Notes under the pieces: generated by a model | Told to the model about the DNA's origin: nothing | The model's database searches: none | The model's input: the letters and a program-made list of their open reading frames with translations, nothing else | Made by a program: the position numbers and the translations under genes | In this document: positions 1 through 64,000 of the stretch, piece after piece | Layout of the letters: each line of letters starts with the position of its first letter | How positions within the stretch are numbered: the stretch's first letter is position 1 | NCBI RefSeq assembly: GCF_029227915.1 | Contig: NC_079884.1 | Span: 16,370,001-16,434,000 of the forward strand | DNA length: 64,000 nucleotides | Source: Hydractinia symbiolongicarpus | Taxonomy: Eukaryota > Cnidaria > Hydrozoa > Anthoathecata > Hydractiniidae | Reading direction: 5' to 3'

Positions 1-136
1 ACAAGACTTTCACCACAAACCGAAAAGAGATGTGGGTGAGTTAGGATGGTGTTGATATCTTTCTTTTTTTAGTGAAATTTTCAGAACTTCCCTTCTTTTT
101 TAATTCCCCACTCACCTCTTTTTCTTTCTTTCTAAG

Positions 137-3100
137 CTGCTGAAATTGCTGCAGAGCTTGCAAAAATGAGAGAGGAAGAAGAGGCTGCGCAACGAATGAT
201 TGACGCTGTCGAGCATCCTATTGTTGATGAGAGTAAGGAGGAAGGGGAGGAAGTAGAGAGTTCTGAAGAGGAGGAAGAAAATGTGGTACGATTCGTGTTT
301 GTTGTTTATGCTTATATAGTTTGTGCGTGTATTCTTTTGGTTTCTTTTTTTTTCAGCCGGTTGACGATTATTTTTACGAGTTAGAGAACTTTGTAAGTGT
401 TTCTATCAATGTTAATATTTTTTATTATTATTATTTTGTTGTTGTTACTGTTGATGTTGTTGTTGGAGTTTTGGTTGTAGGGGGGCTTTTTAGTAGTGGT
501 CGTTATCCGCTTTTCCGTCGCTATGGGTGTCGTGTTGTTAACGAGTTTTTATTCTATTGTTGTGATGCAGAATTTGCGATCAGCCGGCGAGTATTACACA
601 AACGAGCTGGTTGAATTAGAGAAAGAAACGAAAGCGTTGGATAGAGTTGCACAAAAATTGGAACTGGAGCTGAGGAAATCCATGGCTGTTGGTGAGTTTA
701 TTAACGATGACTGTGTCTTGTGACGTTAATCTGTTACCTTGTGGTGTCGTTTATGGGGGCTTTCATAAGTACATTAGATCAGTATTAACAGGCCATTTCT
801 TGAATAAAACTATGCTAGAGCTACAAAAAGCACCCGCTGAAAAAATTAAGAGTGCTATGGTGTGCACTATGAACGCAATGATGTGTTTGTAGATTCACTA
901 TATGTTTTTGGCATTAAATATATTCTAGACATTTTCAGTCCTGGTCTTTTAAGGTGCGCCATCGCGCCCCTGCACTTCCCCATGCTACTGCAACAATGGA
1001 GCAGCGTTTTCAAACACGCAGAAATTGAATACATTGCATTGCCTAATAACACCTGTTTTTTTAATGTTACTGGATTTTTATGTTTTGAGATAAATTCATT
1101 AGGTTAGGGCATCATTAGGTTGTATATTGCAGATGTCGTCGGTGGCATGCTTTGAAAATGCTTGTGACTGGCACAACTTAACATGAAGCAAAACTGTACA
1201 GGAGACTCAATTGTTAGAGTCTTCGCAGTACATCTCTTCTCACAAAACCGAGAGCGGGGCTGACTTATTGCCTGCTGTGTCGTGTGGGAGACAGAACTTC
1301 TGGACTTCTTTTTAATAGGATATATAGTTTTTTCGGTTATTGTTACTGAACATATTTGATTTCTCTTTCCCCTTTTAAAAAGACTTTTTAAACTTTATTC
1401 AACATGTTTGTTCTTTGGTATTACATCACGAGAACATTCGTCCGAAAGTTGTATTAAAGTACATGACACCCAACCTCTCCCATGTTCTGGTTATGTTTAA
1501 CTTGCATGGGTGCGCACTCTTCTCGCAGTATTCTCTGTGACGATGAAGGTCGGACTGACTTGTGGCATGATTCCAAATCGGCTGGTGCATTACACTGGGA
1601 CTCAAACGAAAGACCTCGTTTGAGTCCCAGTGTAATGCACCAGCCGAGCATAAGAGTGTCAGCATTTTTAAACAAATCAATCACGAAGAAATTAATGTTA
1701 TGTAATCACCGTAATAGCCTTTTTCATCGCTCTATAATATTTTAGAAAAAGAAAAAATTCACAAGTGCGATAAAAGCACTCGTAAATCTTTTTACGAGTG
1801 TGCGGGCGAGTGCGCATGCGATCGCACTCGTCTCAAGGAATGGCCTGTATTGTGTAGGAGAAAATAGCAAGATATTTAATGCATTTCTAGATAGTCATTG
1901 CACTAAGTGTAACCACCAAATTTTGCTGGTACTAATGCCTCACTAAACAGTTGACGTGTGAGAGTAAAATGTCAATTTGAGCATGGTAGAGTAAAACATG
2001 TTGACTTTTTTAATCGTGAGGTCGTTGTAATATGTATTGTTTAAACACGTTGTTTATTTAAGCTAGTATCAATTCTACTCACATTCTTTCTGTTCTGCAA
2101 CTCGCGTGTTTAAACGCTCGCGTATGTGGTCTGCTATGCTGTGTACAGTGTGTTATTTTTCTTATTGTTGTTAAGGTGATAAAGAAGAAGAAGAAGATCT
2201 GCTTCAAGAATGGTTTAACTTGGTTAACAAAAAAAATAATATTATTCGACGACAAAACGAAATTGCTTTGCTGTGAGCGTTTTTTCATGTTTTTTATAGG
2301 CCTGCGTATGTTAAAATCAGAACAATTATAAGTCTTATTGGTTGAGAAAAATTTCCATTTCGATCAAACTAAAAGTTGAAGTCATTTTAACTTTTCCATT
2401 TAACAGGTCGGAAAAATTATAAAAACAAAAGAATAATTAGCCGAAAAGCCACTCAATTAGAGAACTAAAATATTATTCTTGTTCCCTTTCGACCCGTTTG
2501 TTTTTGAGTTGAAATTCAGCCTTAATTTAGATATTTATTTGCCAGCGTGGTATGTTATATATTTCATTGAAAGCGCAAAATACGCAGTAATATAAGTTAT
2601 AGGGAGGACAGAGACAAACAGGGAAATTTGCTGAACAAAATTTACGAAAGGTTTTCCATGGAAATTTCACGGAAGTTTCATTTGTGGTACACAACGTCAA
2701 CTGTTTAGTTACTTGACGAAGTGTCACATTAATCTGATAATAAATATCAGATCCGTGCAGAATATTTCAAATGAAAACCAGCAGGGGAAGCCAAAATATG
2801 TTGCACCCAAATGAAGTTAAGCGGATATAAGTGATAGCATACGTAAGATATTAAAGATAGACTTTTATTTTTTAGTGCTCAAGGAGACGAACTTGAAAGG
2901 CGCTGTGAGATCATAAACCGTGAATTGCGAGTACTTAGTTCAATGAGTGGTAAGTCGTGAAAAAATCGAATTTTATTTTAGAATCGTTGTTGATATTTTG
3001 TAATTGTTCGGTAGTCAGGGATTGATTAGTGACTTTCAGCTGTTTTAATCGGATCCAACTTCACACACACCCTACTTATGTGTTTCTCGTGGTTACTTGT

Positions 3101-3571
3101 GTCAATCTGGCATTGTCTTTAGAAATAGAAAAAACAGAGGAGATTCATCATCGTGAAGAAACGCTACTTACGCAACTTGTAACGCTTGTCAATCAACGAA
3201 ACCAACTAGTTCAAATTGAAGATACTCAACTGCAACAAAGGTTTGTATTGTCGTTTTGTCGACATGTTCATGTGCTAATGTTTGCTAGAACTTGGCTTGT
3301 CTATTGGCGATGTCGTTATTTGTAGCCTTGACGAAATTGGGGAATTAAGCCTCGACGCGATGCATTAATGCTTCGATTAGAATTATTTTCTTTCATTTTT
3401 AGTGCAAAAGATGAAGAACATGTTCAAAGTGTGCTCTCGCAGCAAACATCGTTTTCACAAAAATCATCTACTATGGAGTCTATGGTGGGCTGGGTCAGAG
3501 GTTTTAAAACGAAAGTAAGTTGTCAGCGTTCTTCAGATAAATCAATAATTTACGCGGGTGTGGTCCTTTGA
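137..3571 (+). CDS. EHBP1/MICAL-like bMERB-domain protein, C-terminal exons (partial gene)
   Basis: Six plus-strand exons join in one frame: 137-285, 357-392, 571-691, 2884-2949, 3123-3240 and 3403-3514, each flanked by AG and GT. The last may instead read through to a stop at 3571. The first exon is very acidic (runs of Glu). Exons 3 to 6 give a long coiled coil with [50 protein letters not shown] and [13 protein letters not shown] in order. This follows the pattern of the bMERB (bivalent Mical/EHBP Rab-binding) domain, which binds Rab8/10-type GTPases in membrane trafficking. The tail resembles EHBP1 more than MICAL, but this is by eye. The N-terminal part (C2 and calponin-homology domains in EHBP1) would lie upstream of the window. 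The 2.2-kb intron 3 contains a mobile-element candidate. Family call fairly sure; exact orthology unsure. Confidence 0.65.
788..1848. mobile_element. candidate non-autonomous DNA transposon in a bMERB-gene intron
   Basis: The segment begins with ACAGGCCATTTCTTGA (788-803) and ends with its inverted copy (1833-1848), 15 of 16 bases matching. It has no convincing coding region. The right end is rich in small palindromes (CACTCGTAAA with TTTACGAGTG, and GCGAGTGCG with CGCACTCG). The flanks TATTAA and TATTG hint at a short target duplication but do not settle it. The superfamily is not recognised. Confidence 0.4.
1579..1646. repeat. perfect 31-bp inverted repeat with 6-base loop
   Basis: Bases 1579-1609 (starting CGGCTGGTGCATTACACTGG) are exactly complementary to 1616-1646, separated by AAGACC. 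The RNA or single-stranded DNA would form a perfect 31-bp hairpin. It sits inside the inverted-repeat element in the intron. Short reading frames on both strands across it are shadows of the palindrome. Confidence 0.85.
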
Positions 3572-4018
3572 AAGTAGAGCAAATCTCAGGGACCTTTCCT
3601 TTTTTAAATAAAGTGATATCATTTCCGGCAAGTAACTTATATAATAAAAATAATTTTGTCTGATGAAATACAAATCATTTTCTTTTCTACCATGGTTGAT
3701 CCTGGAGATTTAAATCTTATTTGTTGATGTAGACGATTCCCTCCAGAGTTCGTTATATGCAGATTGCCACATGCAAAATAGTTTTTCGTAAATTTTATCA
3801 ACGAAAATTTCTGAGATAGTGGAAAATTTGTCCAGGGAAGGTAATTAAATAAATGTCTTTTTTACGCACTCGACTTTTTTAAAAAAAGGAAGACCTAACA
3901 GTTGGAAAGGCGCATGTTAATTTGCTGTCTAACCGTTTTCGAACATCGGGGAAAAACTGAAAAGTGAAATTTTCATTGTTGCTGTGCGTTTTTATGGATT
4001 TATAAAATACGTATGAAA
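3572..4018. other. no gene seen
   Basis: AT-rich sequence between the last bMERB exon and the BEL 3' LTR. It may be intron or 3' untranslated region of the bMERB gene. No coding, repeat or RNA signal was recognised. Confidence 0.5.
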
Positions 4019-4162
4019 TGGTAACCTTAGATAAGATAATAAATCTTTTACGTGTTATCGTTGAAAATAGTTTCTTGAACTGTCAGCTCTCGTACAGCAT
4101 GGCATAAAAAACAAAATATGTGCATGCGCAAAATATGTACAGAAGTGAAACAAAAAACGGCA
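4019..4162 (-). repeat. BEL 3' LTR
   Basis: On the plus strand it begins TGGTAACCTTAGATAAGAT and ends AACGGCA, so on the element strand it begins TG and ends CA. It matches 20912-21065 with about three substitutions and one 10-base indel. At 144 bases it is short for a BEL LTR. Confidence 0.7.
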
Positions 4163-4180
4163 CACTCCCCCACAATATTG
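4163..4180 (-). promoter_or_regulatory. polypurine tract of the BEL element
   Basis: The element strand reads TTGTGGGGGAGTG directly against the start of the 3' LTR, the usual place and base composition of a plus-strand DNA primer. Seen directly; function is from established retroelement knowledge. Confidence 0.6.
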
Positions 4181-4403
4181 AGGAGTCAATATTTACAATA
4201 TTCACATCAAAAATTTTCTTTTAAGCTCGCCAACGATAGCTGCTTCTCTACGCGAACGACTTTGCGTTATATTGTAATTGTTGTCAATTTGTTTGTCTAC
4301 GTTTTTCTGAGGACTGTATTCGACGGGGTAAAGGCTACTGACACGTATTTTAAGGGAGGTTGAGTTGGGTAGTATAATTTCGGCCCCTCTTATCTTATTG
4401 TCC

Positions 4404-5353
4404 TTACTTTCCAAAATATTTAAAACTCCACAAGGATCGTGACAATTTCTCGTCTTTTATTAACACGATGTCGTCAAGTTTTACCTCCTGTCCTTGTGTC
4501 TTGTTATGGCGGTGTTGTACACGCAGTTTGGTGAGATATTCATGTCTCCAGCGCTCCCAGAAGTGGTTTAATAACTGGTCGATATGTTGATGTTGGGCGG
4601 TGACATCAATATACGCGAGTGATGTGTCATGAGGTGATAAAGATATGGACTCAAGACGACGTGCAAATAGTAGATGATTCGGCGTGAGACATTGTTGTAA
4701 TTCCATAGGGTACACATAGGTTATCGGTCTGTTGTTCACTATTTGTTCTATCTGGAGCCAAACTGTCATCAATTCCTCGTAGTTTAATTTAGTATTGCGT
4801 AGTTGTTTTTGGAAATGCGACTTGACTGTTTTTATGAGTCTTTCGAAGAAGCCCCATACCATGGCACGAGTGGTAAGTTGAAATGCCACTTGATGTTGTG
4901 TTGAGTAGCACAATTCTGTGTGGACTGTACGATGAAGTTTCTTCCATTGTCGAATATTATGTCGTTTGGACAACCTCTACGACTTATAAAACGCTCTAAA
5001 CTCCAAATGAATGAGTCAGCACCCATGTCAGATACCAAATCAAGCACTATTCCCCCACTAGCTGCACAAGTAAACAAAACAATCCACGCCTTAAACATAC
5101 TTCTATCTACCCCGTACATGTTCCTGACAAATAAAGGACCACAATTATCAACCCCAATCACGGCGAATCGCCTACTATCATTCAACCGCAACTTTGTCAA
5201 TGGTGGTCGTGCTGGGTACGAATACGGTTTTCCAAGGAATTTCCTGCACGTTACACAAGGTCGTAACATCTTTCTGACAAAACTACGCCCTTTACACATC
5301 CAGTACTCCTGTCTGATCTCGGTTAATGTTTGACTAACTCCTGCGTGTTTCAC
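4404..5353 (-). pseudogene. BEL/Pao integrase region
   Basis: The minus-strand frame from 5353 shows an integrase zinc-binding end (CRSFVRK-like segment then CVTCRK), then the catalytic core with D in VIGVDNCGPL and D in IIFDNGRNF. A frame change near 4832-4970 leads to WFFERLIKTVKSHF, which supplies the catalytic Glu, then NNRPITYV. The C-terminal part holds FWERWRHEYLTKLR and DDIVLIKDE, typical of BEL/Pao integrase tails. At least one frameshift separates the two halves, so the gene is broken. It would insert retrotransposon cDNA into host DNA. It ends about 240 bases from the 3' LTR. Confidence 0.75.
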
Positions 5354-5661
5354 GATTGCATGTTTTTCTAGAACAATTAACTCTGCTAATTTATGTTTCT
5401 GATTTATACGGCGGGAAATCTCGCTTGATACGGTAGAGGTGCATTTTGTAGACGGCCTTGACAGCGATAAATGCCTTGATTATCTTTTTCGATATTTAAT
5501 TGTTTTTTAATCGTTTTGAAATGCGCATCGCCAAACGTGCTTTGATTTTTCTTGACTCAGAGTTCTCTCGAGACATTCAACTCACTCACAGTTAAAGCTG
5601 GCGTTATATTTGTTTCTTTCTTTGTAGCCCTAGATTTTAGATTTTTTACGAAGCGTAGAAC

Positions 5662-6560
5662 CTAAGCCGTGACGCGAATTAATCTGCTAAATCTACTGAA
5701 ATCATCTATGTTCAAAACTTCACCGATTTGAACGTTAGGCACAATCGTAGTCATGACGAAAGTGTTCACCTTTAACTCACTTTCAGCAATGTCATTATTA
5801 AATTCTGTGGATTGTTTACACAATTGCGTTTTTGTCATTTTTAAGAACATAGGTCCCTCCCACCACAAGGGATTTTGGTTCAATACAGCAGGGACGACGT
5901 TGCTTGTAATTAAATTTGCGGGATTTTCAGACGTACGGCAATAATTCCAACACATCGTCCAAATCGCGACGTATTTAATTGACACGGTTTTTGCACGAAT
6001 GTTTTGTATTCTTTTGCGAAAGATCGTATCCAGCTCAAGCATATTTGCGAGTCGGTCCAAAAATAAAAACTAGAGAAGCAATACTGCTCACATAACGCAT
6101 TCTTAACTGATTTCATTAATCGAGACAAGAGTAGGTTGCCAAGCAATTCTAAACGTGGTATAGTAGTAGGTTTGATCGGCGAGACCCTCGATTTGGACGT
6201 GACTAACCATGTTTTGTATATCCCTGTTTTACTGCGTGCGCAAATATAAATAACTGCGCCATAGGCACGTTTGCTCGCATCACTGAAACCGTGTAATTCG
6301 TATTCCACGACAGGATCTGTATCGCATTGCACTATGTACGGACGCGGTATTTCGATCAAACACATTTTTTTCACGTTATCAATCAAGTTAATCCATTTCA
6401 TCTTTAAATAGTCATTAATCTCACAGTCCCAGTCAATTTTTTGTTTGCAAATATCTTGAAAAAGAATTTTGAAACTAACAATGATAGGCTGTATTAATTC
6501 TAGTGGATCATAGAAGGTTGATAAAAGTGACATAATATAACGTTTAGTCGATTTATTCAT
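5662..6560 (-). pseudogene. BEL/Pao RNase H and connecting region
   Basis: Minus-strand pieces 6560-5910 and 6060-5662 carry STFYDPLELIQP (the Pao region after RT), the RNase H motifs HGFSDASKRAYGAVIY, TIPRLELLGNLLL and FWTDSQICLSWI, then NYCRTSENPANLIT and PLWWEGP. These follow the canonical BEL/Pao order. The two pieces are in different frames around 5990, and the first is also frameshifted from the RT. The enzyme would degrade the RNA of the RNA:DNA hybrid during reverse transcription. Confidence 0.75.
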
Positions 6561-7568
6561 TAAGCGAGTTCAACAAATTCACTCAAATCAAATTTAAAAC
6601 TGTCAGTATTTTCATTCCACGTAATGCCGAGAACCTTTTCCTTTTTAACTTCGAAGTTTTGTTCAATTTCGTTAATTCTTTGTCGTAACTCCGGATAATT
6701 AGTTCGCCATTTGCGTAAGGCAAACATTCCCTCTAAAAACCTTGTTTTGAGTTTTTTAAAAAGTTCGAACGGTGTTTCCATACTATTCTCTCCACTTATA
6801 CAATCGTCTACATAAAATGACTCGATTACCTTTTTTACAAACTCAGGGTCAATAACGGAAAATTGATTTGCATGCTTACGTATAGTTCCATTTAGCAAAA
6901 ACGACGAGCTATTTACCCCAAAAACGGTTGGTTGAACCTTAAAGGCGTCGTCAAACCAAAGAAAGCGGAGATAATTTCGATCCTTTTCGGCGATACTTAT
7001 TTGGAGAAAGGCTTTTTCGATATCGGCAGTTAGGGCAGTGTCAAACGATCGAAAACGGATAAGAACCTCAAAAAGTAAGGATGTTAACTGTGGCCCCTTG
7101 TGAAGACAATCGTTTAAACTCGGACCTAGGCGTGTTCCTTTTGACGAAGCATCGAATACTATGCGCACTTTAGTTGTTTTCTTGTCTTCTCTAATCACCG
7201 TGTGATGAGGCAGGTAGTGTATATCGCCTACGTTACCAATTTCAATAGCCCGTTCAATTATGCCGAAGTGCTCTTGTTCACGAAAAATATCATCGCACCT
7301 TTTTAATAACTCTGGGCTAGTTTTAAGCTTGGTAAAAATGTTTTTTAAACGTTTTTTAGCAGCTTTGAAATTATCACCTAAAACTGGATGCTTCGCTTTA
7401 AATGGCAATTCAACTTCATAGCGCCCTGCATCGTTCAATTTAATGTTCTCTAAAAAATCATTTTCTGGATGCTTTTCGTCTTCTAATATGCCCAGGGTTT
7501 CCAGATCCCAGAATCTCGACATTTTAAATCCAACCAAATCGCGATCTCTAGTTTCGACAAACACGACA
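6558..7568 (-). pseudogene. BEL/Pao reverse transcriptase
   Basis: The frame runs from about 7568 to a stop at 6558. It contains FWDLETLGI (the BEL protease/RT linker), HTVIREDKKTTKVRIVFDAS, LTADIEKAFLQI and the catalytic box FYVDDC at about 6801-6816. These are the usual reverse transcriptase motifs of the Pao group. The first dozen codons of the open frame (upstream of about 7570) belong to the inserted DNA transposon, not to BEL. The RT itself is open over about 330 codons, then frameshifts into RNase H. Confidence 0.8.
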
Positions 7569-9766
7569 TGCGTAGGAGAACTACGATGGCCCAGAAGGCT
7601 CACATTATTCTATTCCAAAAATACTTCACGCAATTTCAAAAGTACTTCACGCAATTCCAAAAGTACTTCACGCAATTCCAAAATTACTTCACGCAATTCC
7701 AAAAGTACTTCACGCAAATCCAAAAGTACTTCACGCAATTCCAAAAGTACTTTACGCAATTCCAAAATTACTTCACGCAATTCGAAAAACAATTCGCGCA
7801 ATTCCAAAAGTACTTCACGCAATTCCAAAAGTACTTCACTCAATTCCAAAATTACTTCACGCAATTCCAAAAGTACTTTACGCTATTCCAAAAGTACTTC
7901 ACGCAAATCCAAAAGTACTTTACGCAATTCCAAAAGTACTTCACTCAATTCCAAAATTACTTCACGCAATTCCAAAAGTACTTTACGCAATTCCAAAAGT
8001 ACTTTACGCAATTCCAAAAGTACTTCACGCAATTCCAAAAGTACTTCACGCAATTCCAAAAGTACTTCACGCAAATCCAAAATTACTTCACTCAATTCCA
8101 AAATTACTTCACGCAATTCCAAAAGTACTTTACGCTATTCCAAAAGTACTTCACGCAAATCCAAAAGTACTTTACGCAATTCCAAAAGTACTTCACTCAA
8201 TTCCAAAATTACTTCACGCAATTCCAAAAGTACTTTACGCAATTCCAAAAGTACTTTACGCAATTCCAAAAGTACTTCACGCAATTCCAAAAGTACTTCA
8301 CTCAATTCCAAAAGTACTTCACGCAAATCCAAAATTACTTCACGCAATTCCAAAAGTACTTTACGCAATTCCAAAATTACTTTACGCTATTCCAAAAGTA
8401 CTTTACGCAATTCCAAAATTACTTTACGCAATTCCAAAAGTACTGGACGCAATTCCAAAAGTACTTTACGCAATTCCAAAAGTACTTTACGCAATTCCAA
8501 AAGTACTTTACGCAAATCCAAAAGTACTTCACGCAAATCCAAAATTACTTTACGCAATTCCAAAATTACTTGACGCAATTCCAAAAGTACTTCACGCAAT
8601 TCCAAAATTACTTTACGCTATTCCAAAAGTACTTTACGCAATTCCAAAAGTACTTCACGCAATTCCAAAATTATTTTACGCAATTCCAAAAGTACTTTAC
8701 GCAATTCCAAAAGTACTGGACGCAATTCCAAAAGTACTGGACGCAATTCCAAAAGTACTTTACGCAATTCCAAAAGTACTTCACGCAATTCCAAAATTAC
8801 TTCACTCAATTCCAAAATTACTTGACGCAATTCCAAAAGTACTTCACGCAATTCCAAAATTACTTCACGCAATTCCAAAAGTACTTCACGCAATTCCAAA
8901 ATTACTTTACGCAATTCCAAAAGTACTTCACTCAATTCCAAAAGTACTTGACGCAATTCCAAAAGTACTTCACGCAATTCCAAAAGTACTTCACGCAAAT
9001 CCAAAAGTACTTCACGCAATTCCAAAAGTACTTCACGCAAATCCAAAATTACTTCACGCAATTCGAAAAACAATTCGCGCAATTCCAAAAGTACTTCACG
9101 CAATTCCAAAAACAATTCACACAATTCCAAAAAGACTTCACACAATTCAAAAAACAATTCACACAATTCGAAAAACAAATCATGCAATTCCAGTATTTTT
9201 CACGCGCAATTCAAAGTTTTACCAGCATGTCCGTAGATTACATGTCAAAAATTGATCTGGTCAGGAAAATACAAAGAAAAAAGGTAGCACAGTTGCGCAC
9301 CAATAATGGCAGCAGAAGAAGCAGCAAATGTAAACATGATGGGAAGTACTATGAAGAACATGGTTCAAAAATGGTGAAGAAAGAGGTTGAAGCGCATATG
9401 AACAAAATTGAGGAAGAGAGACCATCGAGAACTAGTACTAACATTGGGAAGAGAAAACTGTCAGCCGGGGAAGATTCAACAAAAATGTACAACAAAAGTC
9501 GGAAAATTGAAAATAACCCAACAAAGAAGGAGACCCTGTCAACGAGTCATAACATAAGCAAGAGAAACGGTCCTGTTGCTACAAGGTTAAACAACCTTCT
9601 TACAAGAATAACCAAAAAGTCTGATACGTCATCCAATTCACGAAAAGACATTAAAATACAAGTGAGTGAAAATGATAATGATGGAGAAGTTGTGAAACCA
9701 GGTGGTGGTGGCTACGCTTCATCACATTCACTTCGGAAGAAGACCTTAAATTTCATTCTTTGTTGA
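7568..9766 (+). CDS. 732-codon frame spanning the minisatellite and a basic HECT-protein N-terminus
   Basis: One open frame crosses the whole minisatellite as heptads of YFTQFQK and continues into unique sequence after 9190. The unique part (about 190 codons) is basic and low in complexity (KKEVEAHMNKIEEE, TSTNIGKRKLSAGE, NISKRNGPVATR) and ends GGGGYASSHSLRKK before a stop at 9764-9766. A shift of one frame near 9720-9740 restores the continuation EEDLKFHSLLNKAIDIHF. The unique part is therefore best seen as the N-terminal region of the HECT-like pseudogene. Whether the repeat part was ever translated is unknown; long open frames are automatic in a 21-bp repeat lacking stops. No known domain was recognised in the unique part. 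Confidence 0.4.
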   Translation: MRRRTTMAQKAHIILFQKYFTQFQKYFTQFQKYFTQFQNYFTQFQKYFTQIQKYFTQFQKYFTQFQNYFTQFEKQFAQFQKYFTQFQKYFTQFQNYFTQFQKYFTLFQKYFTQIQKYFTQFQKYFTQFQNYFTQFQKYFTQFQKYFTQFQKYFTQFQKYFTQFQKYFTQIQNYFTQFQNYFTQFQKYFTLFQKYFTQIQKYFTQFQKYFTQFQNYFTQFQKYFTQFQKYFTQFQKYFTQFQKYFTQFQKYFTQIQNYFTQFQKYFTQFQNYFTLFQKYFTQFQNYFTQFQKYWTQFQKYFTQFQKYFTQFQKYFTQIQKYFTQIQNYFTQFQNYLTQFQKYFTQFQNYFTLFQKYFTQFQKYFTQFQNYFTQFQKYFTQFQKYWTQFQKYWTQFQKYFTQFQKYFTQFQNYFTQFQNYLTQFQKYFTQFQNYFTQFQKYFTQFQNYFTQFQKYFTQFQKYLTQFQKYFTQFQKYFTQIQKYFTQFQKYFTQIQNYFTQFEKQFAQFQKYFTQFQKQFTQFQKDFTQFKKQFTQFEKQIMQFQYFSRAIQSFTSMSVDYMSKIDLVRKIQRKKVAQLRTNNGSRRSSKCKHDGKYYEEHGSKMVKKEVEAHMNKIEEERPSRTSTNIGKRKLSAGEDSTKMYNKSRKIENNPTKKETLSTSHNISKRNGPVATRLNNLLTRITKKSDTSSNSRKDIKIQVSENDNDGEVVKPGGGGYASSHSLRKKTLNFILC
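7581..7640 (+). repeat. left terminal inverted repeat
   Basis: It starts CTACGATGGCCCAGAAGGCT and runs into the first minisatellite-like unit. It is matched in inverted orientation at 14947-15006. Confidence 0.8.
7613..9190. repeat. 21-bp minisatellite, about 75 units
   Basis: Tandem units of consensus AATTCCAAAAGTACTTCACGC (21 bases) with few variants (TTACGC, GGACGC, TGACGC, CACTC, ATTACTT). Because the period is exactly seven codons, several frames stay open on both strands: heptads YFTQFQK and NSKSTSR on plus, LREVLLE on minus. The inverted repeats of the host element contain a related unit, so the array probably grew from the left terminal repeat. The last eight or so units become irregular (CAATTCGAAAAAC). 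Confidence 0.95.
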
Positions 9767-11728
9767 ATAAAGCTATTGATATACACTTTATTAATGGTAT
9801 CAATCATTTTGGAGAATATAGTCATGATGTTGAAGCCACTATTCTTGATTCTGGAGAGATTGAAGTTAATCTCATGGAAAACATACATCAGTATATGAAA
9901 GACAGAGGACGTTTCCCTTTAGGCACATGGTTTTATTTTTAAACAAAATCAGCACCGCAATTTCAAGAGTTTTCTCCAGTTACTTTATCTGACTCAAGTT
10001 TCTCTGATTGTGACCTTGAGTCTCAAACTGCTCTCGCACCTATACAACCTCTTTGCTTTTTGTGCCAGCAAGATAAAGAATCCAACAGTCTTTAGAAACA
10101 TATGCTGCGAAAAATAGCAACCACCACTTCGACTCAATCAAGTTCCCTGGTTACACCTGATGAAGTACCACTCCAAAGTTTAAATGAGACTCGCCAGCAA
10201 CGTATCTCAGCACTGTCCCCTGCTGTTAATAGAACAACTAATCAGTCACTAACAGATCGAATAAGATCTCTTGCTTCTTCAATGGAAGATGGTCCTATTG
10301 TTACTTTCAAAATACGTAGAAGAAATCTACTTGCAGATGTTTTGCAGAAGTTTAAAGTATTGTTTGGAGAAAAAAAGATTATTGCAAAATTAAAGTTGAA
10401 TTCATCAGTTTTTCTAAAACTAAGTCTAGTGTTGACATTAGTGCCTTAGCTCGAGAAATGTTTTTATTATTGTTCAACAGTGCTCCTGGGAAATTTTTGC
10501 AAGGCCCGATCAACAGACATACTTTTCCGCATGATTTAGCAAGGTTGGAAGCATCTGATTTCTATGCATTTGGTCAAAGTGTTGTTTTGGCATTGTTACA
10601 TAATTGTGAAGCTCCTCATCAGCTATGTGATGGCGTGGTGTCATACATACTAGGTATTAACCTTTTTGAATACTGTAGTAGTTGATATGATGTTTTTTAT
10701 ATACACTATTTTCATATTATTGGGTTTACATTTTATATATCACTTTTATCTGAGGGTATAAAAGTATGCATATAAAAGTATCTGATTCAGTTCCTTATGC
10801 TTTCTTAGCTTTAAAAAAAGGCTTATCCACATGCACGAATAATCATTTCATAATGAACATATTCCTTTTATGACGCACAGATTGTTATATGGTATTGTTA
10901 AATCAACTGTATGTTTACATCATTTGTATTTAGTTTCTTACGAAGTACCACTTTTTCATTTTCTAGGGATTTCAGGATGTAGATGTAAAATTGAAGATGT
11001 TCCTGACATTGAAATGAGGGAAAAACTGGAAGAAATTGAGGCATCCACTGATGAGCACCAATTTGCATCTATTTTGAATAATTTTCCACAACGATGCGAA
11101 TGTGGCTATTTGACATATAAGCCCAAATTTACTGAAAAAGCAGAGCTTGTGCAGAAAATTTCACACCATTGTATTATATCTGCAAATATAGAGGAAATCC
11201 AACAATTCAGTCGTGGTTTAGCCACAGCAGGCATGCTGCTAATGATGAAGGAGAACACAACTGAAGCCAAAAAGCTTTTAATGTATGATGAAAATTTAGC
11301 TGATGTCGAAAAAGTGAAGAAATTATTCGAACCACATTTTTCTAACAATACAGTTGATGCTGCACTGGAAGAAGACATCGTGTTCAATCTTTACAACTTT
11401 CTAAAAGAAATAGCACATGGAAAAGTTAAAAGTGTTGATGCTTTCACCTTGACTCTTGTGGAAGATGGGTGTACAGACGAGAGTAAGAAAGTAAAGAAAG
11501 ATGTGAAAATCTCTGATGTCATTCAGTTCTTTACGGGCTACAGATATTACAACACACTGTCAAAGAAAATCGATGTGCATTTCAAGCATGGTCAGAAAGG
11601 ACGCATCGTTGTCAACACATGTAATTATTTGGCATTTTTTTCCTGTGAGTGAGATGTACACAGGTAAAAACTTCACAAACAACATAGTTTCGGATATAAT
11701 TAATTCTTCTGGATTTGGACATGTTTAA
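9216..11728 (+). pseudogene. HECT-domain E3 ubiquitin ligase-like gene of the TIR element
   Basis: Segments line up with a HECT domain: FKIRRRNLLADVLQKF near 10310, ISALAREMFLLLFNSAPGKF near 10440-10500, ASDFYAFGQSVVLALLHN and QLCDGVVSYILG before 10653. A spliced exon from 10967 follows (intron 10654-10966, GT/AG, phase kept). The C-lobe has SDVIQFFTGYRYYN and the catalytic-type Cys in VNTCN (codon 11620-11622), ending SDIINSSGFGHV. HECT ligases pass ubiquitin from this Cys to a substrate. Damage: in-frame stops at 9940-9942 and 10093-10095, one base lost in an A-run near 10371-10377, one gained in a T-run near 11634-11641, and a frame change near 9730. Homopolymer errors in the assembly cannot be ruled out. 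Similar HECT-like genes ride in cnidarian transposons. Confidence 0.65.
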
Positions 11729-13063
11729 GCTTTACTCAGTTATTCAGAGACAGTATGATTATTACATTTCTTTTTCTATTTATGACCTTTAGCCAGATAT
11801 AAGGTAAACGTTGATTATGTTTTTATGATTTTAATATGCCCTTTACGCATGTTTGTTGCAGTCTTGTTGGTTCATATTTTGTTAATATGCTAATGATGAT
11901 AATAGGGGTATTTTGTTTACTTTTTTTAGGAAAAACTTATTCGTCGTGGAATTAAAAAGGCGACATATTGAAATGCTAAAAAGGGACAAGTACGATACGC
12001 AGTTGTTCGTTTTAAGTAAATATATTCAGTTATATTCAGTTAGCTACATCTACTGTTCGATAGCCTCTATCAATATAGCATATACTTCTACTGCCTCATT
12101 TATTTCTGTTGGGTTTTCAGTTGCCCTTCCTTTTGAACCGAGCACGATATCCGCAAATTCTTTGAATTCCTCTGAGTAATTCTCGTTTGTGTCTTTAGTG
12201 ATACTTTCGAACAAATCAATTTCTCCTTGATCAACATTTTTCGCATAATGAATCAGGGCGACCACGCGGGAGAGTAGACGAATTGCTTGGGGCTAGAATA
12301 TGCTGATTCCATCTGATAGTCAGCTCATAAAGTTCACGTCTGACAATAATCATGAAACAGAATCTTATGCAATCAGCGATAACAAGATTTGTAGCGTCAA
12401 GAACACAGTTAATTCTTTGAAAAAGTTTCTCCAACAACTAGGTCTGTCCTTTGCAAGTTGTGACCAGAAACTTTCGATTTTTTGGTTCGCCGGTGATGTT
12501 CTAACAATGAAACTATTAACGCCTGAGGGTGCGTCGTTATCTCCCGATCTTAAAGCGATATGCATGGCTTCGATAATTCGTCACTTATTCTGGTGGGTAC
12601 GACTTTCAGTTGTTTGACTGCTTGCAGGTAATATTGTGCAATAACTACCGATTGTTTATTTGTCTTCCCTACTTCAAGCCATATTAATCTCCGCGAAAAC
12701 CCATCTATACAGCCGTGTACGCAAAAACCATACGGTTTCAACTTGTCATAGCCATCGATGTGCCACATGAAGTTTGGTCCTGGGACACTATATGTGCGAC
12801 GGCGTAATCTTTTCTTTTTTCGTGCCTGGACTCCTTCAGGATCAAGATCTCTGACAATCTCCATCACAGATTGACGGGTAACAGGGATGCCTCGCGATCT
12901 TTCAATCCGCCAGATCTTTCTATATCCTAACAAACGGAAAGTAATTTCCGTTTTATCATATGGTAATTTTGAACATCAATACACCTTTCCCGGATTTATA
13001 TTTTGTAAAATATTGCGTGCATGAAAACGAGGCAAATCTTGGTAAACATTATTCGCGTTCATA

Positions 13064-13769
13064 TAAACATGGAGGAAGACAATACTATGAGAGATATTTT
13101 CCTTAAAATAATTGAGGAAAATATAGATTTAGTCTTCGATGAAACTGAAGAAAAAGCGTAAGGGAAAACATGGAGGGGATGCCACCGTTCACGATAAAAG
13201 AAATTGAAATACATCGACAAAATAGTGGTAAACAGCACGGTGTGGCAATTATTAAAACTTTGGAGCGTGGCAGAAAGTTTAGGGATGAACTATACATATC
13301 TGCTGATAGCATTTTCACATCAACAACTACATTTGCTCCAAGTAAAAACAGAATTTTTTTAAAGACTTAGTTATGGTCAGCCCTGTAAAAAGTAATGCTG
13401 ACAAAAATCCATCTAACGTTATATGATCCTAGAATTAATGATAGTTTGTGTAACATAAATCCAAGAATATTAAAACTGCAAGAAGATATGCTTATGGTTG
13501 ACAAACGGGTTGGTTTTGCTCATTGTATTGACAGCACACGAAAAAGAAAAAACGACATTAAATATGCGAACTTTCTTGTTCGATCTACATTGTCACACCA
13601 ACTACTACCGTTAGAACATACCATCAAGATTGTTACTAACATTAATATATCAAATACTTCAAATAAATCAAAACATAACGAAACACAACCCTATGAGTTT
13701 ATTGATGTAAATCCTGTATTAATCCCAAAAGATTGGGGTAAATTAAATCAACATTACACACACACCTAG
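13064..13769 (+). pseudogene. unrecognised gene fragments inside the transposase intron
   Basis: On the strand opposite to the transposase, three adjacent open pieces can be read: MEEDNTMRDIFLKIIEEN from 13064, then PPFTIKEIEIHRQNSGKQHG to about 13370, then a 124-codon frame from 13395 (INDSLCNINPRILKLQED, MLMVDKRVGFAHCID, EFIDVNPVLIPKDWGKL). They are in different frames, so the unit is broken or spliced. I do not recognise a family. Part of the last piece (13403-13541) is repeated at 15050-15189. Confidence 0.3.
13403..13541 (+). repeat. direct repeat, copy 1 of 2
   Basis: About 139 bases starting AAAAATCCATCTAACGTTAT, nearly identical to 15050-15189, with only a few substitutions. One substitution changes ATTAAAA to ATGAAAA; another changes CATTGTATTG to CATTATATTG. 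Confidence 0.9.
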
Positions 13770-14598
13770 CTGTTCAGTAAAGTCGTTTATAGTATCATCA
13801 ATTAGTTTTTCTTTTAACATTGAATTCCTCAGTTTTGATAGTTTCTAATTCATCAGGAGTGAAAAACCAGGTTGTTCTTCAGTGATCTCAGCAGAATCAG
13901 ATGAAGAACTTTCATATGTGCTTTCAGAATCTGTTTCGACTACTACAGGAAGTGCTCTTTTTTCGGACTTTTCCTTTTTTGTGTTGTATTATTTTGTTTG
14001 AACGTAAATATATATGGCACAAAGCCATTGATTAATGTTTTCCGTTCACAACCAAAACCTAGTTTTACGCAGTATACTTCAAAGTGGACTTCGCATACTT
14101 TTGTGTTCTTGTTTACTGTGAACACATCACACCTCCCCTTCTACGATATCTTGAAATGATGCTTACCCATTGTTTTCTCAAACTTGGATCCGATGGAAAT
14201 GAAAACATTCCAATACCTGTTTAACTCTGGGTTTATTAAGAGTAGAACTTTTGCATAACAGTACGCAACAAGAGTTTCCAGGTCGAGAGGTTGATATACC
14301 TGGATAGATTAAATTATGATAAATTTCTTGCTGACCTTTCTGATTGCTACTCGCCATCACAAATGCATATTCTTCTTTTACAAGACAAGTATGTTTTTAA
14401 ATACATTATAAGTGGTTTCGTTAAGAAAAACCTGCAATCCTTTAGAAAAATGCACAATAAAAGATCATTCACAACGCATAAAAGTATCACACTCACCAGC
14501 TGTATTTTTAGTGTTTACAAAGTTTACTAGGAAGTGCCTCGTTTTCATGCCGATGATGTAATCGATAATTTAAATTCGGGAAAGGTGTATTTCTAAAG
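13770..14598. other. transposon interior with small unassigned fragments
   Basis: This lies inside the transposase intron. The minus strand near 13960-13800 can be read as an acidic stretch (TDSESTYESSSSDSAEITEE), and the plus strand near 14290-14530 as a short frame (LDRLNYDKFLADLSDCYS). No family is recognised and no intact gene is visible. Confidence 0.35.
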
Positions 14599-14946
14599 TT
14601 AAAATTGACCACTATGTGGTGAATGAAGCATTAGCATTAAAAATAAATTACCTAACGCTTGTCCACTTTCACATAGTTCTTCAGAAATAAGGCTGTAGAG
14701 TTCTTGTTTGTTTTTATTGTCACCAGCTTTTCTTCTCAAACCAAGTTTCAACAGATCACGTTTTAGTGTGGACAAACTGATATTTATACCATGATGCATG
14801 GAAAGAAATGACAAAATTTCGATGTTTGTGTTACCTTCTGCTTGCTTCCCGCTTTTTTATCAACATAATTATGCTCATTGTTATATTGTGTAAAGTAAAG
14901 ACTGTCATTGGTATACTCCTGACCAGAAGACAGTTTGCAAAATATG

Positions 14947-15006
14947 TTTGAAATTGCGTGAAGTATTTTTGGAATAGAACAATGTGAGCCTTCTGAGCCA
15001 TCGTAG
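14947..15006 (-). repeat. right terminal inverted repeat
   Basis: Inverted copy of 7581-7640 with two mismatches in 60 bases. It contains one unit like the minisatellite but no array. Confidence 0.8.
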
Positions 15007-15049
15007 AGAACTATTAACCAAGTTTACGTTTTGATTATTAGAAGATTTG

Positions 15050-15189
15050 CAAAAAATCCATCTAACGTTATATGATCCTAGAATTAATGATAGTTTGTGT
15101 AACATAAATCCAAGAATATGAAAACTGCAAGAAGATATGCTTATGGTTGACAAACGGGTTGGTTTTGCTCATTATATTGACAGTACACC
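15050..15189 (+). repeat. direct repeat, copy 2 of 2, outside the inverted repeats
   Basis: Copy of 13403-13541 located between the right inverted repeat and the point where BEL sequence resumes (about 15190). Confidence 0.85.
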
Positions 15190-16360
15190 GACCCATGCAA
15201 TATCCAACCTACTTTCGACTCTAACGCAACCGGTCCACTTCCATCTCCTCTTAAAACTTTTCCAGTCAAAGTCCACCAATAAAAATTTGAGCCAACGAGC
15301 AAATCAACAGCGAGATCACCCGCCCCCGTATCGGCAAGGCTTAAATTTTTAATTTGGCCATAGTTCTGTTTTGCGACTTTAATTGGTTGATCAGACAATA
15401 GTAAACAAATAGTTGGAACACAATGGGCATGCACTAATATTTTTTCGTCACTGTGCAAACCTTTCATAAAGAATTCAACGCTTTCTACTTTTGACGCAAC
15501 TGACTCATTATTTCCGAATGTAGCAACTGTTAGATTTTCAACGCTTTTTGTGGAAAAGTTTAAAACAACTCTTATTCGCTTTGAGATATACAATTTTTGA
15601 CTACCGGCATCGAACAAAACCCGCACGTTGGCCTGGTTTCCACTTGCACCTATTATCAATACTTGAGCAGTTTGTAACAATACTGAATCGTTCGACCTTA
15701 CGTGTAAATTTGTCAAATTAGCAGGTTGGTCTCGCTCATCACAAATCGCAGAATTGTGTTTTCCTCTACAGTAAAAACAATTTTTGTGCTGACGCAATGC
15801 CTTTGAATGTGGCCTGATTTCAGACATAAAAAACATCGTTTCAATTTGAACACGTGATCTTTACGGATCTCGCATTTATCTGAAAAATGGGAGCCTTTAC
15901 AAAACAGACACTTGATTTGCGAACGCGATTCAGATTTCGAAAATAGCGCGGATGTAGTAAAAAGGCGATCGTCTCCTTCCTCTAAATGGGGTATCTCGCA
16001 TGATTCTCTTGTCATGATTTCTTCCCCTAAGATTTTGAGGAGCCTAGTTAAATCCCACCCTTCTCCCTTTATAACCCTGCTTATCAGTAGCCTTACATTG
16101 TTCGGAAGCCTATTTATTCTAATAGGTGAAAGTAATGCACCATAGTTCTTGCTATCAATACCCAGACTAAATAAACTTCTTACGTGAGATTCGATCGTGT
16201 CATAAAACTTACGCAAGTCACTTAAATTTTCGTCCACATCTGGTGGCAACTTTAACAGTTCGTGCATGTGCACTGATATGATTTGCTGTATATTTCCGTA
16301 ACGCTCCTTCAAAAGTTCCACAGCTTTGGCATAATTTTCGTTTGTTAAACTTAAAGCTTA
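15190..16360 (-). pseudogene. BEL/Pao gag and protease region
   Basis: The first frame (from about 16360) reads LSLTNENYAKAVELLKERYG, then three zinc-knuckle motifs: CLFCKGSHFSDKC, CFLCLKSGHIQRHC and, after a frameshift near 15830-15720, CFYCRGKHNSAIC. The protease follows with VLFDAGSQKLYIS (catalytic Asp; DAG instead of the more common DSG) and ends VGWILHGSV. These are typical of BEL gag-protease. The N-terminus is cut by the insertion at 16355, and the C-terminus by the TIR element at about 15190. The gag frame would package element RNA and the protease would mature the polyprotein. Confidence 0.75.
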
Positions 16361-18017
16361 CCTCCCACTTCAAAAACAGTTCATCTTATTCTGTTTATAC
16401 TATGTTGAGAATTTGTAATATAACATTTATTAAGTAAAATTCGAAATAATAAAGCTAATATAAAGTCACATTTTCTTGTGTTTACAGGATGCTTCTTCAG
16501 AAAGCCGCCATTTTGTATTTTTTTTTTCGGATTAAACCCAGTTTTAACGTCATTTCCGGATGACAAAAAAGTGGCCCCTGAACAAGTTGCCGTAAAACGA
16601 TAACTTAGAGAAAAAGAAGAAGAGTAAATTATTGCAACTAAGATTAATTTTGTTAATAATTATAAATGTGTTTTTGTGCTATGGCTTTTTGCAATAAGAA
16701 TAATAGAAGTAGCGCTGGAAAGCATTCCTTTGCCAGTCTTCCAACAGGTAAGAAACAACGAGCTGCGTGTACTCATTAACAGAGTCGATACGCTTTCAAA
16801 GTCGAGTTTTAATCACTAGAATGTTTTGATCAACGCTGGCAAAAAAGCTTTGGCAATTCTAAATCTCTGTCCACTTGTCTTTGCATCAGGCCATGTGCAA
16901 ATTCTGGTATATGTGCTATTATATTGTGGTACACTGTAGGGATTTACGGGTTTTTATTTTGTCCTACGCGCGTTGTTGTTTCTTTCTTTCTTTTTTTCTT
17001 ATAATAATCTATTTTAATTTATTTTTCGTGTCGCGATTCATTCTCATATCAAAGAACGCTATAGGCCCTGGAATCGAGATTGCTTGAATTGATACTATAA
17101 TAAGCCAAGGGGTTTTGTTTAAGCTTGCACCTGTCTTTTCTATGTTTACTTCCGCATAGTCGTGATTATTAACGCTGCCAATAGTCTAGCCATAGAATGA
17201 AGTTTTCTACTAATCTTCTAAATTAGAAACTCTTAGGGAACGCGGCGCAGCATTTAATTTCTTTTGGGGGGAGGGGGTAAGATAGGCTACAAAAGAGTAA
17301 AATAAAATGTCGCCCGCCATGGTTTGCTCTGATAACCCTAAATAGCTTCTTTTTTACTTTAAAATATACATCCCGGCGTTGCGACCTGTCTCTGTGGGCA
17401 TTTCTGTAAGTCTCTACACAAGTCGGAAAGAGCCAATCTCATTCTCAGGGCACCGGAATAGCTAAAAAGGCCTATTCACTACTAAGCTATTGCTTCCACT
17501 TCCATTATCATCCTCATAACAGCTTTCCCAGCTAGAATCTGATTCACTGCCAGGTGTTGTAGACTTTTTACTGGCCGAAACTTCAAAACTAAGAAAGCCC
17601 ACAACTTTTTTTCGGAAACTCAGTTTTAAAAAGACAAGTAAAAAACAAGTGTTTACTTGTCTTCAGTACCTGTTACAAACTCATCTTCAGTACCCGTTAC
17701 AAATGTTGAAAAACAAAACAACAACTGCTTTGTATATATAAAACCGCTTTGTATATATAAAAACCTGGCCACGTCAGAGTCAGCGAAATTATCATCCAGG
17801 AGTTGACGTCACAAGCCCTCCCGCGAAGACATTTATTTACAATCGGGGCACAAGATGGCGACTAGCACGAAGCTTCTTCTCCAGCTAATATTTTACAACT
17901 TTAACGACGAATATCTTCCGAACAAATCTGAATAAGTATAAAAGAAATTTTTTTTCGTAATTAGTACAATATTTTGAGTTGATTTTCGATTACTTTTTTT
18001 AAAGTGGGAGGTAAGCT
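16355..18017. mobile_element. 1.66-kb TIR element with a leftover THAP-like first exon
   Basis: AGCTTACCTCCCACTT at 16355-16370 is perfectly inverted at 18002-18017. Excluding the AGCT on each side as a likely 4-base target duplication, the termini are TACCTCCCACTT. Subterminal GCCGCCATTTTG and CACAAGATGGCGAC are also roughly inverted. It has no full transposase, so it is a non-autonomous derivative. It cuts the BEL gag frame. Confidence 0.65.
16666..16747 (+). pseudogene. THAP-like first exon remnant
   Basis: From ATG 16666 the frame reads MCFCAMAFCNKNNRSSAGKH then SFASLPTG up to a GT donor at 16748. The Cys spacing and the SFASLP segment resemble the start of a THAP C2CH DNA-binding domain. 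No downstream exon completes it, so the rest has been deleted. Confidence 0.35.
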
Positions 18018-18278
18018 GTAATCCTTCTATAGTCTTATAAGCATTTCCATCAAGGTATATTCGTAGGTAGCACAGTTACTCGAAAAACCCTGGTTGGGAA
18101 GAGCGGCACTTTAAAGGGCGTATCCTTTTGTTGCGGTTCTCAAACTATCACGCGACAGTATCGGTGCACACAAAATTATATAATGGTAGCGAAATTGTAA
18201 ACATACTTGTAAACTTGCTATTTTCTGAGAATTTTATTGTCTTTTTAAGAATTAAATGAACATGTTTCCAAGAATTTT

Positions 18279-19632
18279 ATGATGCCTGGGGCAAATTGTT
18301 GTATGGTTGGTTGTGGGAGTAGTAGAAGGCTCGGAGAAATAGGCATATTTAAGGTGCCAAAAGCAATTAATGAGAATTATAAGAAGTGGAGGGAGGATTG
18401 GCTTAATGTGGTTATGAAGTCGAGAGTTGTGGATCAATTATTTAAAAAACAAATAGAGAATGGCACAGTGAAAACATGCGACAAGCATTTTAAAAGTGAA
18501 TATATTGATATCTGTAAGTTTCACTTTAAAGAGTTTTATAAAACAATTTGCTAGCTAGCTTAGCTAGCTAATAACCATTCCATGAATATATACTAAATTT
18601 TCCTCACTTTTTAGTTCCATCAGAAAAGGGGCCTGCTAAGAAACGGTTAATTTTTGAAGGTTTACTTGAGCTTAACTTGCCGAAGAAAAGCTGTGAAGTT
18701 CAATCAACTGATAAAAGAGAGCCTCCAGCTGAAAGACTTCTAACAACTGCAAAAAAAGTTACTAGTAACGATTATTACTACGAATCATATCAACAGTTAT
18801 GTGATATACTTGTAAAGTTGAAAACTTTAGCTCGTTGGAAAATTGATATTGATATCTATAAAACTGTTATGAAAATATGCCCAGTTTGTTATCCCGAAGT
18901 TTGAGGTTCAAATTGATGGTAGTATGGGATCTTCTATAGCTGTGTTGGTTTTTACCAGAGCATCATCAAATTTATAAAGATAACAAAAGATGCATTCGCA
19001 ATGTTAATATTTTAGATTTAGCGAACCATGTTGAAAAGGCTAAAATTTGCATTGGAGTACCTGATAATTCAGGTGGACTGTTGTCCCATGCAATTCCAAT
19101 ATTTACCGACCCACATATTGATGACATACCATATAAATGCAAACAGTTTAACCGCACTCTTGATTGCTTTTTGTTGTGTGCAAGTGATGTATGTTGTACA
19201 TGTTCAAATTTTATCAAAGCACAGGAAAAATCTGCACAGGCTAAAAGTAGGAGGTTAGCTGAACCTGCAAAAGACAAAGCACCAGTTTCTTTTACATCAC
19301 CACTGAGACTGAAGTTGAAACTTCAAAATCAGCGATTGAGATGTCAACAGTTAGAAAGTCAAATTAAGGACATGCAGTCTTCTCTTAAAAAAGCTAGTGT
19401 TTATGTCAATCAAGATATGAGTGATGGTTTTATTAACATATTTAGTGGAGCCACTCCAGACCAAATGACCCCATTTATGAATCTATTTTTAATCTTAATG
19501 TCCGGGAATTTGAGTACAATGACAGTGGAAATACAAAAGGACGTTATGACCATACTAAAAATTGGGTTAATGTTACAAATAAAAAATTACAGAAGGGATA
19601 GTTATATTATTATATATGTGCAGAATTTTTAG
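18279..19632 (+). pseudogene. THAP-domain transposon protein
   Basis: The frame from 18279 gives MPGANCCMVGCGSSRRLGEI then FKVPKAINENYKKW and KTCDKHFKSEYI: a C2CH THAP zinc finger, a sequence-specific DNA-binding module of P/Kolobok-like transposases. A GT donor near 18513 and an AG acceptor near 18615 lead to KGPAKKRLIFEGLLELNLPK and ICPVCYPEV with a stop at 18902-18904. Downstream pieces in shifted frames (HVEKAKICIGVPDNSGG, CASDVCCTCSNFIKAQEK, then a coiled coil LRLKLKLQNQRLRCQQLESQ) run to a stop at 19630-19632. At least two breaks make it a pseudogene. It converges on the next gene. Confidence 0.6.
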
Positions 19633-20807
19633 TCAATTTCTAACCCATATTTTCGTTTTGTTTAGAGCACGACTGCTTGATACCTTTTCGCAAGCCTTTA
19701 GATTTTGAAGTAAATTGTTCTTTTTTTTATATTCTTCAAGCAACTGTTTCGCTTTTGAATATGATCGTGCTCTAACATAGAGTGATATAATACTAAACAG
19801 TGTGTCCTTTGCTACGTCATTATCAATTTCAGCCTCACTGCTGTTTAAAAGAGTTTCGAAAGAGGTTATTATGGTGGAATTTGCTAATGCTTCTTTTAAA
19901 ATTTGTTCTATATCTGTATTTTTAATTCCAGCACTTGATGTGTGAGTTCTAAAATAAGTCTCTACAACAGTCAGGATATCTTCAGCTGGTGGTGAAATTT
20001 TCCACAATCCTCCTCGATTTATTTTATCAAAATAAGACTCAACACTATTATTTTGGTTACATCGTCCTGCTAAAAGGAATGATATTGCCATTTGACTATT
20101 TTTGGTGTTCCAAGTGATGGAGTTTTTGATTTTTTATACAGCTTTTTAAACACGTATCCGCCAATGTATATAAGACCATGAGGCTCATTCTGGGAAAGTA
20201 CAAATGGTGTTTCAATAATGGAATTGGCAGCATTATTATTGTTTAACTTCTTTCTCTGTGCGATTAATTTATCTACAAGTTTTGTCAAAACTAAGGTTGA
20301 TGCATCACGGCTTAGTCTTTTAAAATACATTGGTGCTTTTATAACAATCTCAGAGTACATATTGCTGTATAATTTTTCCATATTACCAGTTTTGTTAAAC
20401 TTTTTAAATGTTGGAGATACCATAGTATGTAAGTCACTATTTACACTATCATTGTTTATTGTAAAAAAATTTAATTCGGTTTTAATCGATGGGGGATAAC
20501 ACATGTTATCAGAAGCAGTGGTTTTAGTTCTTGTAACAAGTGCAATAAAATATCCTGGCTCAAATTGTTGTCTTCTACTTCAACTGTCGTACTTTTATTG
20601 TGACTGGTCGTTCTATGTCTCTTTATTCCACCTTTACTTTTGCATTTCTTGAGACAATCTGGACATGAAAATACTCCAGCTTCAAGGTAGTTAAACTACT
20701 CCATATCGCTTAAATTTGATCGATTACTTCGACTTAGTGAATAACTCTGTTGTAAGTTTCTTTAAAGTTTTAGTTGTATTTTCTTCTTCGTAACTTCGTT
20801 CGACATG
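19633..20807 (-). pseudogene. second transposon protein with C2H2 finger, partner of the THAP gene
   Basis: The minus strand from ATG near 20807 shows MSNEVTKKKIQLK, in-frame stops at about 20765 and 20698, then FNYLEAGVFSCPDCLKKCKS with IKRHRTTSH (a C2H2 finger). A frame change follows, then a 144-codon piece (PMYFKRLSRDASTLVLTKLV, GLIYIGGYVFKKLYKK), another frame change and a 152-codon piece to 19633 (FLLAGRCNQNNSVESYFDKI, KQLLEEYKKKNNLLQN). IGGYVFKKL resembles the AGYV-K-L segment near the end of several RNase-H-fold transposases; this is inference. The convergent pair suggests a two-gene THAP transposon inserted in BEL. The MSNEV start could instead be BEL gag. Confidence 0.45.
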
Positions 20808-20885
20808 ATAAATAGATTACGTTTCAAAAACAACGTATAAACCACAAATAACAACTAACGATAGTTTTCGACGATAACCAGAAAT

Positions 20886-20906
20886 CGATCTGGCTCAGTG
20901 GACCAT
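20886..20906 (-). promoter_or_regulatory. possible BEL primer-binding site
   Basis: On the element strand, five bases after the LTR end, the sequence reads TGGTCCACTGAGCCAG. TGG-starting stretches here normally pair with a tRNA 3' end. The tRNA was not identified. Confidence 0.4.
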
Positions 20907-20911
20907 GAATT

Positions 20912-21065
20912 GGTAACCTTAGATAAGATAATAAATCTTTTACGTGTTATCGTTGAAAATAGTTTCTTGAACTGTCAGCTCTTGTACAGCATGGCATAAA
21001 AAACAAAATATGCGCATGCGCAAAATATATACAGAAGTGAAACAAAACTAACACATAAAACGGCA
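20912..21065 (-). repeat. BEL 5' LTR
   Basis: Direct repeat of 4019-4162, with an extra CTAACACATA-type 10-base segment near its upper end and about three substitutions. The high identity points to a fairly recent BEL insertion, despite the later damage. Confidence 0.7.
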
Positions 21066-22172
21066 AAACGTACATGCATAAAATGTGTGTAAAAAAAGAT
21101 GGAACATGCAAACGCTTGTAAATCTCTCAAAATGGTAGCTTAGCTGCGCAAGATAAATAAATTAAAAAATTACGCCAACGTTTGTTTTATTATGTTTGTA
21201 TTTTTGTTTGTTTGTTTTTCCAAACCTTAAAAACAACACCTTTTTAATATAGTTTTGGTAGCAGTATCTTCCAGTTAATATGCTGTTAATATAACACCTC
21301 GTTTTGGTAACGATAAACAGAGTTCATCAATGAACACACTCTGGACAGAAATCATTTGGAAATCAAAGAAATAAACTTTACAGCGGTATGCTTATAACGT
21401 ACGACCACACTGTTGATATTGTTGTCCTTTACATAATTTATTTTGCTAATTGTTACGTTGGGTGCGAACCATGGGCATGCATACCGAAGTAATCGTGCGC
21501 TTATAAAAACATGAAACATTTAAAGTAGATGCAAAAAGTGTGTAGTACTGTTGGTGGAATGTGTTTTTTAAAGATTTTTATTTTTATCGTTTATATTTTG
21601 CGAATTTCTTTAGTTGCGTTTTGTATATATCACAGCGGATATAGGCTGATTTTGGCTAAACGTTTATAAAGCATGCATGGTAACAACTTGCTCAATTAAC
21701 GCCTCCTCAGTCGTCATCCTTACTTCCGCAAGGGACACGATTAAGAAAATTAAGGGGAACTGGGTTCTAAGGTCGTGAAAAGTTTCACGTGTAAAAGCAT
21801 GTTCGCAAAGCTCTAACCTAAAAAAACCTTTTCATGTGTAAGTTTTCCTGTCATGTTGTGATGCGTACGCAACGTCATATCGTGTGTAGATATTATAGAA
21901 GATGAAATATCGAATTATATGAATTTATTGTGTTTATGTAGATACATTATAAATACAAGGATAATATTCCAATCACGTGATCTACCAGTAATATAGGTCC
22001 GTGTTTAATGTTTGCTAGAATGAAACAACGCGAACTGAAAATTATAATTTCCGCTTTTGCTATCGGTTTTTTGTTGCTGTGAGGACGTATGACGTGCTGG
22101 TAGCTCACGTGCTGATAATAAATTAAAGCGAAAATAAAAAATTAAAAGCACTCTTGTTCTATTCACGTTTTA
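21066..22172. other. AT-rich sequence without a recognised gene
   Basis: No supported frame. A short piece near 21131-21148 (AAAATGGTAGCTTAGCTGCG) matches the interior of the Helitron unit at 27853-27993, so at least part of this is old mobile DNA. Confidence 0.5.
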
Positions 22173-22337
22173 TCTCTATAAATATAGCCGTCGTCTGTCT
22201 GTTTGTGCGTCAAAATGGTACCGTAAGTAGCGAGATAAATATAAATATTCTCTCTGTCCGCAAGAAAAACGTCGTGCTACATACACGTGTAATTTAGAGA
22301 CAGGCGACTCGTGGATTTTTTCACGGGTTAGCAACTT
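22173..22337 (+). mobile_element. Helitron-like unit 1
   Basis: It begins TCTCTATAAATATAGCCGT after an A and ends with a weakened hairpin (CTCGTGGATTTTTTCACGGG). The 3' CTAG has decayed to CTTT. Confidence 0.6.
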
Positions 22338-22360
22338 TAAGGTTTTTTGAAGACCATTCC

Positions 22361-22411
<51 letters not shown>
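22361..22411. repeat. (TGAT)n microsatellite
   Basis: About 12 uninterrupted TGAT/ATTG units directly after Helitron-like unit 1. Confidence 0.95.
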
Positions 22412-23177
22412 ATTACGACATCATAATGCTTTCCATACATCTCTCTGGATTACCACAGAATAATGTGACGCTGATACAAAGTAGACGGAAGAGCATATAA
22501 CTAAACTATTTACCCAAAAATGCCTGTTCTAGAAAAGATCCGAGAAATATCAATTGAATATAAAATACCATTTCTACGTAAGCTATCTCTTTAATAATAC
22601 CCGTATTCCGTCTGTCTGTTTGGCGCCAGAAAAACGTCATGTTACGGAAACACGAAATGCAATGAAAAAAGGACGGGCGAACCCGTGGATTTATCCACTG
22701 GCTACCAACTAGTCTTTTTAATAATAGCCGTATTTCGCCTGTCTGTCTCTGCGCGGACACCCCGCTGAGTTAGAAAGAAGTACTAGGGAAACGCAAATAT
22801 CAAATGCGATATATTTTTATCCTCTTTGTTGCGACGGGTAAATTTAAAGGACCGGTGAACCCGTGGATTTTTTCACGGGCTAGCGACTAGTCTCTTTAAT
22901 AATAGCCGTACTTTGTCTGTCTGTTTGTGCGTCTGATTGTCTTTTTGTTACGGAAACGCGAAATGCGATATATAAAGGACAGGCGACTCCGTGAATTTTT
23001 CCACGGTTTAACGACTAGTCTCTATAATAATTACGGAGTTTCATACCGCGCAAGTCTGGGCCCGAGCGAAGTGGCTTGTAGGGACAAATTTCTAGAACTC
23101 CCGCAAAGGGTAAACATTTAGCTGGCGTTTGTACACACATTTGCTGTTTAACACTTATACGTATTGTTTTTGCAATA

Positions 23178-24143
23178 ATGGAAAAGAAAGATTGTGTACA
23201 ATGGCTTATGGAACGGGGACTGTCAACAGGAGGTACATTACAAGAGCTTAACATGCGTGTTAATTGATTCAAATTATTAATAAATTATAAAAATTGAGAG
23301 TCAAACGAGAAGGAAATTTTAGTTTTGATACAACATTAGATCCCAATCTTATCCCTCCCATTTCAGCTCCCTGGTGTCTTAAAGAGGAATTGTATCCAAT
23401 AATTACAGCATCGATATTTACAGATTAATGTTCTAGAAAAAGAGAAGATAGTTTAGGTCAGCAACAAAAAGTTTATGCTATGTTGACTAGCAGGAAAATA
23501 GTTTCAGTAAAAACACATGTTGCAGTTGGTAATAATGTATTTGTTAGAGCTCTGTTAAAAATGATATGGTGAATTAACAAGACCAACAGTTATTCTATTT
23601 AGCAGTAATATTCCAGTTAAAGCCTATTGTGAATGTCCTGTTGGTGTAAGTGGCTTATGTTGCCATACATTGTCCTTGCTTCTATATTTAAAAAACTTTT
23701 ATGAAACAAAGGAAATTTTTTTAGCTCTATCTTGCACTGAGCATCTGTAGAAATGGCATCGTAGAACAAGAAAGGGCTCTATGCCTATGATGCCGGTACG
23801 AGAAATAACGTTAACCTCAGTCAGAGTTGGAACCTCAAACAATGTAACTGATGCTAAAATCACTCCAGCTGACCCAGAAAACTCCAGGTTTAAAAGAGAT
23901 GTGCTACAAATGAAATCTGACATACTTTTGGAATTAAAAAAGGTTAAAAAAACGTTCGAACAACATTGCTATGAGGTTTTGTCGAAAAATAAATCTCTAA
24001 AAACATCTCTTGGAGAGTATTTGTCGTTTCGATTTACAACCAAGGCAGCACTTTCACTAGCTGATCATGACTACTCGTATTTATTTTCGTTAAGAAATAT
24101 TCATGTGCCGTTACACGGAACACTAGCTCCAGTCTTAACGTAA
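23178..24143 (+). pseudogene. SWIM zinc-finger transposon gene, decayed
   Basis: From ATG 23178 the frame reads MEKKDCVQWLMERGLSTGG, then breaks. Near 23600-23690 the plus strand reads IPVKAYCECPVGVSG and LCCHTLSLLLYLKNF, a SWIM-type CxC...CxH zinc-binding motif. Further on, KWHRRTRKGSMPMMPV leads into the open frame 23781-24143 (TLTSVRVGTSNNVTDAK, ILLELKKVKKTFEQHC). This order is familiar from cnidarian transposon proteins that pair a SWIM finger with a nuclease, but no nuclease domain is visible here. Multiple stops make it dead. Confidence 0.5.
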
Positions 24144-25700
24144 TAACACGTGCAACAACCTCCACCCTTCTCACAAGTCGATTAACCATCAGAGCTGAAA
24201 CAAGTTAAGGAGAAAGCCCACCCAAACACCCCCTAAAAAGTTGTAAAAAATGATAAGGTAAGCTTAGAAATATGCCGTTTCTATATGGTTTCTTTTCGGA
24301 AAATAGGTAAATGAAACCAACCTCATTTGGCTGCGAGGTACCGGAGAGTTTTTATCCTGGAAAAGGCAAATTTCTAAGAAAAGTTTGCACTTAAATCAGT
24401 CGAAAAAAGGCGTAATACCTTCTGATTGCTTGTTGTTTATTTTATATTATTTACATATATTTTTTTAACGACGTAAAAAATTGTAACGATTCTGAAAATG
24501 TCTAGTAAAACCGATATTACTGTGTAATAAAGATTGATGATATTACGATGAAAATAATGCTGACTGTTAGCTGAGTCAAAGTTGTAGCTTAGTAGAGAAG
24601 TCACGCACGCATATTGCTAAGCAGGAGGATGAGTTAAAAATTCAATATTGTTAACACTGACCTTAGTAGAGAAGCCATTGGGTATATTGCTAACGACAAT
24701 TAGGCCAGATATGCTTTACAATTGTATTTTTACACTTTATTTACGAACTTGTACAACTCTGATAACTAAGACGACAACTACTACTACTCATAACTACTTC
24801 ACTACTAATACCGCGTTATTCTTGTCACACATGGAGTTTAGAAAATAAATAAGGTTATTTTCGGTTAATCAAAGCGAATTAGAAAATAATGCAAACAAAG
24901 TTCAACTATAGATTACAATAAAACAAAAATTGAACCGTCAAAATCTTCAAAATAATGTAAATACTACAACTTCTGATATTGCAGCACACTTCCTACTAGA
25001 TGATATTTCTTCTGACATTAATTCTAATTAAAAAACATTGATCTAAGACAATCTGTAAAATAGAAGCTTTTCTCCATTTGAATTTTGTGTTCGAAAGTTA
25101 TTATAGCAAAGGGATGACGAGCAGAACTATTTAACCTTGTTTTAGATAAGTTAAATGTTGTAGAAAAGTATAAATATAAGGAAAAAATATATACTACTAG
25201 AAATTAAAAAAAGGTTGCGAAGCATTTCGCAAGTTGCAAGCAAAATTACTATCCAATACTTTGTCCCTAGCGGACGTATAATCTGGACCAAAAGACGGGG
25301 GGGGGCAAAATCCGGGGGTGGGGGGGGGTACGAGCCGTACTTATTGCATTCTTTACTAGACTTATACTTTAACCCCTCGGTCCAAACTTATTTGTTTTAT
25401 TAGAAAAAAAATATCCTAGCTTTATGTGCAAAAATATCAGTCCTATTTCTTTACGCTGATTTTATATGATTTTTTTTCTATCGAAATTTTGAGAATCTCA
25501 ATAATTCTCTTGGTATACCTCGCGTGTAGCAAATGTGCTCCACAATTTCGCTTCGCTCGCAAAGCTCAATTGCTTCGCAAAAATGAGCAATTTATGCCTC
25601 AACTGCGCCATACGGTATAAAGTTTATGAGCAACTTAGCGGGAAACCAATAGGGGTAATCAAGTGCAACATAAACAAGCTAAAAAATTGTCCCTACAAGC
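24144..25700. other. non-coding interior of the TIR transposon
   Basis: AT-rich, with two G-runs near 25296-25329. No coding frame is supported. Confidence 0.5.
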
Positions 25701-26199
25701 GTTTCTCTAGTGCCCAGACCTGCGCGGTATAAAACTCCGTAGCGGATCCCCCGATAAATTAGAAAATCATGCTACAGAAACACGAATATTAAATGCGATA
25801 TATTTTTATCCCCTTTGTTGCGACGAGTGAATTGAAAGGACGGGCGAACCCGTGGATTTTTCCACGGGCTAACGACTTCTCTATAATAATACCCGTCGTC
25901 TGTCTGTCTCTGCGCGGACCCCCGCTGAGTTAGAAAATGATGTTGCGGCAACACGAATATCAAATGCGACATATTTTTATCCACTTTGTTGCGACGGGTA
26001 AATTTAAAGGACGGGCGAACCCGTGGATTTTTCCACGGGCAACGACTAGTCTCTTTAATAATAGCCGTATTCCGTCTGTCTGTGTGTCCGCGAAAGCCGT
26101 GTCCCGTAACGGAAACACGAAATTTTTAAAATACGCACGAATATCAAATGCGATAAATTTTTGTCCACTTTGTTTTGACCGCTCGCGCGTGGAATACCA

Positions 26200-26829
26200 T
26201 TCACAACGCCTGATTCTTTAAAAAAAACCCAAGATTTTCGCGACCAGAAATAATCCAAGATCTTCGCGGAACGAAGGCCATTTTGATAATGGTCGTGTTT
26301 GTGGTCAGTGTGTGAGGTTTGTAGGCCTGTTTGACTTTTTTATCTTCTAAAAGCCTTATATATTTGTAATATTTGTTTTCTGTTTGTTTTCAATGTTAGG
26401 ATAAATATATTGTCACGTTTTTTAGCCACGTACAGATCTTAAACGCACCAGTTTTAGGATGTTTGGCTAGGAACGAAGATTAGCTAGCTATAGCTACTAG
26501 CTAGCTAGAGCCTCACTTATTGCTATTCTGTTTGGTATAAGAGCTTTTTATCCTAGCCAAAATTTATTTTTATGTTGAGGCTGTGGCTATTTAGCTAGCT
26601 CCTTAAAAAGTGAAAGTATAAAAATGCAGTTGGGCTACAACAATATTCTTAAGCAATATATAATTTTTATGCTAAATGCAGTTAGCTAGCTAGGTATAGC
26701 TACATATTTTATTATTTTTCTGCAAACTTTTTCTGCAAATGAAATGGCTGAGCGATTGTTTTGGCTGGACGAGTAACGACAGGCTGTTCCCTGTGTTTTT
26801 ATTTAAACCGAAGTTGCAATGAACATTTT
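26200..26829. other. TAGC-rich AT-rich sequence, no gene
   Basis: Many CTAGCTAG/TAGCTAGC motifs between 26460 and 26710. No coding signal was recognised. Confidence 0.5.
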
Positions 26830-27560
26830 TGGAAAAGGGTAATATGCCTTATGCGCCTGTTCAACTGCGTTTAACTGTACTAAGCGGTTAGCCCAGTGTT
26901 AAAAACAGACTGTTTTTTGTAAAAGCCTGTTACGCCTATGGGCATGTGCAACACCGTTTACCTGTATATACTAAAGTCAGCCCACCACTGTGACAATTAA
27001 TTTTTAAACTTTCTTGGGAATCACGCCTGGACTAACCGCTTAGCCCTGTGTCTGCGAGAAAGTTTTTTTCAAAAGGGTATTATTCCTATACGCTGTACAA
27101 CACGGTTTAACTGTACTAAGTGCTCAGCCCAGTGTCACGATTAATTTTTTAACTTTTAAAAAGACTTTTCCACAAAATAAAATAATATTGACCGATTGTT
27201 TTTGCTATGACAGGGTAACAACGGTTTGTAAACTCTGTTTTCATATCAGCTATTGTTGCGTGAAAGTAATTTAAAAAAAATATGTTACAGTCGCACACTA
27301 TAATGGTGTATGCGCTTAACTTGATTTACGCCTGTGCAACACGGTTTAACTGTACTAAGCGTTCAGCTCAGTGTCACGATTAATTTTTTAACTTGCGCAA
27401 AAAGTTATTCCGTAAAATGAAATAAAATTGACGATTGTTTTTGCTATGATGGAGTAACAACACGTTGTAAACTCTGTTTTTATATCAGTTATCGTTGCGG
27501 GAAAGTTATTTTTTGAAAAATATGTTACAGTCGCACACTATAATGGTGTATGCGCTTCAA
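26830..27560. repeat. degenerate tandem repeat, unit about 230-245 bases
   Basis: The block GGTTTAACTGTACTAAG, CAGCCCAGTGTCACGATTAA, GATTGTTTTTGCTATGA, ATATGTTACAGTCGCACACT recurs at about 27080-27320 and 27330-27560. An older, partly matching unit lies at 26830-27080. No gene is visible in it. Confidence 0.75.
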
Positions 27561-27728
27561 ATGATTAACGACATACTGTATACCTGTACTAAAGCGCTCC
27601 ACCTGATCGTGTGGGACAGTTTACGGCTCTTATTAAGCGCTACACAGAGTGTTCAATGCCGGATCACACCTTTACTTGTGGCTTAACCGGTTTCCCGGTT
27701 TATCTCTTTAATTTCCCGGTTTATCTCT

Positions 27729-27993
27729 TCTCTTTAATAATAGCCGTATTTTGTCTGTCTGTCCGCGAAAGCTGCGTCCTGTTACGGAAACACGAAATGC
27801 GGTATATAAAGGACGGGCGACCCCGTGGATTTTTCCACGGGTTAACGGCTAGTCTATGTTATAATAGCCGTATACGTCTAGTTGTCTGTCTGTCACGCAA
27901 AATGGTAGCTTAGCTGCGCAAGTAGCGATACGCACGCAATGCGGTTTAAAAAGGACGGGCGAACCCGTAAACTTTTCCACGGCCACCGGCTAG
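27729..27993 (+). mobile_element. two head-to-tail Helitron-like units (8 and 9)
   Basis: Units 27729-27852 and 27853-27993 share the 5' TCT...ATAATAGCCGTAT start, a hairpin near the 3' end and terminal CTAG. The second is followed by T. The junction is CTAG directly against TCTATG. Confidence 0.75.
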
Positions 27994-28082
27994 TTCTTCA
28001 TATTCCCCCAGCATGCACCTGTATAATCAGCGCTAGTTTTGCAGATTTTTGGGGTAGGTAAAGGCGATAATGCACGATTCGA

Positions 28083-28135
28083 TTAATCGAATTGATTTGT
28101 CGAAATCGACAAATTGGATCGTGTATCATATCATG
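28083..28135. repeat. nested palindromes
   Basis: ATTCGATTAATCGAAT and TTTGTCGAAATCGACAAA lie side by side inside a larger imperfect palindrome CACGAT...ATCGTG. Strong cruciform potential; function unknown. Confidence 0.6.
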
Positions 28136-28265
28136 GTTTAACTTATTCGATTAATCGAAAAGTTTTTAACCAATCAAAATGCTAAAAATCTGTACATCAA
28201 ATGTGCGTTAACGTCATGTCTTTAAAAAAAGATAAAAAAGTATAACAAGTTTTTTATCACTGTGA

Positions 28266-28379
28266 ATGGATGTTGGAAGAAACGCTCTGAAGTGTATTAG
28301 CAGAAGACATCCAAAGAAAATTAAACAAGAAGCCTTAAGGCTTGAAGATTTCCGCCTTGTCAAGAGAAACTTTCCTTAG
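28266..28379 (+). CDS. 37-residue hypothetical frame
   Basis: A short frame, MDVGRNALKCISRRHPKKIK then QEALRLEDFRLVKRNFP. It is basic, with no recognised domain. A diverged piece with the same QEALRL-DFR core occurs at 43392-43433, so the sequence may be a repeated gene or element fragment. Too short to call a gene with confidence. Confidence 0.15.
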   Translation: MDVGRNALKCISRRHPKKIKQEALRLEDFRLVKRNFP

Positions 28380-29059
28380 AGCAAAACGTTTAATGATCGA
28401 CCTAACGTTGAGATTTTTAATTTAAAAACAGGATAAACGATTGAATGATTGCGCAAAACTATGTGACTTAACCCCTTTCTGAGGCTTTTTGACTATTTCA
28501 TTTCTTGAGTAGTTTTAGTTGTAAAACAATGATTCGAGTCTGGGGTTTTGCGTCTGAGGTTCATGTTCTTATAACGTTGTTCTATTTAATTACATCTGAA
28601 TAAATAACAAAAATATACAAATTTACACATAGTTCTAAAAAAGTATAAAAACTGGGGATCTACCTGGAAAGTTCTAAAAATTTCAAGATACAAATTCTGT
28701 AAAATTGACAAAGAAAACCATAGAAGTCGACTTTCCCAGAAAAATTATGTGAAGTAAATACTAATAAACTAGCTGTTTCCCGTGGAAGAATCCACTGTAT
28801 TCCATTTAATTTATGTAGCAGATATATGTCCATCAAAAAACAAACAATACAGCAGTGCGCATCTTACATCTGCATTATTATATAAATGACCAAAAAAATT
28901 AAAGGTTTTCAACAACTGCAGTATATATGTGACATTTAAAATCTAAATCTACTAAAATTACTTGCTCTGACCATCTGACAAATGCGAAAATTATTTGGAA
29001 AGAAGTTTTTAAAAGCATTTCAACATACATCTCACCCATAAAATTTAAATCACTCAAAA

Positions 29060-30420
29060 CGCCACATATATACAAAAAAGCTGATCAATGTCAAACACAA
29101 ATCTCTCTCATTGTATATGTTAAAATCAGTTAGTTTATTGCAAACCCTGCCAAAAAGGTTGACACAAAATGTGAAAAATAAACAATAAATTTTGGCTAAG
29201 TAGAAATTTTTATCTAAGGTGTTAAAAAGGGATTTGCAACGATAAATTATAATGCAATGAAACGTTTTTGATATATTGCATACGGTCCTTCCTCACCAAA
29301 CTTTAGACAAAATGCCAACAAAATAACGGTGTTTAAATTTAAAATTAATAAAGTCCTTTTAGCAATTTGCATGCTGTTTTACCATCAATAAAGTAAACAA
29401 AATTTCAAATCTCACATAGTATTCTGTCACAAATTTTGCAACACAAAATACAAATTCTAAATAATACTAAAATCTCTTATTTTGGTCCTTCGCATACCGA
29501 CGGTCTCCCACAAAAGTTTAATCAAAATGTAAAAAATGAGAGGTAACGACAAAATCAAAGTTTGCAAAATTTAATTATTTAGGTACATATATCTACTGCA
29601 TATGCCCTCTAAAAGAATATTTTAATCCAAAATGCCAAAGAAAAACAGTTTGCAACAAAAATCAGTTATTTCGATAATATTGCATACACTCTTTCCTCAC
29701 AAAAGCTTCACAAACTGTAAAAAAAAGAATGGTTGTAGGGAGTGCTTCTGATTCAACAAAAAAGTTTTTTTGACATATTGCATCTAGCCCTTACCCATTA
29801 AATCTTACACAAAATTTCCAAAACTATATACGATTTAGAACACATCAAATTTAAATCGAGAAGGATCAGTCATTTCGATATATTGCACGGAGTCCTCCCC
29901 AGTAAGAATTTATACAAAATATAGAAAAACAAAGCTTGCAAGGTGTAAAATTAAATTCTTCTTCTGTGTATATATATATATGGTCCTTCCTCGCAAAATT
30001 AACATAAAATGTCAAAAAGGTTCAGATATAACATCTAACACAACAAAAATCAGTTCTATCAGTATATGTCATGCCATTGTCTTCCACCAAATGTTCCCCT
30101 TAAAGTTTCACAGACACAGCCTGTAAATTAAAAACAACTAAGATCAGGTATTTTGGTCTATTTCATACCATTCTGTTCCAAATAACTTATAAAATGTAAA
30201 AATTGAGTGGTAAAACAGAAATGTCAAAAAGAAGAAAAAAATAGCTTACAAAGAGTATAAAATTGAAATCAACAAAGTAGCTCTTTTGGTGTATTAAATA
30301 TAAGCCATACGCACAAAAGTTTACACTAAATGTAAGAAAATGGTTGTGTTTAGTAATTCTAAATTAAGAAAAGTCAGTTCTTTTAGCATGCTGATAAAGG
30401 TTTTTGCCCACAATTTGAAA
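29060..30420. repeat. strongly diverged tandem repeats, unit about 110-130 bases
   Basis: Recurring pieces such as ATATTGCATACGGTCCTTCC, CACAAAAGTTTA and ACAAAATGTNAAAAA appear about ten times with heavy divergence. They form most of the interior of the minus-strand Helitron-like element. Confidence 0.5.
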
Positions 30421-30584
30421 CAAATTAAATTTACATTTTAAAAATAAGTAATTTCTGAACTTTATTTTCAGAATATTTGGAGGAAAAGAACTTCGCAAAC
30501 CAAAAAAAACCCAGGAAAATGTTTAAAATTTTCAGGGTTAATAACGTTTGATGTGTTTTGTGGGAATATATATACTGGGAATCT

Positions 30585-30965
30585 TTAGTTTAAAGCTAGC
30601 ATTAGCTAGCTACAGCAGCTAATAGCTAGTCACTTAAATATAAACTGGAGACTTAGCTAGGTATAAAGAACATGGCTACATATATATATATATTCCTAGC
30701 TAGCTAGTTGTTGGTGGTGGTTGGCTTTTTATGATGCTAGCTATAAAACATGTCTGGCAACAATAATATAATCAAAACTGAAAATAAAACATGAAAAAAC
30801 CTTACAGAACCTTGCTATGATTAATTTATAAAACCATGCTCTTCTTCAAATGTTTTTTAAAGATTTATTTTGAATGAAAGAGTAGAGAATACTCAAAAAG
30901 AACAGCCATCTTTTTCGTAAACACAATTTCCGTTTTATGCTAGGAACTTCATTTAACAGTCCGTA
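30585..30965 (+). repeat. dispersed ~380-base repeat, copy 1
   Basis: TAGCTACAGCAGCTAATAGC, AAATATAAACTGGAGACTTA and AGAACATGGCTACATAT recur in the same order and orientation at 42547-42985. Both copies lie a few hundred bases inside a minus-oriented Helitron 5' end. Confidence 0.8.
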
Positions 30966-31229
30966 TGCTTTGTGAATATCTAATACCGTTTCATATGTAG
31001 CGATACCTATATATATGCTAACATAGAGTTTTTTGGCATAAGGGTATATATATTTATATCGTTATTAGCAGCGGGTTATATATTTACACCTTATGTGCGA
31101 TTTCTATGAAGTACATTTCTAATCTTTTTAGTTAAATTTTAGCGTACAGCCACGTCATAAGAAAGTGACCCGTGATTTCCGTGTCGTGGACTCACAGTTT
31201 TACTCACGCAAGGGAATTAATATATAAGA

Positions 31230-33970
31230 TAACCAAAATAAGACTCATTAGTTTTAGTGATGGTTCATTTTTCACAATTTAATGTTTGCAGTTTACTCTG
31301 TCAACATTTTTTTGGAAATGCTAATGATGGCTGTGTTAGATTATGGCTGACCTAAAAAAGAAAGAAAAATACTAAAGAAAACATATATGAAGAAATCGAA
31401 ATAATCTTAGCACATTAATGTGATATTGTTCTGTGCCCTATATGTTTAAAGATGACAGGTATAAATGCAAGGTAAAATAACATTTTTCACCATTTTATGA
31501 AGTTTTGATAAAAAATCAGGTGATACTGTCAAAACGCCAAATATTTATGATGTCTGTCTTTCCAAAGAGACAAATTTTGGCAGTTTCATAAATATTTTAA
31601 ATTTTTTGAGGGTTCTTTAACCTGCCTAAAACATCCCCAAAATGTTATATTCAACAGTGACCAAGAATACCGTATTTACTCTATTATTACCTCTACCACC
31701 GGATTAGTGTTTTAACCTACAAATAAAGGTGGGTTTCGTGGGAAATAGATACTGCAGGATATAGGCTGGATATGTGGGATTATTTTTGGGTAAAAAAACC
31801 TCAGTGTAGTATTGTCTTAAGCAAGACTCAGCAAGTTTTTAACATAGTTTGGAAATATAAAGCATAAAAAGTATAAACACACATCGGTATTGCAACTTTG
31901 CAACTTGGAATTTTAATATGCATTCAATGTTATAAGAGCCTAACTTGCCAAGGGTACAAATTATTTGCACAATAAATTTTCCTGAAACCTATTTTTGTGG
32001 ATGAGTGGTACAAAAATGCTTCATTTTGCAGAATATATTTGTGCAGATGACAACATTTTCAAAAAAATGTGCGGTATTAATTTTTGGGTACCTAAAGTTC
32101 AGTTATTTTAGTAGAGGCAAAATCAGTATTTTGTCTAACATAGTATTGAAGTTATGACATTTACAAATGAGCAACATAGAACTCAATGACTAAGATCCTA
32201 AAGTAATTACAGAATTGGCGGTAGAAATTGTTGCAGATAGCCGAAATGAAAAATTTTGTAGAAAAATTTTTTTGCCTGATTTCTGCTGGTTTCTAAAATT
32301 TCTGTGGAATATTTTTGCGGATTTAGCCCAAAGTTCTGCAAAAAAAAGCTTCACAAAAATTACTTCTACAGATAATGTATTGCAAATTTTTGGGAGGCAG
32401 AAATATTTTTTACAATCCATGGCAAAAAGGCAGGATTACTTGAGGTGGGAATAACAGGAAAGCTGGATAATAGATTAATACAGTATACTTGATGCTTTTT
32501 TAAAGCTACATTCAAATGTTTTTGTGCACATCAAGGAGAATTTTCATTCAGTGACCCCATTTAGGTAAGTTACGACACACTTAAGCCGAATCTCCACTGG
32601 ACGATATTCGGGACGATTTTTGTTACGAAAAGTAGAAACCAATTCATCTTTTCGTCTTGACGAAAATTGCGACCAATTAAGTTTAAGTATTTATGATGAT
32701 CGTCATAAAAATTGTCTTGTGGAGATTTGCCCTTACATGCAACTTAAGCTCTTATGTCAGGCTTTTGTAGGAGCAAAAATTTTTGCTTGCAACACAACGT
32801 AATGGTTCATAGGCCAAAATAAGAAAAAATGTTTGATTTAGGATTCAAATTTTAAAAAAAATGTTTCTTGAATATTTGTGTACAAAAAAAAATGGCGATT
32901 AATTAAGAAGTTATCTTGGTACACAAGTACACAGCGCTTTTCATAAAATTAAGATTTGCCTGGCTGTCAAAGTTTAAAATTCTGATCTTATTATTATTTA
33001 ACTTATTTATGACTTGCAAAGAATAATGTTTTAGGAATATTTGACCACAGTGTTTGTTTGCCCCCAAACATGCAATAATCCTAATCGTTAAAAACCTACC
33101 CACATGACTTTTTTGCCAGAAGAATGAAATAATCTGTACATGCAAATGTATAGCTTAAACCAGTCAAACTTTCCTGAAAACTACTGCACCTTTTAGGCTA
33201 ATAATCATCATTTTTTGTTCCCAAACTATAAGTCATTTGCTTGCTCACCTGATATAAGGAAGGCCGTTTTTTTAGTTAAGGCGAGTGTAAAGGAAAGTGC
33301 GCATGATTTTTATAATCCAAATATCATCTCTAAATAACATTTTCATAACCTGATATGTAGATATTTTGGAAGCTCTTATTTTTCTCAATTGAGTGATATA
33401 TTTTTTTTAAAAAAATATTAAGGTCGTTTGAGGTTTAGGTGTATACAAAATTTACCCCAGTCTCTCCTAACTGATGTTTCTCTTACAAAACAGCTGGATT
33501 TTTTTTCAAAATTTTTTGACTATCCTTCTCAGCTGGGCTGTATCTAAAAAGGGGTTTTACTATTTTGTTCAAAATTTTTATAGTTTTCTTACTATTTCAT
33601 ATTCTTCCAAATGCTACTTTTTCAACTTGTTTTCTTTCACATAGATGGCTGTAAAAAAATTTAAACACGTTTTTGCAAAAAAATAAAAAACCTTTTTAGA
33701 TATATTATTTAGCTTTATTTCAAAACGTTATTTAGTTTTGTAAGAGAAAGTTCAGATGTAGATACCATTTTATCAAAAAATAAACACTGAGAAAAAGAGT
33801 TTTAGAGTTTTGAAGTTTTTACTCACATGCGGCTACTTGCGGCATTGAAATTACACTTGACAGGTTTTCCATTTTTAAAGCGTGATATTTTTCTCACTTT
33901 CCAAATATCAGCTCTTCAAAATTGTTTTTTGTTTTGAAGGAAATATGCGCAGGTGAGCACATATGACACA
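31230..33970. other. AT-rich sequence without a recognised gene
   Basis: No supported coding frame in 2.7 kb. A small inverted pair (AATCTCCAC at about 32591, GTGGAGATT at about 32719) may mark an old MITE. Short frames are random or self-complementary shadows. Confidence 0.5.
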
Positions 33971-34423
33971 CAGGGTGACCACAAGTCATGGAATTTTTGG
34001 AAATCATAGAAAAGTCATGGAATTTTATTTGGTCTGGAAAAAGTCATGGAAAACAGGATTTTTATGAAAAAGTCATGGAACTTTTTTTCCTTGACAACCT
34101 AAGTTTTTGACTGGCTAAATATTTTTGCAGTTTATATTTTGTAGCATAAATTTCAAGAAAACTTAATTTCAATTTTTTGAACAGTTTCATTGTCAAGCTT
34201 TGTTGCAATATAACATAGTTGTGTTTGGTTTTATTATACATTATGTCATGTGACTGCTTAGTTTACAAGCAACGATAACTTATATTGATGTAATCTGTGT
34301 GGTAAAATCGTTTTCAATTAATGTTTCATCTAAGGAAGGGAGTCCTAGCATAGTTCTAGCTTGTAGCATGGGACAGGAATATATTAACTTATTAACATTG
34401 ATGTTGAGGAGGTCCAGAATCGG

Positions 34424-35386
34424 TTGCCAGTTGACATGGTGAACACAGGCACAGCTGTAAAGGCTATCTTGCTGTCAAAAGAGATAACACATGGGGTAAA
34501 ACATCAGTTCCGAAAAGATTGTGTGGCTTTTCTAACTAATCTGATATTGAAGCTACAAGAGAGAAGTCCCTTGAAGTATCTTATCATTCGATGCTCCTCC
34601 TTATTATCACCGGTCAATATGGTACAGAACCAACAGAAAGCTACAAGTCAGTTTATATCTCTGGTTGAAAAGCTTCATCAGGTTGATCATGTGTTGCCTT
34701 CTGTGGCAGATTCGGCAAAAGAAGAGCTTGTCATCGCTCGACGCACCTACTAAGGAAAAGTTTGTGCAATTTGATTTCAGCAAATCAAGAGTGGATGAAT
34801 TCCTAAGGCCGTATTTCAAAGATCAAAAAGCGTTGTAGGCCATCTGTAAAGTGATCTTCACATCATCACACAGTCAATCTCCTGTTGAACGGGGATTTAG
34901 TATCAATAAAGAACTGTTGATTGAGAATCTTCAAGAGAAATCTATTGTTAGCCAAAGAGCTGTATATGACCACCTACAATCATCCAATGTGGATTTGCAT
35001 GAGTATCAATTGAGTAATGGTCTGTTGAAAAGTTGTAAAGCTGCCAGACAAAGATACGGAACACATCTGGAAGACCAAAAAAGAAAAGTCAACGAAGACA
35101 AGAAATCAAACAAACGAAAATCAATAACAGACGAAATCAACAATGTTAAAAACTATAAGAAAAGATTAATCTCATCCATCAATGCACTGAACACAGATAT
35201 TGAAAAACTCTGCTACAAAGATGAGGAATCTTAGAACATGGACTTTTTAGTTGAAGCAAATGCTTTTAGAAGGAAGGTCACCGAAAAGAAAGCTAACATA
35301 GCCAAACTAGATAAAGCTGTGGAGAAGCTAAGGATCTTCAGAAAGAAAAGTAACGTCAATGCTCACAGACTCTTTATAGGATATTA
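34424..35386 (+). pseudogene. C-terminal part of a hAT-like transposase
   Basis: Frames run through MPVDMVNTGTAVKAILLSKE and GVKHQFRKDCVAFLTNLILK, then SKSRVDEFLRPYF, then SHSQSPVERGFSINKELLIE with QRAVYDHL. The last resembles the hAT-family dimerisation end (S-x-S-VERGFS-NK). A basic coiled-coil tail (KRKVNEDKKSNKRKS) follows, with a stop at 35232-35234 and a possible further piece to 35386. Stops near 34751 and 34836 and the lack of an N-terminal domain show decay. The enzyme would excise and reinsert the element. Family call is moderate. Confidence 0.45.
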
Positions 35387-35658
35387 GTTGATATTTGTTG
35401 TTTTTCTAGTCAATTTTTTTTTAAAGTTCTGATTTTATATGAATATTCTGTATGAATGTATATGTTCTTTATATTTTGACACGATTTTGTTGTTTTTCAT
35501 CATGTAGAAAAAAGTACTTGTACTTTTTTCAGCAAAGTTGTTCTCTAAATAATGAAATTTATGGTTTGTTTGATAATTGATTAATTTAGGGGTTTAATTT
35601 TTCTTAACGGTTTTGGTCATGGAAAAGTCAGGGAAAAGTCAGGGAATTTCTTTAACCA

Positions 35659-35915
35659 ATTATAATTATTATTATTATGCCGAATATCTATACAGGATAT
35701 AGCCACTTCAGTGTTTGAAACACTGTTATCAATGTGGGTCCTGGTTCGGAATGTATGCATTAAGTATACACCGGCATTACCTACCCAATTTCCCTCACAT
35801 GGCATGGGTTGACCCGTAGCTGTAGTAAAGACACTTGCTAAACATGCCCGCGCTGTGGACCGAACCACGGACCTTGTGATTGCGAAGCGAACTCCATAAC
35901 CACTAGGCCACGCGC
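35659..35915 (-). mobile_element. tRNA-derived SINE
   Basis: The minus strand starts near 35915 with a tRNA-like head: A box TGGCCTAGTGG (35900-35910) and B box GGTTCGGTCC (35857-35866), spaced as in a Pol III promoter. A tRNA-unrelated body follows, ending in an (ATA/ATT) tail at 35659-35680. It sits inside the right end of the hAT-like element. Confidence 0.75.
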
Positions 35916-36218
35916 TCTGTGGCCACCCTGGAAAAAGTGTTACAAAGATCATCACAGCGTTATTAGCGAGTAAAAATAAACAAACAAAATAAACAGAGAT
36001 GCAGAGGGAATTTTTGAAAAAAAATTCACAATTAAAAAGTTTAGTATATTCTGCCCTGATTTCACGAAAAAAAAAACGAAACAAAATTTTGTTAAATTAG
36101 ATATGATTTTTGGCCGAAGGAAATTATTACCCGAAAATCTAGTTGGATATTTATGTTGAACTTTCTTAAATAATGTAATGAATATATTTGGTGCTATTAA
36201 ATTTTTAATCTTATACAT

Positions 36219-36273
36219 GAAAATAAGGACTAAAATAAGGACTAAAAGGACTAAAATAAGGACTAAAATAGGG
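36219..36273. repeat. 12-bp minisatellite
   Basis: About four to five units of AAAATAAGGACT, one of them shortened. Confidence 0.85.
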
Positions 36274-36279
36274 TATTTT

Positions 36280-36809
36280 ACTTACTATGCTGACGTCAGC
36301 AGAGTCCATACACAAAAAAAATTTATTTTAGAAATTTGTATACCTGTTTCCTTTATCGTATAGATCCTAAAACGTTGATCAAGAAAGTGTATAGGATCAT
36401 ATACTTTTGACAAACGGTTGCGGAGATATTAGGGTTTGAAGGTTTTTTGATGACGTCATCAACCCGTCCCTTCCGAAACGGATTATGGGACCCAGCTTTG
36501 GAAAAATTACCCAAATTGGTCCTAGGTGGTCCCTAGTTACACACGGTGAAAAATCATTGACGTCACTACCTCGTTTCCAAGTTGATTGGCCTCAAAGTTT
36601 TAGGTGCACTGTAATAGCTTCATTAATATAATATAGGATATTGACGTTAAAGTAGTGTTATTGACGTCGCGCAGTAACGTCAGAAAATTTAACATATTAG
36701 ACATGCCTTTTTCGGTTACTTCAAAGAAAAGTTCGGTAAGATCAAAGGAAAATGACGATATCAACTTTGCCTGTCACAGAGACACGGAACTGGCGTATTA
36801 TTATATAGA
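36280..36809 (-). mobile_element. Helitron-like element, 3' truncated
   Basis: On the minus strand it begins TCTATATAATAATACGCCAG at 36809. Its interior matches the elements at 37466-38197 and 38198-38927 (for example TTACCCAAATTGGTC and TGACGTCA blocks). The 3' hairpin and CTRR are missing; the sequence runs into the 12-bp minisatellite. Confidence 0.65.
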
Positions 36810-36826
36810 CTACTCAATAAGTTGAA

Positions 36827-37327
36827 ACAGAGCCATGTCTCGAACCATTAACGGGTGAGCGTATTGCATCCAACAATCAACAAGACGAGGCGCGTGTTGA
36901 CATTGCAGCCAAAAATTTTTGGTGCTATGGACAGAGAGCGTATTTCGATGTATTCAACCCACAAGCTTGATGCTATAGCAACATTTCTATGGAAAAAGCG
37001 TATGACATGAACGAAAAGTCGAAAAAAAGAGCATATAATGATAGAATCATACAAACTGAAAATGGTTCGTTTACACCATTTGTTTTTAGCGCTACTGGAG
37101 GAATGGGACGAGAGTTTCGCAGATTTTACGCTAAGTTAGCAGAGCATATATCGCTAAAGAAGAACAACAAATTAAGTGCAACTGTTAGTTATATACAAAC
37201 AAGAGTTAATTACAGTCTGCTAAGATCGATGATTCTGTCCATCCGTGGATCACGCACGCACAAAAAGAGGAGATTTATGGAGATGCCCGATATCGAACTA
37301 GTGCAAAGAGAAGCTGATGCTCTCTGA
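36827..37327 (+). pseudogene. C-terminal fragment of a retroelement reverse-transcriptase protein
   Basis: The frames read GERIASNNQQDEARVDIAAK, NFWCYGQRAYFDVFNP, then after a break RAYNDRIIQTENGSFTPFVF, SATGGMGREFRRFYAKLAEH and LLRSMILSIRGSR. This is the well-known tail found after the RT of many animal retroelement proteins (pattern GSFTPLVFS-GGMG and LLRSAILCIRG). No RT core is present. The piece lies between two minus-strand Helitron-like elements, so it may have been carried there. Confidence 0.6.
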
Positions 37328-37465
37328 TAACTCAATCCTGATTATTTCTAGAACTGTAGTGTCAACCTTTAAATGTTTAGTGTTATCTTTCCACGCTTAA
37401 TGTCTCCCTTTTCTTTATGTGGTTTTTTCATTGTAATGATATGATTCTTTTTGAAATATATTTTA

Positions 37466-38197
37466 TTAGACGTCAATAAGGACCGTGGAAAAATCCACTG
37501 AGGCAGGATAAAAATGAAGAAAAAGAGTTACTTGACTTTAAGACGTCAGCAACCCATCCACAAAAAAAATAATTCAGAAGCTTGTTTTCACGTTGCCTCT
37601 ATTGTGTAGAGGTTAAAGCGCTGATCAAGAAAATGTATATGATCATGTGCTTTTTATGAGCGGTTAATGAGATATAAGGGTTTAAAAATTTTGCTGACGT
37701 GAGCAATGGCCCGTCAAAAGCTAAAAATTTTTTTTAGAAATTTGTATACATGTTGCCTTCGTCGCATAGATCTTGAAACGCTGATCAAGAAAATGCATAT
37801 GATCATGTACTTTTGATAAATGGTTGCAGAGATAATATGGCTTAAAGGTTTTTTCATGACGTTATCAACCTATCCATTCCGAAACGGACTCGGGGACCCA
37901 GGTTTGGGAAACTTACCCAAATTGGTCCCAAGTGGTCCCTAGTTACCCACGCGGTGAAAAATAATTGACGTCACCACCTCGTTTCCAAGTTATTTGGCCC
38001 CAAAGTTTTAGGTGCACTATAATGGTTTCATTAACTTAGTATAAGATATTGACGTTAAAGTAGTGTTATTTACGTCGCGCCGTAAGGACAGAAATTTTAA
38101 CATTTGAGACATAACTTTTTCGGCTACATCAAAGGAAAATAAGCATATCCACTTTGCCTGTTGCAAACAGACACAGTCTCTGTATTATTATAAGAGA
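37466..38197 (-). mobile_element. 732-base Helitron-like element, second of a tandem pair
   Basis: On the minus strand it begins TCTCTTATAATAATACAGAG at 38197 and ends with hairpin CAGTGGATTTTTCCACGG, a spacer and CTAA at 37466. Its 5' end abuts the CTAG of the next element without a spacer. Confidence 0.7.
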
Positions 38198-38927
38198 CTA
38201 GTCGATAAAGCCCGTGGAAAAATCCACTTAGGCAGGATAACAGTAAAAATGAAACGTTATTTAAATTATGATGACGTCAGCTAAGATCTGTCAACAGATA
38301 AAATATTTTTTCTTGGAAATTTGTTTACTTGTTGCCCCTATTGTGTAGAGCTGGAATAGCTGATTAAAATAATGATAGGATCATTTGTTTTGGACAAACA
38401 CCTAAAGAGATATAAGGGTTTAAAAATTTTGCTGACGTCAGCAGAAACGAACAATATGCAAAAAAATTATTTTAAGAAATTTGTATACCTGTTGCCTTCA
38501 TCGTATAGATCTTGAAACGCTGATCAAGAAAATGTATAGGATCATGTATTTTTGACAAACGGTTCAGATATATTAGGGTCCATTCCGAAACGGATTTGGG
38601 GACTCAGGTTTGGGAAACTTACCCAAATTGGTCCCAGGTGGTCCCTAGTTACCCACGCGGTGAAAAATCACTGACGTCACCACCTCATTTCCAAGTTATT
38701 TGGCCTCAAAGTTTTAAGTGCACTGTGATGGCTTCACTAATTTAATATAAGATATTGACGTTAAAGTAGTGTTATTTACGTCGCGCCGTAACGTCAGAAA
38801 ATTTAACATATTAGACATGCATTTTTCGGTTACTTCAAAGAAAATTTCGGTAAGATCAAAGGAAAATGAACATATCCACTCTGCCTTATACAGACACACA
38901 GATACACTTAGCGTATTATTATATAGA
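38198..38927 (-). mobile_element. 730-base Helitron-like element, first of a tandem pair
   Basis: On the minus strand it begins TCTATATAATAATACGCTAA after an A at 38927 and ends hairpin AGTGGATTTTTCCACGGG, a 10-base spacer and CTAG at 38198. The interior has two related blocks around GATCAAGAAAATGTATAGGA. Confidence 0.75.
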
Positions 38928-39209
38928 TTACAAGTTTCTTCGGTGTTGTACTGCCTCAAAAATTAATTAAAATTAATTAATTAAGACAAAATGTCATAAA
39001 CAAAAACATTTTAGTCAGAATATCTAGAACAACAAAAATCACTACACTTAAGTTACCAGAACTACTACTTGTTAAATAAAAATCGTTTCGTCATATACTG
39101 ATGTATATAAGTTTAGTTAAACAAAATGTGAAAAATACATTATTTGCATACACAAAATGTGAAAAAAACATTATTTTCTTAAAAACAGTCCTTAAACTCT
39201 TCTTAAATA

Positions 39210-39390
39210 TCTATATATTAATACGCCTTATGTGTGTGTGCGCACACGGTGAGGCCATGTCACACAAATCACGGGTCACTTTCTTACGACGTGGCGTTAC
39301 GCTAAAATTTACCAAGTTAAAGAAAACGCAAATAAGGGGGTTACTATATAAATATTTAATTCTCTTTTCTTACTTCTTTAAAGGAAAACC
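39210..39390 (+). mobile_element. Helitron-like 5' end, longer subfamily
   Basis: It begins TCTATATATTAATACGCCTT after an A and matches 40355 onward for about 175 bases. No matching 3' end was found before 40182. Confidence 0.6.
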
Positions 39391-40181
39391 TTGAAGACAT
39401 TCCAATGTTTAGCAGACCGGCAAATCGTCCTTGGTGTATTACTGTGGCTCCAAAAAAGTACAGTTTATGGACACTGAAAGCTAATGATGGAGAAAAGATT
39501 TGCTCATGACTTGGATGTAATATTAAGTATCCGGTTAGTATCATTTTGTGTACAAAGATTGCTGTGTGCAAAAGATCATTGAGAATATTCAACGAAGTGT
39601 TGCCTATTAGAGCATACCCTCAAAGATTGAATATTTCCCCTGTTTGAAGCTTCAAATTTTAAAAAACATTGTTAAATTAACTTCCGTTGGTTTTAAAAAA
39701 CAGAAAATATATTATAAAAGTTTCTTAGAGAAATTCGAACAAAAAGAGAGGTTAGATTATCGTAAAACAAAACAGACTTTTCTCATGAGGTAAACCTTAA
39801 ATCCGCCAAGTTGGACCCACGTATAGCTTACACTTCGGGGCGTGGTTTATAAAGCTTATAATGTACAAAATTTGAAACTTCTGTTGTGACATTTTGTTTG
39901 ATTTTTAACCATTTATAGTCTCTTCATACATACATCATTTAATGCATTTTTTACGGGTTAAATGACTATTACTACTAATCATCATACACCATCATACAAT
40001 ATCTTGTGTTAACATGAATTCTAGCAAAAAACAAATGGGAACGGACAATTATGATTTGTTGTATCGAATTGGTGATGAAATTTTCCGCTTCCCTCCGATC
40101 CGTACTGATTCAAACTAAAAGTTGAAATCATTTCAATTTTTCTCGCGGACAGGAACGGAAAAAATTAAAAAAGCAAAAAAA
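39391..40181. other. AT-rich sequence, no gene recognised
   Basis: May be the interior of the Helitron-like element that starts at 39210. No coding frame is supported. Confidence 0.45.
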
Positions 40182-40354
40182 TCTCTATAATAATAGCCGT
40201 CGTCTGTCTGTCTCTTCGCAGACCCCGGCTAACTTAGAAAATCATGCTACGGAAACACGAATATCAAATGCGATATGTGTTCATCCACTTTGTTGCGACG
40301 GGTAAATTTAAAGGATGGGCAAACCCGTGGATTGTTCCACTGACTAACGACTAG
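40182..40354 (+). mobile_element. Helitron-like unit 10 (short subfamily)
   Basis: It begins TCTCTATAATAATAGCCGT after an A and ends CTAG at 40354, with a slightly damaged hairpin (CCCGTGGATTGTTCCACTG). It abuts the longer element that follows. Confidence 0.75.
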
Positions 40355-42449
40355 TCTATATATTAATACGCCTTGTGTGTGTGCGCACGGTGAGGCCATG
40401 CCACACAAATCACGGGTCACTTTCTTACGACGTGGCGTTACGCTAAAATTTACCAAGTTAAAAAAAACGCAAATCAGGGGGTTACTATTTAAATATTTAA
40501 TTCCTTTTTCTTATTACTTTCAAAAATAAAACTCTTTTTCTTTATTGTATATAGGCTAAATGGTTTTTAAATGGTTTTATTTGTTTTTTTGTTTTAAATG
40601 CCCCGTTGATCGTTATAGATAGAATAATTTAATTTTACCCCCGGTTTACAATGTGCGCGCCGTATCTCACGGAAATAAAGTTTATCAACAGAAAAATGAA
40701 AACCAAAGCAAAGAAAGTTGTCTCTTTTTCAAAGTAATCTTGAAAAAAGTTATTTCAAACAATGTTTACTCATCATGAGGTTAGATTAAAGCTTATTTAT
40801 TTTTTCTATCATTTTTGTGTTCTAGGACCCACGTTGCTTTCTTTTTAAAAAAACTATTGAATTTGAATGATAATTCGAATCTAAGATGTAAGGAACAAAA
40901 CTCTTGTTGTCGAGCGAATGTTGTTGTCGAGCGAGAATAAAAAAAGTTTATGTTGTTGCCAGAAAAATTTGTAATAAAGAAGAAAACGTACCATGATATA
41001 ACGTCAAAAGAGAACTGATTGGAAATGTGTCACACAATTGCAGCTAGCTGTACATTTTCATTTTGTTTTCTTTGGGATGAAGTGAAGTTTGGTAATCGAA
41101 GTAAAAAACTGATTGGACTTTTATTCATTTTGTTTTCTTTGGGATGAAGTGAAGTTTGGTAATCGAAGTAAAAAACTGATTGGACTTTTATTCAGAGACG
41201 CTAGCTAACTGAGAAAGCCAAAGAAAGGCAGTTGTGTTGTTTAGTTTATCTGGTAAAGAGATAAGTTAGGTGTGTAACGATTTTTTAACCGTTATAACTT
41301 TCAGAGCTCAGCTTTTCCTTTAAATTTTTAGTTCCTTGTTGCGTCTTGAGCTTAAACGCGTTTTCTTTAGACACGATTTTTATAAGAATCTAAAATTTAA
41401 AAAACAAAACTGTTGTTGTAAAGCGACGTTTTTAAGCCGTTTACACGCTTCCAGCTAAACTTTCCCTTAAATATGAAGTTAAATATGTTTTATTTTTAGC
41501 CTGAACATATTTAACATTTTTTTGTAAGAATATACTCTAAACAATGGGCCAGAATATCCTAAGTATATGTCTAAGCTTGGTTGTTTGTTTTAATATAAAA
41601 ATGTGTATGACTGAACCTTCTTCTCTCCAAAGCAATGGGCAAGTACACCAGGCAAAGTTAAGAACATGAAGTCTAAAACGAAAAAAAAAACACTATTCTT
41701 ATAAAATACAGCGTGTATATAATAGAGAAGAGTTTATATAAAAAGTAGAAAGTATTTTTTCGTTGTTACTGTTTTTAACGCTACGAAGTGGTTGATGTCG
41801 TTATAATAAACCTTAATGTAAACAAAGTTAAATCAATGTTTACATCTGTTACGTTACCGTTTAAAATAATATTCGATTCTTCAATTCGAAAACACTGCAT
41901 TGTTATCATGCACTGCACGTTTGCACATTGGGAGGATTGCTGTATGCAATAGACTAAATAGCTAATTTGGTATGATGCATTAGAAATTGTACGTTATGGA
42001 AACTTTGCAATAACCTTATTTGTGTAACTTAACGATTTTTTCTAATGTCTGGTATACTATTTTCCCTGGTGTATTTCGGGTATGGCAAAGCAAGTATATA
42101 GTTTTAGCAGACTTGTTAGCCACCTTCGATTTTGTTAAACCTTTTGCATTTTTATTTGTTACTGGACCTGCTTATCTGCTTATATTTTTAAGCGTTCTGT
42201 TTTAGCGGGTACAAATATAACGCAGATTGCGAGCAACTTCAACCCCAGGGCTTTTTTCTCTTTTATTATTATTTTTTTATGCTGCACATGTTTATTTTTT
42301 TGGACGTTTTGTTCCAGTATTTACAAACTAGAATAATACAAATTGTGACTTTTAAAAATTTAAATTACTGTGTTGTATGTTTTTGTTTGGTATCCCTTAC
42401 ATCGGTTTAATGAGAGATTCAGTGGATTCTCCCACGGGTATTCAGCTAG
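40355..42449 (+). mobile_element. 2.1-kb Helitron-like element, longer subfamily
   Basis: It begins TCTATATATTAATACGCCTT directly after the CTAG of unit 10. It ends with CAGTGGATTCTCCCACGGG, a short spacer and CTAG (42446-42449) followed by T. The interior is AT-rich and non-coding, with an exact 67-base duplication. Confidence 0.65.
41057..41190. repeat. exact 67-base tandem duplication
   Basis: 41057-41123 and 41124-41190 are identical as read (starting TTCATTTTGTTTTCTTTGGG). Confidence 0.9.
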
Positions 42450-42546
42450 TTATGTAATAGTTTTTTTAAAGTTGTTGTGGATTGTTAATTTAAGCTTAAA
42501 ATGTCAAATGAAATAAGTTACAGTCACATTCTTAGCAAAGACCACT

Positions 42547-42985
42547 AAGATAACACTGCGGTAGCTAGCTTAGCTACATGTAAAAAGCAACATGAAACTG
42601 AAGCAGACATAACCTAGCTACAGCAGCTAATAGCTGATCAGTTGAATATAAACTGGAGACTTAGCTAGGTATAAAGAACATGGCTACATATTTACAAAGT
42701 CCGAGCTAGCTAGCTATTAAGTTGTTGTTGGTGTGGTTGGTTTTATGATGCTAGCTAACAAACATGTCTCGCATCAATAATATCATCAAAACTGAAAAAA
42801 AAAACATAAAAAAACCTTACAGAAACCTTTCTATACTTCATTTATATACCATACCTCTTTTAAAATGCTTTTGTAAAGATTTATTTTGAAGGAAAGAGTA
42901 GAAAATGCTTAAAAGAACAGCCCTCCTTTTTACAAACACAATTTCCCGTTACTTTGTGCTAGAACTTCATTTAACAAACCACCCA
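42547..42985 (+). repeat. dispersed ~380-base repeat, copy 2
   Basis: Second copy of 30585-30965, same orientation, with small indels. Confidence 0.8.
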
Positions 42986-43029
42986 AAACTTGCAGCGTTT
43001 TACGACAAAGAAGACATATATTTTACGGC

Positions 43030-43127
43030 AACATCAAAGATTTTTTTCGGCAACATCAAAGGAAAATGAGCATATCCACTTTGCCTGTTACAGACACTCA
43101 GATACACTTAGCGTATTATTATATAGA
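43030..43127 (-). mobile_element. Helitron-like 5' end fragment
   Basis: On the minus strand it begins TCTATATAATAATACGCTAA at 43127 after an A and matches the 5' 95 bases of 38198-38927. Confidence 0.6.
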
Positions 43128-43820
43128 TAGAAGCAAAGAAGATATAGTTTTCATATCCCGCAATATATTCGTTTAAAACATATCACATTTGTTCTAAAAT
43201 AATCTTTTAATTAAAAGTTATGAGTTTTAGTATCATAACAAACGGTATGAAATTTTAAAGAGCGGTATGGCACACGTTTCTGTGTATGATTTAAGGTTGA
43301 AATAGCCTTTGTCGGATATTACGATAGCCTTGATTTTGTGAACCGTTGGCAAGCATTGACTTGATTTAACATTCGGAAGATGAGATTCTAGATGAAACAA
43401 GAAGCCCTGCGGCTTAAAGATTTCCGCCATTAGCAATAATCTGAAAAAGTACTGAACTTTGAAGAGGACTGAGTAATATGAGGGAACAAAATCATTGAAT
43501 ATTCTAAAATTTTAAAATTTAATTTTAATTATTATTGTAACTGTAAATATAGCTAACTTAACTTACATAAACTTCTTTTCTCTATAAGAACAATTTTAAA
43601 AGAAAAATAACAAAACCTGAAAATTGATGAACAATAAAAACAAAATAAGAACAACGGCAAGGCTGAAAATTTATCCATTTTCTCTTTTTCTCTGAAAAAC
43701 AACTTGGAAAATATCTTTAAAGGTGGCAGCAAAGGTTATTTTCAGACTACATATTCTTATTTTTTCTTTTATAACACACTTGTCACGATTTTATAGCTAT
43801 AATACATTATCTTTTACCAA
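43128..43820. other. no gene recognised
   Basis: AT-rich. It contains a short frame MKQEALRLKDFRH (43392-43433), related to the piece at 28266, and nothing else supported. Confidence 0.45.
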
Positions 43821-43938
43821 ACTAAAGGTGCAGTCTAGTGCGCAGTAACAGTATGCTTACTGCGCACTAAAGGTGCAGTCTAGTGCGCACTAGCAGAATG
43901 TCTAGTGCGTACTAGAAATATTTCCAGTGCGCACTAGG
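43821..43938. repeat. cluster of CTAGTGCGCACTAG-type palindromes
   Basis: A 24-base direct repeat (43821-43844 and 43866-43889) is overlaid by a 13-bp hairpin (43836-43848 with 43857-43869). The perfect 14-base palindrome CTAGTGCGCACTAG (43880-43893) and the close variants CTAGTGCGTACTAG (43902-43915) and CCAGTGCGCACTAGG (43924-43938) follow. Confidence 0.9.
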
Positions 43939-45645
43939 GTTTCTCGTGTACATTTAAAGTATATTATATCGTTTCTTGCCATGCAAAAACATTTTAAAAA
44001 CTGTAATCATGTGTGCCAAAGAAACCAGCCCTGTGCATCCTTTTTTCTTAAGTTTGCGGTACAAAAATATAGATGTAGGCTTTTTTATTAACAGAATTTT
44101 AATATTTTATTTTGGTTATCTTTTACGCCGATTTTTTTACGCTTATTAAAAATGATCAATTAAAATTCTTAAAAAACATAAAAATTCACGATGGCCAGCA
44201 GCAGAATGAGCACGATGTACTTAAAATCTTCCAAAGATTTAAGACCATAAAAACCAAGGTCCTTTTCTCAAAGACTTTTCTGAGACTTTCTTCGCCTTGC
44301 GGAACAAACCTTTAACTGCACTTTCTTTAGACTTCAAATGGAGGTATATTTATTAACAAACATTTTTTCTTTTACGAAACATTTTAATTCATCATGTATT
44401 TCTCTCACTTTTTTCTTTCCCTTTTTATTTCTTAAATATTCTATGTTTCCAAACACAAACTTTTTTCTTAACCAATCTCCACAACAGCCATGTTTGCTCG
44501 CATTTTATTTACGCTACTACCATAAGTTCAAAATAGAAACTTAGTTGGAAATATACGCCCTCCCACCCTCCCGCCTGCACATTTTTTTTGTTGAATGGAA
44601 GTTTAAAGTTATATAATTTCAATTAAAAGTGGAATTCAGTTTCGCATTCTTTAGAGATAATTTCAAAGCAAGCTGTATCAAAATTTTCATTAGTTTGTTT
44701 TGTTTTTCTTTTTAAGAAATTTCTTTCATTGATTAATGCTCGACCACGTCTTTTCAATTTTCTTATGTCGTTAAAATTGTTTACCTAGCCTGTGAAACGC
44801 TTTGTGCGAAAAAATACAATTGTTCGACCTTCTTTGAGCAAAAAAGCGGTTTTTATTTGCAGTCAAGGGATTCTGACTTTGCGTATTGTAAAAACAAGGA
44901 GGTTTTTAAACCACCTTGGTAAGAAGTGACGTCATTCAAGCGGGCAATTTTCAAACTTTTGCAAGACGAGTTCTCAGAATTCTTAATGAAAATAAACCTT
45001 ACCTGACCTGAATTGATAGAAGCATCCTTATCCCTAACGCAATAGCAGATTGTCAAAAAATGACAAGAGTCTGGGAACGGGTGTGATAAGTGAGACATTT
45101 TGAGAGTTTTTGACACCATTAGCAATCACTTCTTCAAAATTTTAACACAGTGTTTTATAAAGGGTTTATACTTTTTTCCAACTTACCATTTTTCTACCTT
45201 TGACACAAGAAACGACGACTATTTTATCTCGTCTTAAGAAACGTTCTTGTTGGCTTTTAACCATTTGCTTATTTTTTTTCTTTTATAGAAAGGATCTGGG
45301 CGCTAATATCAATGAGAAAGTCAGACTACATACAATGCGATTGAACAGTTTTCCTTTGACTCTTCTTTTGTTTGTGCATCAATGCAACAAACCACGAATA
45401 ACAACCAGGCTTTATTAACCTTTTTCGACTTTTATTTTTAAGTCCTATGGAAAGCCACCTGCCGGATTTATAAGAAGAAGAAATAAGAAAGAAAGAAAGA
45501 ATATATATTTTCCCAAACGTGCATTAATTTAAAATTCCTTTTTTATATTGAGCGAAGAAGAAATTTTGATTTGCTATCCTATATGTCAGGTTGTAATGAA
45601 GCTACGAAGGAAAACTGGTAGAATAACACATGATACAAATCTAAA
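43939..45645. other. upstream region of the glutamate receptor gene, no gene recognised
   Basis: AT-rich, with no supported coding frame. It presumably holds the receptor's promoter and 5' untranslated region, but no element could be assigned. Confidence 0.4.
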
Positions 45646-48600
45646 ATGGTAGATACAGTTAAATATGGGTTAAAATGTTTACTGTTTTATTTCTCGATAG
45701 AAGTATGTATGGCGTATAATGTTACAATTCTTTATGATAAATGTTTCGAAAAAGACATTAAATATTTGCGCTCTAGTTTAGCACTTAACAATTTAACATT
45801 GAGCAATGTTAGATACAGAGAGGTATCAAAAAATGATACTTTACAGAACTTGACAAAGTTGATGTTCAGTGAAAACGATTTTATTTTCTCATTTTTTAAA
45901 AGACACGCACCGGCAGGTGATTTACAAAGAAATCATGTGGCATTTGGCACATCTTTGTTTGAGCTAGTAAGTTATTTTGAAAGCTGGTGTTTTAAATCTT
46001 TGGGTTCCTAATGTTATGTTGAAACAAGTAATTTAAAACCTCCGTCCCAAGGCCTTTCTTTCCTTTTTTTATCAGAGACGACCTTTTTGATAAAATTTAC
46101 TAGTTGCTATAAACATTGCACTAAAATGTTTAATACCCTGGGGAATGAGTATTTTCTTTTTCATAGTATGCCCCTTGTTGGTGAATATAGCCGTGACCAT
46201 AACTTGATGACATTCCGGTAAAAGCGCTTTGCAATTAATAGACGGTTCCAATGGTTGAAACACACTAAGATGGAGAGATATAATCAGCAACTTCACTTTT
46301 TACAGTTTTACAAGATTCATTCACTAAGTATAGCTCTTCTTTTTCATAGGGTGCATGGGTCAATAATACGGAATTCGCATCGTGCATTAAGTACACGCAG
46401 TCATACAGAAGTATTTTGATTTCACTAGTTTACAGTGTCTTTTTAAAAGGTGTTGTATTAATATCGGATGAAAGTCATTGCTCAAAACACTTCTCAGACA
46501 ATCTCATGAAGGACCTTCGCAAGGCTGAAAGAAACAATAAAGTCAATCTAAATTTACACCATGTAAAGTTAACGTTGCATCCAAGACACAGAGAGGAGTT
46601 AAAAGAACAGTTTTATATCTTGAAAACATCTGAAGTAAGTTTAGTTATACTGTTGAGTGCTCATGAGAACATGCAAGATGTTTTTCGTCATGCTAGCTAT
46701 TTTGATTTAACTGGTCCCGCTCAAGTTTGGCTAATACCAAACTACAAGGATGGAGTGTCTTCATCGTTTATTCCTTTGAGAATAATCTCCTTCTCGGAGG
46801 ATGAAGATGATATTATAGTCCGCCCGTACATGAAGTTAACGACCACTATACCTCGGTTGCTGGCGATGTACGATGGATACATGAATACATGCATAGCGTA
46901 AGTGCTTTGTTTCTTTTATAATAATAATAATGATAATAATCCAATAACATTCCATGCTTGAAACTTTAAATGGAAGCGGCCTTGATGTCTTGCAAAGAGA
47001 GACAAAAATAAAAGTTTTTTTATTTCCACGTATTGTTTCTTTGGGCAAAAAAAATAACCATTGATAGGATACGAATATTTCCGCGAAAAAACGAACCAAA
47101 AATTGAGATTATATTTCTAATCACTTTTTTTCTGATCCTATTTTAGTTCTCACCCCTCGTGTATACTTTCGAAGTTATATGAAACAATTCAACTGAACGA
47201 GCATTACGTGGAAGAAGAGCTGCACATGACAGTACGCTATCGCAATCTTGCCGAAGGAGACTATTGGACGTCGGTTCATGCTGAGCTCAAAAAGAATCAA
47301 TTTATTATTCAACACAACACTATCCCAATATTGAGGTCTGTTTCTGGTAAGAAAGTTGATTAAGTTTTTTCTTTTGTTTTTTCAACGGTGCGAAAATGCA
47401 TTTGTCTTAACAACACACCTATGTGATTTTATATAACACTTTTATCTCCAGTTCGAAAAATGATTTATTTGCAAGTGTAGACAAAAATTGATAATGTGTC
47501 AACTATACTCATCACTCGGTTTATAGCAGTTATGTGGAAACTAAGTCAGCAATAAAAAGAGAAACAAAGCAATCATGCTATATGCTATGAATTATTTGTT
47601 GTAATTCTTTTGTACAAATTCGTTACTTTATTAGTTTTACTTGTTTCACTTTAAGAAATAAGTTTATTTTCTTTATTGTGATTATGTACCTAAGATAGTC
47701 TCTTCAGTTCCTATTTGTACTGTTATTAATGAGGGTCCTAGTGCATTTAAAGTCCTCATTTGAGTTACGAAAGTCGTGCGCAAGCACAGCAACCTTCTAA
47801 CTAGACAACTGTGCTTTAATAAAGGCATGACTCGGTTGGGGTTTGTACCCACAAACTTCGCACTGGAAGCGAACGTTCTATTACAAGGTCACCGGTCAGT
47901 AAAAATGAAGTGTTGCAGGGTTTGCTAATTATTTTCACATTAAAAAAGCTGTTGCACGCATAAAAACAAAACAAACAATAAAAAACCTGTCGATTTGAAC
48001 ACAATCCAATCTTAATAAATCAATTAAAACATGGTTGAAATCTGCCGATGCTAGAAAAACAAGAAACTGAGACGGTTTAATCACTCACAACTGCCAGGAG
48101 GCCATTCTGACCTTCTGCCAGTTAAAATAAGAAACTTTTCAACTATTTACGCTTTTGTGTGAATGTTCTATCATAAGGGGTAGCAGCAGTACTTGCATAT
48201 AGAGGGTGATGTCACATTAAAAAAAGATATCAATAATATTATATATAACCGTTTTTCTTTCAATAAATTATTTAAAAAAAAACATGAATAACAAAACAAC
48301 ATACCCAATTGACTATATAATAAAAACAAAGATATAACACTAGGTAAAGCGAAAAAATTGATTCCTGTAAAACCCAATATGCAAGTCCTGTTTGTACCAT
48401 TGGCACATAATACTGCGATTTGAAGTATATATATAACAAATTTGCAAATGAGGAAGAAATATCACTTATGAAAGGCGTGGGGGAATTTATAAAAAGTAGC
48501 AGCTTGGATGTGATTCTCAAAAATCTTTACAAACATATCGGAATAGAAGTAGCGGCAGGAAAAAAGTTAAAAACAGGTACTTCGGACTTCAATCCTGAAA

Positions 48601-51600
48601 AATTGGGTTATTTAATACAACAATAAACGTTAAAACTGATATAAAGGAGCTGACGGCTATTCTGATAAACCTCGATATCGATATTATATAAAAAATTAAT
48701 ATATATGCACAAAACTAGTCGTTAGCCCGTGGAAAAATCCACAGGTTCGCCCGTCCTTTATATATCGCATTTCGTGTTTTTCCACTGTGAGATACACTGG
48801 AATTATTTCAAAAGTCTGTTTTACTAATGATCTAATACGGATGTTATACGCTATACGCTTAAGGCTCTATACTAAATAATATAAAAGTTGCTAGCTATGC
48901 AGGTTATTTCACTTCGATTTAAAGAATCTCAATAACATAAATGCAAAACTCTGGACTTCATTGGCGATAGATTTGTGACATAACCAACAATGTTGTTGTC
49001 TATCATAAAGTGAAACTTTGTGTTTAGCTACAATTATTTGATTGATGTCAACACTGTGGGGGTGAAGAATCATCTGAAATGACAAATTTCAAGATGATTG
49101 TATCATCATAATGAAGATACAAAACCATTTGCAATACTGGTATAAACTTTAAAGATAGAATAACATGGATAAAAAAATATAATCAAAGTCTGCAGAGAAT
49201 GAATTTCCAAAATGCTACTAATTTAGCTAGCTTAAGTTCCTTAAATGATGCAATCACAATGTTTTAAGCTCCAAAATGATATGAAATCAATGTAAAACCA
49301 TAGTTGAAAGACTAAGATAAGGACTAAATACATACATGAAAATACAAAACAAGTAACCAGTAACCAGCGTAATAACAACCAATATGTGCGACAAGACCCA
49401 AAGTTTTATACGGAAAGCAAAAGAAGCACCTTTTGCGCAAAAATTAATAAACGGCGCGCCATCAAACAACTTTTCGTTCCTGAAGTTGCGTTTCAAACAC
49501 TAGCCACCTATAAGGTGTAAGTCAATAACTTGTAAAGGAATATGAAATAGGTTTATCTTAAGCAAGACTTAACTACACTATAATAAATGCAACATAATGA
49601 GCACTAGATCTTAAGACATTCTTTAAAAAATCAATGTCGACCCGCCTTATAAATAAAACTTTTACCGCCTCGGCAAGTTTCTCATGTAATCTCGCACATG
49701 ATTTGGCTCCGCGTTAAAGATTCACCGATGTGTTGATTTTTTTCCGGAGACGAAGAAAGGCCAAACCAAACACACATTCCTGCGGATTGTGTGAAAAAAC
49801 AAATCGTTTTTAATGCGGTGGTGTAGATAGACGATTTATATATGGACGTGTTTTCTCTTGACTGTGCGAAAAAGTTGTAAAATGAAAAAAAGCAAAATCA
49901 CAAAATATTTAATAACTTTGGTTAAAACCGTTATTAGATCAAGAAAACTCACTGGGTTGGAGTTTGTAGAGATACTATTGGTCCTACAAGGTCAATTTTG
50001 AAAATTAGGAGTGTGTCGCGATAATATTGGTCATTTTGAGTTTTTGCTCGTGATTTACTCATTTTTTCGAAAAAATAGTAAAATTGTATTTTTAAAGCAT
50101 CTTTGACATCTTGGAAACCAGTAAAAACTGTGATGAGTAAAATTTATTCAGAAATGAGTAAGTAATGAGCGATTTAGTCACAAGCCTAACTTTTTCGAAA
50201 ACATGCAATAATCACTCTTAAAACATTATAGCGATTTGAAAATTTGGCAGAATAAATTGTCTGACTATGCTTTTTTCATTCAAATCAAAGTTGGCAACAG
50301 AATTAATGAGTACTTCGAGATAAATGTGGTCTTTGAATAAATAATTTTTGGTGAATTATAACTTTGAAATTTTTATTAAATAACAATTTAGAAATTTGGA
50401 TAAATAATAATTAGGAACATATAATACTTATTTACAATGATAAATTTTCGTTCAAAAGAGTGAATTATGATGTTATTGGTCTTTAAAATTCATAAAATCT
50501 AGGTTCAATATCCTACGCTAGAAGCGAAAAACAGGACGTAGATAATTTCAATGAAATAATAAGAATCAGTTATACGATTCAATATTCAAATTCGATATAG
50601 GGTGTGCAAATGTTTAGTATAGTATTCTGTTTATGACTTATTTAAGAGTAATTTGAGATTAACTTAGTCCAAGGCAAAATTGTAAAAATTTACGATGCTC
50701 TTAAAACAAGTTCCACATAGATATCCTTTGGCATACAAAGGCTGTCATGATCAATATCAACGAAAGCTTCAAACACTTCAACAGGATCACAAAGAACATC
50801 TCCAGGAACTATGCTGAATCTTTTCAAAGCCATATTGCGAGACCTGTCAGACTTCAGATAGTTTCCTCTCAAGAAACACTCGCCAGAATTAATGGAGTGT
50901 CCGTAACGATCCCTCATTACATCAGTTGCAACTCCTTTTTCAATCACTTTAATAAAATAAATTGGCTCACAGGAGTTGAATGAGATTACGGCAATAAAGC
51001 ATAGAATCGAAACAAATTCAAAAAAGGGTTGACCACGATCTCGTTTTTCATCCAGGTAACAGTCATCATCGTTTTCTACGGATTCCTCAACTTTATCCAT
51101 TTGACTCTCATCAGGACCATCTACTCTCAAACATGCATCAAACTCTAAATTTAAACAGTTACCACAATCACATAAGAATTCTTTCATATATACAGAATTC
51201 TCATTAGGCTTGTATTCAAACAGATGCATTGCCATACAACCATCGATCTTCCGTTCAACTCTCGCCATGCGCTTTTTGTCATCTTGCTTTTGACTGACGA
51301 CTGTGTAACTCATTCTGGGATCTTTCCGGATATCGAGATAGTCACGAATCGCTTGGCTGTCGACAAACCAAACGTCCAAACCAATGATGTCTCGTCTTAA
51401 TATAGATTTAACTCCGAAGGCGGACATGGCATCAATTAGCCCTTTACCGTGACCTGCTGCTCCGTACAGACGAATTATGCGTACATCGTACTTGTTGGCA
51501 AGAGAATGGTATGAATGAAAAGCCCATTTATTTTTATATTGAGTGGGAGCGTTATCGCTTTTAATGATAACTGTTTCATTTCGGATTTCCCAACGATCAA

Positions 51601-54600
51601 AAATATCCTCAAGGACTTCAAAAACGAAAGATGGGTCGTGAGTTGTATCGTCACTCAAATGATACACAAATTTGTTTTCTCCGGGTTCAACAATGGAACA
51701 ATGTAAGGCGTACTGTTTCCCAGAAAAATGCGCTTCTTGTACCTCGTGTTTGGTTTTGATGGCAATGTTCTCTGAAAAATCCATTTCAATGTACCTGCTC
51801 CCTTCGTGTCGTTCTCTGATTTTTGGAATAACTGTTGCGGTATTCTGTACATGTTGGCGATGTTTGAGATAGGCTGGACCGAGAGCGATGAGTTGCTCCA
51901 CTATTTCCGATACATTGTGCTTTTTGTCAAGACGTGTTGTTCTCTCGTAGCTCTTTTCGACACCATTCTTGACATAGATTTCCGTCTTCTTTCCAAAACT
52001 GTAATAAGATGTCTCCTTCAGCGAGGTGAATTCCGGATGAAGCTTTTCGAGATCTTCTGATGACAATGAAGCTTTTAAACTGAGAAACTCCGTGACAGAG
52101 TTTAGCTGTTTTAAACATTCTGTTTTTCGGAAATTGTTGATTCCTTTCAATAAAAGATGGACATTTTGGCATTTGATACAAAGACACGACTCCTTTTCTC
52201 GTTCTGTAGGTGGGCCGATATAGAATGGTCGATATTTGTAGAAAGTGGAGAACGAACACTTCAAATCCTGGTGAATTTTATTAAAATCCTTGAAGAGTTG
52301 ACGAACAGGTTTTGTGTATATTCGGCGATGGGCTCTGATATACGTTTTAGTACTGCCGGTCTTTTTCAGAATGATCTGTTTCTCCTCTACACTGTCATCA
52401 GTAATACAAGCTAAATGTTTGAAATCTTTTAAATAACGAAACTTACCGATTCTGCTTTCATTTCGTCCGGAATCAGTTGTCGGGATGGAGACTTCTTCGT
52501 TCAACCAGTAATTGTAGATTCGTTGAAGATTTTCCATAGGGATTGAATAGCGAGCTTTGTGTTGATGTTTGTAGTTAGTTAAAATTGATTTTAGTCTGTA
52601 AGGCTTGTAATCCAAACTTTTAGCAATCCACCTAATAAAGCATTCGTTATCAAGGGCCTCTCCGAAGGTTTCGTCCAAAAACTTTGCTGCCGTATGTTTA
52701 TAAAATCGGCTATTTAAATCGCATTTCAATTTCGAGAGAACGGATTCCTTGAATTGACGCTCAAACATGTTGTCACGTTTTTCAGCCAATCTGGCAAGTT
52801 CGACGCCGATTGATGTGGTTGTGTCGTTCATGTCATAAGTGTCGTTATTCCGGATGGGTGATAGAGGAATGGACAGTGTGAGTGAATCATTATTCTCGTC
52901 AACTGTTGCGTTATGCGGTACTAAATTTTCAGGTTCAAACGGAGGAATGCTCGACGATGTTGGTTCACGGATCTCAAAAACAGCATTTTGTTGGTCAACG
53001 AATGACATTTCCGTTTCGATTACATTACCATAACTGCTCATAAAAGAGACATTCATTACATCGGATATGGCTGATACGTTGGGATTTTGAGCTTCCGGTT
53101 GGCTTTCAGACTCTAGTGATAGAAATGTGGGTAGAGTAGCATCCTGGTCCTCCTCATTGTCTACATCAGGAGATTCATGATGTGGCTTAACGTGACGATC
53201 TCTGTTGAACTTTTGACCAAATGTCTTTCCGCAATACTCACATACTTTGTTCTGACTCATTTTCTGCTTCCGGACCATTACTTTTGTACACTCTTTCTTA
53301 TGGCGAACAATATTCCCTCTAAATTTCGATCGTAAGGGACAATCAACCGTCGGACAAGCCCACAACTTTGCTTTCTCATCATACAGAGGCTGTATTTTTC
53401 TGTTTTTCCCAAGTGTTACTGGTTGATAGTTGAATCTCTTCTCGTGTTTATTTCTGTTGCTCATATCACTGAATTGTTTCTTGCATGAGTCATCGCGACA
53501 AAAATAAAACTTTGCTTTACTGACTGGCGCCATCTCAAACTTTCAGACAATGAAGTTTGAATGAAACTTTCTTTCTTTTTAATCCCACGCGCGCCAAAAC
53601 ACTGTTTCGATTTAAAAAAACATTCGATTCAGAAAGTAAACATTCGATTTGATCTCGTAAAACAATGCAATGTCTTCAAATAAATGCGAAAGGAAAGTAA
53701 AGTGACGCAAGTTCAGTACACATGGTTTGTGGCTTTATTGGCTTTATTTATTAGTACTTTTTTAACATGACATGTGCCATTTAATGGCTTGTTCAGGTAT
53801 ACTTTCACTAGAGATTTTCAGATGACCTTTCTAATCTTTTTCTCCTCTTAAAAATAATTCTTATACATTTCATAAATATTTTCACTTTATTAATTTACTT
53901 TTACTTTTTAAATCATTAACGCGGCTTGTCTAACGCAAACTGTTAGAAATTGGATCTTTTTTTAATTTAAATACTTCCGCATCAAAGTGAAATCTAGCTA
54001 AATTCTATCATGAAAACAAGGACTTGAACTTTCACGTACCACTCCTCGTGGAGTCGAATTTGTTAATAACACTGGCCTTTACTGATATTGAAAATTCTTC
54101 TTAGTAACAGTTTCTGAAACACTTTCGGGCGAAATTTGGAGTAGTTCTTGAAAAGATAAGTCCTTAACAGCGCCTTAACGAAAAAACCATTTTAATCTTC
54201 GATCACTCTTTATTTTCTACGTTTTCCGTCCTGGATTATCTTTAGGATAGCCAATATCATGTTTTGAGACATTTCTATTTCGGTATCGACGAGTAAATTC
54301 AGATATAACAGTCAAATTGCCTTCTAGTACGCTTTTTTATGTCGAAAAATTAAAAGGACCATATTTATCCTCAGGCACTCTTTAACCTTGTGAAATCAAG
54401 TCAAATCCAACAATTGTATACCTTAAAGTGAAGCTGCTGAAGAAAATCATGAAATTCTTAAGAGTACTCTAAGATAATAGCAAAAATGATGTTTACGTTA
54501 AAATCGGAAAAAGACTAATTGATGATGAAATACTCTTAATATTTGAATTTTTTTTTACTTTATTCTACATTCAAGACCAGTTGAACCATTTTCCGAAATT

Positions 54601-57600
54601 TCGAGCCATAAAAAAGGAGACTTCAAGGTTCCAAAAATTAAGATGACTTTTTTTACCTTTGCAGCTAAGGACTAAAACGTATTTTAAACTACTCCTGACT
54701 TTAGACGTAATTTTCTCTCAGTCTACTTATCATATAAAACTGTAATTTTCATATTTTGAAAGAAAAATCTTATCTTAATTCGCCATTAAAATGGAATTCT
54801 TCTTGGATTTAGAGACTGCTACGATATTTTAGATTAAGTGAGAGATATAAAAATCTCCACTTTTCGCACAGTCAAGAAAAAACACGTCCATATAGATATC
54901 GAAGTTCGGAGCCGTATGTAACACAAAACACGCATTCAAAGAGAGTTAGTATCAACACGAGATAGCTGTATTATTTTGTTTTGTCTTGTTTTATACCGTA
55001 AATAATCGATTAAGCCCCCACTCCAGAATACCCCTTCCGAATAAGCCCCCTTCCCCAAAACCCATTTTGACCATAAGCCCCCTTCCCGAATAAGCCCCCA
55101 TGGGGGCTTATTCGAATTCACAGTAATTTCAATATAGTTGATAGGGACTGAGAAAATACTACTGTAAACAATTGATTAAATGGTATTTATTTCGCAGGTT
55201 GAGGTATTAATAACACTCGTGTTTATAATATCCAATTCAAAGTTAGGGTGTTTTTCTTTTTTTTTCTTTCAACGCAGATTGTTAGCTTGGGATACATATG
55301 AGTGTCATTTAATGCCAGTTTTCGGAGCATGTCTTAAATCTAAAAAGATTGAACCGTTTTGGTCCCTGGAGGTTGCACTTAATATATTCAGGCGCCGGAT
55401 GTTAGTTGGAACAAGCCGTTTAAAGCATATTGCACAGAGAAATACGATGAATGGCTTGAAACCGTCGGAATTCATCAATGTTGTGTGTATTAAAATCGTT
55501 GTTTTTATTTTTTAGCACACTAGATTTTTGCATAATTTTATAAGCCCCCTCCCATTTAACCCCCCCCCCCCCCCCCCCCCCGAATAAGCCCCCTCCCCCA
55601 AAACCAATTTTGACAAATAAGCACCCGGGGGCTTAATCGATCATTTACGGTATGTGCGTGAAAAACAGCTTTTTTATTGTTTTTAGTGTGAAAATAATTA
55701 CCTAAACACGCAATACGTGGTTTCAGCTCCTCTGTTTACACTAAGGAGACCTGGATATTAAGTTATTAAAAATAGCTAATACTTCTCACGTTATAGGTGA
55801 CAAAGTTCGAAGGTTTTTGCGTGCTGTTACGATACTTGATAGCCCATACACGATCGAAGAAACTCATATGCTCGATCCAGTCCAGCAGTCATGTAAAGTT
55901 GGAATCATATGTCGGAAACCAGTTTCTGTTGCTGGCAATAAAAGTGTACATTACGAAGTGACGTGTTGCGTTGGTTTTGTTATTGAGTTTTTCCAAATAC
56001 TAATCGAAGAACTCAATCTTGACATCGACATGTATATCGTAGAGGATGGCAAATATGGTATATATCAAGACGGAGAATGGAATGGTTTGATCCGCGACGT
56101 TGAAAGCGGGAAAGCAGATATTGCCGTGGCTGGTTTGACAATAACTGGTGAACGATCAAGATTTATTGATTATACAGTCCCGTACATGGAGGCTCAAATG
56201 GGTATTCTTGTAAAACCACAAATTGTTAGACTGGAATTCTTAAATTGGGATTTTATAGCCCCTCTGTCGGGAGAACTGCAGCTAACCCTATGGGTGGTAG
56301 TTGTGGGTGCAATGGTGTTAAATTATATTTTTGAGAACAATCTATACGCGTTGAGCTTGACTGATTGTAAGTTTAAATTTCTCAAGTATTACCCAACGTT
56401 TGAAAGTATGACCTATATAAGCGGAGTGACGCTACAGAGAGATCTTGGTGGTGTGAATCCAGTTCGAGCCGGAGCAAGAGTGTCAGCCATTGTGTTTGCA
56501 TTTGGTATGGTAATCGTAGTAACGACGTATACAGCAGTTTTAGCTGCACAAAGCGTCCAAAACCAAGAGAAGAATCCTTTCCTAGGATCAAAAGACCCAA
56601 GGGTAAGCTCTTTTGTGTTAGTTTTTTTCTTTAAACTGCTACGCTGCATGCGTAATTTTCCTGGAATGGTCAACATAACATTGCATGGAATTTTTGTAGA
56701 AGATGCAACATCAAGGTGTTTACTAACTTACCCTATGTGCATGAAGCGATTTAAATTTTGTTGCTCCCAAACAGCTTTTCACTGAGCCAGCTGATACGCG
56801 ATCATAATTACTACTTCTGATTATTGTAATAAAATCATAAAATGTTTTTTAGATGAGAAATCCAACTAGCGAATTTACCTTCGGGACTATAAAAAGTAGC
56901 AGTTATGAAAGTTTCTTTCAAAATGGCGAAACAGAGATATTGAAACGCATGGGTAACTTCATGAAACCTTACAATGTGAAGAATACTGAAGAAGGATTTC
57001 AAAGAGTTAGTAATGGGTAAGCTCAGGGTGAAAAGGATTGATCCCGATTTGGTTCTAAACTGTTCTTACTTTCAATAGCCATAGCCTAATATGTAAAGTG
57101 ACGAATAGTGTTACTTTACAATATTTCCTCAAATCCTAATGAACAAATGTCATTTTATTTCTGATTTTAATTGTTTTAAGATTTATAAGTACAGTGGGAT
57201 TCCTCGAGCTTCTTTAATTTTTACTTACTTCCAATGAAGCTTGCCGAAACACTTTAAATGAAAGCAGGAAGGTAGGCTTAAACCTCCTCGATAAGAGAAA
57301 TATTACAATCATAACTATGATCTGACTAAACAAATGTAACGCTCTGTATGTCTTGTATTCACCAATGTCGTAAAAAAAATCAGACCTTTCCAATCATTCT
57401 CTAATATTTTTTCTGTCAAAAACACCTGGAAACGAGGCTAAATTATTAGCTACCTTTAATAACTAACTAAAAATTCTGACAGTAGTTTTTATATTAGAAC
57501 ACTACAGGCATTTTTGGATGATTATATGTTTTTGTTATGGTATGCATCACACGATCCGGACTGCAAGTTGCGATTAAAGAAGGACACAATGTTAGCTTCC

Positions 57601-58011
57601 GGCTATGGCTTGGCGTTGAATAAAAAACTTCACTCCACAACAGAACTTATGAATAAGGTGATCTTGCAGCAACTGGAAACTGACGAAATTTACTCCTTCC
57701 TCTCCAAATGGTTTATCGAAACATGCAAATTCAACGAAAACATTGAAAACAGTAGACTAGGAGTGACAGATTTCGGAGGGTTAATAATATTGCTCATCGT
57801 GGTATCGGTGGTCAGTTTCCCTGTATTAATTCCGGAGCGATTTTATTACAAATATCTGAACGTTAAATTGACGGTTGCCGTTAAAAGTTTTTTTCAAAAT
57901 AAGAACGTCCTTAGCAGAAAAGCGACATTGTCGACATCTATTAATAAGAGTGAGAGAGATTTTGAAGAAAAGAATCCGTCAATGCCGGCGTCGCTGAAAA
58001 CGCAGAGTTAG
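45646..58011 (+). CDS. ionotropic glutamate receptor subunit (six exons)
   Basis: Exons 45646-45966, 46350-46897, 47147-47346, 55797-56602, 56853-57016 and 57498-58011 join in frame, all with GT/AG introns. A hydrophobic start (LKCLLFYFSIEVCMA) looks like a signal peptide. Exons 1-3 form the amino-terminal domain. Exon 4 gives S1 with GLTITGERSRFIDYTVPYM, in which the Arg matches the residue that holds the ligand carboxylate. M1 (LWVVVVGAMVLNYIF), the pore loop (SGVTLQRDLGGVNP) and M3 with TTYTAVLAAQ, the counterpart of SYTANLAAF, follow. Exons 5-6 give S2 with QAFLDDYMFLL (second Asp at the ligand acid position), Cys pairs, M4 (FGGLIILLIVVSVVSFPVLI) and a ~50-residue tail. It would be a ligand-gated cation channel at the cell surface. 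The gate and pore differ from the canonical form. The ligand is not known. Confidence 0.85.
48715..48785 (-). mobile_element. Helitron-like 3' end fragment
   Basis: The minus strand shows AAATGCGATATATAAAGGAC, a hairpin around GTGGATTTTTCCACGGG and CTAG at 48715-48718 followed by T. The 5' part is missing. Confidence 0.65.
49873..50689. other. 3' non-coding part of the TIR transposon
   Basis: AT-rich sequence downstream of the 947-codon gene; nothing else recognised. Confidence 0.4.
50690..53533 (-). CDS. 947-residue zinc-finger protein with transposase-like RNase H-fold core
   Basis: A single uninterrupted minus-strand frame. The N-terminus has three zinc-finger-like modules: C12/C17/H30 (incomplete), C60/C65/H78/C82 and a classic C98/C101/H114/H118. 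An acidic, Ser/Asn-rich linker follows (about 120-250). The core has EMDFSENIAIK (Asp585), VIIKSDNAPTQYKNKW (Asp660) and GHGKGLIDAMSAFG (Asp701), a D-75-D-41-D layout that fits a DDE/D nuclease. Further Cys pairs (CLCIKCQ near 455, CDCGNC near 800) may bind metal. I know similar unnamed proteins in cnidarian genomes but no named family. It lies antisense in a receptor intron between 34-base inverted repeats, so it is probably the element's transposase. Its intactness beside decayed elements suggests recent activity or host use. Confidence 0.65.
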   Translation of the reverse strand: MAPVSKAKFYFCRDDSCKKQFSDMSNRNKHEKRFNYQPVTLGKNRKIQPLYDEKAKLWACPTVDCPLRSKFRGNIVRHKKECTKVMVRKQKMSQNKVCEYCGKTFGQKFNRDRHVKPHHESPDVDNEEDQDATLPTFLSLESESQPEAQNPNVSAISDVMNVSFMSSYGNVIETEMSFVDQQNAVFEIREPTSSSIPPFEPENLVPHNATVDENNDSLTLSIPLSPIRNNDTYDMNDTTTSIGVELARLAEKRDNMFERQFKESVLSKLKCDLNSRFYKHTAAKFLDETFGEALDNECFIRWIAKSLDYKPYRLKSILTNYKHQHKARYSIPMENLQRIYNYWLNEEVSIPTTDSGRNESRIGKFRYLKDFKHLACITDDSVEEKQIILKKTGSTKTYIRAHRRIYTKPVRQLFKDFNKIHQDLKCSFSTFYKYRPFYIGPPTEREKESCLCIKCQNVHLLLKGINNFRKTECLKQLNSVTEFLSLKASLSSEDLEKLHPEFTSLKETSYYSFGKKTEIYVKNGVEKSYERTTRLDKKHNVSEIVEQLIALGPAYLKHRQHVQNTATVIPKIRERHEGSRYIEMDFSENIAIKTKHEVQEAHFSGKQYALHCSIVEPGENKFVYHLSDDTTHDPSFVFEVLEDIFDRWEIRNETVIIKSDNAPTQYKNKWAFHSYHSLANKYDVRIIRLYGAAGHGKGLIDAMSAFGVKSILRRDIIGLDVWFVDSQAIRDYLDIRKDPRMSYTVVSQKQDDKKRMARVERKIDGCMAMHLFEYKPNENSVYMKEFLCDCGNCLNLEFDACLRVDGPDESQMDKVEESVENDDDCYLDEKRDRGQPFFEFVSILCFIAVISFNSCEPIYFIKVIEKGVATDVMRDRYGHSINSGECFLRGNYLKSDRSRNMALKRFSIVPGDVLCDPVEVFEAFVDIDHDSLCMPKDIYVELVLRAS
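53534..54860. other. 5' non-coding part of the TIR transposon
   Basis: AT-rich sequence upstream of the 947-codon gene. It would contain its promoter, but none was identified. Confidence 0.4.
54994..55652 (+). mobile_element. pogo-type (Tc1/mariner superfamily) element remnant
   Basis: TACCGTAAATAATCGATTAA at 54994 is inverted at the right end (55627-55652), 25 of 26 bases matching, with TA at both outer edges. Subterminal AATAAGCCCCC motifs repeat several times, and one run has expanded into about 22 C. The interior encodes a pogo DDE fragment. Confidence 0.75.
55279..55475 (+). pseudogene. pogo/Tigger-like DDE transposase fragment
   Basis: After an AG acceptor the plus strand reads LLAWDTYECHLM (the pogo AWD-x2-x-H box). 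In a shifted frame it reads VPGGCT, stop, YIQAPDVSWNKPFKAYCTEK, YDEWLETVGI. Both are hallmark segments of DDE_1 pogo/Tigger transposases. Only about 60 codons remain, with a frameshift and stops. Confidence 0.7.
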
Positions 58012-59097
58012 TTTCAACGAGATACACGGATAGTATCGTCAGCGTGAAATCGTGTGTTGACATTTTTTTATTGTCGGTTTGTGTGTATTTAAATGAGCTG
58101 ACTCTGTTAATTGTTGTTTTGTTGATAAAACAAAGACTTCTTAATCTTTGCGTGATTTAAGGGACATTAAGATTACTGATTATTAATGGCAGAACGAGTT
58201 CATATTCCATCTTTTTTTTATTTGTACAATGTGCGGAAGACTTATTTTTCACACAAAATATATACATGTATAAACATGTACGATATAAACACTGTATTTT
58301 TGTTTTGAAGTAAGAAAACTAACATTAACTATTTTCTTTTTTCTTCGATCATTTACTATGATCTGTATATTCTATGATAGGGTGTGAGCTAATTGGATTA
58401 TAATAACAATGGTGTAAATTTCAACCAATGAAATAAATAGATATGTGGGAACATGACCACATGTTTCCATCAACAGTAAAGCTCGTAAAATTGTTGATTG
58501 ACATGATTCAGCTAACCTAGTACCCGGTAACACTTTTTAAAGTAAAAGATTCGTCTACTAAGAGAAATTAAGTATTAATTTGCTGTTTACATAAAATATG
58601 ACAGTAGAAACATAAGGCAGGTGCAAAGATAACTGACATCTTAGGACTATCATCTAAACACCTAGCTGCGCATTAAACTTTGTTTCCAAACTTCTTTACA
58701 TTTCTTTCGGTCAAGATTAACTAACAACGTGCTGAAATGATAAAATAAATATAGATGAATATGTTCGTTTCCTTGAATATATTTCTCCTTCGTTTACGTC
58801 TTTATCGTACTTTTATTTGTTTTTATTTTCTGACTCTATCTAGAAAGGAAGGTTGGTACAAGGTTGTCGTGTTTTTAAAGGGAGGTTGGTACGAGGTTGT
58901 CGTGTCAGTGTGACTGTTTTTTTAAAAAAAAAATAAGATCACATTTAAACTCGTTTTTAAGCAGATGTTTTTGGTGCATTTTCAAAATGCTTATTCTTAT
59001 TCTCATAATATTATGTAAGAGGTTTTTTTAAAATAGCTGTACATTTTTGAGTATATATTACAGTATTTATTTACTTGCATATTTTTTGAATTATTAG
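58012..59097. other. region between terminal exon copies 1 and 2
   Basis: Either the 3' flank of the receptor gene or the intron leading to the next terminal exon. About 180 bases at 58260-58440 recur at 60097-60290 in the same orientation, so the spacer was duplicated with the exon. The 58850-58910 segment holds a short duplication (GGAGGTTGGTACRAGGTTGTCG). Confidence 0.6.
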
Positions 59098-59641
59098 GAC
59101 ATTGGATGCCCTTATAGATGACTACCAATTTTTATATTATTACCTGTCACGTGATAGCACTTGTCAAATCCGTTTGGTTCGAGATGCTTTATTGGAAACA
59201 GGTTTGGCGTTTGGAATTAAAAGAGGACAAAGTTTGAAGTTGCTGTTGGATGCAATTGTACTAAAACACGTCGAACAAGAAACGTTAGTCCAATTGCAAA
59301 AGAAATGGTTTCCAAGTATATGCCAGCCTTCATTAGCGATGGAGAACCACAAGCTGTCAATTAACCATTTTGGAGGGCTTATTATGCTACTCATCTCAAC
59401 AGCTTTTTCAGCAGTCTTGCTATTATATCCTGAGCGCATATATTACAAATATATTGACAAATATATATCACGAAAACTTGAAAATGTATTAGATGAAGAC
59501 TGCAGAAAGACTAACCAAGGCCATCCTGAAACGTTGACTTTAAACAGGTCACTTGTTCAGAATGACGTCACTCCGGTTATGTTTCGGTATAATCCGGAAT
59601 CAACAGAAGATATAAAGTCAAAGAAAGAAACAATGAAGTAA
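59098..59641 (+). CDS. second copy of the receptor's terminal exon (S2, M4 and tail)
   Basis: An AG acceptor at 59096-59097 is followed by G then ACA TTG GAT GCC, which is the phase left by the receptor exon ending at 57016 (Gly codon split GG|N). The frame reads TLDALIDDYQFLYYYLSRDS, ETGLAFGIKRGQ, KKWFPSICQPS, then M4 (FGGLIMLLISTAFSAVLLLY), PERIYYKYID and a ~60-residue tail ending at a TAA at 59639-59641. The ligand-acid Asp and the Cys pattern are kept. It has no own start, S1 or pore exons nearby. It is either an alternative last exon or the remnant of a partial gene duplication. Confidence 0.7.
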
Positions 59642-60670
59642 CTATGATAATTTATCGGTAAGCTAACAAAAGGAAGTTAGTACAAGTTAACAAGACAAGT
59701 TAAACATAATATTCTCCGATAACACTTCCCCAATAACGTTGCATTTGACTTAAGCCTTATACGCATGTATATGAAATTTATGGCATATAATTAAAGGGAG
59801 ACATTCAACTTCCTTACCTAGTTTATCTTATTAATGCAAATTTGATTGGTAACCTCTGTGTACCATCTTCACAGCAACACTTGTCACAACGTGTGGAAGG
59901 CGTGGCAGGAACTTAGTTTTTACACAAAATATACACGCTTTTTCTCCTTTAAGAATATGCTCTATAATAATATGAAGTTGGAACTTCATTTTAAAAACAA
60001 CAGGTCCATTGTTTAGATCGATAGAGAAATAAAAATAATGGCCAGCCTGGTTAAAAATTTAATATTCTTAATTTAAAAAATGCGTGTATACATGTATATA
60101 AACATGAACGATATAAACACTGTATTTTTGTTTTGAAGTAAGAAAACTAACATTAACTATTTTCTTTTTCCTTCGATCATTTACTATGATCTGTATATTC
60201 TATGATAGGGCGTGAGCTAATTGGCTTATAATAACAATGGTGTAAACTTCAACCAATAAAATAAATAGATATGTGGGAACATGATCACAAATTTGATTAA
60301 ACAATTCAGCCAACCTAGTACCAAGTAGCGTTTTGTAAGAAATTTGCATACTATAAGAGATGAAATTTGTTGTTTACATAAATGTGTTAGTAAGAACATC
60401 AAGTTAATGCAAAGAGAAATGTCATCTTAAAATATTACCAACTTCTTCCCTAAAGGTCATCTGCATTTACCTATATGGTAATCGTATAAATTGAATCAGG
60501 ACAAAAATTATGAGATTCGGGAGATGGATCTCAAAAGGATGGCGAGAGTGTGTTTTTTTCCTGTTTTCTTTAATTGAATAATTTTCCTTAAGAGGTCTTT
60601 CCTTGAACAAATTACATTTTAAATACTAGTTTTATTTATTTTCGTTTTATATCTTTTTTTTAACTTTTAG
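59642..60670. other. region between terminal exon copies 2 and 3
   Basis: Includes the second copy of the duplicated spacer block (60097-60290). No coding frame is supported. Confidence 0.6.
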
Positions 60671-61229
60671 GTCATTAGATGCCATGATTAATGACTACCA
60701 ATTCTTATATTATTACTTGTCACGTGATCGCACTTGTCAACTCCGTTTGGTTCGAGATTCTCTATTGGAAACAGGTTTCGCGTTTGGAATTAGAAGAGGA
60801 CAAAGTGTGAAGTTGCTGTTGGATGCAATTGTACTAAAACACGTCGAACAAGAAACGTTAGTCCAATTGCAAAAGAAATGGTTTCCAAGTATATGCCAGC
60901 CTTCATTAGCGATGGAGAACCACAAGCTGTCAATTAACCATTTTGGAGGGCTTATTATGCTACTCATCTCAACAGCTTTTTCAGCAGTCTTGCTATTATA
61001 TCCTGAGCGCATATATTACAAATATATTGACAAATATATATCACGAAAACTTGAAAATATATTGGGTGAACACTACAGAAAGACTAACCAAAGCCATCCT
61101 GAAACGTTGACTTTAGACAGGTCACTTGTTCAGAATGACGTCACTCCTGTTATGTTTCGGTATAATCCGGAATCAACAGGAGATATTAAGTCGACGAAAA
61201 AAACAATTAATAATGGTTTAATACATTAG
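60671..61229 (+). CDS. third copy of the receptor's terminal exon
   Basis: An AG acceptor at 60669-60670 is followed by G then TCA TTA GAT GCC, again phase-compatible with the receptor exon ending at 57016. The frame reads SLDAMINDYQFLYYYLSRDR, ETGFAFGIRRGQ, then the same M4 as copy 2 and a slightly different tail (NNGLIH) with its stop at 61227-61229. The Asp before the ligand-acid Asp has become Asn (IND instead of IDD). About 247 bases in the middle are identical to copy 2, while the first ~140 bases differ at about 15 positions. Confidence 0.7.
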
Positions 61230-61361
61230 TACTCTTTAAGCAACATCGTACACATCTTTGCAAGTTTCAAGTTTCAAGTTTGTAACCACAATCCATAGTC
61301 AGTATCAGGCGAATAAAAATTTTAGTCGACAAATAATTTGGGCCGTTTTCAATTTCTATTA

Positions 61362-62221
61362 CCGGTGTAACCGTAAGTAATTACTCCCCGAAAAAAATTA
61401 CTCCCCCAATATTATTTTCCCGGGAAATTATTACTCCCACACGGAAATTATTACTCCCTTGAAATCACTCTTTTATAAATGGAGGAGTACTATTTTCCCA
61501 GTAAAACTAACTCCCATGAAGACATTCCATTGCACATTCAAATGCGCGAGGTTCCTTTATTTATAGTTTTTATAGTTTGTTTTATCGATTTCTAATCTTA
61601 AACAGTTCTTTTTCAATATTTTTTTAGAGTGTCTACAACAAAATACTATTATTTGCTTCATCCGAAAGTTCTAAGCTCAATGTCATTTATTACAGTTTTT
61701 CGTTGTAAGGTTGTAGTTATCGTGAGAAAATAAATTATCAAATGATCTTGAAATGATTATTCTAAAGTCAAGTTCAGCTGCATATATACATAGAGACATC
61801 TCTGACATATACCAATCATTTAAAAGAAACAATTAAAATCATTTGATTCTGAAAGCTTTTTGTATTGACATTTCTTAAAACAACTCTTATAAACGCTTCT
61901 TATAAAAGCTTGTATTTATATAGATTGTAATGGTCCCACTGAAAAGGAGAAGCCAAACCCACCCCACTGGATTTTTAACTCTTTCGGTAGTCCACTGTAA
62001 GTTCTCTTAATAAATTCTTTTTATCAACATAATAATTGTCATTTTTTATTTATTAAGATAGGAGAGTAAAAATTTCCTGCGGGGAGTAATAACTTTCTGG
62101 TAAATAGATACTCCCAGGAGTAACAATATCCCGGGAAATAAGTACCGGGAGTATTTATTTCCTAGTAAATTATTACTGGGGAGTAAACTTTTAGGGAAGT
62201 CTGTTTTTACGGTGACACCGG
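61362..62221. mobile_element. 860-base MITE-like inverted-repeat element
   Basis: CCGGTGTAACCGTAA (61362-61376) is inverted at 62207-62221, 14 of 15 matching. Both ends carry many AATTACTCCC / GGGAGTAAT subterminal motifs in opposite orientation. The central part is AT-rich and non-coding. Confidence 0.7.
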
Positions 62222-62715
62222 AAATACTTAATAAGGCCCACGGATTTATTTGTACGAAGTCATTTTGAGATTAAAGAATGTGTTGGGGAGAGAGGTTATT
62301 GGGAGGGGCTTAATGCTTCTTATAATATGGATTTTTTTTGAAATCATAGAATAATAACTAAAATTGTTTGTTATATTGGAGGGAAAATTCAAAATCAAAG
62401 CAAATTTAAGAAGGTAACTTTCTTATTTCGTTTAAAAGTTCTTAAACTGGCTATATTATTGCCAATCAGTAGTTAGGGCTGTTACTGGTGTTACTGCTTT
62501 TTTCATAAAGCAAGTGTTGTATTAAAATCAGTTAAACACCCCTGAGCATATTTAATGGCATGAAGTTTATTTGTTAGAAGTTATATCCAGGGTAAGTCAG
62601 GGCTTTTATTAAAGGGGGCTTAACCATACATTTGCGGCATTTATTTAGACAATGCCGAAAAACTTTATAATCAAGCCGCTGACTCCTGAAGTCTGTGAAA
62701 AAGTTGCGCGCGTTT

Positions 62716-62945
62716 TAAGATTTTCAGGAACCTATCGTTCAAAAAACTTTATGCTTTATAATTTATGCACAAGATCGCCAAAGCAAATCTTTGCCAAAGT
62801 AATTCCCTTCAATTCGTTTAAGAGTTCAATATTTTTTTTGAGTTTCCACTGATGAAATCCAGTTTTTTATATATTTAACTGGTCCAGATTATCTATCGAC
62901 AAAAACTCTTTTTGCATTAAACAGAATATTCTGCAAATTACCAAA
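62716..62945 (+). repeat. direct repeat, copy 1
   Basis: Matches 63604-63840; the spacing of 888 bases resembles the ends of a degraded element or a local duplication. Confidence 0.8.
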
Positions 62946-63603
62946 AATTTGATTTAATTCAGATTGTATATGCGTGGTGTTTTCATTGACTTGTTCCAGA
63001 AGAATATGGTAAAGGGAGGTTGTATGTTGACATATCTGCTTCCAGTGGGTAGTTCGGTCTTTTGTAAGGTAAATGGTGGGGATGATATTTATACATGGCC
63101 CAAAGTTTTCGATTTCTGTTTTTTTTTTAAATTTTTCTTTTAGGAGCATGACCAAGCTTTGTTTTTTTCTTTTTCGAGGTGTCTTTGGTGTACGAAGGTA
63201 GGGGAGTCTTCTGGAGGAGCAAACATGTCAAAGCTTTCTGAGTTGATCGCAGTCCATGATTAAAGACTAAAAAATAGCGAACAGCACTTTATCATTTATT
63301 TTGTCGGGGTTAAAAAGGGGGTAACCAAAAGGGAGGTGCATGTAAAATAGTTTTATAACATTTGTTGCAATCCCCTGAGTATCCCACTCAAAGAGAGCAT
63401 TTTGTTTTCAAATATGTCAAAATAATACCATGTGCTAAATTTGTGTTCCAAATTGTGTTGTAATCCATCTAATTTGGTGGATGAGTTTTATCGTTTGGTG
63501 GATGCGTTTTATCGTTTTCATAGCGTTTTTGTTAAAGTGACTACATAAAATGTGTTGTATGCAAATTTGTAGGGGGCAACCATTTCTAAACATAAATAAA
63601 ATT

Positions 63604-63840
63604 AAAGATTTTCAGGAACCTATCGTTCAAAAAACTTTATGCTAATTTATGCACGAAATCGCCAAAGCAAATCTTTGCCAAAGTAATTCCCTTCATTTCG
63701 TTTAAGAGGTCAAGATTTTTTTTGACTTTCTCCTGATGAAATCTAGTTTTTGATACATTTAACTGGTCCATTTTATCTGTCGACAACTCCTTTTTGTACC
63801 ATATTTTCACATTAAACAGAATATTCTTCGAATTACACGT
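63604..63840 (+). repeat. direct repeat, copy 2
   Basis: Matches 62716-62945, with small indels. Confidence 0.8.
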
Positions 63841-64000
63841 CTATTATAAAGCTAACATTCAGTTTACGCAGAAGTTCCGTACGCATGTAAACAATATGCA
63901 TGACATAATAATGAGTTGCAACGGAAACAAGCTCCTAAAAAATTAAGGTAAGCTTTAAAAAAGGATTTTCATTTCTTTATAAGAGAAGGTTTAAATGGCT

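Follow-up and report, generated by a model that had tools for sequence, protein, structure and literature searches.

The 64,000-nt stretch of Hydractinia symbiolongicarpus DNA analysed here, referred to below as the window (C10:16370001-16434000, NC_079884.1; GC 34.7%), contains a complete NMDA-like receptor gene, whose exons E1 to E5 (45646-57016) are followed downstream by three intact terminal exons, A, B and C. The locus is probably a single ionotropic glutamate receptor gene of NMDA-like type whose last exon exists in three tandem alternatives, with one E5 donor that can be spliced in frame to any of them. The exons of the gene model are as follows.

E1, 45646..45966, + strand: holds the start codon and the first part of the amino-terminal domain; open frame with a GTAAGT donor, phase 0.
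E2, 46350..46897, + strand: amino-terminal domain; AG acceptor, GTAAGT donor, phases close.
E3, 47147..47346, + strand: end of the amino-terminal domain; AG acceptor and GTAAGA donor; joined to E4 at a Gly codon.
E4, 55797..56602, + strand: S1 lobe and M1-M3 (channel); common to all predicted isoforms.
E5, 56853..57016, + strand: first half of S2; donor GG/GTAAGC (slash at the exon border).
E6a, terminal exon A, 57498..58011, + strand: 514 nt; second half of S2, M4, tail, stop; acceptor ttag/A.
E6b, terminal exon B, 59098..59641, + strand: 544 nt; second half of S2, M4, tail, stop; acceptor ttag/G.
E6c, terminal exon C, 60671..61229, + strand: 559 nt; second half of S2, M4, tail, stop; acceptor tttag/G.

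In the exon-by-exon model all borders from E1 to E5 are GT/AG, and the phases close into A, B and C alike, the Gly codon split at the E5 donor being completed by the first base of any of the three. The frames of A, B and C remain open until stops ending at 58011, 59641 and 61229. One donor is followed by three downstream terminal exons, each with an acceptor, a matching phase and a stop, which is the geometry of alternative last exons. The coordinates given in the initial annotation of this DNA all agree with the sequence, and the AG acceptor, split-Gly phase and own stop that it described for each copy are borne out by the open frames and the gene model. It had also proposed that the products would differ in half of the ligand-binding domain, which goes too far, as a terminal exon encodes the second half of S2 and not half of the whole domain.

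The product of E1 has a hydrophobic N-terminus, a putative signal peptide. E4 matched the Pfam families PF10613 (82.4 bits, cut-off 30) and PF00497 (40.4 bits), both above cut-off, and PF00060 at 24.3 bits, below its cut-off of 30.8; the PF10613 match identifies the S1 ligand-binding lobe of an NMDA-like ionotropic glutamate receptor. No Pfam family was matched by the terminal exons on their own, and a search of 55000-64000 against Rfam gave nothing at the gathering score. Isoforms A and C align to GluN3A from inside S1 through M4, with M1-M3 and M4 of the channel domain present. The nearest solved PDB chains are those of GluN3A and GluN2B for isoform A, and of GluN3A, GluN2D, GluN2A and GluN1 for isoform C. 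The assignment of the locus as one NMDA-like ionotropic glutamate receptor gene, with the amino-terminal domain, S1 and M1-M3 common to its predicted products, is supported. The pore loop in E4 reads TLQRD, and paralogs (e.g. L025, L027, L038) have FQRD or FQKD; this Q-R/K-D motif aligns with N-N-S of GluN2B.

Other features were seen around the receptor gene. An open frame of 950 aa at 50690-53542 (- strand), with a start that is zinc-finger-like by eye, lies inside the E3-E4 intron on the opposite strand and has no Pfam match. Retroelement pieces are found at 4404-7609, 12550-12975 and 15141-16357 (-), with DUF5641, weak RVT_1, integrase core and weak DUF1758 matches. A long tandem repeat with several open frames and QKYFTQF-type units occupies 7422-9766 (+). 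Downstream of the receptor, a repeat of ~230 nt is present in two copies 0.9 kb apart (62714-62941 and 63602-63836), pieces of which are 88-98% alike.

The likeness among A, B and C is well beyond what chance would give. Over 179 aa, C and B share 89% of their residues (E 4e-109); A and B share 37% over 121 aa (E 1e-25). The initial annotation spoke of a last exon and two more copies; three terminal exons are indeed present, but their layout is one plus two, since B and C are near-copies of each other and A is 36-38% identical to them in amino acids. Of 538 aligned nucleotides, 29 differ between B and C, and all of these lie outside a tract of 251 nt (59235..59485, + strand, corresponding to 60808-61058 in C) over which the two exons are identical. 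When 29 differences were placed at random, a gap as long as 251 nt arose in none of 200,000 placements, a sign of gene conversion across M4 and the end of S2. The differences between B and C are confined to the S2 half and the tail, and include the selectivity positions 704 and 732. A block that we call D2 precedes both exons.

D2 block in the A-B spacer, 58259..58482, + strand: 203 nt are 95.6% identical to 60087-60289; AATAAA at 58432.
Second D2 block, in the B-C spacer, 60087..60310, + strand: AATAAA at 60255 and 60260.

Apart from D2, the A-B and B-C spacers align poorly. As D2 is alike while the spacers otherwise diverge, the duplicated unit was probably D2 together with the exon, and B and C appear to be a tandem pair of more recent origin, partly homogenised by gene conversion. 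D2 was sought as a dispersed repeat in 195 kb of loci (L022-L042) and was not found. Part of the B-C spacer matches locus L030 (76% over 136 nt), a sign of repeat insertion. Folding of D2 gave z values of -2.2 for one copy and -0.5 for the other, and no conserved RNA structure is claimed for it. Just past exon C, an inverted match (61357-61438 vs 62147-62226, 74% over 82 nt) and a self-complementary stretch (62085-62177) lie within 61357-62226, a segment that looks like a non-autonomous DNA transposon.

The genome (480,894,487 bases in 76 contigs) was searched for relatives of these exons. A search with exon B gave at least 21 matches, 3 of them in the window; only the best candidates were scored in this search, and its counts are lower bounds. 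Outside the window, the 18 matches among these best candidates all lay more than 7 kb apart, and the closest pair so scored, 7.7 kb apart on C11, belongs to two genes with an E4 each. All 14 of the other stretches examined that carry this exon have one full copy each, with 3.3-7.5 kb downstream covered. One of these 14, L024, differs in kind, as the frame of its S2 exon stops short of M4; this exon may not be terminal. Tandem last exons were thus seen only at this gene among the loci compared. The terminal-exon frame of another related receptor, L041 (C10:7.89 Mb), is very long (562 aa), and much of it is Asn/Asp-rich low complexity.

The same phase is found throughout the paralogs. An AG acceptor in the completing phase was present at all 13 paralog terminal exons searched (a set without L024), and 9 of the 10 paralog E5 matches end at the same Gly codon before GT, the tenth (L032) falling short of it. 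The shared phase is therefore inherited, so that duplicates of the terminal exon are in phase from birth and can become useful at once. For the same reason, phase compatibility is not evidence of use; as an argument for use, which the initial annotation had implied and which was also considered here, it was dropped. Of the proposal that one gene makes three receptors, the common amino-terminal domain, S1 and M1-M3 and the three phase-compatible exons stand, but the phase adds no independent evidence.

Whether the exons are used was judged from other features. Of 18 columns conserved in the paralogs, 12 are kept in A, 13 in B, 13 in C and 14 in the terminal exon of the sister gene L042; of 101 other columns, 23, 26, 26 and 28 are kept, respectively. 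A frame of 171 codons was put through a neutral simulation that contained no indels (3000 draws); at 0.1, 0.2 and 0.4 substitutions per site it stayed open in 5.2%, 0.6% and 0.17% of them. Neutral drift is not expected to spare the family-conserved columns; their retention, with the open frames, is the chief ground for holding that A and the B/C type are probably both in use, and the pattern argues that both have been so for long. B and C compared with each other show 20.5 nonsynonymous and 9.5 synonymous differences, and no significant protein-level constraint was found between these two alone (tested as 20/30, p 0.12, compatible with neutrality). With acceptor scores based on a small training set and compared with 1247 AG sites in 40-64 kb, C ranked in the top 0.3% and A in the top 1.5%. 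None of the 28 acceptors scored ranked below that of B, whose score is reached by 23% of the 1247 AG sites; B may depend on a helper factor, or it may be failing.

These data also bear on an alternative in which a single exon type, either A or B/C, is in use and the rest are duplicates left behind that have yet to decay. The small divergence of B and C, which is statistically compatible with neutrality, and the weak acceptor of B would fit such leftovers, and tandem exon duplication is common, being described for ~10% of animal genes (PMC9013439). However, A and B/C split long ago, and their frames have nevertheless stayed open and the family residues are kept about as well as in the intact sister gene, which makes this alternative unlikely as a whole; for B versus C the argument from constraint is much weaker. 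Alternative last exons, with at least A and one of B and C used, and perhaps all three, are probably the best reading of the locus.

The nearest gene found in the genome, L042 (C10:18.24 Mb), is a sister gene, with 59-60% identity to the window in E4 and 58% in E5; its intron 5 contains ~900 bp of a short tandem repeat (L042:1356-2274). L042 has a single terminal exon, which is 50-52% identical to B and 34-36% identical to A. A is about equally far from B/C (36-38% in amino acids) and from the L042 exon (36%). Among the 10 paralog pairs with an E4 identity of at least 50%, the identity in E6 was 4-13 points below that in E4 in 9 and 4 points above it in 1. In the comparison of the window with L042 (E4 60%), B (52%) and C (51%), at 8 and 9 points below, are on this trend, and A (36%), at 24 points below, is off it, which suggests that A evolved fast or split earlier. 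By this measure B/C is the ordinary exon type and A the divergent one. The view of A as the receptor's last exon, to which later copies were added, is not supported here: it is the B/C type whose identity follows that of the sister gene. The idea that A came first was likewise considered and set aside, the L042 terminal exon being nearer to B/C (51-52%) than to A (36%).

In the tree, A, B, C and the L042 exon group together with support of 93/96, just under the starred level, and the possible orders of branching among A, B/C and L042 are not separable (AU p 0.36 and 0.30). A first tree without L042, in which A grouped with B/C (92/93), was replaced by this one. The undecided order leaves room for an exon derived from a vanished neighbour gene, in other words for B/C as what is left of a separate receptor gene in tandem that lost its front exons, the exons having been selected there and being now dead or only recently captured. 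The nearer kinship of B/C to the C10:18.24 Mb paralog exon (51-52%) than to A (36-38%) and the AU values are what such a history would leave, but fast evolution of A alone gives the same pattern. Moreover, no E1-E5 remnant was found between A and B, between B and C or further downstream over 22.8 kb starting at 58012 and reaching the end of L022 (the best match had E 0.40, while the same queries gave at most 1.1e-14 for the real exons), in line with the earlier statement that no S1, pore or amino-terminal exons stand ahead of B and C. We consider a lost neighbour gene improbable, more so than unused duplicates, and capture followed by use would amount to the same present-day mechanism.

An assembly artefact, by collapsed haplotypes or duplicated contig ends, could be suspected from the 251-nt tract identical in B and C, but is very improbable given the 29 differences outside it, the largely unalignable spacers and PacBio HiFi reads with an N50 of 13.2 kb, much longer than the 3.7-kb array (PMC10411563). 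The published H. symbiolongicarpus assembly HSymV2.0 is described as built from PacBio HiFi and Hi-C data (482.9 Mb, 84 sequences, GC 35.85%; PMC10411563); with this matching assembly HiFi-based, there is no sign of the misassembly that the initial annotation had named as fatal to its proposal.

A, B and C all keep the acid that contacts the ligand backbone and differ at one or two selectivity positions. Positions in the hydroid receptor were numbered via an alignment to GluN3A, to which the GluA2 numbers were carried by equivalences that we take to be correct, as we do the GluA2/GluN1 correspondences. In that numbering, the contacts to the ligand backbone are described as 450, 478, 480, 485, 654 and 705 and the contacts by side chains as 653, 655, 704, 708 and 732; glutamate goes with Tyr732 and Thr655, and glycine or D-serine with Phe732, Ser653 and a hydrophobic residue at 655 (PMC12226733). 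The roles of 485 and 705 are taken from PMC12226733 and PMC6307864. Arg485 corresponds to the R of ERSRF in E4, aligned with the R of ARSQV in GluN3A, and the acidic residue at 705 is D in A, B and C. The common part, E5, has S, S and Y at 653-655 by the same alignment. At 704, 705, 708 and 732, A has D/D/F/Y, B has D/D/F/L, C has N/D/F/F and the L042 exon has S/D/Y/L. The D/D/N difference among the three exons was at one point considered to be the ligand-binding acid (GluA2 E705), which was rejected because the GluN3A alignment puts that acid one residue on and the difference at 704.

Changes between B and C fall on 2 of the 3 selectivity positions among 9 S2 changes (p 0.024), an enrichment that was noticed post hoc and is only suggestive. 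Y655 and D/N704 fit no rule in the cited work, and hence no firm call of the ligand is made. In a placozoan receptor, F732Y alone is described as shifting the sensitivity to serine, alanine and valine and lowering that to glycine (EC50 up from 0.11 to 0.30 mM) without a ligand switch (PMC12226733), so that a single residue at 732 need not alter the agonist.

If A, B and C are alternative last exons, each pre-mRNA would have E5 spliced to one of them and would then be cleaved at the putative poly(A) site of that exon, the choice presumably depending on how splicing to each last exon competes with cleavage after it. The subunits would be constant in the amino-terminal domain, S1 and the pore and variable in the second half of S2, M4 and the tail, with differences in agonist preference or affinity and in the tails as the likely effect. 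The A and B/C types are an old pair, both apparently under selection, and B and C seem to be a younger duplicate. AATAAA motifs follow A at 58432 and 58744 (the first ~420 nt past the stop), B at 60028, 60255 and 60260 (the first 386 nt past the stop) and C at 61312, 61729 and 62009 (the first ~82 nt past the stop), and additional AATAAA/ATTAAA motifs lie downstream of each terminal exon; the AATAAA motif is frequent in AT-rich DNA.

The default guess for the regulation of the choice is the strength of the splice sites and poly(A) sites. Pairing of intron 5 with the A-B spacer, the B-C spacer and the stretch after C gave duplex energies of -151.4, -135.3 and -140.0, compared with means of -150.8, -139.0 and -139.1 for shuffled sequences (n=40), so that in this crude test no docking/selector RNA pairing between intron 5 and the spacers stood above the shuffles. 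The duplexes spanned nearly the whole sequences, and a short docking site could therefore escape the test. A more far-reaching reading, which we put forward as a possibility and would not call probable, is that this single gene gives three subunits with the same pore, in which ligand selectivity would be set by the last exon (704/732 being D/Y, D/L and N/F) and M4 and the tail also replaced, so that one choice in RNA processing would change agonist preference and trafficking at the same time, with gene conversion homogenising M4 while the pocket residues diverge.

The variable 3' regions of Drosophila PGRP-LC encode alternative ligand-recognition domains. PGRP-LC and pip resemble the present locus in their tandem 3' variable regions, of which one is chosen at a time (PMC9013439); they belong to other protein families, and the crude test above gave no sign of the competing RNA structures described for them. 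Within the ionotropic glutamate receptor family, the nearest known splice choice described is AMPA flip/flop (GRIA1-4), where tandem alternative exons of the S2 region are likewise used one per transcript (PMC8257547). Flip and flop are internal exons of 115 nt, which code for 38 aa with 8-10 differences at the end of S2 and act on the dimer interface and linker (PMC8257547). Here, by contrast, the exons are not internal, mutually exclusive cassettes of ~115 nt, but terminal exons with stops (514, 544 and 559 nt), which would replace the second half of S2 including ligand contacts, M4 and the tail. Tandem exons that swap residues near the ligand-binding loops are described in cys-loop channels (insect RDL exon 3/6, GluCl exon 3 and nAChR alpha4/alpha6; PMC2064938), but these are internal, of an unrelated fold and with demonstrated transcripts.

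Cnidarian NMDA-type receptors with many changes at ligand residues have been described as the NMDA-Cnidaria class (PMC6307864), of which the present receptor may be a member; the main text of that paper contains neither 'exon' nor 'splic' (0 occurrences each). No report of tandem alternative last exons in ionotropic glutamate receptors was found among the titles and abstract openings listed, short lists of 1-20 rows out of up to 3,074 hits in the open literature.

The structure of the locus is real, unusual and testable, and it is a variant of tandem alternative exons rather than a new kind of system. As a natural experiment, it offers three S2/M4/tail modules on one constant pore, which can be compared by expression in cells. 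If the exons are used, the agonist-contact residues of an ionotropic glutamate receptor would be switched at the level of exons, and an animal with a nerve net would gain more amino-acid receptors without extra genes.
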